A DNA stretch of 64,000 nucleotides from Acidobacteriota bacterium (GTDB lineage Bacteria; Acidobacteriota; Terriglobia; UBA7540): contig CADDZJ010000010.1 in NCBI GenBank assembly GCA_902812415.1, forward strand, positions 1 to 64,000, given 5' to 3'. Positions 1-64,000 of this stretch are shown here, one piece after another. The position numbers and the translations under genes were made by a program. Numbering within the stretch: position 1 is the first letter of the stretch; each line of letters begins with the position of its first letter. The notes under the pieces were generated by a model. It saw only the letters and a program-made list of their open reading frames with translations. It did no database searches and was not told where the DNA came from.

Positions 1-186
1 AATGCGTGGTTATGGCCAGGATGGACATGCCAACATCGTGGCAGGGGTAGGACGTCCGTGGGTTCAGTTCAGCTACTTATGGGACATACGACTTGCCGCA
101 CGCGCCCCTGGGGAAAACCGGATTCGGAGATTGGAAACGCAACTTGGCATCATCCTGTGACTTGTGCCATGCTACCATCCCTTGCG

Positions 187-1392
187 ATGAGTATGGCGCC
201 TCTTCCGCTCAAAACCCGGCGGCAAGCGCCCCGAGCGCTTCTGCTCGTTATGACTCTGCTTACGCTGTGCGCGTGGCCTCTTTACGCCCAGACCGTCAGC
301 GATACTCAGCCGGAAATGCTTCCGACCGAACCGCACCCGAAAGGTTGGTGGCCCAACGAGGGTTCAGCGCCGCGTGACGCTTACACCGGACCCGCGGCCT
401 GCGCGCCATGCCACCCTACGGAGACCGCCGGCTGGAGAGCTTCAGAAATGGCTCATGCGCTCGCGCCCGCCGCCGAAAGCAGGTTCCTGCGCGCTCATCC
501 CCACATGAGCTTTCAGCGCGGGCCGTACACGTATCGGATCAACGTGGAAGGAAACCAGGCCGTCTACTCCGTGACGGATGGCTCGCGCGCGCTTTCAATT
601 CCATTGCTTTGGGCGTATGGCACGGGCGTGGTGGGCCAGGCATTCGTCTTTCAACAGAACGGAACTTATGATGAGGCGGAAGCCGCCTTTTATCCTGTTC
701 TCGGCAGGCTCGACGTTGTGGCCGGGCTGGAGCGAGCCGCGCCTCAAACCCTCGAGCAGGCTTTCGGCCTTCCCCTCATTCCAATCGCCGCCAAGCAATG
801 CATCGCCTGCCACACGACGGCGGCGGTGGTGGATGGCAAGCTTCAGGTTCGTTCCATGGTTCAGGGCGTCACGTGTGAGGCTTGCCATGGGCCGGGAGCG
901 CGCCACGTGGCGGAGATGAAAAAGCTTGCCGGGTCCGCCCAATCTGGCGAAACCTTCATTTTCAATCCCGCCAGGCTTGATCCTGACGATTTGGAGAACT
1001 TTTGCGGCGTCTGTCATCGAACATCCCAGCGCGTCATCCAGGAAGGTTTGCACGGACTTGACACGGTGCACTACGAGCCTTACCGGCTGGAAATGAGTCA
1101 ATGTTGGATCATGTCGCAGCGCATCACGTGCATCACGTGCCATAATCCCCACGAGCCTCTGCAACGCAACCCCGCGGCTTACGATGCGGCCTGCCTCTCA
1201 TGCCATTCCGGGCAGGCGAAGCAAACCGCCGCAGCATCTGCCAGCAAAACGTGCCCGGTGGCAACCCGGAATTGCGTGACCTGCCACATGCCGAAATGCC
1301 GCCTGCCGCTTGCGCCTTTTACCATGTCTGACCACTTCATTCGGATTGTGTCGCCCACGGACGCCTGCGCGAAGTCATCGGAGGGTGGATGA
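187..1392 (+). CDS. Secreted seven-haem cytochrome c (c554-like)
   Basis: Predicted periplasmic electron-transfer protein. After a basic N-terminus there is a hydrophobic signal segment (LLLVMTLLTLCAWPLYAQ), then seven CxxCH haem motifs in order: CAPCH, CIACH, CEACH, CGVCH, CITCH, CLSCH, CVTCH. Extra His residues between motifs could be distal ligands. The pattern resembles the cytochrome c554 / multihaem group often seen in Acidobacteria beside TPR or CRTAC1-type proteins. ATG choices at 169, 187 and 193 all leave a full signal peptide and none has a clear Shine-Dalgarno; 187 is a compromise. The start at 58 would put unrelated sequence before the signal. The stop TGA overlaps the ATG of the next small ORF. 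The exact redox partner cannot be told from sequence. Confidence 0.85.
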   Translation: MSMAPLPLKTRRQAPRALLLVMTLLTLCAWPLYAQTVSDTQPEMLPTEPHPKGWWPNEGSAPRDAYTGPAACAPCHPTETAGWRASEMAHALAPAAESRFLRAHPHMSFQRGPYTYRINVEGNQAVYSVTDGSRALSIPLLWAYGTGVVGQAFVFQQNGTYDEAEAAFYPVLGRLDVVAGLERAAPQTLEQAFGLPLIPIAAKQCIACHTTAAVVDGKLQVRSMVQGVTCEACHGPGARHVAEMKKLAGSAQSGETFIFNPARLDPDDLENFCGVCHRTSQRVIQEGLHGLDTVHYEPYRLEMSQCWIMSQRITCITCHNPHEPLQRNPAAYDAACLSCHSGQAKQTAAASASKTCPVATRNCVTCHMPKCRLPLAPFTMSDHFIRIVSPTDACAKSSEGG

Positions 1393-1568
1393 TGGCAAGG
1401 CGTGAACCGAACGTGCCGCAGATGAATTCGAGACTTCTATTGAGGATTACCAATTATAGTGACAAGGCGGACTGGACTGTAGCGGCGCTGTCCTCAGCGC
1501 CGAAAAACGCCGGTCAGGACACCGGCGCTACAGAAAATGCTGTCACGATAATTTGTAAACCTCAGTAA
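1392..1568 (+). pseudogene. 58-codon ORF: gene start interrupted by a miniature element
   Basis: An ATG overlaps the cytochrome stop codon (TGATG) and has a good ribosome site (GGAGGG, about 7 nt upstream), so it looks translationally coupled. The first 15 codons (MARREPNVPQMNSRL...) are ordinary sequence. From 1438 onward the frame runs through the 130-bp inverted-repeat element and stops at its right end (TAA at 1566-1568). The simplest reading is that a real downstream partner of the cytochrome was cut off by insertion of the element. I do not recognise the 15-residue remnant. It could instead be a functional small protein made from the repeat, but the other copy of the element lies in non-coding DNA. 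Confidence 0.45.
1438..1567. mobile_element. Miniature inverted-repeat element, copy 1 (130 bp, TA-flanked)
   Basis: The ends are 27-bp imperfect inverted repeats: the left end begins TATTGAGGATTACCAATTAT and the right end is its near reverse complement ending CCTCAGTA (about 23 of 27 positions match). Both ends carry TA, as expected for an element that targets TA. The interior holds a strong hairpin (CTGTAGCGGCGCTG...CACCGGCGCTACAG), with an inner pair around GCGCCGAAAAACGCCGG. A second copy at 21340-21464 is nearly identical inside. No transposase gene is in the window, so it is probably non-autonomous. Confidence 0.75.
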
Positions 1569-1622
1569 GTGGACACAGCGCCTTGAGAGAGGAAGCCTCG
1601 CGGCAAGCGCTTAGCATTGAGC

Positions 1623-2672
1623 TCATTTATCCGGGTTCAACAAAATGGAATTCGGGGGCCTGAAATGGAGTTCCGACTGAAGCTTTGGCGCAACCCGGCT
1701 CAGATAGAAATCAAAAAACTTTTGCGGGTCTGTATGGAGCGCGACGACGGCATTGGGCTTCTCTCCGCTTTCGACGCGCGTATAGCCTTTCGGATCGATG
1801 CGGATGGCGAGGGGCCGAGTCTCGCACAAATTCGGCCGGAGGAGCAACGCAACGGCCATGGGATCGAAAAGAATCGGCGTCGGGTGGCCCCACAATCGAT
1901 AAAGCGCCGCGAGGCTTTGACCCAGGGGAGCGCCTGCGTCGAAGATTCGCTGGCGATTTCGAGCGCTCAATTGCAGCATGGCCGTGACATCGAGCGGGGC
2001 CATCAAAATCGGAATGCCGGAGGCGAAAACCACGCGGGCGGCTGGAACGTCCATCACGATGTTATATTCCGGGTCGGGAGTCGCGTGATCGTCGTAGCCG
2101 CGCGCAATCGAACCGCCCATCATCACGATGCGCTTGATCTTACGCGCCGCCGACGGGTCTTTCTGAAGCAGCATGCCAATATTGGTGAGCGGGCCGATGG
2201 CTACGAGCGTGATCTTTCCCGGGTATTGGCTGAATTGGGCGTCCAGAAAATCGACGGCGTTGTCGCGCAGCAATTGCGGGCTTGAGAAACCCTCAGCCCA
2301 GCGCGTCTGTTCAATGGGCAGCGGTTTGCCCGGCTTTCCGGCAGCGACAGGAATCCGTCGCTTGCCCGCTTCTGACAGCATTTTGGCTGCGAGCCGCGCG
2401 CGGGCCGCCGTATCGCCGCTTACCGTCGTGACGCCCAGCAGCCGCAACTCGGGACTGCGCAGGATCAAGGCCAGAGCGAACGCGTCGTCAATATCCGTTC
2501 CGATGTCGGTGTCAAGCAAAATGGGAATCTGAGCGGCGCCGTGCGGTGCGCGCTGCGCGACGAGGCGAAGGCTTGATAACGCGACGACGCAACAGGTTAC
2601 CAAGGCTGCAAGGAAATAACCATGATGGCGAATGCATTGGCTTGAAAAGAACACGATCGATTTTTTGGACAT
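1623..2672 (-). CDS. Secreted nucleoside hydrolase (IUNH family)
   Basis: Hydrolyses the N-glycosidic bond of nucleosides to ribose and free base. The diagnostic Ca-binding motif DTDIGTDIDDAFAL sits at about residue 53, followed by GVTTVSGDT and the mid-protein segment IVMMGGSIARGYDDHATPDPEYN, which contributes active-site residues typical of the family. About 50 residues at the N-terminus form a basic region plus hydrophobic segment (FLAALVTCCVVAL), so the enzyme is probably exported or membrane-anchored, unlike cytosolic Escherichia coli homologues. It stands alone between the cytochrome and the his leader, convergent with the former. The natural substrate (purine versus pyrimidine nucleoside) cannot be predicted. 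Confidence 0.88.
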   Translation of the reverse strand: MSKKSIVFFSSQCIRHHGYFLAALVTCCVVALSSLRLVAQRAPHGAAQIPILLDTDIGTDIDDAFALALILRSPELRLLGVTTVSGDTAARARLAAKMLSEAGKRRIPVAAGKPGKPLPIEQTRWAEGFSSPQLLRDNAVDFLDAQFSQYPGKITLVAIGPLTNIGMLLQKDPSAARKIKRIVMMGGSIARGYDDHATPDPEYNIVMDVPAARVVFASGIPILMAPLDVTAMLQLSARNRQRIFDAGAPLGQSLAALYRLWGHPTPILFDPMAVALLLRPNLCETRPLAIRIDPKGYTRVESGEKPNAVVALHTDPQKFFDFYLSRVAPKLQSELHFRPPNSILLNPDK

Positions 2673-2708
2673 GGATATCTTCTTTACCTCTCAAGTGGAT
2701 GGCTTAAC

Positions 2709-2812
2709 ACCCCTCACCCGGCTCGCTTCGCTCGCTGCCTTCGGGAGAGGGCGAGGAGCGCACATTTTGCGGCTCCCTCTCCCTTGCGAGGAGAGGGGCT
2801 GGAGGTGAGGAA
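2709..2812. repeat. Interspersed imperfect palindrome (CCCCTCACC...GGTGAGG type)
   Basis: A roughly 100-bp inverted repeat. The left side holds CCCCTCACCCGGCTCGCTTC and GAGAGGGCGAGGAG; the right side holds CTCCCTCTCCCTTGCGAGGA and GAGGTGAGG. Short GC-rich repeats of this type are common in many bacterial genomes and have no known coding role. It lies between the divergent nucleoside hydrolase and his operon. Confidence 0.6.
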
Positions 2813-2913
2813 AATTGTTAATCATCACGTTGATCAGCATGGCGAAACATTATCATAATCGTTTGCCGCAGGTTCTGGCTCGGTCATCTGCGAAATTTCA
2901 GAGAAAAATATGA

Positions 2914-2941
2914 TTGACAACCTTCCCAGGGTCCATATATT
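2914..2941 (+). promoter_or_regulatory. Predicted sigma-70 promoter of the his operon
   Basis: A consensus -35 TTGACA (2914-2919) and -10 TATATT (2936-2941) are separated by 16 bp. Transcription should start near 2948, only about 8 nt before the ATG of the leader ORF. The leader would then be read from a nearly leaderless transcript, and there is no Shine-Dalgarno before it. Confidence 0.75.
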
Positions 2942-2955
2942 CTTTGACTTTGATC

Positions 2956-3030
2956 ATGCGCAGCGCACTGGCACATTCACACTACCGCCATTTTAACTTT
3001 GGGGTATTGTGCCGGTGGACGGCTGAGTAG
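2956..3030 (+). CDS. Putative histidine-operon leader peptide (24 aa)
   Basis: A 24-codon ORF that opens just after the predicted transcription start. It contains the motif HSHYRH at residues 7-12 (CAT TCA CAC TAC CGC CAT), three His codons within six. It ends at TAG 3028-3030, inside the first arm of an antiterminator. Known his attenuators in proteobacteria use a run of consecutive His codons; here they are interleaved. Position, codon content and the downstream mutually exclusive hairpins all fit a ribosome-stalling sensor of charged tRNA-His. I infer the role; the peptide is unlike any leader I can recall. Confidence 0.65.
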   Translation: MRSALAHSHYRHFNFGVLCRWTAE

Positions 3031-3072
3031 CAGAATCCAAAGTTTTCAGGAGTTACCACAGCCCGCTGGCAC
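3009..3072 (+). promoter_or_regulatory. Candidate antiterminator hairpin of the his leader
   Basis: GTGCC (3009-3013) and GGCTG (3021-3025) can pair with GGCAC (3068-3072) and CAGCC (3059-3063). The right arm overlaps the left arm of the terminator at 3062-3068, so the two structures exclude each other. The left arm overlaps the end of the leader ORF. A ribosome stalled on the His codons (2974-2991) would leave it free, while one at the stop codon would cover it. Confidence 0.6.
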
Positions 3073-3097
3073 AAAACGTCAGCGGGTTTTTTATTTT
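3062..3097 (+). terminator. Rho-independent attenuator terminator upstream of hisI
   Basis: Stem CCCGCTG (3062-3068) pairs with CAGCGGG (3080-3086) around an A-rich loop and is followed by TTTTTTATTTT. It lies before the first his gene, so it must be read through for expression; this marks it as an attenuator. Confidence 0.8.
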
Positions 3098-3142
3098 CAG
3101 CAGGCTGCTGAGGAACACCGCTCTCACTGCGAGGAGACTCGA

Positions 3143-3517
3143 ATGGAACTCAAATTTCAGGACGGACTCATCCCTGCCATCGTTCAAGATGAGCGGAGCG
3201 GGAAAGTCCTGATGTTAGGCTATATGAACGATGCCGCGTATCAGAAGACGCTTGACACGGGCTATGTTACATTTTTCAGCCGCAGCCGGCAAAAGCTGTG
3301 GACAAAAGGCGAGCAATCCGGACATAAGCTCGTGGTCCGGGCCGTTCTGGTGGATTGCGATCAGGACGCTCTTTTGATCAAGGCCGAACTGAGCGGCGTC
3401 GGATGCTGCCATGAAGGCTATGAAACCTGCTTTTATCGCAAGCTCACGCCCCGGGGCGTTGAGATTACCGAGCCTCGGCAGTTTGACCCGGAGGAAGTAT
3501 ACAAGACCAAGGGGTGA
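3143..3517 (+). CDS. hisI: Phosphoribosyl-AMP cyclohydrolase
   Basis: Opens the purine ring of phosphoribosyl-AMP in histidine biosynthesis. Family motifs are present: MLGYMNDAAYQKT, SRSRQKLWTKGEQSGH, metal-binding DCDQD, and CCHEGYETCFYRK near the C-terminus. At 124 residues it is the stand-alone cyclohydrolase with no fused HisE domain. The ATG at 3143 has GAGGAG about 8 nt upstream; an open frame reaching back to 2999 crosses the terminator hairpin and is rejected. It is the first gene of the operon and is directly controlled by the upstream attenuator. Confidence 0.95.
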   Translation: MELKFQDGLIPAIVQDERSGKVLMLGYMNDAAYQKTLDTGYVTFFSRSRQKLWTKGEQSGHKLVVRAVLVDCDQDALLIKAELSGVGCCHEGYETCFYRKLTPRGVEITEPRQFDPEEVYKTKG

Positions 3518-3597
3518 TCCGCTGGTGAGGACACAGGCGCACTAGAAAGAGACGCGCTTTGCCGGCATAAATCAACAGCACAAGGGAGACTTTTTGA

Positions 3598-4467
3598 ATG
3601 AAATTGAAGCTGGGAATTCCAAAAGGAAGCCTGCAGGAGGCCTCAATCCAGCTCTTCAAGCGCGCGGGCTATGACATCATGGTGAATCCGCGCTCCTACT
3701 TTCCGCATATCGATGACGAGGAGATTGAGTGCATGCTGATCCGCGCGCAGGAGATGGCGCGGTATGTGGAAGATAAGGTTCTGGACGCAGGATTGACCGG
3801 CAAGGACTGGGTTCTCGAAAACGAGGCGAACGTGATGGAGGTGGCTGACCTCGTTTACGCCAAGCAGACGCTGGGCAAGGTGCGCTGGGTGCTTGCCGTG
3901 CCGCAGAATTCGACCATTCAAAGCGTCAAAGACCTTCAGGGAAAAGTGGTGGCCACCGAACTGGTGCAGGTCACCAGGCGTTATCTTGAAAAGAACGGCG
4001 TCAAAGCCAAGGTGGAATTTTCCTGGGGAGCCACCGAAGTGAAGCCGCCGGTGCTGGCCGACGCCATCGTTGAAGTGACCGAGACCGGCTCTTCGCTGCG
4101 GGCGAACGGCCTCCGCATTGTCGAGACGGTTCTTGAATCCAACACCAAGTTCATCGCCAACCACGAGGCGTGGAATGACCCGGTAAAACGCCGCAAGATG
4201 GAAACCCTGGTCATGCTTCTGAAGAGCGCGATTGACGCGGCGGGCAAAGTGGGCCTGATGATGAACGTGCGCAAAGAGCACTTGCAGGAAGTTCTTCAGG
4301 TGTTGCCTGCTCTCAAAAAGCCCACCATCAGCGAACTGAGCGAGTCGGATTGGGTGGCGGTGAACACGGTGATTGAAGAAAAGACGGTGCGCGAGATCAT
4401 TCCCCGGCTCAAGGCCGCAAATGCCCAGGGCATCGTGGAATACCCCCTCAACAAAATTGTGATGTGA
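3598..4467 (+). CDS. hisG: ATP phosphoribosyltransferase, long form
   Basis: First committed enzyme of histidine biosynthesis: condenses ATP with PRPP. It begins [16 protein letters not shown], typical of the family, with the PRPP-binding region near [15 protein letters not shown] (about residues 157-171). At 289 residues it is the long form, with a C-terminal regulatory domain (about residues 212-289) that in this class binds histidine for feedback inhibition. No hisZ is therefore needed and none is present. An AGGGAGA sequence precedes the ATG. Its TGA overlaps the ATG of hisD. Confidence 0.95.
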
Positions 4468-5741
4468 TGATTCCAATTCTCAGAAGCAGCGATCAGAAGG
4501 CTCTGGCAAGGCTGTTTGAATCCCGGCGAGCGCAGGAAGCCTCAGCCGAGCGAACCGCTCGGCGCATTCTGGAAGATGTGCGACGGCACGGCGATCGAGC
4601 CTTGATTCGCCTGATAAAGAAACTCGACGGCGTGGACTTGCGCCGCGAGGGATTCACAGCGACTCCGGCGGAAATTCAAGACGCTCGCCGAAAAGTGGGA
4701 AGAGATTTTGTGGCCGCGGTGCGGCAGGCTTCTCGAAATATCCGCATCGCGGCGCGCCGCCAGTTGCCGCGCAGTTGGATGAATGGGACGAGTGACGGAG
4801 TGAAAGTGGGGCAGATCATCCGACCGCTGGAGCGCGTAGCCTGTTACGTGCCCGGCGGGCGTTTTCCCCTGCCCTCAACAGTTTTAATGAGCGTGATTCC
4901 GGCGCAGGAAGCCGGCGTGCGGGAAATCATCGTCACCTCCCCAAGGCCCGCTCCGGCGGTGCTTGCAACGGCTGACATCCTGGGCGTCAAAAAAATCTTT
5001 CGCCTGGGCGGCGCGCAAGCCGTTGCGGCATTCGCCTACGGCACGGAAAGCGTTCCGCGCGCAGACAAGATTGTCGGCCCCGGGAACCGCTTCGTCGCGG
5101 CTGCCAAAAAACTGATTTCCGGCGAGTGTGGCATTGACTTTGTGGCCGGCCCCACCGAACTCGTTATCGTCGGCTCCGAGGGGCAGCCCGGATGGATCGC
5201 TGCCGACCTGGTGGCGCAAGCGGAGCACGACCCGGACGCGTCGGCGGTGTTCATCACCTCTTCCCCCAAGCTGGCGCTTAAGGTTCAGAAAGCTGTTCAG
5301 GAGATTCTCGCGCGCCTGCGCTCATCGATTGCAGAAACTTCCCTTCTCGGCCAGGGCGCCATTGTGGTGACTCGGAAACTGGAAGAGGCTGTGGAATGGG
5401 CCAACCGGCTTGCTCCCGAGCACCTGACGCTGCTGGAGGATGCGGCCGAATTACTGGACCGCGTGCAGTCGGCCGGCGCGATTTTCCTGGGCAGCTACAG
5501 CGCGGTTGCGGCGGGCGATTATGCTTCCGGCGGCAACCACATTCTGCCCACCGCGGGAGCGGCCCGTGTGCGGGGCGGCCTGACGGCGGCGGATTTCGTC
5601 AAAACGATTTCCGTGCAACGCCTGACGCGCGGCGGTCTGGCCGGCCTGCGAAAATCCATCGTGACGCTGGCCGAGGCGGAGGGCCTGAAGGCCCACGCCT
5701 TTTCGGTCCATACGAGGTTTGAGCATGATTCGAGCGCGTAA
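4467..5741 (+). CDS. hisD: Histidinol dehydrogenase
   Basis: NAD- and zinc-dependent two-step oxidation of histidinol to histidine, the last reaction of the pathway. Visible family segments are CYVPGGRFPLPSTVLM, KIVGPGNRFVAAAKK, GPTELVIV, AEHDPDASAVF and ASGGNHILPT; the His and Asp residues in the last three are the usual zinc/catalytic positions. Length (424 aa) is normal. The ATG at 4467 overlaps the hisG stop (TGATG); a GTG three nucleotides upstream is an alternative. Its 3' end overlaps the start of hisC. Confidence 0.96.
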   Translation: MIPILRSSDQKALARLFESRRAQEASAERTARRILEDVRRHGDRALIRLIKKLDGVDLRREGFTATPAEIQDARRKVGRDFVAAVRQASRNIRIAARRQLPRSWMNGTSDGVKVGQIIRPLERVACYVPGGRFPLPSTVLMSVIPAQEAGVREIIVTSPRPAPAVLATADILGVKKIFRLGGAQAVAAFAYGTESVPRADKIVGPGNRFVAAAKKLISGECGIDFVAGPTELVIVGSEGQPGWIAADLVAQAEHDPDASAVFITSSPKLALKVQKAVQEILARLRSSIAETSLLGQGAIVVTRKLEEAVEWANRLAPEHLTLLEDAAELLDRVQSAGAIFLGSYSAVAAGDYASGGNHILPTAGAARVRGGLTAADFVKTISVQRLTRGGLAGLRKSIVTLAEAEGLKAHAFSVHTRFEHDSSA

Positions 5742-6849
5742 AGCGGTGGAGCGTCTCCAGAAGTACCATCCTCCGCTCGAGGGCCGCGCAGGTTTACTGC
5801 GGCTCGATTTCAATGAAAATACGGTCGGCTGCCCGCCGGCTGTAGTGCGCGCCTTTCGCCGGGCCATCACGCCGGACTGGTGCGCGCGTTATCCGGAGTA
5901 TGAGGAAGGCAAGGCAATTCTGGCGCGCTACTTCGGCGTCTCGACGGAGGAGATGTTGTTCACCAACGGCGTCGATGACGCCATCAAGCTGATCTGCGAC
6001 ACTTTCGTTGAGCCCGGGGATGTGCTGGCGATTCCCTCCCCCACTTTCCCGATCTATCAGTTCTTTCACGAACTGGCGGGCGGCAAAACGCGGCTGATCC
6101 ACTACGATGAAAACCTGCGCTTCCCCGTCAAAAAGTTTCTTGCGGCCATCGGCCGACGGGCGCGGTGGGTGGCGCTGGCGAATCCCAATAATCCCACCGG
6201 CACGTTGATTCCGAAAAGCGACTTGAAGTTGATTCTGGAATCGCTCCCCAACACCCTGGTGCTGGTGGATGAAGCTTATTACGATTTCTCGGGCCTCACG
6301 ATCCTCTCCTGGATCAGAAAATATCCCAACCTGATGGTGAGCCGGACGTTTTCCAAGGCTTTCGGTCTGGCCGGTTTGCGCACCGGATTTCTCTTCACCA
6401 ACACGCGGATTGCGGAAATGATGAAGCGTGCTCATGCCGCCTTTGCCGTCAACGCCGCGGCTCTTGCATGTTCGCTTGAAGCGATTCGCCACGAGGAACA
6501 CGTGCGGCGGTACGGAAGGATGGTGGTAAGGAACCGTGAGCGCTTCTGCAAAAAGCTCGAATCCATGGGCATTCCTTACGCGCCCACCGCCGCGAATTTC
6601 GTGCTCACGCGCGTCGGGCCCCGCGCGCATGAGATTGCCATGCGTCTGCGAAAACAGGGCATTCTGGTGCGCGATTGGAGTTACGATCCGCACCTGAAAG
6701 GTTACCTGCGCATGACCATCGGAACGCAATCGCAAATGCGGCGGTTGACCGAAGAGCTGGAGCGCCTGCGACACCTGATGGAGACTCGGGATGGCTCCTC
6801 TGCCTGGCGCGATCTGATGACCTATTCTCCGACCGGATGGTTCGCATGA
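5725..6849 (+). CDS. hisC: Histidinol-phosphate aminotransferase
   Basis: PLP-dependent transamination of imidazole-acetol phosphate. Class I/II aminotransferase features include ANPNNPTGT (about residue 156), [10 protein letters not shown], and the PLP-lysine motif [17 protein letters not shown]. The start lies inside the end of hisD (about 17 nt overlap) and the stop overlaps hisB by 4 nt (ATGA), so translation is coupled throughout. Length about 374 aa, slightly longer than usual because of a C-terminal tail. Confidence 0.95.
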
Positions 6850-7439
6850 AAGCCCGCATCGCCAACGTGCATCGCAAGACCGCTGAGACTGAAATTCACG
6901 CCCGGCTGAACCTGGATGGTCACGGCCAGTACGATGTCTCCACCGGCATTCGTTTTCTCGATCATATGCTCGAACTTTGGACGCGCCACGGCGGGATGGA
7001 TTTGCGGCTGAAGGCGGTGGGCGATCTGGACGTTGATCAGCATCATACGGTGGAGGACGTTGGACTGGTGTTGGGCGAGGCGTTGCGCCAGGCGCTGGGC
7101 GACAAGAAAGGGATCAACCGCGCCGGCTATTTTGTGATGCCGATGGATGAGACGCTGGGCATTGCGGCCATCGATTTGAGCGGGCGGCCTTACCTGGTGA
7201 TGAACGCGCCCCTTCGCGTTCGTTGCGTGGGAGACCTTCAGGCCGAACTTCTCGAAGACTTCTTTCAGGCGTTCGCATCCAGCGCGCGGGCCAATCTCCA
7301 CCTGAAGGTTGCTTATGGCCGCTCCAGCCATCACGCGGTCGAGGCTCTGTTTAAAGCCTTTGCGCGGGCGTTGCGTTATGCCTGTTCGCGGGACGCCAGG
7401 CTTAAAAAATTGCTCCCCAGCACGAAAGGATTGTTATGA
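6846..7439 (+). CDS. hisB: Imidazoleglycerol-phosphate dehydratase
   Basis: Dehydrates imidazole-glycerol phosphate. This is the monofunctional form (197 aa, no phosphatase domain). The two metal-binding repeats are clear: [12 protein letters not shown] with [10 protein letters not shown], and [19 protein letters not shown]. The start ATG overlaps the hisC stop (ATGA). The open frame extends upstream inside hisC, but the homologous part begins at 6846. Histidinol-phosphate phosphatase, the missing activity, is not in this cluster. Confidence 0.95.
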
Positions 7440-8029
7440 TCGCCGTCATCGATTATGGCGCCGGCAATGTTGGATCGGTGCTGAAGGCGGTCCAGCGCCT
7501 GGGGTATCCCGCGGAGCGTGTGGATCGCTCTGAGCCGCTGACGCGCGCTCAAAAGGTGATTTTTCCGGGACAGGGCCATTTTGGGTCTATGATCGCGGCT
7601 CTCCGCGAGCGCTGCTTTCTCAGCGCGTTGCGCGAAATCCTGCAATCGGGCACGCCATTCCTGGGCATCTGCCTTGGGTTTCAGGCGCTTTATGAAGCTA
7701 GTGAGGAAGCGCCGGAAAGTCCGGGACTGGGGATTTTTTCCGGGCGCGTACAGAGGCTTACCGGCATCTTCAAGGTACCGCACGTGGGATGGAGTCAACT
7801 TGAGATTGAGCGGCCCACGCGTTTGCTCAGCGGCGTCGCGCCCGGCAGCTTCGTCTATTACTGCCACTCGTATTACTGCCCCGCCACTCATGAAAGCGCA
7901 GCCTTTACAGAGTATGGGCAGCGGTTTGCCGCGGCAGCAGAAGCCAGAAATATCTTTGCGGTGCAGTTTCACCCGGAAAAGTCAGGCGACGTGGGATTGA
8001 AGATATTCAGGAATTTTCTCGAGTTATGA
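7436..8029 (+). CDS. hisH: Imidazole glycerol phosphate synthase, glutaminase subunit
   Basis: Supplies ammonia from glutamine to HisF. It is a class I glutamine amidotransferase: it begins [15 protein letters not shown], has the nucleophile loop GICLGFQAL (Cys at about residue 80, usual form GICLGMQ), and the His-Glu pair in [13 protein letters not shown] near the C-terminus. The 4-nt overlap with hisB (ATGA) continues the tight operon spacing. A 64-nt gap follows where many operons carry hisA. Confidence 0.95.
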
Positions 8030-8093
8030 GGTTTTTGGCTTTGTCCCTCTGTGCGAGATTAAATGAGGGCAAGGTCGGAATAAAAAGCGAGCT

Positions 8094-8885
8094 ATGCTGG
8101 CAAAACGCATCATTCCCTGCCTTGATTGCAAAGACGGGCGGGTGGTGAAAGGCGTCCAATTCGTGAGCCTTCGTGACGCGGGCGATCCCTCGGAACTGGC
8201 TGAAGTCTACAACCGCGAGGGCGCGGATGAATTGGTGGTGCTGGATATTTCAGCTTCACGCGAAGGCCGCGCCACGCTGATGGATACCGTTCATCGGGTC
8301 GCGCGCAAGCTTTTTATTCCGCTCACCGTCGGCGGCGGCGTGCGGACTTTGGAAGACGCTCGGCGGCTGCTCGGCGCCGGGGCGGACAAGGTCGCGGTGA
8401 ACACCGCCGCGGTCGAAAATCCCGCTTTGGTTGAAGAGCTTGCCGCGCGTTTTGGAAGCCAGGCCATTGTGGCGGCCATTGATGCGCGACGGCATTCGGT
8501 TCAGAATCAGGAAGAGCCGGCGCGATGGAACGTCGTCACCTACGGCGGCACTCAGGATACCGGCATCGACGCTTTGAAGTGGGCGCAGCGGGTCGAGAGC
8601 CTGGGCGCGGGTGAAATTCTGCTGACCTCCATGGACGCTGACGGCACGAAAAACGGATTCGACTGCGAACTCACGGCCGCCATCTCGCAGTCGGTGCATA
8701 TTCCCGTGATCGCATCAGGCGGTGCCGGCAAGCCCGAACACTTCGCGGATGTCTTCCTGCGCGGCGCGGCGGACGCGGCGCTTGCCGCATCCGTTTTTCA
8801 CTTTCAAGAGCATACGATCCGAAGTCTCAAGGAATATCTCCAAAAGCGAGGTGTGCCGGTGCGCCTTATGAATCACGGCGCATAG
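8094..8885 (+). CDS. hisF: Imidazole glycerol phosphate synthase, cyclase subunit
   Basis: TIM-barrel cyclase that joins ammonia to PRFAR, giving imidazole-glycerol phosphate and AICAR. It begins [20 protein letters not shown] with the catalytic Asp of CLD; the second catalytic Asp is in VAAIDARR (about residue 130). [13 protein letters not shown] and [12 protein letters not shown] are HisF rather than HisA signatures. It is the last his gene; the ribosome site is weak (AGCGAG). Confidence 0.95.
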
Positions 8886-8906
8886 AAAAACCGATGGGAG
8901 TTTGCG

Positions 8907-9425
8907 ATGAAACGAGCGGCGATGATTTTCGCATTGATTTCGGGCTTCTTAAGCGCCTCAATCGTGGCGAGGGCGCAGGCCGCAAATGCCAAGCCCAACC
9001 GCCTGCTCACGGCCAAAATTGCATATGTGGCCCCGATGCCTGACAATCTCGATCAATGGCTGATCCAGGACCTGCGCGCCTGGGGACAATATCAGATATC
9101 CGGGAATTCTCAGGGCGTGGATCTGGTCATTCGCGCCAAGAAGCCGCAGGAAAAACCTCACTATGTTCTGCGCGGCGGCACGGTAGAGAAAAAGCAGCGC
9201 AAAACTCCGCCGGTGCTTTCCATCACTGTCACCGATTGGGTCACGGGCGCAAAGCTCTGGCAGGCGGACGTTCTCGATGCCGGGCCTAAGAAAAACCAAA
9301 ACCCAGCCCCGGGCCCCGATACGGTAATTTACGCCCGCCACATGACGCCTGACCAGCTTGCCCAGCGTTGCGCCACGCTCCTGCGACGCTATGTGACCGA
9401 GTTGGAGCAGACCGGCGGCAAGTGA
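8907..9425 (+). CDS. Small secreted protein of unknown function
   Basis: 172 residues with a Sec signal peptide (MKRAAMIFALISGFLSASIVARAQA). The mature part has a short alpha/beta pattern: TAKIAYVAPMPDNLDQWL, then DLRAWGQYQIS, GVDLVIRAKK and a strand-rich middle (PVLSITVTDWVTGAKLWQADV). Proteins with this general pattern are frequent in Acidobacteria and are usually annotated as hypothetical. It starts 21 nt after hisF, so it may be co-transcribed, but nothing links it to histidine. I do not recognise the domain. Confidence 0.75.
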   Translation: MKRAAMIFALISGFLSASIVARAQAANAKPNRLLTAKIAYVAPMPDNLDQWLIQDLRAWGQYQISGNSQGVDLVIRAKKPQEKPHYVLRGGTVEKKQRKTPPVLSITVTDWVTGAKLWQADVLDAGPKKNQNPAPGPDTVIYARHMTPDQLAQRCATLLRRYVTELEQTGGK

Positions 9426-9457
9426 ATATTGACGTTACTTCCTGCGGAGGCTTTTTC

Positions 9458-10330
9458 ATGAGGGTTGCGATCACGGGCGCGGCGGGCCTTTTCGGCTACG
9501 CACTGGCGCAGGTTTTCAGAGACGGTCACACCGTTTATCCGCTTACCCGCGCGGACGCGGATATCACGCGGCCAGACGAAGTTGAAGCTATCATGACCAG
9601 GATCAGGCCGGAGGTTGTGGTTCACCCCGCAGGGATTCCTGATCTCGATATCTGCGAGGCCGACCCCGCCAGAGCTTACCTGGTCAATGTTCACGGCACG
9701 CGCTTTGTGGTCGAGGCGGCGCGGCGGGTTGGCGCTCGCGTGGCTTATATCTCGACCGACGCGGTCTTCGACGGTCTCAAACGAACGCCTTACACCGAGT
9801 CGGACACGCCGCGCCCGCCCACAGTCTATGGGCGCACCAAGCTGCGCGCCGAGCGCATTACCTTGAGCGCGCCGGAATCCTGGGTCTTTCGCGTCTCGGT
9901 GCTCTTTGGTCCAGGGAAGACCAACTTTATCGAGAAGGGGCTGCGCAGGATCGCGTCGGGTGAAACCTACACGGTGGCTGCGGATCAAGCGGGATCGGCA
10001 ACCTATACCCTCGACGCAGCCGAAAAGATACGCGAAGTGGTCGAAGCCGGGCGCTATGGACTTTACCATCTCTCAAACTCAGGCCCGTGCAGCCGCCTCG
10101 AACTTGCCCAGCGGGCTGCCGAGCTTGCGGGTGTCGATCCTGGGAAGGTCATCGGCAAACCCTCGGACCAGATGGGCCGCCGCGCTCAGCGCCTGAAATA
10201 TGCAGTGATGGAAATGACCGCCCTTCAGGCAAACGGCTTTCCCCTGCCCCGCCCCTGGCCCGAAGCTTTAAGAGAATATATTGTCAGCCTCTCGGAGGTT
10301 AAAACGAAAGCCCCGGCTTCCCGGCCCTGA
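9458..10330 (+). CDS. RmlD-like sugar nucleotide reductase (SDR)
   Basis: Extended short-chain dehydrogenase of the dTDP-4-dehydrorhamnose reductase group. Rossmann start RVAITGAAGLFGYALAQVF, then the RmlD-like HPAGIPDLDICEADP, VAYISTDAVFDG, and catalytic YGRTKLRAE (Tyr and Lys). The ATG at 9458 is preceded by GCGGAGG; an upstream extension overlaps the previous gene and lacks homology. No other rml genes are near, so its substrate may be a different nucleotide sugar; the S-adenosylmethionine synthetase beta-like subgroup is another possibility. The stop codon lies within the left arm of a 33-bp inverted repeat. Confidence 0.85.
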   Translation: MRVAITGAAGLFGYALAQVFRDGHTVYPLTRADADITRPDEVEAIMTRIRPEVVVHPAGIPDLDICEADPARAYLVNVHGTRFVVEAARRVGARVAYISTDAVFDGLKRTPYTESDTPRPPTVYGRTKLRAERITLSAPESWVFRVSVLFGPGKTNFIEKGLRRIASGETYTVAADQAGSATYTLDAAEKIREVVEAGRYGLYHLSNSGPCSRLELAQRAAELAGVDPGKVIGKPSDQMGRRAQRLKYAVMEMTALQANGFPLPRPWPEALREYIVSLSEVKTKAPASRP

Positions 10331-10487
10331 AAATGTCCTGTAGCGCCGGCATCTTGCCAGCAGATCACTTCTCTTGCATCGCTCTACTCAACAAAAAAGA
10401 AGAGCCGCAAGAAAAGTGGTTGTGGTTGACGGCGCGACGGGCCAGCAGGACGCTGGCGCTACAGGACATTTTCAGGGCCGGGAAGCC
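10315..10487. repeat. Long inverted repeat between convergent genes (33-bp perfect arms)
   Basis: The left arm (10315-10347, beginning GGCTTCCCGGCCCTGAAAAT) is exactly reverse-complemented at 10455-10487. Pairing continues inward imperfectly for about 14 more positions. The inner ends carry the TGTAGCGCC/GGCGCTACA signature of the REP-like family seen elsewhere in this window. The stop codons of the two convergent genes fall inside or at the edge of the arms. A transcript from either side would form a very stable hairpin, which could end or protect both messages. Confidence 0.85.
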
Positions 10488-11308
10488 TATTTATTGCCCG
10501 ATGTGTTAAGTTGGATCCGAAAGCCTCGCCTGGGAGGAGGCCCTTCCTGAACGGTATAATCGGAAGGCACCTGGAACAGCGAGGCCGGAGGCTCTCCCAG
10601 CTTGATGTTCGTCAGTTGATAAGTGATCTCTCCAAACTGCGGATCGTCGCGTTTCGTCAACACATATTCCTGAAGCGCTGGAGAGTACCAGGCCTCAGAC
10701 GTAATGGTAATGGGTCGCTCGTTGCCGATTTTCCCGGCCGGGATGATCGTGGTGGTTCGCGTGCCGTCAGCCTCAACCCCTGCGATCATCTGCACTCCGA
10801 GCGATTCCTGTGTGACCTGCCCGACTTTGGCCATGGCTCGACGTTCCACCCGGCCAGCGCCCCCGGGAGGACTCGTCGTATCGCTTGTGAGATCTCTCTT
10901 ATAGGCTATCTTTTTGGCGGGATTCAGCACATAGTTAACGTTGGCAACGGGATCGTGGATAAAGATGATCTCCGGCGGCTTGCCGGACGAAGACCAGGGG
11001 CCAATCATCGAGAGAGTCCGGTCACGACGCGTGCGTCCGGCGCTGTCCCGGTACACCAGCGCGGTTTCCTTCCGGTCGATGCGGTTGCCGTCGGCCAGAA
11101 TCCGCACGGTTTCCGTAATCGCCTCGGCCGAGTAGGGCGCCCCCGTCACTGTCCTCGCCTTCCAGACCGGGCCCACCCCCATGTATTGAAAAAAGAACCT
11201 ATTGGGAGGGGGAGGAGGAGGCGCTTCGGTTGTCTGGGAAAAGCCTTGAAGGCACATTCCCGCCATTGCGAGCGCTGCCGCAATCATCCATACCTTCATC
11301 TTCCTCAT
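10487..11308 (-). CDS. Secreted protein of unknown function, downstream of ECF sigma operon
   Basis: 273 aa with a signal peptide (MKVWMIAAALAMAGMCLQGFSQ) and a proline run just after cleavage. The mature part is rich in beta-strand-like segments (ETVRILADGNRIDRKETALV, RTRRDRTLSMIG, YVLNPAKKIAYKRDL, ITSEAWYSPALQEYVLTKRD), a pattern often found in Acidobacteria next to anti-sigma factors. It follows the anti-sigma gene by about 39 nt on the same strand and may be the third gene of that operon. No catalytic motif recognised. Confidence 0.75.
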   Translation of the reverse strand: MRKMKVWMIAAALAMAGMCLQGFSQTTEAPPPPPPNRFFFQYMGVGPVWKARTVTGAPYSAEAITETVRILADGNRIDRKETALVYRDSAGRTRRDRTLSMIGPWSSSGKPPEIIFIHDPVANVNYVLNPAKKIAYKRDLTSDTTSPPGGAGRVERRAMAKVGQVTQESLGVQMIAGVEADGTRTTTIIPAGKIGNERPITITSEAWYSPALQEYVLTKRDDPQFGEITYQLTNIKLGEPPASLFQVPSDYTVQEGPPPRRGFRIQLNTSGNK

Positions 11309-11347
11309 ACTTCCTCCTTCAGAAGCTTTATCTTCCTTCGCATTCCT

Positions 11348-12025
11348 TCACTGAACAATTTTGATGGCGCGAGCTATTCCGTCCTCGCCCAGCAGAACGT
11401 CTGCCGTCACGTAACGCGCCGCCGGCCCGTTGGGGGCTGGCAACCCAATCTCTTCAAGAACGGAATCCGGCAACTTGACTCTGATAACCTGCTCCTCCGC
11501 AGGGGCAGGGCTGCCCTCGCCGTAAGGCAAGGGGATAAAACCTTCTTCCAGCCCCACCGCATTTCGCGGGTTCGCACGCGCGGAAGCCACGAGCGAACGA
11601 TCGGCAGGGGTCGATTCCGTCTCTTTTCCAGCCTTGACAATTGGCCGGGTTATCGAAACTTCCGGCTGGTTCTGCCGCATCCCTTCCGACTTCAGCAACA
11701 GAAACACGCTGAGAGCCGCCAGCAGCGCGGCAGCCGCCACAGCGCCCAGCACCAGGCGCTGTCTTCGCCGATGCCATTGGGCAAGATTCCTTTGCTGAGC
11801 GAACCGGATGCGAAGGGTCTTTTCCACCTCCGGCGGAGCCTGCAAGACTCCCACCGAGGCGGCAAACTGCCTCAAAGCCAGCGTCAGGCGCTCAGCCTCC
11901 GCCAGCCGCCTTGCGCACAAAAGGCAAGCCTCCGCATGATTCGTCGCAGCCTTGCGGATGTCCTCATCCGCAAGGCAACCTCGCGCGATGTCATCTACAA
12001 GCGTATTGAAGAGTCTGCAATCCAT
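11348..12025 (-). CDS. Membrane anti-sigma factor (zinc-finger-like)
   Basis: Predicted partner of the ECF sigma factor immediately upstream. The N-terminal ~50 residues hold an HxxxCxxC arrangement (NHAEACLLCARRL) typical of ZAS/anti-sigma domains. A single membrane helix follows (LVLGAVAAAALLAALSVFLLL, about residues 116-136). The periplasmic part ends in a TonB/energy-like strand region (IRVKLPDSVLEEIGL...VLLGEDGIARAIKI), which may sense an envelope signal. The ATG at 12025 has GAGGG at good spacing; a GTG at 12034 is the alternative. The gap to the sigma gene is about 33 nt. Confidence 0.82.
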   Translation of the reverse strand: MDCRLFNTLVDDIARGCLADEDIRKAATNHAEACLLCARRLAEAERLTLALRQFAASVGVLQAPPEVEKTLRIRFAQQRNLAQWHRRRQRLVLGAVAAAALLAALSVFLLLKSEGMRQNQPEVSITRPIVKAGKETESTPADRSLVASARANPRNAVGLEEGFIPLPYGEGSPAPAEEQVIRVKLPDSVLEEIGLPAPNGPAARYVTADVLLGEDGIARAIKIVQ

Positions 12026-12058
12026 CGAAATCACCCTCGCCTTCTGACTTCGCGGGCC

Positions 12059-12661
12059 TCACGAGTTCAGACCCGACGAGACCTGCCGCAGGGTTTTGAG
12101 CTTGCTCAGCAACAATCCGCGGGCTCGATGGAGCCGCGAACGAACCGTACCCACGGCGCAGGCAAGAAGCTGAGCAGCCTCACCGTAGCTCATTTCCTGA
12201 AGCTCGCAGAGCACAACCACTTCGCGATAGATAGCCGGCAAGCTCATCACAGCGTCCCATACCTGGGTTGCCGCTTCCTCTCGGGTCAGCTCGCTCAACG
12301 GGTCAGCGGCAACAGCCTCCAGGTTGTCTGACAAGACGTAGGACCCGTCAAAATCATTTGAATCAAGAGACACGTGGTCACGCTCTCGCTCGAAATAGCG
12401 CAGCACGTGATTTCGCCCGATGCCAAACAAAAATGCCTGAAGAGAACCCTTAAGAGGATCAAACTGCTCGTGATGGCGAATGAGCGTCATAAAGACTTCC
12501 TGCGTGACCTCTTCGGCGATCTCGGGGCTTCCGGTCATATGGAATGCAAACCGGTAGATTCCGCCCTGATGGCGGCGATAGATCGCGGTGAAGGCTTCCT
12601 CATCACCGGCCTGCATGCGGCGCAACAGATCGCCGTCGCTGCACTCTGCCCGCTCTCTCAT
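12059..12661 (-). CDS. ECF-type RNA polymerase sigma factor
   Basis: About 200 aa with sigma region 2 (AFTAIYRRHQGGIYRFAFHM, EVTQEVFMTLIRHHEQFDP, AFLFGIGRNHVLRYFERER) and region 4 (DAVMSLPAIYREVVVLCELQ, MSYGEAAQLLACAVGTVRSR, LHRARGLLLSKL). It directs transcription of an envelope or stress regulon and is probably held inactive by the downstream anti-sigma protein. I could not identify an autoregulatory promoter motif with confidence. Confidence 0.93.
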   Translation of the reverse strand: MRERAECSDGDLLRRMQAGDEEAFTAIYRRHQGGIYRFAFHMTGSPEIAEEVTQEVFMTLIRHHEQFDPLKGSLQAFLFGIGRNHVLRYFERERDHVSLDSNDFDGSYVLSDNLEAVAADPLSELTREEAATQVWDAVMSLPAIYREVVVLCELQEMSYGEAAQLLACAVGTVRSRLHRARGLLLSKLKTLRQVSSGLNS

Positions 12662-12766
12662 AGCTTCATTCGAGGATACGTTACGCCTGTCGCTTATAAT
12701 TCAGAGTCCGCAAGGAGAAAGTTCCAAAATTCGTCCTGGGGGATTATTTGAGATTGGGGCTCGTTG

Positions 12767-12808
12767 AAAAATAAAATGCCGCAGATCGTCCATACGCCGA
12801 TCTGCGGC
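12767..12808 (-). terminator. Rho-independent terminator
   Basis: On the minus strand, GCCGCAGATCG (12798-12808) pairs perfectly with CGATCTGCGGC (12778-12788) around a 9-nt loop and is followed by ATTTTATTTTT. It sits 24 nt after the stop of the gene at 12832-13338 and separates it from the sigma factor gene. Confidence 0.85.
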
Positions 12809-12831
12809 TACGCCTTTCGTCTCGGTAAAGT

Positions 12832-13338
12832 TTAAGAACCGGACTGTTTCAGATCTTCCTTGGCCTGTTTTTTGGCCAGTTTCACTTCTTTTTTGGCATT
12901 CACTTCCGGCTTGAGTTCATGGATCGCCTTGCCAAGGCTCATGCCTGAACCGACCATATCAGCCTTGAGTTGGCTGAAAGGAATGCCGAGATTATGAGAA
13001 ACGTGAACCGCTGCCACGAATTGGCCCAAATTTTTGAAACCGCTGGCGGCAGCCTGCGCGCTTGTGCCCGCAGGCAGAAGCGATTGTAACCGGGAAGAAA
13101 GCCGGGTGTTCTGGCTCAGCAACTGATCAGGTGTCTTGCTTTGACCCATGGTTGGGAAGGTCCCCCGTCCGCTATTCGCATGGCCCGGCTCCGCAGGAGC
13201 GCCCATGCCGCCGCCCGGTGGTTCCATGCCTCGTCCGCCGCCCATGCCACCCGCATGGCCGCGCTGCGCAAACGCTGGCAACACGCCGAGAGAAAACGCA
13301 ACTGCGAACGCGACCAGCAAAATTTCTGCGCGTTTCAT
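12832..13338 (-). CDS. Secreted glycine-rich small protein
   Basis: 168 aa with a clear signal peptide (ILLVAFAVAFSLGVLPAFAQ), a low-complexity Gly/Met/Pro segment (residues 26-60, GGMGGGRGMEPPGGGMG), a helical middle (LSSRLQSLLPAGTSAQAAAS, FKNLGQFVAAVHVSHNLGIP) and a lysine-rich tail (KKEVKLAKKQAKEDLKQ). Proteins of this architecture recur in Acidobacteria without known function. The GGAGGAA site before the ATG is strong and its own terminator follows, so it is probably a single-gene unit. Confidence 0.75.
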   Translation of the reverse strand: MKRAEILLVAFAVAFSLGVLPAFAQRGHAGGMGGGRGMEPPGGGMGAPAEPGHANSGRGTFPTMGQSKTPDQLLSQNTRLSSRLQSLLPAGTSAQAAASGFKNLGQFVAAVHVSHNLGIPFSQLKADMVGSGMSLGKAIHELKPEVNAKKEVKLAKKQAKEDLKQSGS

Positions 13339-13529
13339 GGCTGAATTCCTCCTTGAATCTTTAGCTGTTCGATGCCTCTGTTTATGTGCCGGTTGCTTTC
13401 TAAGATAGGTATCATCGTATGAATTAATTATAGAAATATTTAAGCGGGTCGGGCCTGATTTTGAGGTCTTCGGCTGACGCTATGGCTCAAACTTCAGGAA
13501 GGTATTTGCCAGACTGGATTATGCGGGTT

Positions 13530-13922
13530 TCAACGCGCCGCGGAAGGAGATTCCGTGCGCCCAAAGACCAGGTGGAGGCGGTCCCAAAGGTCATGCATCA
13601 ACCGGCCTCGTCGCAGGCAAGGCGCGCAACTGCGCTCAATAGATTTCAGAATTTCTGGATCGGAGAGTTCGCCGGTGATAAAGAGGATGCGACCTACGAG
13701 GTTGGGCCGAATTTCGCAAATCCTGGAGACGACCTGATCGGGCGGAAGCTCCGAAGTGCGCAGGTCGAGCAGAATCGCATCAAAACTCTCGCGACCGATC
13801 ATTGCCAAGGCCTGCTGCCCGCTATAGGCAACTTCGCCCTCACACTTCAGCGCATCCAGGAGCACATAAATGACGTTGCGGATAGAGGACTCGTTTTCAA
13901 TTACCAAGACCTTACGGCCCAT
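13530..13922 (-). CDS. Stand-alone receiver-domain protein, degenerate
   Basis: CheY-like fold: KVLVIENES supplies the acidic pocket (Glu9, Glu11), LLDLRTS supplies the phosphoryl-acceptor Asp (about residue 52), and ILFITGE supplies the conserved Thr. The usual lysine before the last strand (KPF) is replaced in CAPCLRRGRLMHDL, so switching may differ or be lost. There is no output domain (130 aa total) and no kinase nearby. GGGG precedes the ATG. Confidence 0.8.
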   Translation of the reverse strand: MGRKVLVIENESSIRNVIYVLLDALKCEGEVAYSGQQALAMIGRESFDAILLDLRTSELPPDQVVSRICEIRPNLVGRILFITGELSDPEILKSIERSCAPCLRRGRLMHDLWDRLHLVFGRTESPSAAR

Positions 13923-14140
13923 GAAACCCCTTCCACCCTCAAGACTACACTACCAACTCGCGAAAAACTACCAACTTGGTAAATTGTAGGAGAGATTACT
14001 CTTTGCACGCATTGAAGTCAAGCGATTTTTACTTGAATTAACCTCTTAACTTTCATGGGCTTGGCGGTCGACAGAAGATCGCCCACACTCCACCGGCCGG
14101 GAGGCCATCGCTCCTTGTGCCTGAATCACGCCCTGGCATC

Positions 14141-14863
14141 CTATTTCGTTGTTCCGTGATTCAAAAAGGCTTGATCGTGGCCGGGAATAATCCTGCCAGG
14201 TATGGAAAGAATTTTCTGCCGGTCCTGCTGGTACTGCGCCCGGCAATAGGGGATCATGGTGAGCACCTGGTCGTCGTGAGCGCGCGTCAGGAGCGCGTCA
14301 CCCGCCACCACAATGGGTTCGGCATCCCTGCGGACGATCAGGGAGGCATGGCCCGGAACATGCCCCGAAGTGAAAAGAGCCTCAATGCCGTCAGGCAAGG
14401 GATGTGTTTCGATCCAGCGGAATTGGGAAGGAGACCCGATGTGGCGCGCGTTCCACCAACGCAGGGCTATTTTGCGAAGCTTGTCCATCAGGTCTTCGGA
14501 TCGCTCGTACTCGTAAGTTTCCGGATAGTACTTTAACGCCCGCGCCTTCCAGCCTACGGGATCGACAAGATCCGCATAGAGCGCGCGGCACCAATCGTGC
14601 GACTGCTGCGTAGCGTAAATGACGCTTTGGGGAAACAGGTGGTTATTTGAAACGTGATCGAGGTGAAAATGGGTGTTGATGATGCAGGGGATGTCGGCCG
14701 GTTTTAACCCTCGTTCAGCCAGGGCGCTCAACAACTGGTGGCCGTCATGAGGCATGCCGGTATCCACCAGCACAGGATGGCGACCATTCGTGAGAAGGAC
14801 TGAAGAAGCCCCGCGCCAGTTCCCCTCCAGAAGCACATCCACTTTCCATTGAAAACCCAACAT
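14141..14863 (-). CDS. Metallo-beta-lactamase-fold hydrolase
   Basis: Dinuclear-metal hydrolase, about 240 aa. The metal motif is NTHFHLDHVSNN (HxHxDH); further ligands are the His in TSGHVPGHASL, the Asp in VVAGDALL and the His in IIPGHDQAF. The layout resembles N-acyl-homoserine-lactonase/glyoxalase II-like enzymes, but substrate cannot be assigned. It stands alone with repeat remnants on both sides. Confidence 0.85.
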   Translation of the reverse strand: MLGFQWKVDVLLEGNWRGASSVLLTNGRHPVLVDTGMPHDGHQLLSALAERGLKPADIPCIINTHFHLDHVSNNHLFPQSVIYATQQSHDWCRALYADLVDPVGWKARALKYYPETYEYERSEDLMDKLRKIALRWWNARHIGSPSQFRWIETHPLPDGIEALFTSGHVPGHASLIVRRDAEPIVVAGDALLTRAHDDQVLTMIPYCRAQYQQDRQKILSIPGRIIPGHDQAFLNHGTTK

Positions 14864-14970
14864 AGCCGCCGATGCACTTCCCCGGGGAGTTCCAGATGCC
14901 GGACTTAAAGACGGTTTGCTTCAATGCGGATGCAGCCCGCAATCTGGCGAGTCCGAGTGAAAAACTCCGC

Positions 14971-15016
14971 TGTAGCGGCGCTCGGGACTGCCCTGACGTT
15001 AGGAGGGAGCGCCGGA
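14971..15016. repeat. Degenerate REP-like hairpin
   Basis: TGTAGCGGCGCTCGGGACTG is followed within 45 bp by GAGCGCCGGAATTAC. It matches the left part of the family seen at 1478, 18553 and 21371 but has lost much of the right arm. It lies between the citrate synthase and MBL-hydrolase genes. Confidence 0.45.
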
Positions 15017-15042
15017 ATTACCCCAAAATCGGGAGGGGCTTT

Positions 15043-16164
15043 TCATCTCTGATCCACGGAAACGTATTTCAAATTGGCTGCCCCCGTATACTCGGCCAGC
15101 GGGCGGATCAGCTTGTTGTTCGCGTACTGTTCCAGAACGTGCGCCGTCCAGCCGGAAATGCGGCTCACCGCAAAAACCGGCGTATAGAGTTCCACCGGAA
15201 TTCCCAGCACGTAATAAGCCGAAGCGGAGTAGAAATCCACGTTGGCGTTAATCTTCTTCTCGCGGATCATAAACTCTTCGACTCGGCGCGAAATTTCAAA
15301 CCACTTCGGCTCCCCGGTCCGCCGCCCCAGCTCTTCGGACATCTTGCGCAACACGGTCGCGCGCGGGTCTTCGGTATGATACACGCGATGACCGAAGCCC
15401 ATCACTTTTTGCTTGCGAGCCAGCAAGTCATGAACGTAAGGCTCTGCGCGCTCCACGGACCCGATTTCCAGAAGCATTCTCATGACGCGCTCGTTGGCTC
15501 CTCCGTGGAGCGGCCCTTTCAGTGTGCCAATCGCCGAGGTGATGGCTGAATGCAGGTCGGAGAGCGTTGAGGCGGTAACCCGGGCGGCGAATGTGGAGGC
15601 GTTGAAACTGTGGTCTGCGTGCAGAATGAGGGCGACGTCAAAACAGCGTGCTTCTTCCGCATTGGGAACTTGGCCCTTGAGCATGTAAAGAAAGTTTGCC
15701 GCGTGATTAAGTTGGGGATCGGGGGCAACCGGAGCCTGGCCGTTTCTGACCCTGCCGAATGCTGCTACCAGCGTGCCGATCTGCGCCGTCAATCGCATGG
15801 CCTTCCGCCGGTTGGCCTCTTCCGACATATCTTCGGCTTCCGGATCATAAAGCGACAACGCCGAAACCAGCGTTCGCAGGGTTTCCATGGGATGCTGCGG
15901 CGGGGGAAGTTTCTTCAAGATCTCGAGAATCTCGGGAGCCACAAGGCGATTCTCAGCGAGATCTTTCTGTAACTCCTCCAATTCCCCGCGAGTCGGCAGC
16001 CGCCCGTGCCATAGCAGGTAGACCACCTCTTCAAATGTGGAATGGGCCGCGAGGTCATGAATGTCGTATCCCCGATACATCAGCTTCCCGCGCTCGCCAT
16101 CAATCGAGCAGATCGACGACTGAGCAATCACGACGCCTTGAAGCCCCACCTTAACTTCGGCCAT
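15043..16164 (-). CDS. gltA: Citrate synthase / 2-methylcitrate synthase family
   Basis: Condenses oxaloacetate with acetyl-CoA at the entry of the TCA cycle. At 373 aa it is the short, Gram-positive/archaeal-type form. It begins GLQGVVIAQSSICSIDGERG and LMYRGYDIHDLA. Catalytic residues are visible: His in GPLHGGANERVM, His in VMGFGHRVYHTEDPRA, and Asp in NANVDFYSASAYY. Methylcitrate synthase cannot be excluded from sequence alone, but no prp genes are nearby. The upstream GAGGAGA gives a good start. Confidence 0.93.
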   Translation of the reverse strand: MAEVKVGLQGVVIAQSSICSIDGERGKLMYRGYDIHDLAAHSTFEEVVYLLWHGRLPTRGELEELQKDLAENRLVAPEILEILKKLPPPQHPMETLRTLVSALSLYDPEAEDMSEEANRRKAMRLTAQIGTLVAAFGRVRNGQAPVAPDPQLNHAANFLYMLKGQVPNAEEARCFDVALILHADHSFNASTFAARVTASTLSDLHSAITSAIGTLKGPLHGGANERVMRMLLEIGSVERAEPYVHDLLARKQKVMGFGHRVYHTEDPRATVLRKMSEELGRRTGEPKWFEISRRVEEFMIREKKINANVDFYSASAYYVLGIPVELYTPVFAVSRISGWTAHVLEQYANNKLIRPLAEYTGAANLKYVSVDQR

Positions 16165-16315
16165 GAAAATCTCTCCTCAGAATATTCTGATCCTTATCTC
16201 GAAGCTCCATGATACATGATGCTTTGCGGGCAAAACAAGAATTGAGATCACGCATTTTCCCTCTTTTTATGCAGCAAAATTTGCCTTCTGCTCCGGCCTC
16301 CAGTTATCCTGAATT

Positions 16316-17299
16316 TTGGAACTGCAATTTCTCACAAGCTCAACACATCCCGCGCTGGGCATACTCATCCTGGCGGCGGTGATTGTCTTTTTCACGCGCC
16401 GCTACTTCCGGTCGGCGCGGCGCCGGCCTTTTCCCGCCCTCGGATGGTCAGGGCTTGCCATTATTCTTGTCTCAGAAACATTGCTCGCCCTGCGAGTTTA
16501 TTGGGCGACAATTTACTTCACGCCCCTGGCGTGGACTGGCTATCTACTCCTGGTCGATTCGCTGGTGGCGAGCCTTCAGGGAACGTCGCTTCTTCGTTGC
16601 TCTCCGCGCCAATTTCTGGCGCTTGCGGCATGGTCCGCACCGCTTTGGCTTATTTTTGAAGCCTATAACCTGCGCCTGCGAAACTGGACCTACGTCGGCC
16701 TTCCGACAAACCCCATCCTGCAGGATCTTGGTTACGTCTGGTCGTTTGCCACCATCTGGCCAGCGATCTTTGAGACTGCGGACTTTATCCGCGCGCTTGG
16801 CCTTTTCCGCGATTCAAGCGATGCGCCTCGTCAGGAAGTCAGCCGCCGCACTCAATGGATTCTGGCCCTTTGCGGATTACTTTGTGTTTCAATGCCGGTG
16901 TTGCTTCCACCGCGTCTTGGCAGTTATTTGTTTGGCCCTGTATGGGCTGGCTTCGCGCTGCTGCTCGATCCGATTAACTATCACGGGAAAGGAGCCTCGC
17001 TTCTCCGAGAATGGGAGGAAGGACGGACGGGCGTTCTATCGAGTTTTCTCCTGGCCGGGCTTGTTTGCGGATTCTTTTGGGAGTTCTGGAATTACTGGGC
17101 GAGCGCGCGTTGGATTTACACTTTTCCCATTCTACAGCAGTGGAAAATCTTTGAAATGCCTGCGCCGGGCTTCCTGGGTTTTCCACCCTTTGCGGTGGAA
17201 TGCTTTGTGATGTATGAATTTCTGCGGACTCTCAAGGCGCTCTTCAGCAGAGACGCTTCCGGCCGGGAACTTGTGGCCGCCTCACGCGAGGAGGCATAG
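16316..17299 (+). CDS. Polytopic membrane protein with internal duplication
   Basis: About 327 aa with roughly eight hydrophobic segments. I do not recognise the family. Two segments are alike: FEAYNLRLRNWTYVGLP (about residue 119) and WEFWNYWASARWIYTFP (about residue 252). They share the pattern E-x2-N-x5/6-W-x-Y-x3-P, each after a helix and before a further helix, which suggests an ancient half-repeat. The start is TTG at 16316, without a clear ribosome site. The gene is followed 3 nt later by a secreted TPR protein, so the two probably work together. Confidence 0.7.
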   Translation: MELQFLTSSTHPALGILILAAVIVFFTRRYFRSARRRPFPALGWSGLAIILVSETLLALRVYWATIYFTPLAWTGYLLLVDSLVASLQGTSLLRCSPRQFLALAAWSAPLWLIFEAYNLRLRNWTYVGLPTNPILQDLGYVWSFATIWPAIFETADFIRALGLFRDSSDAPRQEVSRRTQWILALCGLLCVSMPVLLPPRLGSYLFGPVWAGFALLLDPINYHGKGASLLREWEEGRTGVLSSFLLAGLVCGFFWEFWNYWASARWIYTFPILQQWKIFEMPAPGFLGFPPFAVECFVMYEFLRTLKALFSRDASGRELVAASREEA

Positions 17300-17302
17300 T
17301 TG

Positions 17303-18310
17303 ATGCGAAGAAACCTCGCTCGAAATCCCCTCTGCCTGGGGAACATATTTTTGATAATCGTGGCGTTCGGGCTGACTATGCCGGCTTCATGGGCAAGGGC
17401 TCAGTCTGACCATGGGGACGAGCCCATGAAAAACCTAGCCTTGGAAGGGATCGACCAGATGATGAACGGCGATCTGGAATCCGCGATTGCCACGTTTCAG
17501 AGAGTCCAAAAGGAAGACCCCTCGTCGCCTCTTGGTTATCTCTTGGAAGCGGACGCCACGTGGTGGAAAATCTACTACACCACCGCTAACCTGATTGACC
17601 CGGATGTGTTTGACGTGGTCTACGCCGACTCCACGCCTGAAGATTCGCGCTTTGAAAGTCTTCTTTCGACCACTATTGATAAGGCCAAGGCCCGCATCCG
17701 CGAGCAGCAGGACGTTGCGCGGAGCTACCTTTATGAGGGAATGGCCTACGCTTTAGAGGCTCGACTGGACGGTTTGCGAGCCAAAGATTTGCCGACCGCC
17801 CGCGCCGGTAAAAAGATGCGCGCGTTGCTTCTGATGGCTCTCGAGCACGACCCCCATCTTACGGATGCTTACGCCGGCATCGGTCTTTATAATTATTTCG
17901 TCGATACACTCCCGACCATCGTCAAAATGCTCCGCTTTCTGATCGGCCTTCCTGGTGGCAGTCGCGAGGAGGGCCTTCAGCAACTCCAGAGAGCCGCACA
18001 GCACGGCGAATATACCCGCGCCGAAGCCCAGTTTTACCTTGCCAAAGACTTTACGCGTCGCAATGAGATGCAGTTCGAAAAATCCCTGCAACTCTTTCAG
18101 GAACTCGCCCGCGAATTTCCTGAGAATCCCTTCTGGAAACTGATGGTCGGTAGCGTCGAGATGCGCCTTGGCCAAAGGCAAAAGGGCGAACAGATGTATC
18201 GGCAGGTTTTAGCAGAGACAGCTCACAGCAAACTGATTGCGGGCCAAGCTGTGCACAGACAGGTAGCGGAGGCCCTTGAAAAGCTGCATCCGGGAGAAAA
18301 ATTTGAATAG
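17303..18310 (+). CDS. Secreted TPR-type protein
   Basis: About 335 aa. The signal segment is IFLIIVAFGLTMPASWARA. The mature part is helical, with TPR-like units (MMNGDLESAIATFQRVQKED at the start, and EKSLQLFQELAREFPENPFW and MRLGQRQKGEQMYRQVLAET near the end). The middle carries YTTANLIDPDVFDVVYADST and GIGLYNYFVDTLP, a pattern shared with other acidobacterial TPR proteins. The ATG at 17303 comes 3 nt after the previous stop, with GAGGAGG as ribosome site. Probable scaffold or assembly role in the periplasm. Confidence 0.78.
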   Translation: MRRNLARNPLCLGNIFLIIVAFGLTMPASWARAQSDHGDEPMKNLALEGIDQMMNGDLESAIATFQRVQKEDPSSPLGYLLEADATWWKIYYTTANLIDPDVFDVVYADSTPEDSRFESLLSTTIDKAKARIREQQDVARSYLYEGMAYALEARLDGLRAKDLPTARAGKKMRALLLMALEHDPHLTDAYAGIGLYNYFVDTLPTIVKMLRFLIGLPGGSREEGLQQLQRAAQHGEYTRAEAQFYLAKDFTRRNEMQFEKSLQLFQELAREFPENPFWKLMVGSVEMRLGQRQKGEQMYRQVLAETAHSKLIAGQAVHRQVAEALEKLHPGEKFE

Positions 18311-18498
18311 GGTATTTGCAGTCGTTGGAACTGGTGTTCCCTTGCTGACCATGCTAAAACCACCGATCCTGTCATTCTGCCCTGAAAAATACGCCGATAT
18401 TTCGGCACGCAACCCAGACCCCCGCCAGCTTCGGCGTAATTTTCATTCTTCGGGGTGTCGTAAAACGACATGGCAGACTGAGCGGAGACGCCCCCACC

Positions 18499-18530
18499 CT
18501 GTCATTCTGAGCGGAGCGCAGCGAAGAATC
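18499..18530. repeat. TGTCATTCTGAGCG-type interspersed repeat
   Basis: TGTCATTCTGAGCGGAGCGC is followed by AGCGAAGAATC. Related copies lie at 19704, 27418 (paired with an inverted copy), 44881 (paired with an inverted copy) and 47916. All are intergenic. Confidence 0.7.
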
Positions 18531-18552
18531 TTAGTATTTAGCTCAGAACCGT

Positions 18553-18621
18553 TGTAGCGGCGAACTATGTTCGCCGAAGTTTTTGAAAGCGAAAATCCGG
18601 CGATCACAGATCGCCGCTACA
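18553..18621. repeat. REP-like hairpin (perfect 11-bp arms)
   Basis: TGTAGCGGCGA (18553-18563) pairs with TCGCCGCTACA (18611-18621). It is a clean example of the family whose arm is TGTAGCGGCG and lies between two convergent genes. Confidence 0.75.
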
Positions 18622-18685
18622 GCGGGTTTTTTTCACAACTTCTGACGAGCCCAAGCAATCAGAATCTTCAGCAACTCAGTAAACT

Positions 18686-19582
18686 TCAGCCGAGCGAGGC
18701 TGTCTGCTCGTGGGCATGGTAGGAACTGCGGACCAGGGGGCCGGACTCAACGTGGCGGATTCCAAGCTGTTCCCCTTCTTGTTTGAGCGTGGCAAACTCT
18801 GCGGGAGTATAAAAGCGGGCCACAGGCAATTGCTCGCGGGAGGGACGCAGATACTGACCGATCGTCACCATGTCCACCCCCGCCGACCGCAAGTCTTTCA
18901 ATACTTCACAAATTTCTTCAAATGTTTCTCCTAACCCTACCATGAGGCCTGACTTAGTTGGAATATCAGGCTGCAACTCCCGAGAGTGAGCCAGCAGGCG
19001 CAGCGAACGCTCGTAATGCGAGCCGCGACGCGCAGCAGGATAAAGCCGGGGTACAGTCTCGATATTGTGATTGAGCACGTCGGGTCGGGCTTCCAGGACA
19101 ATCTCGAGCGCCTCATGCGAGCCTCGAAAGTCCGGGATTAAAACCTCAACTTTTACTTGAGATATGGCGCGCCGCAAGGCTTTGATGGTCAGCGCGAAGA
19201 GCGTGGAGCCTCCATCCTTTAGGTCATCACGGTCCACGGAGGTTACGACCACATATTTCAGCCCCATCGCCTGGGCGGCCTGGGCCACGCGACCTGGTTC
19301 TTCCCAGTCGACTTCCCCATGTGGCAACCCTTTGGGCACTGCGCAAAAACCGCAGCGACGCGTGCATTGGTCCCCGAGGATCATGAACGTTGCCGTGCGA
19401 TGTCCCCAGCATTCGCCGATGTTCGGGCAGCGCGCACTTTCACACACCGTATGCAGGCCCAACCCGCGCATCAATCCCTTCAACTCATAATAGTTGTCGC
19501 CGCTCGGAAGGCGCACCCGCAACCAGTCTGGCCGCGGAAGGCGCGGAATCGAAGGCTGAATTTGAACAAGCTCCAGTCCCAT
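18686..19582 (-). CDS. lipA: Lipoyl synthase
   Basis: Radical SAM enzyme that inserts two sulfurs into octanoyl groups on lipoyl domains. The auxiliary cluster motif CESARCPNIGEC (CX4CX5C) precedes the radical SAM motif CTRRCGFC (CX3CX2C). HNIETVPRLYPAARRGSHYE and C-terminal GPLVRSSYHA are also typical. Length about 298 aa. The ATG at 19582 is preferred over a TTG two codons upstream. It is not linked to lipB or the dehydrogenase complexes here. A 17-bp palindromic motif overlaps its codons at 19145-19161. Confidence 0.96.
   Translation of the reverse strand: MGLELVQIQPSIPRLPRPDWLRVRLPSGDNYYELKGLMRGLGLHTVCESARCPNIGECWGHRTATFMILGDQCTRRCGFCAVPKGLPHGEVDWEEPGRVAQAAQAMGLKYVVVTSVDRDDLKDGGSTLFALTIKALRRAISQVKVEVLIPDFRGSHEALEIVLEARPDVLNHNIETVPRLYPAARRGSHYERSLRLLAHSRELQPDIPTKSGLMVGLGETFEEICEVLKDLRSAGVDMVTIGQYLRPSREQLPVARFYTPAEFATLKQEGEQLGIRHVESGPLVRSSYHAHEQTASLG
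19145..19161. promoter_or_regulatory. 17-bp palindromic motif, inside lipA
   Basis: CTCAACTTTTACTTGAG: three mismatches to TTCAAGTNNNACTTGAA, with the symmetry preserved except at one position. Confidence 0.4.
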
Positions 19583-19642
19583 TTTCAATTCATTCTAACC
19601 GAGATTCAGCGGGAATCACAATGCGGTGAAGCCGCGACCCGA

Positions 19643-19690
19643 TGTGGCGCGGCCGTCTCGGTCGTGGCAGGGGCGGGACGCCCGTGCCAC
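19643..19690. repeat. GGGACGCCCGTGCC-type interspersed repeat
   Basis: A roughly 48-bp unit ending in GGCGGGACGCCCGTGCCAC. A similar copy lies at 21779-21829; shorter ones lie at 30907-30940 and, degraded, in the first 60 bases of the window. Confidence 0.65.
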
Positions 19691-19703
19691 GCATTGCGAA
19701 ACC

Positions 19704-19729
19704 GTCATTCTGAGCGCAAGCGAAGAATC
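19704..19729. repeat. TGTCATTCTGAGCG-type interspersed repeat
   Basis: GTCATTCTGAGCGCAAGCGA followed by AGAATC; same family as 18499-18530. Confidence 0.65.
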
Positions 19730-19813
19730 CCTGTATTCGACCCAACATAAACTCCACATCAACTGAACATGATCCTCCTCTGACCAAAGTCATGAGTCAT
19801 GCCCGCATCGCTT

Positions 19814-21316
19814 TTATATTCCCTTCTCTGCCATCTCCATGGCTTTCAAGATCGCTCTCGCTTTGTTCATGGATTCCTCATATTCAAGGCTGGGGACGGA
19901 ATCCGCCACAATACCTGCGCCAGCCTGAAGATAGGCCTTGCTGCCTCGGATCACTCCCGTCCGGATCACAATACAGGCGTTCAGATTCCCGGAAAAATCC
20001 AGATAGAGAATCGATCCCCCGTAGAGCCCCCGACGGGTAGGCTCCAGCTCATCGATAATTTCCATGGCCCGCACCTTGGGCGCTCCAGTCAGAGTGCCGG
20101 CGGGAAAACAAGCAGCGAGCGCGGCATAGCTATCCGCATCGGGGCGCAAGGTTCCCTGAATTGAAGAGACCAGATGCATCACGTGCGAGTAGCGCTCCAC
20201 AAACATGATCTCCTGCGGCTTGACCGTGTGGAACTCCGCAACGCGGCCCACGTCGTTGCGGCCCAGATCCACCAGCATGATGTGCTCGGCGCGTTCCTTC
20301 TCGTCAGCCTTGAGCTCGTTCTCCAGACGCTGGTCCTCTTCGGCGGTCTTTCCACGCGGACGCGTGCCGGCAATCGGGCGGTATTCCACCAGGCGTCCTG
20401 AAACCTTCACCAGCATCTCGGGCGATGAGCCTAACACGATCGTCTCACCGAGCCGGAGGAAATACATGTAGGGCGAAGGGTTCACCACTCGCAAAGCCCG
20501 GTAGATATCAAACGGCGGCACTCGCACCGGCGCCGTCAGGCGCTGAGAAAGCACCACCTGAAATACATCTCCGGCGCGGATATATTCTTTGCCACGCTCG
20601 ACAATCCCTTCATACTGTTGCCGGGTCATGTTGGATTGAAAGCGCAGCGGGCCGCGTGGACGCGGCACGCGGGGCAGAACCAAAGGACGGTGCAAAGCCC
20701 TTTCCAGCCGGTCGAGGCGCGCGAGCGCATCGCGGTACTTTTCGCGCAATCCTCCCTTCCCCTGCTCGGTCAGCACGTTGGCGACCAAATAAAGCTTGTG
20801 TTGGACATGATCGAAGGCCACGAGATCGGTGAAATAAAGAAACTGAGCGTCCTCGACGTCAACATCCGGCTCCACGCGAGGCGGCAACTTTTCAAGCATG
20901 CGCACCACTTCATAAGCCAGATAACCGACAGCGCCCGCTGAAAAAGGCGGCAACCCGGGAATCGGAACCGGATGAAAAGGCTTTCCGGCCTCGCGCAAAT
21001 AATCAAAGATGCTTCCGGATTCTTCCCTGCGCTCGTTTTCGCGCTGCACGGTGATGCGCCGGCCGCGAGACGAAATTATCTGGAAGGGATCAATGCCAAA
21101 GAAAGTGTAACGCCCAACGTGCTCGCCGCCCTCCACGCTTTCCAGCAGAAAGCTCCGGGAACTTTTCTTCGCGCGGCTCCCATGCTGCGGAGCAATTTTC
21201 AGGAAGGCCGCGACAGGGCTTAAAAGATCGGCCACAACCGCCCGATAGACGGGCACGACGTTTCCCTGACGGGCCAGGCGCTGGAATTCGGAAAACGATG
21301 GAAAGGTGTCGGACAT
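19814..21316 (-). CDS. trpE: Anthranilate synthase component I
   Basis: Converts chorismate plus ammonia to anthranilate. The N-terminal regulatory motif SFLLESVEGGEHVGRYTFFG contains the LLES element that binds tryptophan for feedback inhibition. The catalytic C-terminal domain shows RPIAGTRPRGKTAEEDQRLE, MLVDLGRNDVGRVAEF, SHVMHLVSSIQGTL and AGTLTGAPKVRAMEIIDELE. Length 500 aa, normal. TrpG and other trp genes are not adjacent. The region upstream holds a miniature element (21340-21464), so its promoter may be inside or beyond it. Confidence 0.96.
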   Translation of the reverse strand: MSDTFPSFSEFQRLARQGNVVPVYRAVVADLLSPVAAFLKIAPQHGSRAKKSSRSFLLESVEGGEHVGRYTFFGIDPFQIISSRGRRITVQRENERREESGSIFDYLREAGKPFHPVPIPGLPPFSAGAVGYLAYEVVRMLEKLPPRVEPDVDVEDAQFLYFTDLVAFDHVQHKLYLVANVLTEQGKGGLREKYRDALARLDRLERALHRPLVLPRVPRPRGPLRFQSNMTRQQYEGIVERGKEYIRAGDVFQVVLSQRLTAPVRVPPFDIYRALRVVNPSPYMYFLRLGETIVLGSSPEMLVKVSGRLVEYRPIAGTRPRGKTAEEDQRLENELKADEKERAEHIMLVDLGRNDVGRVAEFHTVKPQEIMFVERYSHVMHLVSSIQGTLRPDADSYAALAACFPAGTLTGAPKVRAMEIIDELEPTRRGLYGGSILYLDFSGNLNACIVIRTGVIRGSKAYLQAGAGIVADSVPSLEYEESMNKARAILKAMEMAEKGI

Positions 21317-21339
21317 GGGAACAAAGCCAGAAATCAGAT

Positions 21340-21464
21340 TATTGAGAATTACAAATTATAGCGCCAACGCGGACTGTAGCGGCGCTGTCCTCAGCGCCGA
21401 AAAACGCCGGTGAGGACACCGGCGCTACAGAAAATGCTGTCACGATAATTTGTAAACCTCAGTA
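21340..21464. mobile_element. Miniature inverted-repeat element, copy 2 (125 bp, TA-flanked)
   Basis: Starts TATTGAGAATTACAAATTAT and ends TTTGTAAACCTCAGTA, with the same ends and almost the same interior as the copy at 1438-1567. The REP-like hairpin and the right 60 bp are identical but for one base. It sits 23 bp upstream of the trpE start codon. The two insertions are unrelated in context, which argues for movement rather than segmental duplication. Confidence 0.75.
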
Positions 21465-21634
21465 GTTAAAGCGACGCAGGAGCTCTAAGCGATGAGTGAC
21501 AAGTGGCGAGCAAAAGCAATCCGAGGTTCTGGTTGCATTTGCTCGTCGCTCATCACTCGCCACTTTTCACTTTTTTTCGACTCCCCAGAATGACAAGCCG
21601 GACAAGTTTTTCACCAACCTGAGACTGATAACCA

Positions 21635-21674
21635 TTAAAGTAAAGCTTGAATTTTTGTCGCCGCGCCGACAAAA
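21635..21674. repeat. Composite: 17-bp palindrome plus GC palindrome
   Basis: TTAAAGTAAAGCTTGAA (21635-21651; two mismatches to the consensus) is directly followed by TTTTGTCG...CGACAAAA (21653-21674) with centre CCGCGC. It is one of five places where the two palindromes are adjacent. Confidence 0.7.
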
Positions 21675-21730
21675 GGAGAATCAGGAGACCAGCCCTTGTC
21701 TGGCGCTCTGCAGTCGCCATTCTCCCATCT

Positions 21731-22050
21731 TTCACCACAGAGGGCACAGAGACCACAGAGCGGCGGAGCCACAACCCATGTGGCACGGCCGTCTCGACCG
21801 TGGCACAAGCGGGACGCCCATGCCCACGCAAGCGAAATTTGTGCAAACCGCAAACATTTTGATCATGAGTCGTAGGGAGGACTTTTGGCCGCAACCCAAG
21901 CCAAATTTCAAACTCCAGATTTCAGAAAGCGGCATTCAAGAAAGCCAAGGAACAATCCGCATGGCAAAAATCTTTGCGAAATGAGAAAAGTTTCAGGATG
22001 GACAGAAAGAGGTATTTTTTTCTCCGTGTTCTCTGTGCCCTCTGTGGTAA
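21731..22050. repeat. Inverted pair of CACCACAGAGGGCACAGAG repeats
   Basis: The left copy reads TTCACCACAGAGGGCACAGA; the right copy reads CTCTGTGCCCTCTGTGGTAA. Close relatives with shorter spacers occur at 28317-28427 and 32984-33048. The long spacer here contains other repeats. Confidence 0.6.
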
Positions 22051-22069
22051 ATCTTTCTTCCGTGATCTC

Positions 22070-23581
22070 TCATTCCAACTCCGGGTGATCAAATCCCTGG
22101 CGCACTGCCTGCTCCATGAGCGCGCGGGGCGCCGATTCGCCGGTCCAGATCTCGAACTGGCGCGCGCCCTGATCCACCAGCATCTCCAGGCCCGAAATGG
22201 TCGTCAATCCCCGGCCCCGCGCTTCCGAGAGCAGGCGAGTCTCCATCGGGTAATAGACCATATCGAACACCACCCGCACCCTCAGCCGCGCCAGGTCTAT
22301 GGGAACAGCGTCCGTATTAGGCGCCATGCCGATGGGCGTGGCGTTAATCACGGCATCCACATCCAACCCTTCAGCCGCGCCCCAGGGCACAACCTCAGCC
22401 GAAACTTCCCTGGCCAGTCGCCGAGCCACCGCGTCCCTGCGAGCTGCGATGAAGACTCCAGCGCCTTCGCCCCGCAAAGCGAAGGCTGCCGAGCGCGCCG
22501 CGCCGCCCGCTCCCAGAATCAGAATGCGGCTTCCCGCCAGCCGCAGGCGCTTGGTGAGCACCTCAACCACCGCCGCTGCGTCGGTATTCCAACCCATCCA
22601 CTTGCCCCGCTGCACGGCCACCGTATTGCACGCGCCAATCTGTTGCGCCAGCGGATCGATCCAGTCAAGTTCGCGAATGATGGCGCGCTTATAAGGCATG
22701 GTGACGCTGAAGCCTGCAAACCCCAGCGCCCGCGCAAACTTCAAAAAATCCGACAATCGGCCCGTCTCGCAGGGCAGGTAAACGGCGTTCACTCGCTTGG
22801 CATTGAAGGCGGCGTTCTGCATCGAAGGAGAAAGCGAGACAGACGCGCGCGAGCCGACAATGCCATAAAGCTGAGTGCGGTGGTCGAGATGATCCACTCG
22901 ATAGATGGAACGCATGGCGGAAACCGGCAGTTGCCCCGAGGCGACGGCAGAATGGCTGCCAGGCGAGGCGTAGGTAAAAGCGCCGCCCCACTTTAAACCC
23001 AGCACTCGGGAAGGAATCCCAGCCGGCCCCATGCCCAGCATGACGAGCCTGGGATTTCCGGCATGATGAGCTTTCAGGAATTTCTGAATTTTCAGGTTGT
23101 CGGCAAGAGTGCGGACTTGCCCGGCGATCTTGGCCACCTGAACCGGCAACCGTTTCATGCGGCGATAAATGTCGCCGACCGGCGGCATCTTGCGATAGTC
23201 GTGATACGAAGCGATGGTCTTGACGGATTTAAAGCGCCGGATAAACCCGGGACCCGCCCGATCAATCGATTCCATCTCGAGGTCCACCCAGTGGCAGCCC
23301 GCGCGCACAGCAGCTTCCAGCAATTGCGCCTGCTCCTCGATGGAGCCTTTAAAAAGTCCTCCGGCTTCCACGCGGCGGCAGGTGGCGATGCTCTGCGGAG
23401 AGCGGAGCCGGAAAAGTATCTGATGAAGCTGAGTCTCAAGCTCCGCAAAGTTCTGGAGATAGTCGAGCCTCCATTCAATTCCCACCTGCGAAGTGCTCAC
23501 CTTCGCAGCTTGTTCTTCCATGGCGCTGAGCGTAGGCGCCGCGATGGTTACAAAAAGTCGAGGTTGAGCTTGCTTGGCCAA
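22070..23581 (-). CDS. aroDE: Bifunctional 3-dehydroquinate dehydratase / shikimate dehydrogenase
   Basis: A fusion of two consecutive shikimate-pathway steps. Residues about 8-225 are a type I dehydroquinase: EWRLDYL, IASYHDYRKMP (catalytic His) and VQVAKIAGQVRT (Schiff-base Lys). Residues about 235-503 are AroE: YGIVGSRASVSLSPSMQNAA, VTMPYKRAIIRELD (catalytic Lys), NTVAVQRGKWMGWNTDAA, ILILGAGGAARSAAFAL (NADP site), NATPIGMAPN. The same fusion order is known from plants and some bacteria. Channelling of dehydroshikimate is plausible. It is separated from trpE only by non-coding repeats. Confidence 0.94.
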   Translation of the reverse strand: MAKQAQPRLFVTIAAPTLSAMEEQAAKVSTSQVGIEWRLDYLQNFAELETQLHQILFRLRSPQSIATCRRVEAGGLFKGSIEEQAQLLEAAVRAGCHWVDLEMESIDRAGPGFIRRFKSVKTIASYHDYRKMPPVGDIYRRMKRLPVQVAKIAGQVRTLADNLKIQKFLKAHHAGNPRLVMLGMGPAGIPSRVLGLKWGGAFTYASPGSHSAVASGQLPVSAMRSIYRVDHLDHRTQLYGIVGSRASVSLSPSMQNAAFNAKRVNAVYLPCETGRLSDFLKFARALGFAGFSVTMPYKRAIIRELDWIDPLAQQIGACNTVAVQRGKWMGWNTDAAAVVEVLTKRLRLAGSRILILGAGGAARSAAFALRGEGAGVFIAARRDAVARRLAREVSAEVVPWGAAEGLDVDAVINATPIGMAPNTDAVPIDLARLRVRVVFDMVYYPMETRLLSEARGRGLTTISGLEMLVDQGARQFEIWTGESAPRALMEQAVRQGFDHPELE

Positions 23582-23730
23582 GTTTTGCCCCTATCGAACG
23601 CCCGTTTGGTTGTCAGGCTTATCCGAGTCTGTCAATATATGTTCTTTAAAATGAAAAAGGCAAGAATTTTGCTTCGGCTCATCTGCCGCGAATCCCACAG
23701 AATCTCCCAGATTAAGTTTCTATCCTCAGA

Positions 23731-25146
23731 ATGAATCAGCGCCTTATTTCGATCAGTCTTCTTATCGCCGCCTTTCCCATTCTGGCGTCTGGAAGTTCGA
23801 TAGCCTACCGACCCACCCAGCCTCCGATCGATTGGAACCATTATCAGGACGAAGCGGTCAGCCTGCTTCAGGATTATATCCGGATTGACACGGCGAATCC
23901 GCCCGGAAACGAGCTGGCCGCTGCCGAATTCTTTCATCGCCTCTTTGACGCCGCTGATATCCCTAACAGGATTTACGTCTTCGCCCCGGGCCGGGCTGAC
24001 TTTTACGCAGTGCTCAAAGGCGACGGCGCGTTGCGTCCCTTGATCCTGTTGAATCACATGGACGTGGTTAGGGCGGATGGGGGCGGATGGACGGTTCCAC
24101 CTTTTTCAGGTGAAATCGTGAACGGAAATCTTTACGGACGCGGCGCCGTCGATATGAAAGATGAAGGACTGCTTCAAGCGATGGTGTTGCTCATCGCCGC
24201 CCGCCAGCATCTTCACTTCAAGCGCGATCTGGTGTTTCTGGCGACCGCAGACGAAGAGGTGGACGACCAGGGCAGCGCCTGGCTGCTTGCCCACCACCCG
24301 GAACTGATTGCGGACGCGGAGTATTTAATCACGGAGGGCGGCTCCAATTTGAAATACGCCGACCATGAGACCATTTACGGCATTGGCGTTGCCGAAAAAG
24401 CTCCGCTCTGGATTCGCCTCACGGCGCGCAGCCGCGGCGGACATGGCTCCATTCCCCTCATGGATTCCGCGCCGAATCAACTGATTCGAGCCTTGAATCG
24501 AGTCATAAACTGGGAGCCGCCCGTGCGGCTGATTCCGGCGGTGAAAGAATACTTTCGCAACATTGCGCGGCTTGAGCAGGAGCCGCTGGCAAGCGAATTT
24601 CGCAGGATTCAAAAGTCCATTCACAATCCTGACTTTGTGGAACAGCTTACGGAAAACGAGCGCTTCAATTACCAGATCCGCGACACGATCTCGCTCACCA
24701 TGCTGCGCGCTGGCGAACAGGCTAATGTGATTCCCGGCAAGGCTACGGCGCAATTGGACGCCCGCCTTCTGCCCGGCGAAGCGCCTCAGCAATTTATCGA
24801 TGAACTGCGCAGCGTGATTGGCAACGACCGGATCCGCATTCAATCCGTCAGCCCGTTCCGCATTCCCAACGCCTCGTCCGCTCATACCCGGCTTTACCGG
24901 ATCATCAAGCAAGTGATTCATCAAAACGATCCGCAGGCGCTGGTGACGCCGGTGCTCAACAGCGGCTATACCGAGAGCCAGATGTATCGGCAGCGCGGAA
25001 TCATCTGTTATGGTTTCTCGCCTGTGGTTGTGACGCCGGAAGTCGAGGCCACCGAGCACGCTGCCAACGAGCGCGTGCCGGTTGATCAAATCCGCAGTGG
25101 CGTCAGGATGATGTTTGAAATTGTTACTCGGGCTGCAAATCAATAG
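23731..25146 (+). CDS. Secreted M20 family metallopeptidase
   Basis: Zn-dependent dipeptidase/carboxypeptidase or deacylase. The signal peptide is about residues 1-25 (ISISLLIAAFPILASGSSIA). Metal and catalytic segments are LLNHMDVVRADGGGW, LYGRGAVDMKDEG and ATADEEVDDQGS; TEGGSNLKY follows, and a dimerisation domain spans about residues 225-345 (RSRGGHGSIPLMDSAPNQ). About 471 aa. It is the first of three same-strand genes (M20, NUDIX, M28). Substrate unknown. Confidence 0.9.
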   Translation: MNQRLISISLLIAAFPILASGSSIAYRPTQPPIDWNHYQDEAVSLLQDYIRIDTANPPGNELAAAEFFHRLFDAADIPNRIYVFAPGRADFYAVLKGDGALRPLILLNHMDVVRADGGGWTVPPFSGEIVNGNLYGRGAVDMKDEGLLQAMVLLIAARQHLHFKRDLVFLATADEEVDDQGSAWLLAHHPELIADAEYLITEGGSNLKYADHETIYGIGVAEKAPLWIRLTARSRGGHGSIPLMDSAPNQLIRALNRVINWEPPVRLIPAVKEYFRNIARLEQEPLASEFRRIQKSIHNPDFVEQLTENERFNYQIRDTISLTMLRAGEQANVIPGKATAQLDARLLPGEAPQQFIDELRSVIGNDRIRIQSVSPFRIPNASSAHTRLYRIIKQVIHQNDPQALVTPVLNSGYTESQMYRQRGIICYGFSPVVVTPEVEATEHAANERVPVDQIRSGVRMMFEIVTRAANQ

Positions 25147-25195
25147 CCGAAGACGCGGAGCCCTACAACTTGTTCGATCAGGCATTGAAGCCCTC

Positions 25196-25627
25196 ATGGT
25201 GAAACGGGAATTCCCTAAACAACCTATTCTTTGTGTGGGCGCGGTCGTGATTCTCGGAAATTCAGTTCTTCTCATTCGTCGCGGCAAGCCTCCCCAAAAG
25301 GGTGAATGGACCCTTCCCGGCGGGATGGTCGAGCTGGGAGAAAGCCTCCGTGCAGCAGTGCGGCGGGAGGTTCAGGAAGAAACCGGCCTTCGAGTCGAGC
25401 CCGCAAGCCTCGCCGCCATCTTCGAGCGCATCATTCGACGGAATGGCAGGGTGCAATATCACTATTTTGTTCTTGATTATGTGTGCCGGCTCAAGGGCGG
25501 GAAGCTTCGACCGGCTTCGGACGTCACAGACGCACGGTGGGTCTCACAGGCCGAGTTGGGCCAGTACCGTCTGCGACCCCAAGCCAGGCAAGTGATTCAG
25601 AAAGCTTTTGATAACATAAAAACCTGA
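25196..25627 (+). CDS. NUDIX hydrolase
   Basis: Hydrolyses a nucleoside diphosphate linked to another moiety. The NUDIX box GGMVELGESLRAAVRREVQE continuing ETGL fits GX5EX7REUXEEXGU exactly. 143 aa from the ATG at 25196; an upstream frame overlapping the M20 stop lacks homology. The C-terminus (DARWVSQAELGQYRL) matches ADP-ribose pyrophosphatase/MutT-like proteins. It follows the M20 gene by 49 nt. Substrate not assignable. Confidence 0.88.
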   Translation: MVKREFPKQPILCVGAVVILGNSVLLIRRGKPPQKGEWTLPGGMVELGESLRAAVRREVQEETGLRVEPASLAAIFERIIRRNGRVQYHYFVLDYVCRLKGGKLRPASDVTDARWVSQAELGQYRLRPQARQVIQKAFDNIKT

Positions 25628-25640
25628 AGTAATACTTTCA
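25624..25640. promoter_or_regulatory. 17-bp palindromic motif, weak copy
   Basis: CTGAAGTAATACTTTCA: the core AAGTAATACTT matches, with four mismatches outside it. It lies over the NUDIX stop codon and ends 14 nt before the M28 gene. Confidence 0.35.
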
Positions 25641-25653
25641 TTCTTCAAATCAC

Positions 25654-26499
25654 ATGAAAACCTCACGAATCGTATTCCTTATCTTCGTCGGTCTCTGCTC
25701 TTTTGTAACCTCGGCAGCTTTTGGACAGTCGATAGCTCCTGCTGGATTTGCTTTTCAAGCAGTTGCTCCCCAAATCATCGAACAACGGTTAAAGAGCGCA
25801 CCCCTTGATAACGCACAGCGCGCAATGGCCCTTCGAGCGATGTTTGAAGCAGCGGGTTGTGGAAGCGCGAATTTAACAGAGCAATTAGTCCACAAGGGCG
25901 AAGCGCCCAACATTATTTGCAGGCTGCCCGGTGAGACTTCGGCATTGATCATCGTGGGGGGACATTTGGATCATGTACGAAGGGGCGATGGAATTGTGGA
26001 TGATTGGAGCGGCGCTTCCCTGTTGCCAAGCCTCTACCAAAGTCTTCGCCCTCAATCTCGCCGGCACACCTTTCTATTTATCGGTTTCACGGAAGAAGAA
26101 AAAGGGCGGCGGGGCTCGAAGTTTTATGTCGAAACACTCTCTTCCAAGGCCCTCCATCACATCCGCGCCATGGTGAATCTGGAATGCTTGGGGATGAATC
26201 CGCCGGAAGTCTGGGCCGATCACGCCGCCCCCGCCTTGCTGGCCGATTTGGATCGTGTGGCGAAATCGATGGGCACTTATTTTCCGAGAGTCAATCTCGA
26301 GCGCGTGGGGTATGATGATGCCATCTCTTTCCGGCGCCGCAACGCGCCCACGATCACCCTTCATTCTTTGTCGCAGGATACTCTTCGGGTGCTCCATAGC
26401 CGGAGGGACAATCTCTCAGCCGAGCGTCTGAATTACTACGACGAAAGTTTCCGATTGATCGCCGCGTACCTGGCCTATCTGGATACGGCTTTACCATGA
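25654..26499 (+). CDS. Secreted M28 family peptidase
   Basis: Zn aminopeptidase-like. The signal peptide ends near VTSAAFGQ. Probable metal ligands: IVGGHLDHV (His), VDDWSGAS (Asp), FTEEEKGRRGS (Glu pair), MVNLECLGM (Glu), and TLHSLS (His). 281 aa, compact, with no PA insert. It begins 27 nt after the NUDIX gene. The canonical DNASG segment is VDDWSG here, so substrate preference may differ. Confidence 0.85.
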   Translation: MKTSRIVFLIFVGLCSFVTSAAFGQSIAPAGFAFQAVAPQIIEQRLKSAPLDNAQRAMALRAMFEAAGCGSANLTEQLVHKGEAPNIICRLPGETSALIIVGGHLDHVRRGDGIVDDWSGASLLPSLYQSLRPQSRRHTFLFIGFTEEEKGRRGSKFYVETLSSKALHHIRAMVNLECLGMNPPEVWADHAAPALLADLDRVAKSMGTYFPRVNLERVGYDDAISFRRRNAPTITLHSLSQDTLRVLHSRRDNLSAERLNYYDESFRLIAAYLAYLDTALP

Positions 26500-26550
26500 C
26501 AAAAGAGAGATTCTGCTTGACATTTGGGAGCAATTCGCGTACAGATTTAA

Positions 26551-26564
26551 GTTGTCTATACAAC
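26551..26564. promoter_or_regulatory. Candidate GntR (HutC-type) operator
   Basis: GTTGTCTATACAAC has 5-bp inverted arms (GTTGT/ACAAC) around CTAT. Its core GTCTATAC resembles operators of the NagR/DasR group of the HutC subfamily. It lies 50 nt upstream of the GntR start codon, consistent with autoregulation. TGTCTATACAAC recurs upstream of the TonB-dependent receptor at 63683-63694. Confidence 0.55.
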
Positions 26565-26613
26565 CAGCGTCACCCGCTTTCCCACGTCACCGCTCATCGG
26601 CAGGGGCATCTCC

Positions 26614-27384
26614 ATGGTTTCCATTTCCGTTAATCGCCGCAGCAGGGTTCCCCTTTACTATCAAATCCAGCAAAGGCTGCTGAAGCAGATCACCGCCGGG
26701 AGGCTCAAAACCGGCGATCTGCTGCCTTCAGAGCAGGAGATTTCGGCCCGCCTGGGCATCAGCCGCATGACGGCCCGGCAGGCGCTCAAATCGCTTTGCC
26801 ATCTGGGGGTCACCTACAGCCGGCGCGGCAAAGGGACTTTCGTTTCCGGCATCAAGCTGGAGAAGAATTTTCGCCAGGTGCAATCGTTTACGGAGGAAAT
26901 GAAAGCGCGCGGCTTAAAACCCCAGGCGCGAGTGCTCTCGTTCCAAACGATTCCGGCGCGTGGAGAAGTCGCCGAGGCGCTGAAGCTGCCGCTGGGTGAG
27001 CCGGTCGTGAGCCTCAGGCGGCTGCGGCTGGCGGATTCATGGCCTATGGGCATTGAGTGCAGCCACCTGCCGGCGCGGATTTGCCCAGGCATCCTGAAAG
27101 CTTTCAACCCGCGCGCCTCCCTCTATCAAACGCTCTGGAAACGATACGGAATTCTCATGGCGGTGGCCGAAGAAGTGGTCGAAGTGGGGCGAGTCAGCGC
27201 GGAAGAGGCGCGGCTGCTGCGCACGCGCCCTGGCAGTCCCGTGTTTCAATTTACCCGAACCTCGTATTTGCAGGACGGGCGACCCGTGGAGTACGTGAAG
27301 TCTATTTATCGCGGCGACCGCTATAAAATCGTCACGCGGCTCACGCGCCTGAATTGCGACTTCGGGACGGTCAGGAGAGCCTGA
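26614..27384 (+). CDS. GntR-family regulator, HutC subfamily
   Basis: The N-terminal winged helix (YYQIQQRLLKQITAGRLKTG, LLPSEQEISARLGISRMTAR, FVSGIKLEKNFRQV) is followed by a UTRA ligand domain from about residue 90 (SFTEEMKARGLKPQARVLSF, FQFTRTSYLQDGRPVEYVKS). The UTRA class often senses sugar phosphates such as GlcNAc-6-P or GlcN-6-P. It stands at the head of a cluster with SIS, glycosidase, ROK, MFS and PIG-L genes, which supports control of amino-sugar use; this part is inference. Confidence 0.9.
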   Translation: MVSISVNRRSRVPLYYQIQQRLLKQITAGRLKTGDLLPSEQEISARLGISRMTARQALKSLCHLGVTYSRRGKGTFVSGIKLEKNFRQVQSFTEEMKARGLKPQARVLSFQTIPARGEVAEALKLPLGEPVVSLRRLRLADSWPMGIECSHLPARICPGILKAFNPRASLYQTLWKRYGILMAVAEEVVEVGRVSAEEARLLRTRPGSPVFQFTRTSYLQDGRPVEYVKSIYRGDRYKIVTRLTRLNCDFGTVRRA

Positions 27385-27417
27385 TTTTCTAACAGCGCTG
27401 AAAACCGTTCCCGAACT

Positions 27418-27505
27418 GTGTCATTCCGAACGCAGCGAGGAATCCCGCCTTGAGAGCACCATTCTTATGAGATTCCTCGTCGACGGCGGCACTTCGGAAT
27501 AACAC
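27418..27505. repeat. Inverted pair of TGTCATTCCGAACGCAGCGA repeats
   Basis: TGTCATTCCGAACGCAGCGA with GGAATC on the left and its approximate reverse complement (GATTCCTCGTCGAC, then CACTTCGGAATAACA) on the right, enclosing about 30 bp. It fills most of the gap between the GntR and SIS genes and would form a hairpin in the transcript. Confidence 0.65.
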
Positions 27506-27543
27506 ATGGGTTGAGTTTTTCAGACACCTATGAGGAGGATGGA

Positions 27544-28299
27544 ATGTCGGCTGAACATTATCTCGCCCGGATCGGAGAAATCATCGAGACCATCCGGCAG
27601 ACGCAAAAAGAAAAGATCGAACGGGCGGGCGAGGTCTTTGCCCGATCTATCCGCGATGGAGGCCGAGTTTACCTGTTCGGGAGCGGTCATTCCGTCATCC
27701 CAGTGCTCGATATCTTTCCCCGCTATGGCAGCTTCGTCGGATTTCTTCCCATCTATGATCCCCGCCTGATGTGGTTCAACGTGGTCGGCCCGGGAGGCGC
27801 TCGCGAACTGCTCTGGCTGGAGCGCCAGGAAGGTTACGTCAGGAATATTCTATTAAGCTACGGTCTTGAGCCACGAGACTCTATCTTGATTTTTTCCCAC
27901 GGAGGGCTGAATGCCGCTCCGGTTGAGATGGCGCTGGAGGCCCGGAAGCAGGGCCTGACCGTGGTTTCGGTTTCTTCGCTTCAAAACCATCGCCAGGCCC
28001 GCGCTACACATTCAAGCGGCAAAAAGCTCGCAGACGCCTCTGATATTGCCATTGATAATTGCGTGCCGCCTGAGGACGCTTTGGTTGGCATTGAGGGCGT
28101 GCCGGAAAAATTTGCCGCTGGCTCGACCGTGGCCGCCGTTTCCATCGCCATGGCGCTAGTGGCAGAAGTAGGCTCGCGGCTGGTGCGAGAAGGTGCGAAG
28201 CCCCCAACATTCGTATCACCCAACGTGGGCTTGCCGCCGGATCATAACGAGCAGGTCTTTAGGGCCTACGAGCAATTCGCAACGAACCGCCGGGGATAG
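27544..28299 (+). CDS. SIS-domain sugar-phosphate protein (UPF0309-like)
   Basis: Two-part SIS fold: GRVYLFGSGHSVIPVLDIFP near residue 40 and DSILIFSHGGLNAAPVEMAL near residue 116, followed by VVSVSSLQNHRQARATHSSG. Such proteins bind sugar phosphates and act as isomerases, etherases or regulators. 251 aa from the ATG at 27544, preceded by a strong GAGGAGG. It lies between the GntR regulator and the GH42-like enzyme. The exact reaction is unknown; MurNAc-6-P etherase is unlikely on sequence. Confidence 0.85.
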   Translation: MSAEHYLARIGEIIETIRQTQKEKIERAGEVFARSIRDGGRVYLFGSGHSVIPVLDIFPRYGSFVGFLPIYDPRLMWFNVVGPGGARELLWLERQEGYVRNILLSYGLEPRDSILIFSHGGLNAAPVEMALEARKQGLTVVSVSSLQNHRQARATHSSGKKLADASDIAIDNCVPPEDALVGIEGVPEKFAAGSTVAAVSIAMALVAEVGSRLVREGAKPPTFVSPNVGLPPDHNEQVFRAYEQFATNRRG

Positions 28300-28316
28300 C
28301 AGGCAAACCTTTGCTT

Positions 28317-28427
28317 TTCACCACAGAGAACACAGAGGTTTTTCTTCGCGCCCGCTCCTGACTGGCCGTCATTCATGAAGAGCATGAAAGCGCGTTCCTC
28401 TGTGTCCTCCGTGCCCTCTGCGGTAAG
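28317..28427. repeat. CACCACAGAGAACACAGAGG inverted pair
   Basis: TTCACCACAGAGAACACAGA at the left and CCTCTGTGTCCTCCGTGCCC at the right. Same family as 21731-22050 and 32984-33048. Confidence 0.65.
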
Positions 28428-28537
28428 ACGTGTCCTCACCTTTGCATTGAGCGCTGCCAATCGCAGGAGAAGCAAGAAGTTTCGGACATCAGAAGTACAA
28501 CACCTGAATCAGGAACATCAATACTGAGGATTCCGCC

Positions 28538-30814
28538 ATGAATCACTCTCGGATCTCTTGCCCCGTAGCGTGTTTTCTGCTGAGCGCGACGCTTATCGGT
28601 ATCGCCAAGCCCGCATTCACCGCAGACCCATCTCTTGACTTCTTCCCTGTTGCTGTCTGGTATAGCGGCGGCAAGGCGCGGGCGCCGATGCTTGAGCCGG
28701 TGGATGCGACAAGCGCTGAGCGTTGGGGCAGGGACCTGGACCAGATCAAAGCCCTGGGGTTCAACACCGTCAAGTGTTGGGTGGACTGGGCCACCGCCGA
28801 GCCCAAACTGGGCGTCTTCGATTTCAAAAACCTCAACCTTTTGTTGAAGCTTGCCCAGGAGCGCGACCTCCGCGTGATCGTGCAAATCTACACCGATTCG
28901 GCCCCGGACTGGGTCGGGTTGCTCTTCCCGGACGCGCAATTTGTGGATCGCAGCGGCGCAGTGATCCGCTCACAGGCTGCGCCCGGATATTGCATGGATG
29001 ATCCCGCTCTGCGGGCGGAGATCGTGAAGTTCCTTCAGGCGCTCTCGCGCGACGCCAACCAGTTCCCCGCCCTTTACGGTTGGGACGTCTGGAGCGAGCC
29101 CCATGTGGTGAACTGGGCCGACCTTTCGTATCTGAAAGATCCCGAGTTCTGCTACTGCCGCTACAGCCAGCAACGGTTTCGCGCCTGGCTTCAAGGCAAA
29201 TACAAAACGCTTGCCGCTTTGAACGCCGCCTGGTACCGGCGCTTCGCACGCTGGGATCAGGTTGAGCCGCCGCGCTTTTCGACGATCCTCTCCTACACCG
29301 ATTATCTCGACTGGAGAGCGTTTATTGATGATAAACTTGCCGGTGACTTGAGAACGCGTGTGGAGGCCATCCGCAGCGCCGATCATGCGCATCCGATCAC
29401 CAGTCACGCCGCTGCGCCCGGCCTCTTTACTTCGCCCACAGATGGCTATGGCGAGCCGGATGACTGGAAAATGTCAGAGGCGGCGGATTTCTTTGGGACT
29501 TCGCTTTATCCCAAGCACTCGGAATCCACGCACCCGTGGCCTTATTGGATGCTCGCGGCAGGCTTGGATTTTACCCGCTCGGCGGGCCACAGCTTTGGCA
29601 AAGGGTTCTGGATCGGCGAGCTTCAGGCCGGGCAAGGCGTCACCGGCATGCGCATTGCCGCTCCGGTGACGGCGCATGACGAAGAATACTGGATGTGGCA
29701 AGTGGTGGCGCACGGCGCGCGCGAGATTGCGATCTACGCCTATTACCCCATGAGTTCCGGCTACGAATCCGGCGGCTACGGCCTCGTTCATCTTGACGGC
29801 GCGCTTACGGACCGCGCGCGGGCGGCGGGATCGGTGGCGCAGGCGATTGAGCGGAACGCGCGGGAAATCAACCCGGCTCGCCCTGCGCCGGCGCAGGTGG
29901 CGATATTCTACGATCGGCTCTCTTATCTGGTGGGCGGCACTCAGCCTTCGCTTTCAAAGCTCGGCAACGCCGAGCGTGACTCGCTCATGGGTGTCTACCG
30001 CGCTTTCTTTGAAGACCAGATTCCGGTAGATTTCGTCAGCCACGTTGACATGGATCGCAGCGGGCTGAGCCGATATAAGATTGTTTTTCTGCCTTTTTCG
30101 GTTATGCTCTCAAAAGACGCGGCGGAAGGAATCAAGCGATACGTGGCTGCGGGCGGGATGGCGGTGGCCGAAGCGCGCCTGGCCTGGAATAACGCCCAGG
30201 GCGATGCCAGCCCCGTCATTCCGGGCTTTGGATTGGATCAGGTTTTTGGCGCGCGCGAGCTGATGATTCAGCCGGTTGCTGAGCCGCGATTGCAGATGGA
30301 ATCTTCGCTTCCGGGTTTCGAGGGCGCTGAGCCTGTGGCTGGCGCGGCTTTTGAGGAAGATCTGCAACCGCTCTCAGACGCGCGCGTCCTTGCGCGATTC
30401 GCCGATCATCAGCCCGCTATCGTCGAAAATCATTACGGTAAAGGCAAAGCGATTCTGATTGGGTCTTTCCCTGCTCTTGCTTACCAGCGCCAGCACAAGG
30501 CATCAACCCGGAAACTCTTCCTGGCCCTGGCTCGCGCCGCCGGGGTGACACCCGAGGTCAGGGTTTCAGGGCTGGGAACTTCAGAGATCGAAGTGCGGCG
30601 CCTTGAAAGTAACGAAGCGCAAATTGTTTTCGTCTTTAATCATGCAGATCATCCGGCTGACGCCGCCATTTCTATCCGTTTGCCATGGCCTGTGGAGAGC
30701 GCGCGCGACTGGATGGCTGACCGCGCCGCACCTTTTGCAGCAAAAGATGGAGAAGCGATTCTGCACGAGCCTCTCCCAGCAAACGGCTTCCGGGTGGTGG
30801 AATTGGCGAGGTAG
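28538..30814 (+). CDS. Secreted GH42-like beta-galactosidase family protein
   Basis: Glycoside hydrolase, 758 aa, with a signal peptide (FLLSATLIGIAKPAFTA). The N-terminal TIM barrel (about residues 35-440) has FNTVKCWVDWATAEP, and YGWDVWSEPHVVNW as the likely acid/base Glu segment. GKGFWIGELQAGQGV would hold the nucleophile Glu. A GATase-like trimerisation domain (about residues 460-660: QVAIFYDRLSYLVGG, YKIVFLPFSVMLSKDAAEG, GGMAVAEARLAW) and a small beta domain follow. Typical GH42 has NE at the acid/base; here it is SE. The natural substrate is unproven; the cluster suggests an exported oligosaccharide-cleaving enzyme. Confidence 0.86.
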   Translation: MNHSRISCPVACFLLSATLIGIAKPAFTADPSLDFFPVAVWYSGGKARAPMLEPVDATSAERWGRDLDQIKALGFNTVKCWVDWATAEPKLGVFDFKNLNLLLKLAQERDLRVIVQIYTDSAPDWVGLLFPDAQFVDRSGAVIRSQAAPGYCMDDPALRAEIVKFLQALSRDANQFPALYGWDVWSEPHVVNWADLSYLKDPEFCYCRYSQQRFRAWLQGKYKTLAALNAAWYRRFARWDQVEPPRFSTILSYTDYLDWRAFIDDKLAGDLRTRVEAIRSADHAHPITSHAAAPGLFTSPTDGYGEPDDWKMSEAADFFGTSLYPKHSESTHPWPYWMLAAGLDFTRSAGHSFGKGFWIGELQAGQGVTGMRIAAPVTAHDEEYWMWQVVAHGAREIAIYAYYPMSSGYESGGYGLVHLDGALTDRARAAGSVAQAIERNAREINPARPAPAQVAIFYDRLSYLVGGTQPSLSKLGNAERDSLMGVYRAFFEDQIPVDFVSHVDMDRSGLSRYKIVFLPFSVMLSKDAAEGIKRYVAAGGMAVAEARLAWNNAQGDASPVIPGFGLDQVFGARELMIQPVAEPRLQMESSLPGFEGAEPVAGAAFEEDLQPLSDARVLARFADHQPAIVENHYGKGKAILIGSFPALAYQRQHKASTRKLFLALARAAGVTPEVRVSGLGTSEIEVRRLESNEAQIVFVFNHADHPADAAISIRLPWPVESARDWMADRAAPFAAKDGEAILHEPLPANGFRVVELAR

Positions 30815-31084
30815 CATCGGAAGCCAATGTTCCACGTCATGAGGAGTAGTCGAATTGCAGAAGACCGCAAATGATAGTCGGATGTCGCATCAATCCCTGG
30901 GCTGAATCCACGGGCGGGACGCCCGTGCCGCGGTTGTGGCATTGTTATCCTGGCCATGACCACCCATTGTCCAGAAATGTTAGTGGCATATGACCGGCAA
31001 CTGTAGCGGCGCTGTCTCCAGTGCCGAAAAAATCGTCGGGAAGTCGCCAGCGCGACATCGAAGATTAGCGTCAAGGAGGGCGCG
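30815..31084. other. Gene-free spacer with repeat fragments
   Basis: Contains a GGGCGGGACGCCCGTGCC repeat (30907-30940) and a partial REP-like element beginning TGTAGCGGCGC at 31002. No supportable gene. AAGGAGG before 31085 is the ribosome site of the next gene. Confidence 0.6.
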
Positions 31085-32050
31085 ATGAAAATTCTAAAAA
31101 TAGGGGTTGTGGTTTTCTTCTCTGTCGTCTCCGCTCTGGCCAGCCAGAGCGGAAATTATCATCTTCTACGTGAGGTTCCCATCGCGCCCAAAGGCGGCTG
31201 GGATTACATCGCTGTGGATCCCTCAGCCCGACGCGTCTATATCTCGCATGGCATGGAAGTGGACGTTGTCGATGCGGATTCTTATTCCCTGGTCGGCAAG
31301 ATCGCTCCCACCCCCGGAGTTCACGGCATTGCGCTGGCCGAAGACCTGGGGCGCGGATTCATCAGCGATGGCCGGGCTTCCACCATCACGGTTTTTGACC
31401 TAAAAACTCTCAAGACCCTCGCCGTGGTTCACTCGACAGGCGAAGACCCGGATGCCATCGTGTACGATCCCGTCACGCAGCGGGTGTTCGCCTTTAACGG
31501 GCACAGCGATACGGCGACCGTGCTGGACGCCAAAACCACGAAAGTTCTGGGCACCATCCAACTCGGAGGCGACCCTGAATTTGCGGTAGCGGATGGGAAA
31601 GGATTCATCTTCAATAATCTCGAAGATAAAAGTGCTTTGCTGAAGATCAACGCTCGCAGCCTGCAGACGGTCGCCCGCTGGCCGCTTGCGCCGTGCGAAA
31701 GTCCTTCCGGCCTTGCCATGGACCTTGAAAACCGGCGCCTCTTTTCCGGCTGCCGAAACCAGGTGATGGTGGTCGTGAACGCCGATACGGGCCACGTCAT
31801 CACTTCTCTGCCCATCGGCGCCCATGTGGATTCGACAAAGTTCGATCCAGCCACTCACTTGGTTTTTGACTCAAACGGCGACGGCACCTTGACCGTTATT
31901 CATGAAGACTCACCCAACCGGTATCACATTGTCCAGACTGTCAAAACCGCTCCGGGAGCGCGAACCAGCGCTGTTGATCCCAAAACCCATCGGGTATTTC
32001 TCACCACCGGCATTGATGGAAAATTCACCGTGCTGGTGGTTGGCAGATGA
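31085..32050 (+). CDS. Secreted YncE-like beta-propeller
   Basis: About 321 aa with a short signal peptide (IGVVVFFSVVSALASQ). It is built from seven-bladed-type repeats of about 40 residues (GWDYIAVDPSARRVYISHGM, GIALAEDLGRGFISDGRAST, DAIVYDPVTQRVFAFNGHSD, GLAMDLENRRLFSGCRNQVM). Such propellers bind ligands or partners and rarely have catalysis. The stop overlaps the ROK start (ATGA), so it is translationally coupled to a sugar kinase, which hints at a role in the same sugar locus. Confidence 0.83.
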   Translation: MKILKIGVVVFFSVVSALASQSGNYHLLREVPIAPKGGWDYIAVDPSARRVYISHGMEVDVVDADSYSLVGKIAPTPGVHGIALAEDLGRGFISDGRASTITVFDLKTLKTLAVVHSTGEDPDAIVYDPVTQRVFAFNGHSDTATVLDAKTTKVLGTIQLGGDPEFAVADGKGFIFNNLEDKSALLKINARSLQTVARWPLAPCESPSGLAMDLENRRLFSGCRNQVMVVVNADTGHVITSLPIGAHVDSTKFDPATHLVFDSNGDGTLTVIHEDSPNRYHIVQTVKTAPGARTSAVDPKTHRVFLTTGIDGKFTVLVVGR

Positions 32051-32949
32051 CCGCCAAAACCGGATTTGCGCTAGTCGCTGACCTGGGCGGAACGAAGATC
32101 GCCGCCGCGCGCGTAAGTTCGAGCGGCGAAATCACTCATTCCCTTCAAGCGCCCACTCCGGCTGAAGGCGGCGAATCCGTTATTCAAGTATTACTTCAAG
32201 TTTTGGATGACTTGCCGCGAACGGGCGTCCAGGCCATTGGAGTGGACGTGCCAGGGCTGGCATACCCCCACGGGAAAGTTTGGGCGCCCAACCTTCCGGG
32301 TTGGAAAGAAATGCCGCTCGGCGCAAAATTAAAGAAATACTTTAAGCTTCCGGTCCTCGTCGAAAGCGACCGCAACGCCTTTGTGACCGGCGAGGTCTGG
32401 AAAGGGGCTGCCAAAGGTTGCCAGGATGTGGTTTATCTGGCGCTCGGCACAGGCATTGGAGCCGGGATCATTTCGGGCGGGCGGTTGCTGCGCGGATATC
32501 GTGAACTGGCAGGATGCGCGGGGTGGCTCGCAGTCCAGGATTCATTTCTGCCTGAATATGAAGCGATCGGCTGTCTCGAAGCTCACGCCGCAGGACCGGC
32601 CATCGCTCGCCGGGCACGCAAAATCCTCAAGCAATCCATGAATGTATCTGAAGTTGCGCGTGTCGCCCGCGAAGGCAATCTGGAAGCACAAAAAATCCTG
32701 CGCGATGCAGGCCATTATCTGGGTCTGGCGCTGGCCAATCTGGTGAGTCTACTGAACCCGGAGATGATCGTCATTGGCGGCGGGGTGGCAGAAGCCGGGG
32801 AACTGCTGCTTGCGCCCGCGCGTGAAACCATGAAACGCTGGGCGCAGCCGCTGGCCGCTCGCCAGGTTAAGATTGTCCGCAGCAAGTTGGGCAATCAAGC
32901 GCCGTTACTTGGAATGGCGAGGCTGGCCTTTACAAAGTACATAGGCTAG
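32047..32949 (+). CDS. ROK-family sugar kinase, atypical zinc site
   Basis: About 300 aa. The ATP site is LVADLGGTKIAAARV. The catalytic region shows ESDRNAFVTGEVWKGAAKGC and VYLALGTGIGAGIISGGRLL. The normal ROK zinc motif (GHxxx...CxCGxxGCxE) is degenerate: the first His and two Cys are gone, leaving YEAIGCLEAHAAGPAI. It is likely a glucokinase/N-acyl-hexosamine kinase relative whose zinc dependence is doubtful. It follows the propeller (4-nt overlap) and precedes the MFS gene. Two 17-bp palindromic motifs overlap its codons. Confidence 0.85.
   Translation: MTAKTGFALVADLGGTKIAAARVSSSGEITHSLQAPTPAEGGESVIQVLLQVLDDLPRTGVQAIGVDVPGLAYPHGKVWAPNLPGWKEMPLGAKLKKYFKLPVLVESDRNAFVTGEVWKGAAKGCQDVVYLALGTGIGAGIISGGRLLRGYRELAGCAGWLAVQDSFLPEYEAIGCLEAHAAGPAIARRARKILKQSMNVSEVARVAREGNLEAQKILRDAGHYLGLALANLVSLLNPEMIVIGGGVAEAGELLLAPARETMKRWAQPLAARQVKIVRSKLGNQAPLLGMARLAFTKYIG
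32183..32199. promoter_or_regulatory. 17-bp palindromic motif, inside the ROK gene
   Basis: TTCAAGTATTACTTCAA: one mismatch to the consensus. The codons across it (CAA GTA TTA CTT CAA) include TTA and GTA, which contrast with the G/C-ending codons around them. Confidence 0.6.
32329..32345. promoter_or_regulatory. 17-bp palindromic motif, inside the ROK gene, second copy
   Basis: TTAAAGAAATACTTTAA: nearly perfect symmetry, three mismatches to the consensus; about 146 bp from the first copy. Confidence 0.45.
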
Positions 32950-32983
32950 CAGTTCTTCATCGCGGGCAAGATCAGAAAAGAAT

Positions 32984-33048
32984 CCACCACGGAGAGCGCA
33001 GAGGACACGGAGAAAAGACCTCTGTGCCCTCTATATCCTCCGTGGCGG
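32984..33048. repeat. CCACCACGGAGAGCGCAGAG palindrome
   Basis: CCACCACGGAGAGCGCAGAG faces CCTCTGTGCCCTCTATATCC and TCCGTGGCGG in a 65-bp hairpin. It is the tightest copy of the CACAGAGG family, located between ROK and MFS. Confidence 0.65.
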
Positions 33049-33116
33049 GAAGTAATAGAACGCTCACCGACACCGAGGCGGCGTAATCAAGGAATATCCG
33101 CCATCCTTTTCCCTAT

Positions 33117-34253
33117 ATGCATCGCACCGTTTTGCTCATCACGGTGAACGCCTGCATGTTCGTTTTTGGCGTGGTCTTGCTGTTAATGGGCTCTCTGCTG
33201 CCTGTGATGCATGTTAGCCAGCGGCAGGCAGGCGCGCTGGGTTCTTTTCCTCTGGCCGGAATCCTGATCGCCACGCTCGCTATCGGGCCTTTTCTGGACA
33301 AGGCTGGTGCGAAGCGCGCTCTAGGCGCAGCGCTCGGTCTAATCACCTTCGCGCTCGCGGTGATGCCATCGCTTGGCAGCTATCGATCCCTAGCGATAAC
33401 CGCCCTGACGTACGGGCTGGGAGGAGGAGTTCTGAACACTGCAACCAACGCGCTGGTGGCTGAATTGAACGCTTCCGGACGAGCGGCAGCGCTCAATCTG
33501 CTCGGCTTTTTCTTCAGCCTGGGCGCCGTCACGGCCCCTCTTCTGATGTCATCCCTCGGCGCGGCGCGCTCACCGGGAATGGTTCTTCGCGTTCTTGCCC
33601 TCCTGAGCGGCATCCTTCTGATCCTGGTGCTCGCGCTGAATTTTCCAGCCCCTCAACGGGCCGATGCTCCTCTGGGCAGTTTGCTTCGAGTGTGGCGCGA
33701 ACCTACGGTCTGGCTATTTGCGGCGTTTCTCTTCTTCGAGTCAGGCAACGAGAATTGCATGTTTGTCTGGACCGGAAAGGTTGCCGCGGATTTTTTGAAG
33801 ACCACCGCGCAACGCGCTGAACTTGCGCTTCTCGGATTGAGCATCGCCTTAGGCGCAGGACGGCTGCTGGCTCTTTTGTGGCTCAAACTTCTGGGCAGTC
33901 GAGTGACGCTCTGGCTTTCCGCTGCCGCAGTGATTATGGGCGCAGTCATCATTTTAGGTCACCCTACCTATGCCGGAATGCTCGGGGGATTTGCGATCAT
34001 CGGGCTCGGCCTTTCTGCAATTTATCCCACGGCGCTGGGGCTTGCCGGCGACCGCTTTCCAAAAGAGACGGGAACGGTGTTTGGAGCTATCATGACCGTC
34101 GGACTGATTGGCGGAATGGCTGGCCCTGCGCTGGGCGGGCTGGCCGCAGGTTCCGGCCCCCTGAAAGTGCTCGCTATTCCTATCGTGGCGGCTGTGGCCG
34201 TTGCAGCGCTTACGGCGGCGATCACTCGCGGCCTGGCGCCGGACCGTCCGTAG
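33117..34253 (+). CDS. MFS permease (sugar transporter-like)
   Basis: About 378 aa with roughly 12 membrane helices. It starts VLLITVNACMFVFGVVLLLM; the first loop contains GPFLDKAGAKRALG, the MFS motif A type (D-x-G-x-K/R). A second half with GDRFPKETGTVFGAIMTVGL is typical of the FucP-like group. It sits after ROK and is likely a permease for the sugar that the kinase phosphorylates (inferred). The ATG at 33117 has no clear ribosome site. Confidence 0.82.
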   Translation: MHRTVLLITVNACMFVFGVVLLLMGSLLPVMHVSQRQAGALGSFPLAGILIATLAIGPFLDKAGAKRALGAALGLITFALAVMPSLGSYRSLAITALTYGLGGGVLNTATNALVAELNASGRAAALNLLGFFFSLGAVTAPLLMSSLGAARSPGMVLRVLALLSGILLILVLALNFPAPQRADAPLGSLLRVWREPTVWLFAAFLFFESGNENCMFVWTGKVAADFLKTTAQRAELALLGLSIALGAGRLLALLWLKLLGSRVTLWLSAAAVIMGAVIILGHPTYAGMLGGFAIIGLGLSAIYPTALGLAGDRFPKETGTVFGAIMTVGLIGGMAGPALGGLAAGSGPLKVLAIPIVAAVAVAALTAAITRGLAPDRP

Positions 34254-34256
34254 AAA

Positions 34257-34292
34257 GTCGGCGCGCCGACAAAAGTTAAAGTTTTACTTGAA
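34257..34292. repeat. Composite: GC palindrome plus 17-bp palindrome
   Basis: GTCGGCGCGCCGAC (34257-34270, perfect) is followed five bases later by TTAAAGTTTTACTTGAA (34276-34292; one mismatch). It lies right after the MFS stop codon and before the PIG-L gene. Confidence 0.75.
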
Positions 34293-34340
34293 AAATTGTT
34301 CCAGGCGATTTTTCCGTATTTTGCGGTCGGGGAGACTAAA

Positions 34341-35156
34341 ATGGATCCTCAAAACCGGCGAAGTTTCTTGAAAGACCTCGGATTGGGAACAGCGGCTTTT
34401 TCAATAGCTGGCGAGCAGGAGAAATCCATGCCCGGAAGGCCGCCGGTGGGAGACGCAGAAACCGCGGCATCCTCCACTCTGATGGCGATTGCCGCGCATC
34501 CGGGCGACGCTTTCTTTGCAATGGGCGCGCCGGTGGCCCATCGAATTCACCACGGGGGTCACGGCGTCTTCGTCAGCCTGTCGCTCGGAGAAAAAGGCTC
34601 CGTCACTATTCCGCCTAGTGAATACGGCGCTCTTCAACGCGAGGCGACTGTCCGCGCAGCCCAGATGCTGGGCGCCCAGGCCGAATTCCTCGCTTATCCC
34701 GACGGGCAGATCCCCATAAACGATGAAGCCAGCCTCGCCGTCTGCGACATGATTCGGGAATACCAGCCCGCAATTGTCGTGACCCACTGGCGCGGGAGCT
34801 GGCACAAAGACCATCGTGCCTGCTTTGAGATTGTGGATGGCGCGATCTTCTACGCCGCGCTCCCTGCCCTTGCTCGCAAGCAGCCAGCCCACAGCGTGAA
34901 GAAGCTGTTCTTTGCCGAAAATTGGGAGGATTCAGAAGATTTTCGACCCGACACTTACCTCGACATCAGCGCGGTCTTTGAGCGCTGGACTGAAGCCTGC
35001 GCCGTCTTTCCCATGTGGCGCGGAGAGAATGGCTTCCGTTACGATGATTATTACCGCAGCCTCGCGCGAGCCAACGGCTGCTTGAGCAATTTTGAATATG
35101 CCGTGGCTTTGATGTCCCCAGCGGAACAGCTTACCCGGCGCGTTCACTCGCTCTGA
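34341..35156 (+). CDS. PIG-L family deacetylase, exported
   Basis: LmbE-like N-deacetylase fold. The N-terminus RRSFLKDLGLGTAAF suggests a Tat-type signal; it starts at the ATG at 34341 with GGGGAGA upstream. The metal motif is AHPGDAFFAMG, where the family normally has AHPDD; the second part, THWRGSWHKDH, is close to the usual HxxDHxxxH. Loss of the second Asp may weaken or change metal binding. Family members deacetylate GlcNAc-type substrates, which fits the neighbouring sugar genes. 271 aa. Confidence 0.8.
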   Translation: MDPQNRRSFLKDLGLGTAAFSIAGEQEKSMPGRPPVGDAETAASSTLMAIAAHPGDAFFAMGAPVAHRIHHGGHGVFVSLSLGEKGSVTIPPSEYGALQREATVRAAQMLGAQAEFLAYPDGQIPINDEASLAVCDMIREYQPAIVVTHWRGSWHKDHRACFEIVDGAIFYAALPALARKQPAHSVKKLFFAENWEDSEDFRPDTYLDISAVFERWTEACAVFPMWRGENGFRYDDYYRSLARANGCLSNFEYAVALMSPAEQLTRRVHSL

Positions 35157-35187
35157 AAGGTTGCGGAGAACTCGGAGGGCAAATGTC

Positions 35188-35769
35188 ATGAACCTGATCC
35201 ATCGCTGGATATGCCGCTCAGCCCGCTGGCGGAGAAAGCTTGAAGAGCAGGTGCTGCCCTGGGTTTTAAGCGATGTCGAACTCGGACCGGACGTGCTTGA
35301 AGTTGGTCCTGGGCCGGGGTTGACCACCGACCTGCTGCGGCCTCGCGTCGAACGCTTGACCGCGATTGAAATTGACCGGCGGCTGGCCGAATCGCTTGCG
35401 GCGCGTTTGCGCGGCAGTCCCATCAAGGTGATTCGCGGCGACGCCACCGCCCTGCCCTTCGGAAGCGCCCGGTTTTCCGGAGCGGTATCGTTCACCATGC
35501 TGCATCACGTGCCTTCGCCCGCGCTGCAGGACCAGCTGCTTCGGGAAGTGCGGCGAGTGCTGAAACCTGGCGGAGTCTTTGCCGGCGTCGATAGCCTCCA
35601 GCGGCTGAGCATGCGGCTGTTTCACGTCCACGATACGCTCGTTCCCGTTGACCCTCGAACCTTCGGCGCGAGACTCGAAGCCGCAGGGTTCGAGGAGGTT
35701 TTGGTGGAAACTAACGCGACGGTTTTCAGATTTCGCGCGCGATGCCCGAAAAACCGTTCCAGTTCCTGA
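35188..35769 (+). CDS. SAM-dependent methyltransferase (class I)
   Basis: About 193 aa. Motif I is VLEVGPGPGLTTDLL; motif II is LTAIEIDRRLAESLA; the post-motif acidic region IRGDATALPFG and RVLKPGGVFAGVDSL follow. The gene uses the ATG at 35188 with CGGAGGG upstream and follows PIG-L by 31 nt. The small size and Methyltransf_11-like fold do not allow a substrate call. Confidence 0.82.
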   Translation: MNLIHRWICRSARWRRKLEEQVLPWVLSDVELGPDVLEVGPGPGLTTDLLRPRVERLTAIEIDRRLAESLAARLRGSPIKVIRGDATALPFGSARFSGAVSFTMLHHVPSPALQDQLLREVRRVLKPGGVFAGVDSLQRLSMRLFHVHDTLVPVDPRTFGARLEAAGFEEVLVETNATVFRFRARCPKNRSSS

Positions 35770-35789
35770 TGCCCGATCTTAGCCTTCAC

Positions 35790-35825
35790 TTCATGTATTA
35801 CTTGAAATGTCGGAGCGCCGACATT
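35790..35825. repeat. Composite: 17-bp palindrome plus GC palindrome
   Basis: TTCATGTATTACTTGAA (35790-35806; one mismatch) abuts AATGTCGGAGCGCCGACATT (35806-35825), which is symmetric but for the centre. It lies just past the methyltransferase stop. Confidence 0.75.
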
Positions 35826-35890
35826 GGTACGCTCGATGGAAGTCAGCAACCGTAGGAGCGCGCAAGTCTGTATGAAAAACGCTTTTGTAG

Positions 35891-35921
35891 CGGCGGTGTC
35901 CTCACCGCCGGTTTTTGTTTT
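35891..35921 (+). terminator. REP-like hairpin acting as probable terminator
   Basis: CGGCGGTG (35891-35898) pairs with CACCGCCG (35903-35910) around a TCCT loop and is followed by GTTTTTGTTTT. It shares the TGTAGCGGCG left arm of the REP-like family but here carries a U-rich tail. It would end transcription of the sugar cluster. Confidence 0.7.
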
Positions 35922-35981
35922 CAATTGCTCGGGCGTGCGGGATATTGCCCGTCCGGAGAATCTTCCGGCCTTTCTACAGAC

Positions 35982-36827
35982 TCATCGCCGTGCACCCAAC
36001 TTCAATTTCGCCTTAACTGCCCGGCGCGTCGCTTCAAGCGTTGCCTGAAGCGACTCCCGTGGCACGCTGGTGACAAACGGCTCGATCAGCCAGCCCAGCC
36101 CTGTCGGAATATCGCGGGTGAGCGAGATCGACTCGCACTGCACGTAAACACCGCCATCGCCTTCTTCAAACCTCCAATAGCTGTTGATTCGCCACAAAAA
36201 TCCGCCGTCGTGCCCCACCGGCAGCAGATGCTCGCCCGGTTCTCCCGCATCACGCACTTCCTGGATCCGTGCTGAATAAGAGCGGCTGAATTCATGGGTC
36301 CGATCGAGCCGCTTGTACTCGACATTGTGCTCAGTATCGAGCGTAACGGTGATAATCTTCTTTTCCTGAAATCTCAAGTAAACCTTGAAGTTATCATCCC
36401 GTCGGCTCTCAAGCCGCGATCGGATCACTTCCGGACGGTAATAATCCTGATGATGGTTGTAGTCCTGAACAATGCCGAGCACTTTTTGAAGGGTTGCGTC
36501 TGGGATGAAGACGATTCCAAGCCAGTGATGGATAAGGCCGCCGGGCGCTTCGATAGGCTGACTCTGAGAGTCAAGCGTGGTGAGTTTCGTGATAAAGATT
36601 GTGCCTTGCCTGAGAAAGCCTTTGATCCGGTTGCGGTCCGGCGCGGAGAGCTTGTCAAAATAGAGAAACGCGGCTGGGTCGTTCTCTTCCTTCCCGATGC
36701 GCAACTCGGCGGTTTTAACGTAGCGTTCAAAGCCGGCCAGAGTTTTGGGCTTGCGATCAGCCGTAAGAATTCGGATGGCAGGCGCAGCCGCGATCCCCAG
36801 CGCAAGAACGAGCAGAATGGATTTCAT
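35982..36827 (-). CDS. Secreted START/SRPBCC-like protein
   Basis: 281 aa with a signal peptide (ILLVLALGIAAAPAIRIL). The mature part shows a strand-helix pattern of ligand-binding START-like folds (GLIHHWLGIVFIPDATLQKV, VLGIVQDYNHHQDYYRPEVI, FLWRINSYWRFEEGDGGVYV, QCESISLTRDIPTGLGWLIE). It starts 19 nt after lptFG on the same strand, so it is probably co-transcribed and may act in the envelope. I base the fold on pattern only. Confidence 0.72.
   Translation of the reverse strand: MKSILLVLALGIAAAPAIRILTADRKPKTLAGFERYVKTAELRIGKEENDPAAFLYFDKLSAPDRNRIKGFLRQGTIFITKLTTLDSQSQPIEAPGGLIHHWLGIVFIPDATLQKVLGIVQDYNHHQDYYRPEVIRSRLESRRDDNFKVYLRFQEKKIITVTLDTEHNVEYKRLDRTHEFSRSYSARIQEVRDAGEPGEHLLPVGHDGGFLWRINSYWRFEEGDGGVYVQCESISLTRDIPTGLGWLIEPFVTSVPRESLQATLEATRRAVKAKLKLGARR
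36033..36049. promoter_or_regulatory. 17-bp palindromic motif, GC-rich variant inside a gene
   Basis: TTCAAGCGTTGCCTGAA lies within a longer 27-bp symmetry (36028-36054) whose outer arms are GTCGCTTCA and TGAAGCGAC. It could be a GC-shifted copy or an unrelated palindrome. Confidence 0.3.
36373..36389. promoter_or_regulatory. 17-bp palindromic motif, inside a gene
   Basis: CTCAAGTAAACCTTGAA: two mismatches to the consensus. It lies in the START-like gene, read there on the minus strand. Confidence 0.5.
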
Positions 36828-36846
36828 ACAAGAGCGCCCGTTCTCC

Positions 36847-39159
36847 TCACGTGCGGATGCGAAGCAGGAGATAAGCTCCGCCGATGCCGAACAGGATATC
36901 CGGCGACCAGGCGGCGACGGCGGGCGGAAGCTGATTCAGGTTTCCCATGGCCTGGAACAGGCTTGATGCGGACCAGAAGGCAATGGCAATCCCAAGGCTG
37001 AGCGCGATTCCCGAGAGCGCTCCTTTCCGGCCCACCGTGAAGGCAAACGGCACGCCAATCAACGTTACAACCAGCGCCACCAGAGGATAGGAGAATTTGC
37101 GATAGAACTGCACCGTCAACCGCACCACGTCAAATCCGCTCTGGCGCAGGTCGTCAATATAGCGACGCAACTCCCACACGCTCATCTGCTCGCTGGTTCG
37201 CACGCTCCGGGTGAAATAGGAAGGGCCTTCGGTAAGGTCTTTGAACGCCGCAACGGAGAACGGCATATATTTCGTCACGCGGTCGCCTTCCAACTGGCGC
37301 ATCCAGCCGTCTTCCAGAATCCAGCGCTTCACATGCGGCTCCCAGAAGGCGCGCCGGGCGTAGATGCGGCGTGTCATGTGAAACGAGGAATCAAAGTCGA
37401 AGACCGAGAGATCGGCAAAGACATTGTGATCAGAGTCAAAGAAGCGATAGTTGTAGATGCGATTCGATTTTCCGTAGATCCACTGCCAGCCCGGCCGGAA
37501 AAATGTCTGGGCCGGCCGCCCCTGAATCTCGTTTCGCAGGGCGTCCTGGCGCTGATTGGCCGCCGGCAGATATTCATCCCCCATCACAAACATGCCTCCG
37601 CTCACGAGCAGCGCAGCCAGCAGCACGGGCACGGCAATGCGATAAAGGCTGACGCCGACGGCTTTAATCGCGATCACCTGGCTCGTTTTGGTCAGCAGGC
37701 TCAGGCTCACCAGCGTCGCAACCAAAACGCTCAACGGCAGCACCAGATAGGTGATGCGCGGCAGAAGATAACCGTAGTAACTCAGCACCAGGCCCGTGGA
37801 GGCATGATTGCGCACGATGTAATTCAGAAGCTGGAAGAAATCGAAGATGATGTAAATGCCGGTCAGGGCCACCTGCGTCATCACAAAATAAAACAGCCAG
37901 TCGCGGACGATATACAGGTCAAGAATCTGGAGGATGCGCCCTCCGATCATTCGGGGCCGCAGCAGGGTTTCCTGAGGCGTTGCCTTGGCCCGGCGAGACC
38001 GCTCCAGTTTCCAGCGCCGAAAGCGCGCGACGAAGGCATCCCATAAATTGCGGAGTCTCTCCGAGCGCGCGCGCACGCGATGCATCCGGGCGATCATCAC
38101 GGTTCCCGCGAGAATAAAGATCACATTGGCTGCCCAGAGCCCCAACTCGGGGTTAACCCGCCCCTGCTTGGCAAAGCCCAGGCCGAGCGCCATGATGACG
38201 TAATAGACGAACACCAGCAGGATCGCGAGCATCACGCCCACGGCCTTGCCGCCCTTGCGCGTGAAAAGACCCAGAGGGATGGCAACCCAGGCTAGGGCCA
38301 GCGAGGCCAGCGGCAACGCCAGGCGATAATTCAACTCCACCAGGCCGTCGCGGCGGTAACGCGGGTCGCGGGCATAACGGACCAACTGCGGCAGCGTCAT
38401 GGCAGGCGCGGGAGGCAACTGCGGGGTTGTCGCCGACGCCTCGTCCGTGGGAATATGAATATCCGTCGCGTTGAAAGAGACCACCGAGTAGGCCAGCGGA
38501 TTCTGCGGATCAATCTCATGCGTGGTCCCATTTTCAAGATGCAACGTCAGGCCGCGGCCGCCAGGGTTGGTGGTAAGATAGCCGCTCTCCGCCAGCGTCA
38601 CCTTCGGTCTCTCAGGGTGGGACGTATCGGCGATAAAAACCCCCTTCCAGCGCGAGCCGGAATGGGTGACGTCCTTTAGGTAAAGGAGGAAATCGGGAAA
38701 CTGTTCGATGAAGAGACGGGGCTTGATTTCGTAAGGAATCTGTGTGGCCCTGAGTTCCGTTTCCATCTGCCGCAGCTTCCAGGCGGAAGCTGGCGCAAGC
38801 GCCAGGCTCATGGCGGAGGCAACAACCCAGCCCATAAGAGCATAGAGCATCACAGGCCGCGCAAACTGCCCCAGGCTGATTCCCGCCGCGCGGGCTGCGA
38901 TCACTTCGCCGTCCGCCGCCATGCGGCTGAGCCCGATCAGCACGCCCAGGAGCACCGCGATGGGAACGGTCAGGATCAGAACGCCCGGAACGGGCAGCAG
39001 AAATAAAAGCATGGTGCTTGCGCCCGATAGATTACGCCGCACCACAAGCTCCAGAAGCCGGTTAAGGTTGGGAAAGTAAATGACGAAGGTGAAGATCACC
39101 AACCCCAGAAGCGAGTGAGACGAGACTTCCTTCAGAATGTATCGCGTCAGAATTTTCAC
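36847..39159 (-). CDS. lptFG: LptF-LptG fused permease of the LPS export ABC transporter
   Basis: 770 aa, twice the size of one LptF or LptG. The first half (about residues 1-370) starts MKILTRYILKEVSSHSLLGL, has three N-terminal helices, a periplasmic beta-jellyroll region (LRATQIPYEIKPRLFIEQFP) and three C-terminal helices. A basic linker (about 365-400) leads to a second half, which restarts with LDLYIVRDWLFYFVMTQVAL and repeats the same layout (LPAANQRQDALRNEIQGRPA). Most bacteria make these as two proteins; the fusion gives a preset heterodimer. It begins with GTG at 39159. Confidence 0.92.
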   Translation of the reverse strand: MKILTRYILKEVSSHSLLGLVIFTFVIYFPNLNRLLELVVRRNLSGASTMLLFLLPVPGVLILTVPIAVLLGVLIGLSRMAADGEVIAARAAGISLGQFARPVMLYALMGWVVASAMSLALAPASAWKLRQMETELRATQIPYEIKPRLFIEQFPDFLLYLKDVTHSGSRWKGVFIADTSHPERPKVTLAESGYLTTNPGGRGLTLHLENGTTHEIDPQNPLAYSVVSFNATDIHIPTDEASATTPQLPPAPAMTLPQLVRYARDPRYRRDGLVELNYRLALPLASLALAWVAIPLGLFTRKGGKAVGVMLAILLVFVYYVIMALGLGFAKQGRVNPELGLWAANVIFILAGTVMIARMHRVRARSERLRNLWDAFVARFRRWKLERSRRAKATPQETLLRPRMIGGRILQILDLYIVRDWLFYFVMTQVALTGIYIIFDFFQLLNYIVRNHASTGLVLSYYGYLLPRITYLVLPLSVLVATLVSLSLLTKTSQVIAIKAVGVSLYRIAVPVLLAALLVSGGMFVMGDEYLPAANQRQDALRNEIQGRPAQTFFRPGWQWIYGKSNRIYNYRFFDSDHNVFADLSVFDFDSSFHMTRRIYARRAFWEPHVKRWILEDGWMRQLEGDRVTKYMPFSVAAFKDLTEGPSYFTRSVRTSEQMSVWELRRYIDDLRQSGFDVVRLTVQFYRKFSYPLVALVVTLIGVPFAFTVGRKGALSGIALSLGIAIAFWSASSLFQAMGNLNQLPPAVAAWSPDILFGIGGAYLLLRIRT

Positions 39160-39228
39160 CGTGGATGCGGCAGATCAGGCCCCGGCTCGCGCAACGTGAC
39201 GCGCGGCTGCGCCGCCCTTCAACTCCAT

Positions 39229-39310
39229 CGTAGCGCCGCCGTCTTGGCGGGGCATCCCGCATCACCTGGGTGGATTTCCGGGCGCTTGCCGGCAAGATAC
39301 CAGCGCTACT
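39229..39310. repeat. REP-like element, divergent
   Basis: CGTAGCGCCGCCGTCTTGGC begins the left part, and GCGCTTGCCGGCAAGATACC with AGCGCTACT ends the right part. It lies between the divergent lptFG and GH57 genes. Confidence 0.55.
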
Positions 39311-39380
39311 TGTTTTTCAGCAAGCAGGCGAGCGCCCGCAGGCGCTGCGCAAGCTTCATCAAGGAGTATAGCCCAAATTC

Positions 39381-41552
39381 ATGGCCTCTATCAGACTGAT
39401 GCTCCTGTGGCACATGCACCAGCCCTATTACAAGGACCTGGTGGAGAACCGCTACGCCATGCCCTGGGTCCGGCTGCACACGCTGAAGGACTACTATGGC
39501 ATGGTCGCCATGATTGAAGAGTTCCCTCAGGTGCACATGACCTTCAATCTGGTTCCTTCCCTCATTGCACAGATTCAGGACTACGCCTCGGGCGAGGCGC
39601 GCGAAGAGAGCTACGAACTGGCCTTCAAGCCGGCTCGCGATTTGACGCCCGCCGAAAAAGAGCGGCTGGTGAAATACGCTTTTCAGGTGAACTTCGAGAA
39701 TCTCTTGAACCGCTACCCTCGGTTTCAAGAACTCCTTGAGAAATCACGAGGAGCGGACGGCGAGCCCACTGCCGCGCAGATTGGAAGCCTTCAAGAGATA
39801 CTTGACCTTCAAGTTCTTTCTCAACTTGCGTGGTTCGACGAAATTTATCTTGCTGGCGATCCTGAAATCAGAGCGCTTGCCGCCCGCGAGCGCGACTACA
39901 CGGAACAGGATAAGGAGCTGTTATGCGCCAAAGAAGTCGTGATATTTCAACAAACGCTTGAAGTTTACCGAAAGGCTTCCGAGCGCGGCCAGATCGAAAT
40001 TTCCACCTCGCCTTTTTACCACCCCATCCTGCCTCTGCTTTGCGACACGCACGTTGCGCAGGAATCCTCGCCCGGAATTCATTTGCCTTCCCAGCGGTTC
40101 CGGCATCCTGAAGACGCGCGCGCCCAGCTTCGGGAAGCTGTGGCTCTGCACGAAAAGACTTTCGGACAGCGTCCGCGAGGGCTTTGGCCAAGCGAAGGAA
40201 GCGTTTCGGAGGAAGCGCTGCGGATTGCGGCCGAGGAAGGATTCATCTGGGCCGCGACGGATGAGGGCGTGCTTGGCCGCTCGATGCACACCTACTTCCA
40301 CCGCCAGAGCGACGGGACAGTTCAGGACGGGCGCCTGCTCTACCAGCCGCATCGCTTCCAGGCGGGAAGCCAGTCAATTGATCTCTTCTTCCGCGACCAT
40401 CAGCTTTCCGACCTGATCGGATTCGTTTATTCCCGCATGGAGCCTGAGGCCGCCGCGCACGACCTGGTCCATCGCATCCGCATGGCGGCGCGCAGCGCGG
40501 GCGATCAGCCGGCGGTGGTCTCGATCATCCTGGATGGCGAAAACGCCTGGGAATATTATCCTGGCAACGGGCGCGAATTCCTGAAGCGATTCTACAGCTT
40601 GCTCGCTTCCATGCCCGATATTCAGGCGCTGACGCCTTCGGAGATTCTGGCCACGACCCCGCCCAACCCTCTGTCCCGCCTTACTCCCGGCTCCTGGATT
40701 AACGCCAACTTCAACGTCTGGATTGGGGCCGACGAAGATAACAAAGCCTGGGACTTGCTGAGCGACGCGCGCAACTTTTTCGCAAAGCATTCCGGCCGGG
40801 ACAACTTTGACCCGGACGGTATCGCCTTGGCGCGTCAGGAACTCTGGATCGCTGAAGGCAGCGACTGGTGCTGGTGGTACGGGCCAGAGCACTCAACCGC
40901 CAATGACGAGGAATTCGACCATCTCTATCGCAAGCACCTGAGCAATATCTACCGGCTTCTGGAAGGAGAGGCGCCTAACGAACTGGCCGCTCCGATCAAG
41001 CGGCCGCGGGTCGGCGGCTACAACATTTTCCCCACCTCCCTCATCAGCCCCGCAATCGACGGCCGCGAAACCACCTATTTCGAGTGGCTGGGCGCAGGAA
41101 TTTATCTGCCCGATTACCGCTCAGGTTCCATCCATCAATCAGGCCAATTTATTAAAGAATTGCATTATGGATACGACGAATCCGCCCTCTATCTCAGGGT
41201 TGACTTGAAGTCTGAATTCGCCCGAAGGCAGCACGATTTTGAGATTCGCGTCAGCATCGACGGGGAGAACCATTCCCGTCTCCACGCCGTAATTTCAAGT
41301 AACACTTTAAGACGGGTGGAATTCTGGGATGGAGATCGGAAATTGCGATATCCCTCGGAAACCGGAGACGGAGTTCAAGCGGCGTATGTACACATCTTCG
41401 AGCTTCGCTTGAACTATTCCATTCTTCACCTCGACTCGCCGCAGCGCATTGCGCTTCAGGTCTCATTCTGGGTGAATCAATTGCCCGTGCAGACCGTGCC
41501 GCGCGAAGGTTGGCTGAGCCTGGAATTGACGAAGGAACTCGTGGTGTGGTAA
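39381..41552 (+). CDS. Glycoside hydrolase family 57 protein
   Basis: About 723 aa, GH57-type. Motif 1 is LWHMHQPYY (residues 9-17). A His-containing SPFYHPILPLLCD follows. The nucleophile motif is RGLWPSEGSVS (Glu at about residue 274), and the acid/base motif is IILDGENAWEYY (Asp at about residue 386). The C-terminal part (about 450-723) forms a beta-rich domain seen in alpha-glucan-active members. The expected role is alpha-amylase or 4-alpha-glucanotransferase on glycogen/maltodextrins. It starts with ATG at 39381. Confidence 0.9.
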   Translation: MASIRLMLLWHMHQPYYKDLVENRYAMPWVRLHTLKDYYGMVAMIEEFPQVHMTFNLVPSLIAQIQDYASGEAREESYELAFKPARDLTPAEKERLVKYAFQVNFENLLNRYPRFQELLEKSRGADGEPTAAQIGSLQEILDLQVLSQLAWFDEIYLAGDPEIRALAARERDYTEQDKELLCAKEVVIFQQTLEVYRKASERGQIEISTSPFYHPILPLLCDTHVAQESSPGIHLPSQRFRHPEDARAQLREAVALHEKTFGQRPRGLWPSEGSVSEEALRIAAEEGFIWAATDEGVLGRSMHTYFHRQSDGTVQDGRLLYQPHRFQAGSQSIDLFFRDHQLSDLIGFVYSRMEPEAAAHDLVHRIRMAARSAGDQPAVVSIILDGENAWEYYPGNGREFLKRFYSLLASMPDIQALTPSEILATTPPNPLSRLTPGSWINANFNVWIGADEDNKAWDLLSDARNFFAKHSGRDNFDPDGIALARQELWIAEGSDWCWWYGPEHSTANDEEFDHLYRKHLSNIYRLLEGEAPNELAAPIKRPRVGGYNIFPTSLISPAIDGRETTYFEWLGAGIYLPDYRSGSIHQSGQFIKELHYGYDESALYLRVDLKSEFARRQHDFEIRVSIDGENHSRLHAVISSNTLRRVEFWDGDRKLRYPSETGDGVQAAYVHIFELRLNYSILHLDSPQRIALQVSFWVNQLPVQTVPREGWLSLELTKELVVW
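39790..39806. promoter_or_regulatory. 17-bp palindromic motif, inside the GH57 gene
   Basis: TTCAAGAGATACTTGAC: two mismatches to the consensus. The overlapping codons include ATA. Confidence 0.5.
39946..39962. promoter_or_regulatory. 17-bp palindromic motif, inside the GH57 gene, second copy
   Basis: TTCAACAAACGCTTGAA: three mismatches to the consensus; 156 bp from the previous copy. An ATA codon lies just before it. Confidence 0.4.
41294..41310. promoter_or_regulatory. 17-bp palindromic motif, inside the GH57 gene, third copy
   Basis: TTCAAGTAACACTTTAA: one mismatch to the consensus. The codons across it (TCA AGT AAC ACT TTA AGA) are an unusual AT-rich run for this gene. Confidence 0.6.
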
Positions 41553-41682
41553 TTCCGACGGCACAACAGAAACCTCGCGCCAGGGCATAAAGCTTTTCGC
41601 AGAAAGCTCACAAGCGCCTTTCCTTCTTTCTCTCTTGATGCATCCTTGGCGTCTTTGACGTGAGGCTTCTGTTCTTCCCGTT

Positions 41683-42861
41683 TCACTTCTCCCAGAGCCA
41701 ATCAGGAATTACCACATCGGTAGGATCGGTGCCGACCGGAACCACGGTGAGAAGACTTGAAGACCCGGTCTGCAGGATGGCAAGACTATCTCCTTTGGCA
41801 TCCACGACAGCCAGAAATCGCTCATCCGGTGTCAGTGCAAGGGTATGTGGCTCGACACCCACATGGGTGTCTGCCGTCACGGTTCGCTGGTTTACATCGA
41901 GCGTTGTCACCGTGCCATCGCCCGCGTTGGAGATATAGAGGGTTCCTGAATCCTGCGTGAATACCGCCGCAACCGGGTCTTTCCCGGTCGGCAGGATCTG
42001 CTCGACGCTATCGCGCGTCGCGTCAAGAATGGTCATGGTGGAATTCGCAGGGCTGAAGGCGAAAATTTCACCCCCATCAGGCTTCAGCGCCAGGAAACTC
42101 GGCGGAGCAGCCACTTCGATGTGAGAAAGCGTCTGGCGAGAAGTGATATCAACCGCCGTGACGGTATTCTGCCCTCGGTCGGCTACAAACGCCTTGCGTC
42201 CCTGGGGCAGAATCACCAGGGACCCCGGGTTGCTTCCGAGTTCCGTTGTTCCAAGCGCTTGTCCCGTCCTGGCATCCAGAAACAGCAGTTTTGATGGGCT
42301 GGCATTTTCGCCCAGCAGAGTCTTCCCATCGGGCGTCAGTGCAATATGAACAAGGGAAAGCGCCAGGTGAAAGCTTTGCAAAAGCTTCCAGCTTTCGCAA
42401 TCCAAAAGAGAGATTGTCTTCCCCGCCCCATCCAGCAGGTAAGCGTAGTTGCCATCCCTGCTGAAGACGAGGCTCCCCAGACCACCCCCGAGTTGCAGCG
42501 TTTTGACGACCTCGAATTCGGGAAAATTGACGACGCTTATCCAGCCCGACTGGGAGATGACATATGCCTGCCGGTGATGCGACGCAGGGGCGAAGGGCGT
42601 TCGCCCTGGGCGCTGAAGAGCTTGAGAGATTGCGCCCTGCCGGTGATAGGGTCGGATCAGAACCCTGTCAGGAGCGAACTTGAGAGGGACAACACGCAGC
42701 CGCTCAAACGTGGCGAGATTCACCGCCACAAGGCATCGGCTGCCGCGCGCGGCAACGATGGCCACGTAAGGTTTGGGAGGAAGCGCGCGATGGGCGCAGG
42801 AGACCGTGATTCCCAACAGCGCTGCAAGCAGAAAAAAAAGCGGCCATTTTCGCAATGACAT
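41683..42861 (-). CDS. Lipoprotein-like YncE-type beta-propeller
   Basis: 392 aa. The signal ends in LLGITVSCAH, a possible lipobox with Cys at about residue 22. It is followed by propeller repeats of about 40 residues (GGGLGSLVFSRDGNYAYLLD, LVHIALTPDGKTLLGENASP, GSLVILPQGRKAFVADRGQN, AAVFTQDSGTLYISNAGDGT, HTLALTPDERFLAVVDAKGD). No enzymatic motif. It lies downstream of aroF on the same strand, but separated from it by a 330-bp gap with its own repeats. Confidence 0.82.
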   Translation of the reverse strand: MSLRKWPLFFLLAALLGITVSCAHRALPPKPYVAIVAARGSRCLVAVNLATFERLRVVPLKFAPDRVLIRPYHRQGAISQALQRPGRTPFAPASHHRQAYVISQSGWISVVNFPEFEVVKTLQLGGGLGSLVFSRDGNYAYLLDGAGKTISLLDCESWKLLQSFHLALSLVHIALTPDGKTLLGENASPSKLLFLDARTGQALGTTELGSNPGSLVILPQGRKAFVADRGQNTVTAVDITSRQTLSHIEVAAPPSFLALKPDGGEIFAFSPANSTMTILDATRDSVEQILPTGKDPVAAVFTQDSGTLYISNAGDGTVTTLDVNQRTVTADTHVGVEPHTLALTPDERFLAVVDAKGDSLAILQTGSSSLLTVVPVGTDPTDVVIPDWLWEK

Positions 42862-43190
42862 AGAAGGAGTGAATCAGCGCTCACGAAAAAACCTCACATC
42901 AAGGCCGAGAGCACGTAAAGAAAGCAACAGGCTTGCTCGTTTCCAGCCTTGGCGACTTCGCGTCTTAGCGTGAGGCCGTTGTTTTTTATAACCTCGCGGG
43001 ATTTGCGGGAAGCGCAGTACATGACGTGTAGAGTCGCCATTCAGCAGCATCGGGAAAGCATCAGGTTGGATTGAAGCTACAGTCTCACACGGGGCGCTCA
43101 TGTCGACGCGCCGACATTCGAGCCAACAGCCAGACGTAAAACTTAAAGCTTTACTTGAAATTCTTGAATGCCACCTGCCCAAACGAAGCC
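42862..43190. other. Gene-free spacer containing composite palindromes
   Basis: No supportable gene. It holds a GC palindrome (43100-43117) and a 17-bp palindrome (43143-43159). It is the upstream region of the propeller lipoprotein gene and the downstream region of aroF. Confidence 0.6.
43100..43159. repeat. Composite: GC palindrome and 17-bp palindrome
   Basis: ATGTCGACGCGCCGACAT (43100-43117) and TTAAAGCTTTACTTGAA (43143-43159; two mismatches) with 25 bp between them. Confidence 0.7.
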
Positions 43191-44237
43191 TCAGCCCTTG
43201 AGAGCCGTAACCGCGGGATACATGGTCCGGCCGAGAATCCTTCCAATCGCGGCGGTTTCGCTCATCAGTTCCTCAAACTGCTCGGGATAGAGCGACTGAT
43301 ATCCGTCCGAAAGCGCCCGGTCGGGTTCAGGGTGAACTTCCACAATCAATCCATCGGCTCCCACCGCCACCGCCGCCCGCGCCAGCGGCAACACCTTGTC
43401 GCGCTTCCCTGTCCCGTGACTCGGATCCACCAGAATGGGCAGATGCGATAGCTTCTTCACCGCCGGAATCACGCTCAGGTCGAGCGTATTGCGCGTGTGG
43501 TCTGCAAAAGTGCGCACGCCGCGCTCGCAGAGGATCACGTTGTAATTGCCCTCAAAGAGGATATATTCCGCGGCCATCAGGAACTCATCCAGCGTGGCCG
43601 ACATCCCGCGCTTCAGGAGCACCGGCTTTTTCGAACGCCCCACGCGCTTGAGCAGCGAATAATTCTGCATGTTGCGCGCGCCCACTTGCAGCACGTCCGC
43701 ATACTGCTCAACCAGGTCGCAGTTTACCGGATCGATGGTTTCGGTAACAATGAGCAGCCCGAAGCGCCCGCGCACTTCGGCGAGAATTTCCAGCCCTTCT
43801 TCCCCTAGCCCCTGAAAGCTGTAAGGCGACGTGCGCGGCTTGAAGGCGCCTCCGCGAAACAAGCGCGCCCCCGCGCGCTCGACGCGTTCTGCGGCGCGAA
43901 ACGCCTGGTCGCGGCTCTCGATAGCGCAAGGCCCGGCGATGATCGCAAGCTCTTTTCCACCCACCACAAGACCCGCGTCCCCTACCCGGACGAGTGAATC
44001 TTCATCTCGGATCTCGCGGCTTACCAGTTTGTAGGGTTTGGAAACGCGAATCGCCTCCGCCACCCCCGCCATGCCTTCAAAAAGCTCAGGGTCAAGCGGC
44101 CCGGGATTTCCCGTAATGCCGACGGCCATCCGCTGCGCCCCGGGCATGGGGTGAGCGCGAAAGCCCATCGCCTGAATTTTTTCGCAGACGGCGCGAATCT
44201 CTTCTTCGCTGGCCGCCGGCTTCATGACCACTAACAT
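43191..44237 (-). CDS. aroF: 3-deoxy-7-phosphoheptulonate (DAHP) synthase, type I beta with regulatory domain
   Basis: First step of the shikimate pathway: PEP plus erythrose-4-P. The N-terminal ~85 residues ([20 protein letters not shown]...) are the ferredoxin-like regulatory domain found in the Thermotoga-type enzyme. The barrel has [70 protein letters not shown] and [13 protein letters not shown]. The ATG at 44237 with AAGGAGCG is chosen over an upstream start that would overlap the previous gene. With trpE and aroDE it gives the chorismate-tryptophan theme. Confidence 0.95.
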
Positions 44238-44268
44238 CGATAAGCGCTCCTTATCCGGCTGGAAGACG

Positions 44269-44718
44269 TCACCGGGCAGCCTGCAACGCCTGAAGGAACC
44301 GCCCGCTGTCTGCCACACTCACCATCAGAAGCCATCCCTGGGCGTCAGGGATGACGGTCACGCGCCGTCGATCCGTCACGAAGAGAAGAGCCTTGGCGCC
44401 ATTGGCCAGCCGAAACCACCCGGAGGAATATCCCGGAAGCCCTACTCCGTTGGTGCGCCAGGCGGGGCGCAAGTCTGATCCGTCATTGAGGTCAACGGTG
44501 CGCGCCGCGCCCAGATCAAGATCACCAAGCGGGATCGCGCGCCCGTAAACGTCGCCCCGGATGCGGAGCCGGCCCTGAGAAACCTCGAAACGCACGTGCC
44601 GGGGCGCATAGAACAGATAAATAAAAAGCGCGCCTAGAAAAAGAAAAACCAGCGCCAGCGGAATCAACGCCCCGAAGACTTTGCCACTCGCAGAAATAAT
44701 GGGGAAAACTTCGTTCAT
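44269..44718 (-). CDS. Membrane-anchored bacterial PH-domain-like protein
   Basis: 149 aa. One or two helices at the N-terminus (GALIPLALVFLFLGALFIYL) precede a beta-rich domain (VRFEVSQGRLRIRGDVYGRA, RTNGVGLPGYSSGWFRLANG, ALLFVTDRRRVTVIPDAQGW), a pattern of the bacterial PH-like families. It ends 31 nt before aroF on the same strand, so it may be co-transcribed without a functional link. Function unknown. Confidence 0.7.
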   Translation of the reverse strand: MNEVFPIISASGKVFGALIPLALVFLFLGALFIYLFYAPRHVRFEVSQGRLRIRGDVYGRAIPLGDLDLGAARTVDLNDGSDLRPAWRTNGVGLPGYSSGWFRLANGAKALLFVTDRRRVTVIPDAQGWLLMVSVADSGRFLQALQAAR

Positions 44719-45096
44719 AGCCCCTCCACTGAAAGTCCGTCTTTATAGATTCCCACCTGCACGGGAATGACGGCGCTTGGCAGGCGCCTCTTGGAACAAT
44801 TCAAGGCCCTGAGCCCAGAGGAGCGCTGCTTGTCCTTAACAGCGCTCTCACCTGACAGGTTATTGAAAAATCTTCGCAGTCTGTCATTCCGAGGATCCGA
44901 AGGCGACAAGGAATCTTGCATGGTCTCTATTTATAGAGCGCGATTTCTCGCGGAGTTTACCCTTGAGCGGAAATACAGGGATTCTTCGCTTGCGCTCAGA
45001 ATGACAAGCGAAGGGCTCGGAATGACAGCGTCCAGAATTGTTTTTCAGCAACCTGCTGGACCTCGTCACTCTTCATTAGTCATTCATCACTGCTTT
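44719..45096. other. Gene-free stretch of repeats
   Basis: No supportable gene. It contains an inverted pair of the TGTCATTCCGAGGATCC family (44881 and 45004), a GGTTATTGAAAAATCTTCGC segment, a CTGCACGGGAATGACGG fragment, and CGTCACTCTTCATTAGTCAT near 45070. All look like non-coding interspersed repeats. Confidence 0.65.
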
Positions 45097-47808
45097 TCAC
45101 GCCGTAGCGCTTGCCACCACTGCCGTCTTTCCCCGGCGAATCGCCGCCTGCGCCGCCGCCAGGCGCGCAATCGGAACCCGATAGGGAGAGCAGCTTACAT
45201 AGTTGAGTCCCGCATCGGCGCACACTTCAATCGAGGCTGGATCGCCGCCATGCTCGCCGCAGATCCCCACCTTGAGATTGTGGCGCGTTTCGCGCCCTTC
45301 AGAGGTTCCGATCTTCAGCAGCCGCCCCACGCGCTTCGGATCGAGCACGGCAAAGGGGTCTGCCGGCCAGATTTTCTGTCGCACGTACGCCGCAATAATC
45401 TTGCCGCAATCGTCGCGCGAAAGTCCGAACGTGGTCTGCGTCAGGTCGTTGGTGCCATAGCTGAAAAACTGCGCTTCCTGCGCAATTTCAGCCGCCGACA
45501 GCGCCGCAGCCGGAAGCTCAATCATGGTCCCCACCAGGTAATCAACCTGAACGCCCTTCTTCTCGAAGACTTCCCGAGCCACGCGGTCCACAATCTCTTT
45601 CTGAAGCGCCAATTCCTTCACATCTCCCACCAGCGGGATCATGACTTCAGGTTTTGCTTTGATTCCCTTCTTCTCGCATTCGCAGGCTGCCTCAAAGATG
45701 GCCCGCGCCTGCATCTCCGTGATCTCCGGATAGAGAATACCCAAACGGCAGCCTCGCAGTCCCAGCATCGGATTGAATTCATGTAATCCTTCAACAACCT
45801 CCAGCATCTTCTTGAGCTGATGGAGCTTGGCTCCCTTCTTACCTTGCGCCTCAAGCGTCGCAATCTCCACCATCAACTGCTCGCGTTTGGGCAGGAATTC
45901 ATGCAACGGCGGGTCAAGCGTTCGGATGGTCACTGGATAGCCGTCCATGGCCTTGAAGAGCCCCATGAAATCCTTGCGTTGCATCGGCAGCAGTTTGGCA
46001 AGAGCGGCGCGGCGCTCCTTTTCGTAGCGAGCGGCCTCTTTCGGATCATTCGTATCCTTGCACGCCATGATCATCCGCTGCATATGGGGCAACCGGTCGG
46101 CGGCGAAGAACATATGCTCAGTGCGACACAGCCCGATGCCTTCAGCGCCAAACTCGCGCGCCGCGGTCGCATCGCGCGGGATATCCGCATTGGCGCGGAC
46201 GCCAAGCTGGCGATGCTCATCCGCCCATTTCATGAACGTGGCAAAAGCGCCGCTGTGCGGATCAGGATCGACCGTGTTGGCTTTGCCCAGAATCACTCGG
46301 CCTGTCGAGCCATCGAGCGAAAGCCAGTCGCCTTCCTTGAGCATGTGCTTGCCGATCTTCAAGATCTTTTTCTTCTCATCCACTTCCGCCTCCGCGCAGC
46401 CTGCCACGCAACATTTACCCATGCCGCGCGTAACCACCGCAGCATGCGAAGTCATACCTCCGCGCGAGGTGAGGATGCCGGCAGCCACTTCCATGCCGTG
46501 GATATCGTCCGGCACGGTTTCTGCCCGCACCAAAATCACCGGTTCGCTCTTGCCCTTTGCCACCGCATCATCGGCCGTAAACACCACGCGCCCGACAGCC
46601 GCTCCGGGCGAAGCCGGCAAACCCTTGGCGATCACATCCAACGGCTTCGATTCATCGAGAACGGGATGCAGAAGCTGATTTAACTGCTCCGGCTCAACCC
46701 GCATCAACGCTTCTTCAGGCGAGATCAGCCCCTCCTCAACCATATCCACCGCAATGCGCACGGCGGCGTTTCCGGTGCGCTTGCCGTTGCGCGTTTGGAG
46801 CATATAGAGCTTCCCTTCCTGAATGGTGAACTCAAAATCCTGCACGTCCCTGTAATGCCGTTCAAGGCGGCCGGTGATCTCGCGCAACTGATCGTAAACT
46901 TCCGGCATGATGTTTTTCAGTTCCTGGATCGGAACCGGCGTGCGAACTCCGGCCACCACGTCTTCGCCCTGGGCGTTCATCAGGAACTCCCCGTAAAACT
47001 GCTTTTCGCCTGTCGCGGGATTACGCGTAAAGCCCACGCCTGTGCCCGACGTTTCACCCATGTTCCCGAAAACCATCGCCTGAACGTTCACGGCTGTCCC
47101 CAGATCATCAGGAATCTTGTTGAGACGACGATAAGTCTGGGCGCGAGGGTTATTCCACGACCTGAAGACCGCCTCAATCGCCATCGACAGTTGCTGGCGC
47201 GGGTCCTGAGGAAATTCCTTTCCGGTTTTCTTCTGGACGAGCTTTTTATATCCAGCAATGATCTGCTGAAGGTCCTGAGCGGTGAGCTCGGTGTCCAGCT
47301 TCACGCCCCGCTTTTTCTTCTGCCCGTTAAAGATATGGTCAAATTCCTCCTTGGAGATTTCCTGCACCACGTTGCCAAACATCTGGATAAAGCGCCGGTA
47401 GCTGTCGTAGGCGAAGCGCGGATTTCCGGTTTTGCGAGCGATAGCCTCGGCCACCGTGTCGTTCATGCCGAGGTTCAGGATGGTATCCATCATTCCGGGC
47501 ATAGAGAACTTGGCCCCCGAACGCACCGAAACCAGAAGCGGCGATCCGGCATCCCCTAACTTCTGCCCCAGCAGTTGTTCGAGGCGAGCCAGGGCATGAT
47601 CAACTTCCTGGCGGATCGAATCGGGAATCTGATTGCCATTCTCGAAATAGACCCGGCAGGCGGAAGTCGCAATCGTAAAGCCCGGCGGAACGGGCAGCCC
47701 GGCGTTGGTCATCTCGGCCAGACCCGCTCCCTTCCCCCCCAGCACATCTTTCATGTTGCCGTGCCCTTCCGCCTTACCACCTCCAAATGCATAAACGTAT
47801 TTCTCCAT
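45097..47808 (-). CDS. ppdK: Pyruvate, phosphate dikinase
   Basis: Interconverts pyruvate, ATP and Pi with PEP, AMP and PPi. 903 aa, standard length. The nucleotide-binding N-terminal domain (VYAFGGGKAEGHGNMKDVLG, GGKGAGLAEMTNAGLPVPPG) is followed by the swivelling phospho-His domain GGMTSHAAVVTRGMGKCCVA. The C-terminal PEP-binding barrel includes GIGLCRTEHMFF, MLGLRGCRLGILYPE, VDYLVGTMIELPAAAL, YGTNDLTQTTFGLSRDD and the catalytic Cys in GICGEHGGDP. It follows glyS at a distance of 463 nt; the recO-glyQ-glyS-ppdK order is recurrent in related genomes. Confidence 0.97.
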   Translation of the reverse strand: MEKYVYAFGGGKAEGHGNMKDVLGGKGAGLAEMTNAGLPVPPGFTIATSACRVYFENGNQIPDSIRQEVDHALARLEQLLGQKLGDAGSPLLVSVRSGAKFSMPGMMDTILNLGMNDTVAEAIARKTGNPRFAYDSYRRFIQMFGNVVQEISKEEFDHIFNGQKKKRGVKLDTELTAQDLQQIIAGYKKLVQKKTGKEFPQDPRQQLSMAIEAVFRSWNNPRAQTYRRLNKIPDDLGTAVNVQAMVFGNMGETSGTGVGFTRNPATGEKQFYGEFLMNAQGEDVVAGVRTPVPIQELKNIMPEVYDQLREITGRLERHYRDVQDFEFTIQEGKLYMLQTRNGKRTGNAAVRIAVDMVEEGLISPEEALMRVEPEQLNQLLHPVLDESKPLDVIAKGLPASPGAAVGRVVFTADDAVAKGKSEPVILVRAETVPDDIHGMEVAAGILTSRGGMTSHAAVVTRGMGKCCVAGCAEAEVDEKKKILKIGKHMLKEGDWLSLDGSTGRVILGKANTVDPDPHSGAFATFMKWADEHRQLGVRANADIPRDATAAREFGAEGIGLCRTEHMFFAADRLPHMQRMIMACKDTNDPKEAARYEKERRAALAKLLPMQRKDFMGLFKAMDGYPVTIRTLDPPLHEFLPKREQLMVEIATLEAQGKKGAKLHQLKKMLEVVEGLHEFNPMLGLRGCRLGILYPEITEMQARAIFEAACECEKKGIKAKPEVMIPLVGDVKELALQKEIVDRVAREVFEKKGVQVDYLVGTMIELPAAALSAAEIAQEAQFFSYGTNDLTQTTFGLSRDDCGKIIAAYVRQKIWPADPFAVLDPKRVGRLLKIGTSEGRETRHNLKVGICGEHGGDPASIEVCADAGLNYVSCSPYRVPIARLAAAQAAIRRGKTAVVASATA

Positions 47809-48271
47809 GATTCCTCCAATTCAAGAATAGCGATATCCAAGGAAACCGCGTTATTTAATCGGTATCACAGGGGATGAGATGCCCGGAGCTTTAATGCCCT
47901 GCCCAGCCCTCAGCCTTTCATTCTGAGCGTTAGCGAAGAATCCCCGCATTTCGTCGTAGAGTGACGGGACATCGACCTGGTTAATCTACTCTTTTTTTCT
48001 GACCCGTTCATCCGTGATGCTGTTCCGCTGACGCCTTGGCTTTCCACCGTGAGTGTCGTAATGGATTCCGGCTTTCACGGGAATGACATTGCGGGTAGAG
48101 TAGTTCGCACCCGCCATCGCCAATCCTAAATCATCGTTGCCCATGGCGACCGGCAACAAAAGCAACAATGATCCCTTCTCGCCTTCTACCTTCCGTCTCC
48201 CTCTCTTGTCGGCGCGCCGACAAGAGTTAATGCAGCACTTGAAGTTTTCACGCGCCGACGGCCTTTGCCGC
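47809..48271. other. Gene-free spacer with composite palindrome
   Basis: Contains a TTCATTCTGAGCG repeat (47916-47942), a CTTTCACGGGAATGACATTG fragment, and the composite palindrome (48203-48243). No gene. It is the upstream region of ppdK, though I could not choose a promoter. Confidence 0.6.
48203..48243. repeat. Composite: 24-bp perfect palindrome plus 17-bp palindrome
   Basis: The 24-bp palindrome has arms CTCTTGTCGGCG / CGCCGACAAGAG (48203-48226), the longest copy of the GC family. It abuts TTAATGCAGCACTTGAA (48227-48243; three mismatches). A CGCGCCGACGG half-site follows near 48250. Confidence 0.75.
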
Positions 48272-50467
48272 CTATTGCCCCACCGCTGTTTTTGACCGCG
48301 ACTCAACCACAATTTCAGCCAGATCAGCCAGGCTGGTAAACACATCCTGGTTCAGTCGAATCAAAAGCAGCAGCCGGTTTCTTCGCACCGCCGCGTCTTT
48401 TGTCATCACCAGGACCTTATCGAAAAATCGATCCACCTGCGGGCGGATGGCCGCCATCAACCGAAAAGCCTCCTCATATTCGCCTTTGTCACTCAGAGCC
48501 TTGACCCGATCCCGCAGTTTTTCATAGGCAGCATGCAACTCAACTTCCGGCTCTTCAGCTAAGAGAGCCGGATCGACGCCTTCAGAACCACCCGCAATGT
48601 CATTCGCGCTTGCCGATTTGTTAAGAATATTCCGCGTCCGTTTGGCAGCGGCAGCAAGGGCCAGAAAGTCCTCGGTATCGCGAGCACGCTCCAGACTCTG
48701 CGAAATCTTGAGCGCTCTCGAAGGCACCCACCAACCTTGAACCACGTTAACGGACAGAACGGCCCGAACCGTGTCGTACTGGAATCCCAGTACTTCCCGA
48801 AAATAAAATTCCATCCGCTCGCGCAGGAAAGCTTCCACTCTTGGCCGGAGTGGAGCGTCCGATGCTCGCGTGACCCCTTGCTGCGGCATATAATCCACGG
48901 CCAGATTCGTAACTATGCTGAGGTTGAGCCGCGGCAGCGCCTCGACAGCAAGCTTAATGATCCCGTTCCCGGCCCGCCGCAAACCAAACGGATCGCTCGA
49001 GCCCGTCGGCTCAAGTCCGGCTGAAAACCCAGCCACCACGCTATCAAGCTTGTCTGCAAGCGAAACCACCGCGCCAACCACCGAGCGCGGGCAGGCATCC
49101 TCGACGCTTACCGGGCGATAGTGGTCATAAATGGCATCCGCCACCTCCGCCGGCTCGCCTTGCGCCCTGGCGTAAAGCCCACCAATCACCCCCTGCAGCT
49201 CGGTGAACTCCTGCACCATCTGCGTCGTGAGATCACATTTGCAGAGTTCGACCGCCCGCAAGGCGTGCTCGCGTTCCAGCGCAGTCATGTTTCCCGATTT
49301 TTCAAGCTCTTCACAAATCTTTTTCGTCAACTCCTTCATCCGTCGCACCTTGTCACCATAAGTTCCAAGCTTTGCCTGATAGGTGACTCGCTCGAGCATG
49401 GGCATACGGTCGCGCAAGAAAATTCGTTGGTCGGCGTACCAGAAAAACTCGGCATCGGCAAAGCGCGCGGCGAGCACCCGCTCGTGGCCCTGGCGGATCA
49501 ATCCCCCGGGGTCGCCGGGCACATTGAGCACAGTGATGAACTGTGGCTGCAAATTGCCGGCCTTGTCTTCCACGGCAAAATATTTCTGATGGTCGCGCAT
49601 CACCGTCACCAGCACTTCGCGCGGCAGCGCAAGATAACGGGAATCGAAGCTGCCCATTAGCGGCACGGGCCATTCAGTGGAGTTCACCACCCAGTTTTCC
49701 AGCCACTCGTCAGCAACGGCCTTTGCCTTTCCGCCTTCAAGTAATGCTTGAATTCCATGCCGCACACGCTCCCGGCGCTCGGCGCTGTGTACGATGACCA
49801 GATGCTCTTTCAGGAAGCGATCGAGATCTAAATGGGTAACGGCGAGCGGTTCGCTCCCTTGCAGGCGATGCCCGTAAGTGAAGCTGTCGGACTTGACTCC
49901 GGCAAACTCAAAGGGAACCACCTGAAGATCGTCTCTGTCCCCCAATACGGCTAATATCCAGCGGATCGGGCGGACGAAGAGCGGCCCGGACTTCGCCGTC
50001 CAATACATGCTCTTGGGGAAGGACAGGCCGCCGACGACTCCCGGTAAAACTTCAACCAATACTTCAAGCGCGCTGCGGCCCGGCTCGGCGATTTCAAGCG
50101 CCAGGTACTCGCCCTTGGGGGTTGAAACGCGCTTCAAATCCGATACTTTGGCGTTGTTCTTTGCGACAAAGCTCTCAGCGGCGCAGGTGGGTTTACCTTC
50201 CTTATCAAAAGCTGCTTTGACTGGGGGTCCAACGATTTGTTCCACGCGGCCCTGCTGCTCACGAAAAAGCGCGGGGGCATAAGCCACAAGGCGGCGCGGG
50301 GTCGATGCGGTCTTCACCACCGGCGCATCGGATGGAAGCAGACGCGCTTCGCGCAGGGCCAAGCCGAGGAGTTCGCCCAGATCGCGCTCGGCGCCCTCAA
50401 GGAACCGGGCAGGGATCTCCTCACAACCTATCTCGAGCACCAAGGCGGTGGTGTCAGGCAGGCTCAC
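48272..50467 (-). CDS. glyS: Glycyl-tRNA synthetase, beta subunit
   Basis: tRNA-binding subunit of the alpha2beta2 enzyme. It begins [20 protein letters not shown], has the internal [20 protein letters not shown] and [20 protein letters not shown], and a C-terminal DALR-like anticodon domain ([40 protein letters not shown]). 731 aa. The GTG start overlaps the glyQ stop (GTGA), so alpha and beta are coupled. Two 17-bp palindromic motifs overlap its codons. Confidence 0.96.
49737..49753. promoter_or_regulatory. 17-bp palindromic motif, inside glyS
   Basis: TTCAAGTAATGCTTGAA: one mismatch to the consensus. The glyS codons here (minus strand CAA GCA TTA CTT GAA) include TTA. Confidence 0.6.
50051..50067. 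promoter_or_regulatory. 17-bp palindromic motif, inside glyS, second copy
   Basis: TTCAACCAATACTTCAA: three mismatches to the consensus; about 300 bp from the other glyS copy. Confidence 0.4.
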
Positions 50468-51354
50468 GCGTTCACGACCTCCGGGGTTCGAGCTTTCTTG
50501 CGTTCGACATCGATGGCCGCCACGCGGCAGGCGAGTTTGCGCACCCTGGCAATCAGGGCCACGCGCTCAGTAACACTGATCGCGCCACGCGCGTCGAGAA
50601 TGTTGAACAGATGGGAGCACTTCAGGCAAAGCTCATAAACCTTGCGCAGCGGGAAGCGCTCGCGGGCGCGATCATCCTTTAAACCAGCGTAGGAATCCAG
50701 CAAGCGCGTGGCTTCCGACTCACCTAGATCGAACATCTGGCGGCAGATTTCCGGCGATGCTTGCTCAAAATCGTAAACTGAAAGTTCAAGTTCTTCTTCA
50801 AGTCTCAGGTCGCGGTAGGTGCGGTGGCGGTCCCACATCACGTCAAAGACATTGGTCACATTCTGCAGAAACGCCGCGATGCGCTCGAGTCCGTAAGTGA
50901 TTTCCACGCTGATCGGCTCCAGATCGATTCCCCCGCATTGCTGAAAATAGGTGAACTGGGTGATTTCGAGGCCATCGAGCACCACCTGCCAGCCAATGCC
51001 CCAGGCGCCAAGCGTCGGGGACTCCCAATTATCTTCCTCAAACCGCACGTCGTGATCGCGCAGGTCGATGCCAAGGCTCGTGAGACTTTGCAGGTAAAGA
51101 TCCTGAATATCCGCCGGCGGGGGCTTCAGGATCACCTGCATCTGCGTGTGTTTGAGCAGGCGGTGAGGATTCTCGCCGTACCGGCCGTCCGCCGGGCGGC
51201 GCGAAGGCTGAACGTAGGCCACACTCCACGGCTCCGGCCCCAGCACGCGGAAGAAGGTTTCCGGGCACATTGTCCCAGCCCCCACCTCCAGGTCGTAGGG
51301 CAGCGCCAGGACACAATCCCGGCTGGCCCAGTATTCACTCAGCCGGATGATCAT
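50464..51354 (-). CDS. glyQ: Glycyl-tRNA synthetase, alpha subunit
   Basis: Catalytic subunit: [75 protein letters not shown] and [20 protein letters not shown] match the family. The annotated ATG is immediately preceded by AGGAG with no spacing, too close for a normal ribosome site. Upstream in frame the codons read SALTFQE, and TFQ is conserved in the family before the [12 protein letters not shown] part. Translation may start at a rarer codon upstream. No ATG, GTG or TTG is available there. Confidence 0.93.
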
Positions 51355-51377
51355 CTCCTGGAAAGTCAGAGCGGAAT

Positions 51378-51394
51378 TTAAAGTATTACCTGAA
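51378..51394. promoter_or_regulatory. 17-bp palindromic motif, just upstream of glyQ
   Basis: TTAAAGTATTACCTGAA: two mismatches to the consensus. It begins 24 nt before the annotated glyQ ATG, where a bound protein could affect initiation. Confidence 0.6.
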
Positions 51395-51455
51395 ATATTT
51401 ACTTTCTCCCCGAAAATTTTGGCATGACAGGCTGCAAGAGTTTCTCAACAACCTG

Positions 51456-52199
51456 CTAACTCTCCGCCGCCAGCAATTCCAACGTCACCAGTTTCCGCTC
51501 CGCGCAAGCTTCCATCCACGTCTCAAAAAGACGCCGCGCTTCCCGTACGGCGGGTGCGAGCGGTTCAGAGGCCATCCAGGCATCCAGCGGTGAGCGCCGC
51601 ATCTTTTCCATCAGGCTGAACGCTTCGCCCGAAATCTTCCGCGACCGGCTCGTCCGGCACCGGCTGCAAACAAGGCCTTGCGTTTCGTCTCCGTAAAAAA
51701 TCTCTTCGCCTGCAAGAGCTCGCCCGCAGGCGCAGCATTGTTCGAGTTGCGGCAGAAAGCCTGCAAGGCGCAGCAACCAATAGTTGTAATAAAGCAGAGG
51801 CCGGTCGATTTCGCGGCTGGCCTTGAGCGCCCGCAAGACCGCAAGCAGGAGCCGGAAGGCTCTCTCATTCACTTCGCGCTCCGGCAAAAAACGCTCGGCG
51901 GCTTCAGCGATATATTGCGCCGCCAACTGCACCCGATAATCGCCCTGCATGGCAAAGAACGATTCCAGAAGCTCGGTCGAATTGATGCGCAGCAGGTCAC
52001 GATTTTCACGCTCGAAAAGCCAAAGGCGGATGTAAGTGAGCGGCTCAAGCATCCCTCCGTAGCGGCTCTTGGGACGCTGCGCGCCGCTGGCCGCCGCTCT
52101 GAGTCGTCCGACTTGTCGCGTGAAGAGGGAGACAATCTTATCGGCTTCCCCCAGGCGATACGTCCGGAGTACGATGGCTTCGGTTTCACGCAAGGGCAT
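51456..52199 (-). CDS. recO: DNA repair protein RecO
   Basis: RecFOR-pathway mediator that anneals strands and loads RecA. The N-terminal OB fold (ETEAIVLRTYRLGEADKIVS, LFTRQVGRLRAAASGAQRPK) is followed by a helical domain and a zinc finger (CCACGRALAGEE...CSRCRTS: paired CxxC). 247 aa, typical. The recO-glyQ-glyS order is conserved in several phyla. The start ATG carries the family sequence MPLRETEAIVL. Confidence 0.93.
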   Translation of the reverse strand: MPLRETEAIVLRTYRLGEADKIVSLFTRQVGRLRAAASGAQRPKSRYGGMLEPLTYIRLWLFERENRDLLRINSTELLESFFAMQGDYRVQLAAQYIAEAAERFLPEREVNERAFRLLLAVLRALKASREIDRPLLYYNYWLLRLAGFLPQLEQCCACGRALAGEEIFYGDETQGLVCSRCRTSRSRKISGEAFSLMEKMRRSPLDAWMASEPLAPAVREARRLFETWMEACAERKLVTLELLAAES

Positions 52200-52732
52200 G
52201 AGAGCCTATGGCAGTCTGTGTCGGCGCGCCGACAATCTCATAAACTTATTAAACTTAGCATAGCTCCCGTCGCCCGAAAAGTAAAAACCCGCCCACTTCG
52301 AAATCCGCACAGAACTCCGGCGGTGCTGTTTCCAGCGCCCAACTGACCGCAAATCAACTTCAATGCTCGCACTGAAGAGCCGCCCTGGATGTCGGGCCAC
52401 CAGGACAAGGCAAGTCTTTCATGCTGGCTCTCACACCAGCCGCAGCGCCACACCCCGTCGAAAATTACCTCAGCAGACCACATTCACCTTCAGCCCAACA
52501 TCACCCATTTCACGACTACGCGGGCTTAAAAAATCGCGCCAACTGTGCAAAATCTCACGCAGATGTGGAAATAGATTATGTTAACCGATTACCTTCCACT
52601 ACAAAAATTATCAGACGTGGGTGTGGAAAACTTCGGCTCGCATTTCTCGATTTCTTCAATTTCATTTGCAACTTGGAGGAGGCCGGGATAGAGTAGCCCA
52701 CCAGCGATTTGTTTTAAGGAGAACTGAATTTC
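52200..52732. other. Gene-free intergenic region between divergent genes
   Basis: About 530 bp between recO and the PfkB gene. It contains TGTCGGCGCGCCGACA (52219-52234) followed by an AT-rich segment with a possible degenerate 17-bp site. The rest shows no gene, tRNA or clear promoter; AAGGAG at about 52716 belongs to the PfkB gene. Confidence 0.65.
52219..52234. repeat. GC palindrome TGTCGGCGCGCCGACA
   Basis: A perfect 16-bp palindrome just upstream of the recO start. The neighbouring AT-rich ATAAACTTATTAAACTTA is a weak match at best to the 17-bp motif. Confidence 0.65.
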
Positions 52733-53692
52733 TTGGCTGCGAATCGAGTGGACGTTGTTGGACTGGGCTTGAATGCCACGGATACGGTGATGGTGGTGCG
52801 GGACTTCCCCGCCCTGGGCGGAAAGGAGCGCGTGGTGTCGCTCTCGCGGCAGGCGGGCGGTCAGATCGCCACTGCGCTGGTCACCTGCCAGCGGCTGGGG
52901 CTGAAGACGCGATACATCGGCAAGGTCGGCAGCGACGAGGGCGGAAAATTTCAGCTAGAGAGCCTGAGGAACGAAGGGGTGGACATTGCGCACGTCCGGA
53001 TGGTCCCCGGCGCGCCAAACCAGTTTGGGCACATCATCGTGGACCAGGCGACCGGGGAAAGGACGGTGTTCTGGGATCGAGACCCGCGGCTGGCGGTGAT
53101 GCCTGAGGAAGTGGCCCCGCAGGCCATCCGGGAGGCGCGGGCCTTGCATCTGGATGGCTGTGACGTGGAAGCTTGCCTTTGCGCAGCGCAACACGCCAAG
53201 CAGGCCGGCATCCCCGTCATCGCCGATCTCGATACGGTTTACAAGCAGGTCGAAAGGCTCTTCCCTTACATCGACTATCTTCTGGCTTCCGCCAATTTCC
53301 TCCCCTCCGCCACGGGCGAGGACGACCCATTCCGCGTGCTCGAATACATGGCTCGCGAGTACCGGATGAAAGCGCCCGGAATGACCCTGGGCCGTGATGG
53401 AGCTTTGCTATACTCAGAAGGCCGGTTCATCTACTCGCCGGGATTTGTCGTGGAGACGGTCGATACAACGGGCGCGGGTGACGTCTTCCACGGCGCGTTC
53501 ATCTATGGGCTGCTTTCGGGATGGCAGCTTGAACGGACGCTCGACTTCTCCAACGCCATGGCCGCGCTCAACTGCATGGCGCTTGGCGCGCGCGGCGGCA
53601 TCCGAAGTGAAAGCGAAGCCCTGGAGTTGATCGCGCACGGCAGCCGTCACGTGAATAAGGCTTATCAGGCTGGGGCAGGTTCGCGGTGCTGA
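52733..53692 (+). CDS. PfkB-family carbohydrate/nucleoside kinase
   Basis: Ribokinase-like, 319 aa. The N-terminal VDVVGLGLNATDTVMVVRDF, sugar-binding RQAGGQIATALVTCQRLGLK and C-terminal DTTGAGDVFHGAFIYGLLSG (anion hole and catalytic Asp) are clear. It begins with TTG at 52733, with AAGGAG about 11 nt upstream. No operon neighbours. Substrate (ribose, adenosine, KDG or other) cannot be predicted. Confidence 0.9.
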   Translation: MAANRVDVVGLGLNATDTVMVVRDFPALGGKERVVSLSRQAGGQIATALVTCQRLGLKTRYIGKVGSDEGGKFQLESLRNEGVDIAHVRMVPGAPNQFGHIIVDQATGERTVFWDRDPRLAVMPEEVAPQAIREARALHLDGCDVEACLCAAQHAKQAGIPVIADLDTVYKQVERLFPYIDYLLASANFLPSATGEDDPFRVLEYMAREYRMKAPGMTLGRDGALLYSEGRFIYSPGFVVETVDTTGAGDVFHGAFIYGLLSGWQLERTLDFSNAMAALNCMALGARGGIRSESEALELIAHGSRHVNKAYQAGAGSRC

Positions 53693-53730
53693 AGCGTGGA
53701 GTGATTAAGTCGACGGCCGTGGAAGACAGT

Positions 53731-53785
53731 AGGCAGAAGGCGGAAGGCGGAAGGCAGAAAGCGGAAAGCGGAAGGCGGAAAGCAG
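53731..53785. repeat. Heptamer tandem repeat (AGGCGGA, 8 copies)
   Basis: Eight consecutive 7-mers of the form A(G/A)GC(G/A)GA, the last one shortened by a base. The unit AGGCGGA occurs three times, AAGCGGA twice and AGGCAGA twice. The 7-bp period would shift a reading frame if it were in a gene, but it is intergenic. Confidence 0.85.
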
Positions 53786-53790
53786 TTGCT

Positions 53791-53826
53791 GTCTGAAATC
53801 TGGAATCTGCGATTTGAAATTTGGCC
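53791..53826. repeat. AT-rich interspersed element (AATCTGGAATCTGC type)
   Basis: GTCTGAAATCTGGAATCTGC followed by GATTTGAAATTTGGCC. A reverse-complement relative lies at 21903-21935 (CCAAATTTCAAACTCCAGAT followed by TTCAGA). Confidence 0.55.
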
Positions 53827-53995
53827 TTGGTTGCAGCGGGCTGCGCCCACTTGGGGTGAGTCCAAAGCACATCGTTATGCCCAAACGCCGGTCTCCCTCA
53901 GGCCACGCCTGGTATGGTGAGTGGCTTTAATCCTGCTCGTAAGCCGCTGCCACATCGGGCCTGAGCCAGGGCAGCGCTCATAGACGGACCATACG

Positions 53996-54772
53996 ATGAA
54001 CTCCAAATCATACGCCCTCATCACGGGAGCCTCCAGCGGCATTGGCGAGCGCTTCGCGCGCGCTCTCGCAAGGCGGCGGATGAATCTGGCGCTGGTCGCA
54101 AGGTCTCAAGAAAAACTTGAGGCTTTAGCCCAGGAGCTCAAGAACACACATGGGATTCAGGCTGAAGTGATTCCCTTGGATCTCGCGCAACCAGGCGCGG
54201 CGCAAAGCCTCATCCAAATCTTGAAGGAACGGCAGATTGAGGTCGATCTGCTGATCAACAACGCCGGAGCTGGCGCCCAGGGCAGATTTTGGGAAATCTC
54301 CCTGGAACGCGAGGAGCAGATTCTGCGCCTCAACGTTCAGACTTTACTTGAGCTTTGCCACCTGCTGATTCCTGCCATGATTCAAAATCGGCGGGGGGCG
54401 ATCATCAATGTCTCATCCACTGCCAGCTTTCAGCCCCTTCCCTACACCTCCGTCTATGCAGCCACCAAATCATTCGTCACCCACTTTTCGATGGGGCTTA
54501 CCGAAGAGTTGAGACCCTATGGAATCAAAGTGGTCACGCTCTGCCCCGGCCCGACACAAACCAACTTCTTTGCAGCGGGCGAGTATCGCTCGATGCGGTT
54601 TCGGGGTGCGATGCAGTCGCCAGAGGAAGTCGTCAAGGCGGGCTTGCGCGCGCTTGACCACGGCGGCGGGCTGACGCTTTGCAGCGCGCGCGACAACTTC
54701 CTGCTTTTCATGGAGAGATTTATCCCACGAAGCTGGGTGGCCCGCATCGTGGCTGGCATGTTCAAACCATGA
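53996..54772 (+). CDS. Short-chain dehydrogenase/reductase (classical SDR)
   Basis: 258 aa. The cofactor motif is ALITGASSGIGERFARALA; NNAGAG follows; the catalytic Ser is in INVSSTASFQ, and YAATKSF holds Tyr and Lys. PGPTQTNFF follows. It is related to the YqjQ/DltE-like fold group, with a hydrophobic C-terminus. Substrate unknown. Two weak 17-bp palindromic motifs overlap it (54105-54121, 54336-54352). Confidence 0.9.
   Translation: MNSKSYALITGASSGIGERFARALARRRMNLALVARSQEKLEALAQELKNTHGIQAEVIPLDLAQPGAAQSLIQILKERQIEVDLLINNAGAGAQGRFWEISLEREEQILRLNVQTLLELCHLLIPAMIQNRRGAIINVSSTASFQPLPYTSVYAATKSFVTHFSMGLTEELRPYGIKVVTLCPGPTQTNFFAAGEYRSMRFRGAMQSPEEVVKAGLRALDHGGGLTLCSARDNFLLFMERFIPRSWVARIVAGMFKP
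54105..54121. promoter_or_regulatory. 17-bp palindromic motif, inside the SDR gene
   Basis: CTCAAGAAAAACTTGAG: nearly perfect symmetry (one break), three mismatches to the consensus. Confidence 0.4.
54336..54352. promoter_or_regulatory. 17-bp palindromic motif, inside the SDR gene, weak
   Basis: TTCAGACTTTACTTGAG: four mismatches to the consensus; the right half is good and the left half poor. It is read as codons ACT TTA CTT. Confidence 0.3.
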
Positions 54773-54829
54773 ACAACCAGCGCAATAGAGGCGGACGGCG
54801 TTCCACCCCGGGACGCATGCCGCGCCCCT

Positions 54830-56251
54830 CTATAACGGCTCTTTCCTGAAAAATGGCTGCCACTGCTCGTGCGTGGGAGGGCGGGTGGCATAGCTGATCC
54901 CGATCAGGGCTGCCAGGGAGGCCGCCAGCGCCGGGAAGATCATGGGAAAGTGAAAGCCCATTACTTTCCAGAAGACGGCCACCACCGTCCCAGCAAAGAT
55001 CGATCCCAGCCCGCCGGCGGGTGTGGCGCGCTTCCAGAAGAAGGCGGCGATAATGGCGGGCGTGATGCCCGCTCCGTAAACGTCATAGGCGTAGACTGAA
55101 GTGGCCAGGATGGAAGGCTGGAACGCCTGCGCCAGGGCAATCAGTCCCAGGAAGATAACCACCGCGCGCGAAAGCAGCATCAGCGAGCGATCCCCGGCTC
55201 GTTTCCACAGGAAGCGTTGAAAGACATCGTGCACCACGCTCGTGGCCGGCGAGAAAAGGAAATTGTTTCCGGTGGAGATGACTTTGGCAAAAATGGCGCC
55301 AAGAAAAATGGCGCCGGCCCAGGGAATAAGGCCGTGCCGCGCCGTGTAAGGGATGATGCCCCAGGCCGGCAGCTTGCCGGACTGAACGACGGGCCGGAAC
55401 AGGACGCCGCCCACAATGGCCAGCAGCACGATGATCGTCTCCAATACCATCGTGCCGCACACCCAGCCCAGAACTGAAAGGCGAGCGTCGCGCTCGCTCC
55501 GAGCAGAAAAAAACTTCTGGTAAGTGCTCTGATTGCCGATCATCAGGGTGAGCGTTGGAAAGAAATAGCCCATGATTTCAAGCCAGGTCATGGTGCCTTT
55601 CACTTGAAAGTGGCTGGCGGGCAGTGCCGAGCGCACCGTGTTCCAGCCGCCTACGTGGGCCAGCATCGCCGGCAATGCCAGAAGACATCCGACAGTGACG
55701 ATGATGCCGATCACGAGGTCCGTATACGCCACCGATGACATTCCCGCCATCGCGGTGAAGACAATGACAAATACGGCCAGAACCACGGTGCCTGAGGTCT
55801 GGCTGACGCCAAAAGCCAGTTTTAAGATGCGTCCCCCGCCCTGAAACTGATAGCTAACAATCGCGGTGTAGGAAACAATGATGCAGATGGTTCCCAGGAT
55901 GCGAGCCAGGGGGCTGTATCGCGTCTCAAGCAGATCAGGCACGGTGTACTGCGCAAAGGCTCGCGCGCGAGGGGCCACCAGATAGATCAGGATCAATCCC
56001 ACCCAACCCCCAGCGGGCATCCACAGCGCCGCCAATCCCTGGTGATAGGCGAACTCCGCCCCGCCAAACAGACTCCCGGCGCCGATCCACGAGCACAGAA
56101 GCGTAAAGACCAGGACCACGGCGGAGAGCCCGCGATCAGCCACCATGAAGTCTTCGTGCGATTTCAGCTTCAGCGCGCGGAAGATGCTGGTGGCAAGAAG
56201 CGCGGCAACCACAGCGACGAGAACAGCGGCATAGATCATTCGGAATAACAC
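54830..56251 (-). CDS. Sodium:solute symporter family protein
   Basis: 473 aa with about 13 membrane helices, SSS family. VVLVFTLLCSWIGAGSLFGG with GAEFAYHQGLAALWMPAGGW marks the first inverted repeat. FAQYTVPDLLETRYSPLARI, VIVFTAMAGMSSVAYTDLVI and TSVYAYDVYGAGITPAIIAA fit the fold. The substrate (sugar, amino acid or organic acid) is not predictable. It stands between a convergent SDR gene and the same-strand yggS. Confidence 0.88.
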   Translation of the reverse strand: MLFRMIYAAVLVAVVAALLATSIFRALKLKSHEDFMVADRGLSAVVLVFTLLCSWIGAGSLFGGAEFAYHQGLAALWMPAGGWVGLILIYLVAPRARAFAQYTVPDLLETRYSPLARILGTICIIVSYTAIVSYQFQGGGRILKLAFGVSQTSGTVVLAVFVIVFTAMAGMSSVAYTDLVIGIIVTVGCLLALPAMLAHVGGWNTVRSALPASHFQVKGTMTWLEIMGYFFPTLTLMIGNQSTYQKFFSARSERDARLSVLGWVCGTMVLETIIVLLAIVGGVLFRPVVQSGKLPAWGIIPYTARHGLIPWAGAIFLGAIFAKVISTGNNFLFSPATSVVHDVFQRFLWKRAGDRSLMLLSRAVVIFLGLIALAQAFQPSILATSVYAYDVYGAGITPAIIAAFFWKRATPAGGLGSIFAGTVVAVFWKVMGFHFPMIFPALAASLAALIGISYATRPPTHEQWQPFFRKEPL

Positions 56252-56291
56252 CGCCTCAAAACGTTTTTTCGCAACCGGCCAATCGAGCGTT

Positions 56292-56972
56292 TCATCGCCG
56301 CCCGAAGATCGCCGTCCCGACTCGAATCATGGTAGCGCCCTCCTCAATAGCCACCTCAAAATCGTGGCTCATACCCATGGAAAGTTCCGGAAGCGCAAGA
56401 TGCGGCAGGCTGGCGCGAATTCTCTCTCGAAGCTGGCGCAAGCGGCGGAAAAACGGACGCACAGCCTCCGGATCTTCAAAGAATGGCGGAATCAACATCA
56501 GCCCGCGCAAATCCAGGCTTGTAAAGCGGCTTACTTCTTCCACGACTCCAGAAGCTTCGTCTTCGCCCACGCCGGATTTTGTCTCTTCGCCGCCCAGATT
56601 CACTTGCAGCAGAACGGGAAGCCGCTCGCCTACCCTCGCCGCCTGATGCAATTTTTCGGCGAGCCGGACCGAATCAAGCGAATGAATCCAGTGGAAAAGC
56701 TCGCGCGCCCGCTTTGTCTTGTTGGTCTGCAAATGCCCCACCAGATGCCAGCTGATCGGAAGGTCATTGAGCTCAGCGATCTTCGCCGCCGCTTCCTGCA
56801 CTCGATTTTCACCGAATTCGCGCAAGCCTGCCTGATAAGCTTCACGAACGCGCGCGGCGGGAAAGGTTTTGGAAATGGCGATCAGCCTTACTTCCTCGGG
56901 CCGCCGTCCAGACCGTCTGCACGCTTCCCGGATGCGTTCCTGCACTCGCTCGATGTTTTCCTGAATGCTCAT
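56292..56972 (-). CDS. yggS: PLP homeostasis protein (YggS/COG0325 family)
   Basis: 226 aa, binds pyridoxal phosphate without catalysis. VRLIAISKTFPAARVREAYQ holds the PLP lysine; GLREFGENRVQEAAAK and WHLVGHLQTNKTKRA are family signatures. C-terminal SMGMSHDFEVAIEEGATMIR and VGTAIFGRR end the barrel. Its promoter region is shared with the divergent tmk gene. Confidence 0.94.
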   Translation of the reverse strand: MSIQENIERVQERIREACRRSGRRPEEVRLIAISKTFPAARVREAYQAGLREFGENRVQEAAAKIAELNDLPISWHLVGHLQTNKTKRARELFHWIHSLDSVRLAEKLHQAARVGERLPVLLQVNLGGEETKSGVGEDEASGVVEEVSRFTSLDLRGLMLIPPFFEDPEAVRPFFRRLRQLRERIRASLPHLALPELSMGMSHDFEVAIEEGATMIRVGTAIFGRR

Positions 56973-57109
56973 TCGTGAGTTGGATAGCGTATTGTATCAT
57001 CCACTCTCCTTGCTCATCGGGAGCTTCGTTTATTTCTTGTCCCTTCGGCTCGCTCTCCGCTAAACTGAAACGCGCTGTAGTTGCAAAGCAACGATCGGGG
57101 TCAATTCTT

Positions 57110-57811
57110 TTGAACAAGCGCGGAGTTTTCATCACCCTGGAGGGAATTGACGGCGCAGGCAAAAGCACGCAATTGCGGCTGCTTACAGGCTGGCTTCGGC
57201 GGCACGGCTACAGGCCCTGCGTCACGCGTGAGCCCGGAGGCACGCGCGTGGGCGAGCAGATCCGCAATATCTTGTTGTCGTCAGCCAACCGGAAACTCAC
57301 GCCCCTGGCGGAACTGCTGCTCATGTATGCAGCCCGGCATCAGCATCTGGAGGAAGTTGTGCGCCCGGCGCTTGCGCGCGGCGAACTGGTGCTCAGCGAT
57401 CGCTTTAATGATGCGAGCCTGGCCTACCAGGGATTTGGCCGGGGGCTGGGCGAGCGCCCCGTGCGGCTTCTGGATGAACTCATCTGCGGCAGTCTTCAAC
57501 CTGATCTCACCCTGATTCTGGATGCGCCCCCCAGCGTGGCTCTCCGCAGAGCCAGCCAGCGCGGAGAGGGTGCAGACCGTCGCCGGTTCGAGAACATCGG
57601 TTTGCGATTCCAGGGGAGAGTGCGGAAAGGATATCATGAAATTGCGCGGCACGAACCTCGGCGGGTGAAGCTCATCAACGCTGACCGTCCGGCGCGCGAG
57701 GTGCAAACGGAAATTCGTGAAATTGTGAATTCATTTCTGTCAGAACGAAGCACGCTGAAAGATTCATCGCGCAGGCGAAAGAGGCTGAAATCAGAAGGCA
57801 GAAAGAAATGA
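57110..57811 (+). CDS. tmk: Thymidylate kinase
   Basis: Phosphorylates dTMP to dTDP. The P-loop is ITLEGIDGAGKSTQLRLL; the DR motif is in VLSDRFNDASLAYQGFGR; CVTREPGGTRVGEQIR and RRASQRGEGADRRRFE (LID) follow. The homologous part starts at about 57110, where a TTG is the best start; an ORF reaching back to 56975 has an N-terminus unlike the family. The Lys/Arg-rich C-terminal tail is an extension. It is followed by holB after 20 nt. Confidence 0.93.
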   Translation: MNKRGVFITLEGIDGAGKSTQLRLLTGWLRRHGYRPCVTREPGGTRVGEQIRNILLSSANRKLTPLAELLLMYAARHQHLEEVVRPALARGELVLSDRFNDASLAYQGFGRGLGERPVRLLDELICGSLQPDLTLILDAPPSVALRRASQRGEGADRRRFENIGLRFQGRVRKGYHEIARHEPRRVKLINADRPAREVQTEIREIVNSFLSERSTLKDSSRRRKRLKSEGRKK

Positions 57812-57831
57812 CTTACCGGTAAAACTTGACA

Positions 57832-58920
57832 ATGGGCTTTCAAGACTTTCTCGGAAATCCTCAAGCTGTCACGGCGCTGCGCGAGATGCTCGCGCGCGAC
57901 GGCGCGCCGGGATCGCTTCTCTTCACGGGGCCTGAAGGCGTCGGCAAAAAAACGCTGGCCATGATGCTGGCCAAGGCTTTGAACTGCGAACGACTCAAGG
58001 ACGACTTTTGCGGCAAGTGCTTTCGCTGCCGCAAGGCCGAGGAAATGCTGGCGCTGACCCGCGAAGACCTTGCTCGCCGCCGCGAGATCAAAGACGCTTC
58101 CCGCCGCGTCGAGGGTCTGACTTATTTTGACATTCAGCTTATCGAGCCGATCACCCGCTTTATTCTGATTGAGCAGATTCGTCAGCTTCGCTCCACAGCC
58201 TACACGCGGCCGTTTGAATTCCCACGCCGCGTCTTTATTCTCGACCAGGCGCAGGCCATCCACTGGCAGGCTGTCGATCTTCTGCTCAAGGTGATGGAGG
58301 AGCCACCGGAAACCACCCACTTCATTCTGGTCTGCCCCAATCCCCACGAATTGCGCGCCACGCTCCGCTCGCGCTGCCTGAAGCTACAACTGCATCCCGT
58401 GGAAGACTCTGTAATTCAATCCGTGCTCAAAACCGAAAGGAAAATTCCGGAGCGTTCGCTCACCCTGGCCACGCGCGCCGTTTCCGGGAGCGTTGCTCGC
58501 GCCAAAAGATTCGCGCTAGCCGATTTCGAGCGCTCTCGGCAGCCATGGGTTGCATTTCTGGATGGCATCGCCGCCAAAGACCTTTCGGCGTTGACGGCCG
58601 CCGACTGGAAATCTCTCTTTGAAGCCACAAAAACTCTCGCCGAGAATCGCAGCGAATTGGAACAAACTCTCCAGATGGGCTATGCGCTCCTTCGGGATAC
58701 TCTTTTGACGCTGAAGAATGGCGATGAGCAGAGCCTGATGAACATTGATCTTATTCCCCGGCTGAAGACCTGGGGGGCAAGACTGGGGCTGGAGGGACTT
58801 GAGAAACTGAAGCGCGGTCTGGACGAAGCCTACCGCCTTCAGACCCGCAATGTGAATCAGCAGTTGGGCTGGGAGGCCCTCGCCATCGAGATCATTTCAG
58901 GCCGCGGAGTTACGGTATAA
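57832..58920 (+). CDS. holB: DNA polymerase III delta-prime subunit
   Basis: Clamp-loader subunit, about 362 aa. AAA+ segments: MGFQDFLGNPQAVTALREML, LLFTGPEGVGKKTLAMMLAK, a four-Cys module (CERLKDDFCGKCFRC), VFILDQAQAIHWQAVDLLLK, and the SRC motif in LRSRCLKLQL. The P-loop is GxxxxGKK rather than GKT/S, in line with delta-prime not hydrolysing ATP. The ATG at 57832 is preferred to a TTG at 57826. The tmk-holB pair is a common arrangement. Confidence 0.92.
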   Translation: MGFQDFLGNPQAVTALREMLARDGAPGSLLFTGPEGVGKKTLAMMLAKALNCERLKDDFCGKCFRCRKAEEMLALTREDLARRREIKDASRRVEGLTYFDIQLIEPITRFILIEQIRQLRSTAYTRPFEFPRRVFILDQAQAIHWQAVDLLLKVMEEPPETTHFILVCPNPHELRATLRSRCLKLQLHPVEDSVIQSVLKTERKIPERSLTLATRAVSGSVARAKRFALADFERSRQPWVAFLDGIAAKDLSALTAADWKSLFEATKTLAENRSELEQTLQMGYALLRDTLLTLKNGDEQSLMNIDLIPRLKTWGARLGLEGLEKLKRGLDEAYRLQTRNVNQQLGWEALAIEIISGRGVTV

Positions 58921-59000
58921 GAATATTGCGATTGAAAATGGAGTGTTAATAAGTCAAGTTTTTCCTTACCCATTATTTTGACAGCCCCTGTGGTCCTCGG

Positions 59001-60215
59001 TCAGCGCGCGCCCAGTTTTTCGGTGTACTCAACCTGCTGTCGTTCCTGAATCTTTGCCGAAAGCGCCTGTTCGCGCGCCGCCTCGGCGGGATGACCCAGT
59101 CTGCGGAGCGCAACTCCCAGCAAAAAATGGGCTTGCGCGTAATTGGGATCAAGCCGGGTGGCTTTGCGCAACGGTTCAAGCGCCGCCTGCGGCCGGCGCT
59201 CCATCAGGTTCGCCTGGCCCAGCCCGAGCAGCGCCTCTTTATATTCTGGATTCCCCGCGAGCGCCATGCGGAAATGCGCCGCCGCAGGCGCAGGTTGATT
59301 CTCACGGATCAGGACCTGCCCCAGCAGGCAATTGGCAACGACATCTTGAGGGAAAAGTTTGAGCTCAGCCTCAAACTCCGCCTGAGCTTTCGCAATTTCA
59401 TCCCGCTTCCAATACAACAGCCCCAAGCCCGAATGGACGCCCGGGAAAGCAGGGTTCGCCTTTTCCGCAGCCTGGTATTCGCGCAAGGCATCCTCCTCCC
59501 GAAAAGCCCGATCATACGCCATGCCCATCAGCACGTGGGCTTCCGCGGAATCAGGGGCCAGCTCATTAATGCGGGCAAAAGCGCGGGTCAGCGCCGGATA
59601 ATCCCTGGCCCGCAGATCAGCCTGGCCAAGCATGTAGAGAGTAGACAAATCGGAAGGTTTGATCCGGCTGGCGCGCTCGAGATACTGCGCGGCCTCAGGA
59701 TAGCGATCCAGCGCAAAAAAGCTGAGTCCGGCGAGTTCCGCAAGCTGAAAATCATTCGGCGCGCGGCGACTGAGCGACGTAAGGACCGGCAGGGCTTCCT
59801 GATAACGTTGGGAACGGAAATAAGCGATGGCCAGATTGCGCTTCGTCTGCGGGTTGTTCGGCTCCAGGCGCAGCGCCTGCTGATAGTAAGGGATGGCCTG
59901 GGAAACTTTGCCTTGCTTGTCGAGTGAGATGGCGAGGTCATTTAAAACGCCAACAGAATGCGGATCAAGCCGCAACACCTGGCGAAAGGCTTTCTCGGCT
60001 GCCACTGCGTCGCCGCGCTGGAGCGCCTGCGAGCCCTCCGCCCGCCAGACCTGCTCCTTCGGGGTGGCAGCGCCCGGCTTACCCTGCCCTTTTGATTGTC
60101 CGGCCCGCGCGCCTGTCGCTCCGGCCATGGTCAGGCTGCCCGCTATGAAGCACTGCGCAAGCAGCCAGGAAAGACTCCGTCCTGCGCTTCTCCCGGGCCG
60201 GAGTCTTCCTACCAT
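59001..60215 (-). CDS. Exported TPR-repeat protein paired with the TonB receptor
   Basis: 404 aa. A signal segment (LSWLLAQCFIAGSLTMAGAT) is followed by about nine tetratricopeptide repeats, such as LQRGDAVAAEKAFRQVLRLD, LDKQGKVSQAIPYYQQALRL, YFRSQRYQEALPVLTSLSRR and LMERRPQAALEPLRKATRLD. It starts 12 nt after the TonB-receptor stop, with GGAAGGA as ribosome site, so both are in one operon. Likely a periplasmic scaffold for the receptor or its partners (inference). Confidence 0.85.
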   Translation of the reverse strand: MVGRLRPGRSAGRSLSWLLAQCFIAGSLTMAGATGARAGQSKGQGKPGAATPKEQVWRAEGSQALQRGDAVAAEKAFRQVLRLDPHSVGVLNDLAISLDKQGKVSQAIPYYQQALRLEPNNPQTKRNLAIAYFRSQRYQEALPVLTSLSRRAPNDFQLAELAGLSFFALDRYPEAAQYLERASRIKPSDLSTLYMLGQADLRARDYPALTRAFARINELAPDSAEAHVLMGMAYDRAFREEDALREYQAAEKANPAFPGVHSGLGLLYWKRDEIAKAQAEFEAELKLFPQDVVANCLLGQVLIRENQPAPAAAHFRMALAGNPEYKEALLGLGQANLMERRPQAALEPLRKATRLDPNYAQAHFLLGVALRRLGHPAEAAREQALSAKIQERQQVEYTEKLGAR

Positions 60216-60227
60216 GCGTCCTTCCCT

Positions 60228-63200
60228 TTACCAATAAAGCTTGGCGCCCAGTTGAATATTGCGAGGCAGGTGATCGCCGGTTAACTGCCCAAACGTCGAA
60301 TCATCGGTGAAATCGTCAACCGCATCGAAAGAGACATGGTTGAAGGCGTTGAAGAATTCGCCCCGAATCTGGACGCTGAACCGCTCACTGATCTTGAAGT
60401 TTTTGATCAAGGCAAGGTCCCAATTGTTCAGTCCCGGCCCAATCAGAACTCCCCGCCCGGAGGTCCCAAAGTGCCCGATGGCATCCGCAAAGGCCCCGGT
60501 ATTGAACCACTCCGTCACGGTTCCCGGACCCTTGAGTGGAACTCCCGCCAGCCGATCGGGACGCGGTGTGACAGCGCTGGGATCGATGCCAATCCCGCCC
60601 GGGTAGACGCCGGGCATGCAGGGCACTTCCGTGGGGCAATAATCGACAGCGCGGAAGGGGTCATTAAACTGAAAAATGGTGACGGGCGTTCCCGATTCAA
60701 ACGAGGTGATGCCGGAGACTTCCCAGCCACCCAGTGTTCTGCCCACAAATCCGTGCTGGCCCTTGAAGAACGGGAGATCATAAACGTAATTGGCAACAAA
60801 GATCTGCGGGGAGCTGTAACTGGCCAGCCCGTAGTCATTCGCCGCATTGTAAGTGTCGTAAGAAGCTGAACTCCGGTCCGTGTTATTGTTGGTCAACGCC
60901 CTGGACCAGGTATAAGCGATGCCGATCGTCAGACCTTGCGCGACCCGGCGGTTGAGGGAAACCTGCAAAGAATTATAGTTGCTGTTAAACATGGGAGCGA
61001 TGTCGGTGATCGAATTGTAGCCAACGTAGGGCCGAATGGCATTCACCGGATCGAGCGGATTGGCCACCCGCACGCTGAGCGGCGCCTGATTGAAATCCAA
61101 CTCACCCAGAAGATCCGTTCCCTTGCTTCCCACGTAGGCCACTTGCAGCAGGGTGTTGGGCAAAATCTCCCGCTCCACCGAGAAACTCCAGTCTTGAATG
61201 TAGGGAACTTTAAAGGCAGCGGTTCCGGTCGCGTGCAGGTTCCGAGGGCCTAAAGGCACGCTGGCCGTCCCGCTGGTCGGGCTATCGAAGCTGGTGTTAA
61301 ACACCAGAGCGCTCTGAAGCAGCGGCGGATCGGTAAAGGCGTTCTGCTCCCAGATGCCGTTGAGCGTTCGATCGTAAAAGATTCCGTAGCCACCGCGGAT
61401 GGAAGTCTTGCCGGTCTTGAAGGGATCCCAGGCGAATCCGAAGCGCGGCCCGAAGTTGAGGTTGTGGTTGGGATTCACATCATTGCCGTACGGCGAGCAT
61501 GCCACGGGAGCAATCGTCCGGGCCGATGCGCAGGAATTCGTTGGAAAGATAATCCCGTTCACGTAATTGCTCGCGTTCACCGCCTGGCCTGGAACAAAGT
61601 TTCCTCCCAGCGGTCCGGGCGTAATGGCCGGAATCGCGCTCGCGCTGAACAGCGCCGGATCGAAGTTGTTGAGCACATGGTTGTTGTCATGCGGCGAGGG
61701 CAGGTAGCTATACCGCAATCCCAGATCGAGCGTGAAATTCGGTTTCACTCTCCAGTCATCCTGAACATAGGCGCCAATGTTGGCAAAATGGAGGTCGGGA
61801 ATGATATCCCGGCTGGACTGCGAAAACTGCGACGCATTCCCCAGCAGAAAGTTGGCAAAAGCCGGATTGCCGTTCTGATTGCGGAAACTGAAAGACCCAT
61901 TCGTGGGATTCACGGCGTTCTCGCTCTTTCGCATGAGCTGAACGCTGAAGCCGGTGCGGATGGAATGGCCCCCATGGGCGATGGAGAGGTTATCGTACAC
62001 CTCTTTATCAATGTTTCGCTCAAAATAGGGGGAAACGGGAATACCAATGCCTGTCACACCGCTGATGCTCACCCCGGGCACACGGTGGTAAGGATCGCTA
62101 TACGGAAAGCCGGTGGTATTGAGCGCGCTGAGGAAGGACGGGCTGTCAATGATGCCGGTGATGCGGCTGTTGATGGCTCCCCAGGAATAATTGAACGCCG
62201 CCTCATTCACCACCGAAGGCGTAAGGCCCATGGTGACGTGAGCCACCAGGTTTTTGCCGGGGGCATTGGTGGCGGTTGAGGAAACGCCCGGCAGTCCCGC
62301 GCCCGCGAAAAGCCCGCCCGGCTCGGTGGTGGGAACAAAATCCTGCATGTAGCGGGCGAAAAGCTGCACGCGGCTGGTCACGTTCTGGTCGATCCGCACC
62401 AGGTCCTGACGATAATTATTGAGCGCATTGACGGTCGTGATGAACCGGTTGTTAGCGGCGTTCGGCGAGAACTTGGAGTAAACATTCTGGATGTAGACGT
62501 TGGCATTGTGACTGAAACAGGAAGGGCTGATCTGGGCCGAGTCAGCGGTCGGATTGTTCGTAATGCATCCGGGCGGCGCCGAGGCGGGGTTTAATTGCGT
62601 ACCCGTAAAACTGCCGTTCAATTCCGCCGGAGGTGGCAGAAGAAAAATATCCGTGGCCGGCTGGCTCGTCCGCCGCCACTCTTCCGACCAGAAAAAGAAG
62701 GTCTTGGATTTGTCGGTGTTGTAATGGCGGGGGATATAAAACGGTCCGCCAAACGTGAACCCGAAATCGTTGTAACGAAATGGAGGCTTGGGCCTTCCGG
62801 CTGAGTTGGCGAAGAACTCGTTCGCATCGAGCACATCATTGCGCACAAACTCATAAGCGTCCCCGTGAAACTGGCTGGTCCCCGAGCGTGTGACCACCAG
62901 CACCTGTCCTGAACCGCTCCGCCCGTATTGGGCGTCGTAGGTGCCGCGCTCCACCGTGAACTCCTGAATGGCGTCGACGCTCGGCACATTGAGCAGCGTC
63001 AGGTTGGAGCCGCTGTCGTTGACGTCCGCGCCATCCACCGTCCAATTGTTGGCGCTGCCCCGATTGCCGTTGATCGAAATCGAATCCGTGTTCGAAATCC
63101 CGAAGTTCACGATATCCGGCAACCCGGAAGTGACGCCTGGTTGAAGCGTGACCAGTTGCTCAAAGTTGCGGTTGTTCAATTCCAGTTCGCGGATTTGCGT

Positions 63201-63641
63201 TCCGGTAATCGTCGTCGATTGCGCCGGAGTCGTGATCTGCACCGGGGTGGTCGTCGAGGTCACCATCACGCTTTGCGTGAGCTCGCCGGTCTGAAGCTGG
63301 ATGTTCAGCGTTCGATGATCGCCCACGTGCAAAATGACGTCCCGGGTTACAGAGGTTTTGAAGCCGCTCTTTTTGACGGTGACGGTGTAGTCGCCGTAAG
63401 GCAGGAGCGTGGCGTCATAAGCTCCGGCGCTATTGGTGGTGAGCGTGCGGACGTCCACATTCGTGGCGTTATTATGGATAATCACAGTAGCGCCCGGCAC
63501 CACCGCTCCGGAGGGATCCGTGACAGTCCCCCGCAGGCTGGCGGTGATGTTTTGACACCATCCGACTGTCGCCACGCCAGCCAGAAGCGTCAAAGCGGAC
63601 AGCAGCGTCAATAGCCTTCTCGCGCGAAACTCCTTTTCCAT
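60228..63641 (-). CDS. TonB-dependent receptor with carboxypeptidase-regulatory-like domain (Oar-like)
   Basis: Outer-membrane active transporter, about 1137 aa from the ATG at 63641 (GGGAGGAAAA upstream). A signal peptide (LLTLLSALTLLAGVATVGWC) is followed by an Ig-like regulatory domain (ITASLRGTVTDPSGAVVPGA, GDYTVTVKKSGFK; about residues 30-125). A plug follows (SISINGNRGSANNWTVDGAD, VERGTYDAQYGRSGSGQVLV), then a large beta-barrel ending in aromatic LYW. This architecture is highly expanded in Acidobacteria and is linked to oligosaccharide uptake. Substrate unknown; a sequence upstream matches the GntR operator. Confidence 0.92.
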   Translation of the reverse strand: MEKEFRARRLLTLLSALTLLAGVATVGWCQNITASLRGTVTDPSGAVVPGATVIIHNNATNVDVRTLTTNSAGAYDATLLPYGDYTVTVKKSGFKTSVTRDVILHVGDHRTLNIQLQTGELTQSVMVTSTTTPVQITTPAQSTTITGTQIRELELNNRNFEQLVTLQPGVTSGLPDIVNFGISNTDSISINGNRGSANNWTVDGADVNDSGSNLTLLNVPSVDAIQEFTVERGTYDAQYGRSGSGQVLVVTRSGTSQFHGDAYEFVRNDVLDANEFFANSAGRPKPPFRYNDFGFTFGGPFYIPRHYNTDKSKTFFFWSEEWRRTSQPATDIFLLPPPAELNGSFTGTQLNPASAPPGCITNNPTADSAQISPSCFSHNANVYIQNVYSKFSPNAANNRFITTVNALNNYRQDLVRIDQNVTSRVQLFARYMQDFVPTTEPGGLFAGAGLPGVSSTATNAPGKNLVAHVTMGLTPSVVNEAAFNYSWGAINSRITGIIDSPSFLSALNTTGFPYSDPYHRVPGVSISGVTGIGIPVSPYFERNIDKEVYDNLSIAHGGHSIRTGFSVQLMRKSENAVNPTNGSFSFRNQNGNPAFANFLLGNASQFSQSSRDIIPDLHFANIGAYVQDDWRVKPNFTLDLGLRYSYLPSPHDNNHVLNNFDPALFSASAIPAITPGPLGGNFVPGQAVNASNYVNGIIFPTNSCASARTIAPVACSPYGNDVNPNHNLNFGPRFGFAWDPFKTGKTSIRGGYGIFYDRTLNGIWEQNAFTDPPLLQSALVFNTSFDSPTSGTASVPLGPRNLHATGTAAFKVPYIQDWSFSVEREILPNTLLQVAYVGSKGTDLLGELDFNQAPLSVRVANPLDPVNAIRPYVGYNSITDIAPMFNSNYNSLQVSLNRRVAQGLTIGIAYTWSRALTNNNTDRSSASYDTYNAANDYGLASYSSPQIFVANYVYDLPFFKGQHGFVGRTLGGWEVSGITSFESGTPVTIFQFNDPFRAVDYCPTEVPCMPGVYPGGIGIDPSAVTPRPDRLAGVPLKGPGTVTEWFNTGAFADAIGHFGTSGRGVLIGPGLNNWDLALIKNFKISERFSVQIRGEFFNAFNHVSFDAVDDFTDDSTFGQLTGDHLPRNIQLGAKLYW

Positions 63642-63682
63642 TTTTCCTCCCCCACGCGGTTCCCTAGGCGGAACCGGCAAAT

Positions 63683-63694
63683 GTCTATACAACA
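63683..63694. promoter_or_regulatory. Candidate GntR operator upstream of the TonB receptor
   Basis: TGTCTATACAAC is identical to 12 bases of the GntR-upstream site at 26551-26564. It lies about 42 nt before the receptor ATG. On the minus strand a TTGACA (63726-63731) stands further upstream, so the site would lie near the expected transcription start; the -10 is poor. Confidence 0.4.
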
Positions 63695-63731
63695 ACAGCC
63701 TAATTGAAACACCCAAGCTTGGTCTTGTCAA

Positions 63732-63907
63732 GCTCCTGTAATTTCCGGTAGTGGGTCAGTTGGGGGTAGCGGCGGGTTCGCCCCGCCATGCGTGGCGTCA
63801 TCATGCCGCCTCGACATCAAACGGACCCACGACCCAATTCGGATGAGCAAGCGAGAAGAGAATCCTCGCGTTGAGAATTCAGATTCGCAAAGATTGATCA
63901 AGCGGGC
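63732..63907. other. Intergenic remainder with REP fragment
   Basis: GTAGCGGCGGGTTCGCCCCG with CCATGCG (63766-63787) is a short REP-like palindrome. No gene is visible between the TonB receptor and the edge-truncated gene. Confidence 0.5.
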
Positions 63908-64000
63908 TTACTTCGGCAGCAGTTGGTTGAGGCCGCGCAGGACGTTCTGTTGCTCCGGGGTGAACCGCTGGTTGAATTGGGGGCTATTCAGGAATCGCTG
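63908..64000 (-). CDS. C-terminal fragment of a gene running off the right edge
   Basis: The last 30 codons are open on the minus strand and end in TAA (63908-63910). The fragment ends FNQRFTPEQQNVLRGLNQLL then PK. The LTPEQ/FTPEQ-like phrase resembles repeats of DUF3106-type secreted proteins, but 30 residues are too few to be sure. Confidence 0.45.
   Translation of the reverse strand, partial: QRFLNSPQFNQRFTPEQQNVLRGLNQLLPK

Follow-up and report, generated by a model that had tools for sequence, protein, structure and literature searches.

This locus raises the question of whether a regulator, a SIS protein, a glycosidase, a sugar kinase, a permease and a PIG-L-like protein, encoded close together in an uncultured acidobacterium, belong to one functional unit, and what such a unit would be used for. 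In soils and sediments, amino sugars are a major nitrogen-rich food source, and the Acidobacteriota rank among the commonest soil bacteria. The data are best taken to indicate a conserved module for amino-sugar utilisation whose composition is new. In the window (the whole stretch of 64 kb that was analysed), profile searches recovered all genes named in a preliminary description at the positions listed in Table 1, on one strand as described and with strong Pfam matches. The listed TTG start of the SIS gene (27511) is likely too early, judging by the purine-rich leader of the ATG at 27544. For the PIG-L gene, ATG 34341 was used; the open reading frame list has TTG 34296. The methyltransferase is absent from the title of the preliminary description.

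Table 1. Features of the locus, with positions in the 64-kb window
Feature	Position	Strand	Profile matches and remarks
Candidate operator TTGTCTATACAA	26552..26563	+	GTNTANAC type, precedes regulator gene
GntR-family regulator with UTRA domain	26614..27384	+	PF07702 143.8 bits, PF00392 63.2 bits
SIS_2 protein	27544..28299	+	PF13580; NF002805 261 bits
GH42-like glycosidase, GH42 and GH42M domains	28538..30814	+	PF02449 162.4 bits, PF08532 73.6 bits
YVTN-type beta-propeller	31085..32050	+	Pfam match; overlaps ROK gene
ROK sugar kinase	32047..32949	+	PF00480 187.9 bits
MFS permease	33117..34253	+	PF07690 (MFS_1) 95.5 bits
PIG-L/LmbE-fold protein	34341..35156	+	PF02585 78.7 bits
Methyltransferase	35161-35769		Fills last 600 bases of reported span

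The recurring set consists of the SIS protein, the GH42-like hydrolase, the ROK kinase, the MFS permease and the PIG-L-like protein, and in some loci the GntR/UTRA regulator joins them. In 80 loci around relatives of the SIS gene, ROK was found 69 times, MFS 58, GH42 53, PIG-L 26 and GntR 24 times; additional partners were GH18 (18), NagA (18), GH116 (14) and YdjC (14). The SIS and GH42 genes are adjacent in 12 of the 14 relatives with a SIS protein of 72-85% identity. Among 396 Acidobacteriota genomes, GH42 is present in all 15 that carry the SIS gene and in 24 overall (P ~2e-21 with genomes taken as independent, a value that is inflated because 9 of the 15 belong to one family). In three of the 15 (G127, G247, G301), the two genes are split between contigs or separated by 360 kb. 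No SIS match was obtained in nine of the 24 genomes with GH42, so GH42 may also serve other settings; no consistent partner was found in the SIS-free neighbourhoods, and in two of these nine genomes (G261, G322) the contig ends directly after GH42. With the neighbourhood kept in distant relatives and the co-occurrence across the 396 genomes, the linkage exceeds chance. On the side of synteny, the condition that would have refuted the preliminary description, neighbours that do not stay together in relatives, did not arise. No description of the set, or of the SIS family within it, came up in a literature search, and the earlier statement that the exact set was not recognised as a pathway stands.

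The beta-propeller has to be removed from the set. Its ATGA overlap with the ROK gene is present in the sequence as described, but it had no BLASTP match in the loci of 20 relatives at 1e-5 or in the 80 SIS loci at 1e-10, and it is a local passenger outside the conserved module. The methyltransferase was rejected as a member since it was not found in the sets of loci searched, and an M28 peptidase since it occurs only in a same-genus relative. A defence system was dismissed as well, three module proteins being without a PADLOC match.

With moderate confidence, we favour a conserved module that scavenges an amino sugar from a beta-glycoside of the chitin or peptidoglycan type. The GH42-like enzyme would take a 2-amino or 2-acetamido sugar off the non-reducing end of an oligosaccharide and, either earlier or later, the PIG-L-like protein would act on the N-acyl group or a similar bond. 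The MFS permease would import the free sugar, the ROK kinase would form the 6-phosphate, and the SIS protein would act on this amino-sugar 6-phosphate. In its fold and its catalytic residues, the SIS protein most resembles C3-eliminating enzymes, namely MurQ (ether cleavage) and NagS (dehydration). The GntR/UTRA protein may control the set through a GTNTANAC palindrome, which we take to be the HutC-type operator core. Across the 64-kb window, TTGTCTATACAA gives the sole exact match, two sites with at most one mismatch were found against 0.59 expected, and similar sites (0 to 2 mismatches) lie upstream of GntR relatives (L040/L063, L039, L070, L091). The earlier name HutC is appropriate for the subfamily, but not for the equivalog, since the regulator scores 131.7 of the 220 bits required. 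Gene content, linkage, co-occurrence, fold classes and residue conservation have been observed directly; the individual reactions, the substrate and the control by the regulator are inferred.

The substrate class is suggested by the company that the module keeps elsewhere. The GH18, NagA, YdjC-type deacetylase, GH116 or NamZ genes of other lineages point to GlcNAc- or MurNAc-type sugars. NagA scores 333.8 (L083) and 358 bits (L129) against a TIGR00221 cut-off of 225.65. A NamZ-type gene was assigned by Pfam in one module neighbourhood (L062) and by sequence similarity only in seven others (L061, L072, L114, L116, L117, L123, L131); our neighbourhood class BLAC pools NamZ with beta-lactamase-fold genes. 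It counts against the module reading that no NagA, YdjC, GH18 or GH116 gene was seen beside the module in the 64-kb window. The genome itself gave no NagA match at 1e-10, and a GlcNAc-6-phosphate route would therefore require another deacetylase. Of the acetylated amino-sugar use proposed at the outset, an N-acetyl amino sugar fits the partners GH18, NagA, YdjC and NamZ, whereas membership of the propeller finds no support and deacetylation outside the cytoplasm is weakened.

The GH42-like glycosidase would be exported, as its N-terminus appears Sec-like by eye. Its predicted fold (model pLDDT 87.7) is that of GH42, which also provides the top Foldseek hits. Nucleophile Glu361 is kept in 52/52 aligned rows and the Ser186-Glu187 acid/base pair in 49/49, as three of the 52 rows lack this region; the short hits of two of the 53 loci (L104, L113) were omitted. 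Asn-Glu takes the place of Ser-Glu in all three non-module GH42-like proteins of the phylum that could be read (L157 was not resolved, and L160 and L164 do not reach the acid/base site) and, by eye, in five displayed GH42 chains of known structure. Passages of PMC6566704 report Asn-Glu for all GH35/GH42 beta-galactosidases, Asp-Glu for the exo-glucosaminidase GlmA, and a Ser before the acid/base residue in the GH2 exo-glucosaminidase CsxA. The module enzyme thus has the TIM barrel and GH42M domain of a GH42 beta-galactosidase, but not its Asn-Glu pair. An ordinary beta-galactoside locus with loosely associated SIS, ROK and PIG-L genes would agree with the PF02449 sequence family and with known GH42 beta-galactosidases as the closest fold, but is improbable in view of the Asn to Ser exchange in every aligned module member, the amino-sugar genes of the neighbourhood and the strict co-occurrence with SIS.

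The PIG-L-like protein retains the metal ligands of its family (H53 in 27/28 rows, D56 and H158 in 28/28). In its HPGD motif, the first Asp of HXD1D2, which according to an excerpt of PMC4101496 is the general base of PIG-L/LmbE deacetylases, is replaced by Gly, and the position is G, A or F in all 28 aligned rows; the three paralogues from the same genome whose motif was read have HPDD. It therefore has the fold and ligands of an N-deacetylase, but lacks the base, and extracellular deacetylation is not secure. Export was again judged by eye only, from a Tat-like N-terminus with RRxFLK, and in some lineages no signal peptide is visible. The proposed deacetylation outside the cytoplasm is weakened on both counts. 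In the ROK kinase, the active-site Asp, presumably the one in the SDRN/SDRH/GDRN motif, is kept in 12/12 aligned rows. The usual ROK zinc motif, CxCGxxGCxE, is absent from all 12 rows, and the kinase lacks the customary zinc-site cysteines.

From its sequence, the SIS_2 protein can be placed in a distinct subfamily of the PRK02947/UPF0309 family, and it is probably a sugar-6-phosphate enzyme. NF002805 is its sole NCBIfam match at 1e-3, and the MurQ equivalog TIGR00274 gave none. The nearest solved chains are 3cvj and NagS (9eol, ~31% identity), and the structural model resembles MurQ after these two. H50, S51, R61, E94, S119, D179 and N228 are invariant in 81/81 rows. They include the equivalents, by alignment to 9eol, of NagS catalytic residues H53, R64, E94 and D179, each of which abolishes activity when mutated to Ala according to parts of PMC12680351. 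Other data count against the module reading: all 81 rows have L and G where NagS has its substrate contacts S91 and S121, and in three NagS homologues of 26-36% identity the NagS activity was negligible or absent (PMC12680351, in part). The identity of the SIS protein also falls short of the value of about 59% or more that marks NagS.

It is possible, although doubtful, that the module resembles the Thermococcus chitin/chitosan route, with a PIG-L or YdjC deacetylase producing GlcN-ended oligosaccharides, the GH42-like enzyme as exo-beta-glucosaminidase, and then the kinase and a SIS deaminase. In its favour are the Ser-Glu pair, as in CsxA (PMC6566704, in part), the GH18 genes beside the module in 18/80 loci (all 18 with DGxDxDxE), the YdjC genes in 14, and the similarity of PIG-L to 8bgn and 3we7, which are diacetylchitobiose deacetylases (E 3e-6 to 1.5e-5). 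However, PIG-L lacks the general base throughout, and the best solved matches of GH42 are beta-galactosidases rather than GlmA. Moreover, weak PF01182 hits in Aminicenantes proved to be ordinary NagB above the TIGR00502 cut-off in 4/4 genomes tested of six searched, and SIS is thus not required there as GlcN-6-phosphate deaminase; as a NagB replacement it was rejected. The single strong Terriglobia PF01182 hit tested is a 6-phosphogluconolactonase.

Somewhat less probable is a peptidoglycan route. Here the module would import MurNAc, or fragments that contain it, freed by NamZ, and SIS would serve as a second MurNAc-6-phosphate etherase of non-orthologous origin. NamZ lies within the module neighbourhood in several lineages and is present in 15/15 SIS genomes against 299/381 others (p 0.048). 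It was found in all 12 module-bearing Aminicenantes-type genomes searched, and MurQ in none of six; the SIS model, as noted, also resembles MurQ. In the window's own group, in contrast, 13/15 module genomes have MurQ. Across the 396 genomes, MurQ is not significantly rarer with SIS (3/15 against 152/381; Fisher p 0.18), and SIS as the only MurQ was not upheld. On another contig (C70), the genome itself carries MurQ, a symporter and beta-lactamase/NamZ in a cluster of their own.

A further proposal is tentative. SIS may have founded a catabolic, non-toxic branch of C3-eliminating amino-sugar-6-phosphate lyases, acting either as a dehydratase like NagS or as another etherase of the MurQ kind, and its substrate would be supplied by a new GH42 subfamily specific for 2-amino/2-acetamido sugars. 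The base-less PIG-L would then catalyse something other than classical deacetylation, for example a hydration like that of 4-oxalmesaconate hydratase.

Among known systems, the Streptomyces GlcNAc-6-phosphate dehydratase NagS (SCO4393) shares the SIS_2 subfamily, the fold and the invariant H, R, E, D and N228 equivalents, but differs in overall sequence and in both substrate-contact serines. Its gene adjoins dmdR1 in Streptomycetaceae (PMC12680351, in part), whereas the module SIS gene sits by GH42 and ROK. The archaeal chitin pathway (Dac, GlmA) has a PIG-L-fold protein and a GH42/GH35-like exo-enzyme with an altered residue before the acid/base in common with the module, which has Ser-Glu instead of Asp-Glu, is closest to GH42, has a base-less PIG-L and uses a different kinase, transporter and SIS family. 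That pathway includes the SIS-type GlmD. The B. subtilis MurNAc operon, composed of MurQ, AmiE and NamZ, shares a SIS_2 enzyme, and NamZ is near the module in some lineages; however, the module SIS is not TIGR00274, GH42, ROK, MFS and PIG-L are extra, and the genome has MurQ in addition. GH42 beta-galactosidases 4oif, 3tts and 9ta3 share fold, domains and both catalytic Glu residues, but only ~20% identity in the fold match, and have Asn-Glu for Ser-Glu. 4-Oxalmesaconate hydratase (5cgz), which acts in aromatic breakdown, has a PIG-L fold and likewise reads HSAD, without the first Asp, where the motif aligns; the similarity is weak (E 4e-10). Beside these systems, the module offers a GH42 clade outside the beta-galactosidases, a base-less PIG-L clade and a SIS clade next to NagS, three enzyme subfamilies whose changed active sites may correspond to new, directly testable activities.

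The grouping of a SIS protein with a GH42-like enzyme, a ROK kinase, an MFS permease and a PIG-L-like protein, in some loci together with a GntR/UTRA regulator, is real, and it is broader than could be seen from the window alone. In the window, a 64-kb part of contig C10 in a 4.84-Mb genome of 261 contigs, the genes named in the preliminary description are all present on a single strand, with Pfam matches to GntR and UTRA, SIS_2, GH42 and GH42M, ROK, MFS_1 and PIG-L. Among named relatives, the nearest are bins of acidobacteria, from the Terriglobia and other groups. Among a first sample of 101 genomes (this one and 100 relatives), 27 have a SIS match at 1e-10. In 14 relatives the SIS identity is 72-85%; SIS and GH42 genes adjoin in 12 of these, ROK and MFS genes are nearby in 7 and a PIG-L gene in 6, counts in which several contigs stop within the locus.

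A wider scan, with one genome per species, yielded 154 SIS relatives, and the analysis continued with the best 80. Their neighborhoods contain ROK in 69 cases, MFS in 58, GH42 in 53, PIG-L in 26 and GntR in 24. Record titles place the SIS relatives in Acidobacteria, including Aminicenantes and Bryobacterales, and in bins labelled Bipolaricaulota, Chloroflexi, Thermomicrobiaceae, Bacillota and Hadesarchaea, a spread that partly rests on bins, which may contain contaminants. Among 396 genomes of the phylum, searched for both at 1e-60, SIS is found in 15 and GH42 in 26, two of the latter at just 30-32% identity. All 15 SIS genomes fall within the remaining 24 GH42 genomes (hypergeometric P 2.4e-21, with kinship ignored).

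The boundary of the module had been slightly misdrawn, and both the beta-propeller gene and the methyltransferase gene at the 3' end should be left out. The propeller gene does overlap the ROK gene as described, with an ATGA common to the stop of the one and the start of the other, but its proposed membership was not borne out, as no propeller was found in the loci of 20 relatives or in the 80 SIS loci. An M28 peptidase gene lies directly before the module and also adjoins it in a relative of the same genus (L057), the only one of the 80 loci with an M28 match at 1e-10.

Features in the window, elsewhere in the same genome and in loci of relatives
Feature	Sequence	Coordinates	Strand
M28 peptidase gene	window	25654-26499	
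Repeat-like sequence	window	27420-27500	
Repeat-like sequence	window	28318-28440	
Repeat-like sequence	window	32980-33060	
MurQ, symporter and NamZ fusion cluster	contig C70 (L201)	7841-13196	
Locus of distant SIS paralogue	contig C5 (L056)	8530-12758	
Deacetylase-type gene	L039	3871-5265	-
Deacetylase-type gene	L040	10010-11545	+
Sulfatase-like/TPR fusion gene	L083	17586-20000	

The partner genes differ between lineages. Many Aminicenantes-type loci have the order GH18, GH42, ROK, SIS, MFS, YdjC, NagA, GH116. In L083 and related Aminicenantes loci, the gene after GH116 joins a sulfatase-like domain to TPR repeats. The GH18 and YdjC partners are consistent with a chitin route, which is possible for the module. 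A role in MurNAc metabolism is also possible. It would agree with the presence of NamZ in all 12 Aminicenantes-type genomes searched for it, and with the lack of MurQ, the MurNAc-6-phosphate etherase, in 6/6 of those searched. However, MurQ is kept by 13 of the 15 module genomes of the window's own group, and the phylum-wide test of MurQ against SIS was not significant (p 0.18). Some Terriglobia loci contain a beta-lactamase-NamZ fusion (Pfam assignment for L062), and some Chloroflexi/Thermomicrobiaceae loci combine GntR, SIS, ROK, an ABC importer, PIG-L and a NamZ-like gene. Outside the window, contig C70 of the same genome carries a separate cluster of MurQ, a sodium symporter and a beta-lactamase/NamZ fusion, which is the classical MurNAc recovery set. 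For the module itself, the safest claim is a glycoside of a 2-acetamido or 2-amino sugar as the substrate, and the module is probably a variant of an amino-sugar utilization locus. Three of its enzyme clades are worth assaying.

Extracellular deacetylation by the PIG-L-like protein had been proposed. The family assignment stands by Pfam, but the deacetylase label needs care. The first Asp of the HXDD motif, described as the general base in PMC4101496, is replaced by Gly, Ala or Phe in 28/28 aligned rows, which retain the metal ligands except for one His, changed to Gln. The second-best solved relative, the 4-oxalmesaconate hydratase 5cgz, likewise lacks this Asp. The N-terminus is Tat-like in the window group, but L114, L117, L122 and L135 show no visible signal. 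The 26 PIG-L loci and the 18 of 80 with NagA share just two members, L131 and L135. In the relative G008, the GH42 gene is followed by another PIG-L with a classical HPDD motif, and in G004 the MFS gene is followed by a polysaccharide-deacetylase-like gene. Unrelated deacetylase-type genes of these two kinds adjoin the modules of L039 and L040, where the PIG-L without the general base was not found.

The regulator gene is preceded by a candidate operator, the perfect palindrome TTGTCTATACAA, which begins 62 bases upstream of the ATG and has no other exact match in the 64-kb window. Upstream of close GntR relatives, TTGTCTAGACAA, TTGTCTATACAT and TCGTCTAGACAA are found; most of the less closely related GntR genes beside the module show no such site. 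By eye, CACAGAG-type and similar repeat-like sequence is also seen between module genes.

The usual ROK zinc-site motif has cysteines, which are absent from the kinase in all 12 aligned rows. In structure, the GH42 model (pLDDT 87.7) best matches GH42 beta-galactosidases, with an identity of about 20%. The nucleophile Glu361 is kept in 52/52 aligned rows, and the acid/base Glu187 is preceded by Ser in 49/49. In contrast, the pair is Asn-Glu in five solved GH42 chains and in three GH42-like proteins from the phylum that do not belong to the module.

A distant SIS paralogue (40%) occurs on contig C5 with SDR, FGGY kinase and GntR genes, as another SIS-centered sugar locus. A NagB role for the module SIS protein was tested and rejected. 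Its closest matches among solved chains are 3cvj and NagS, the GlcNAc-6-phosphate dehydratase of Streptomyces; MurQ comes after these in fold likeness. The SIS model is of fair quality (pLDDT 77). In all 81 SIS sequences, the residues essential in NagS are unchanged and two NagS contacts are altered.
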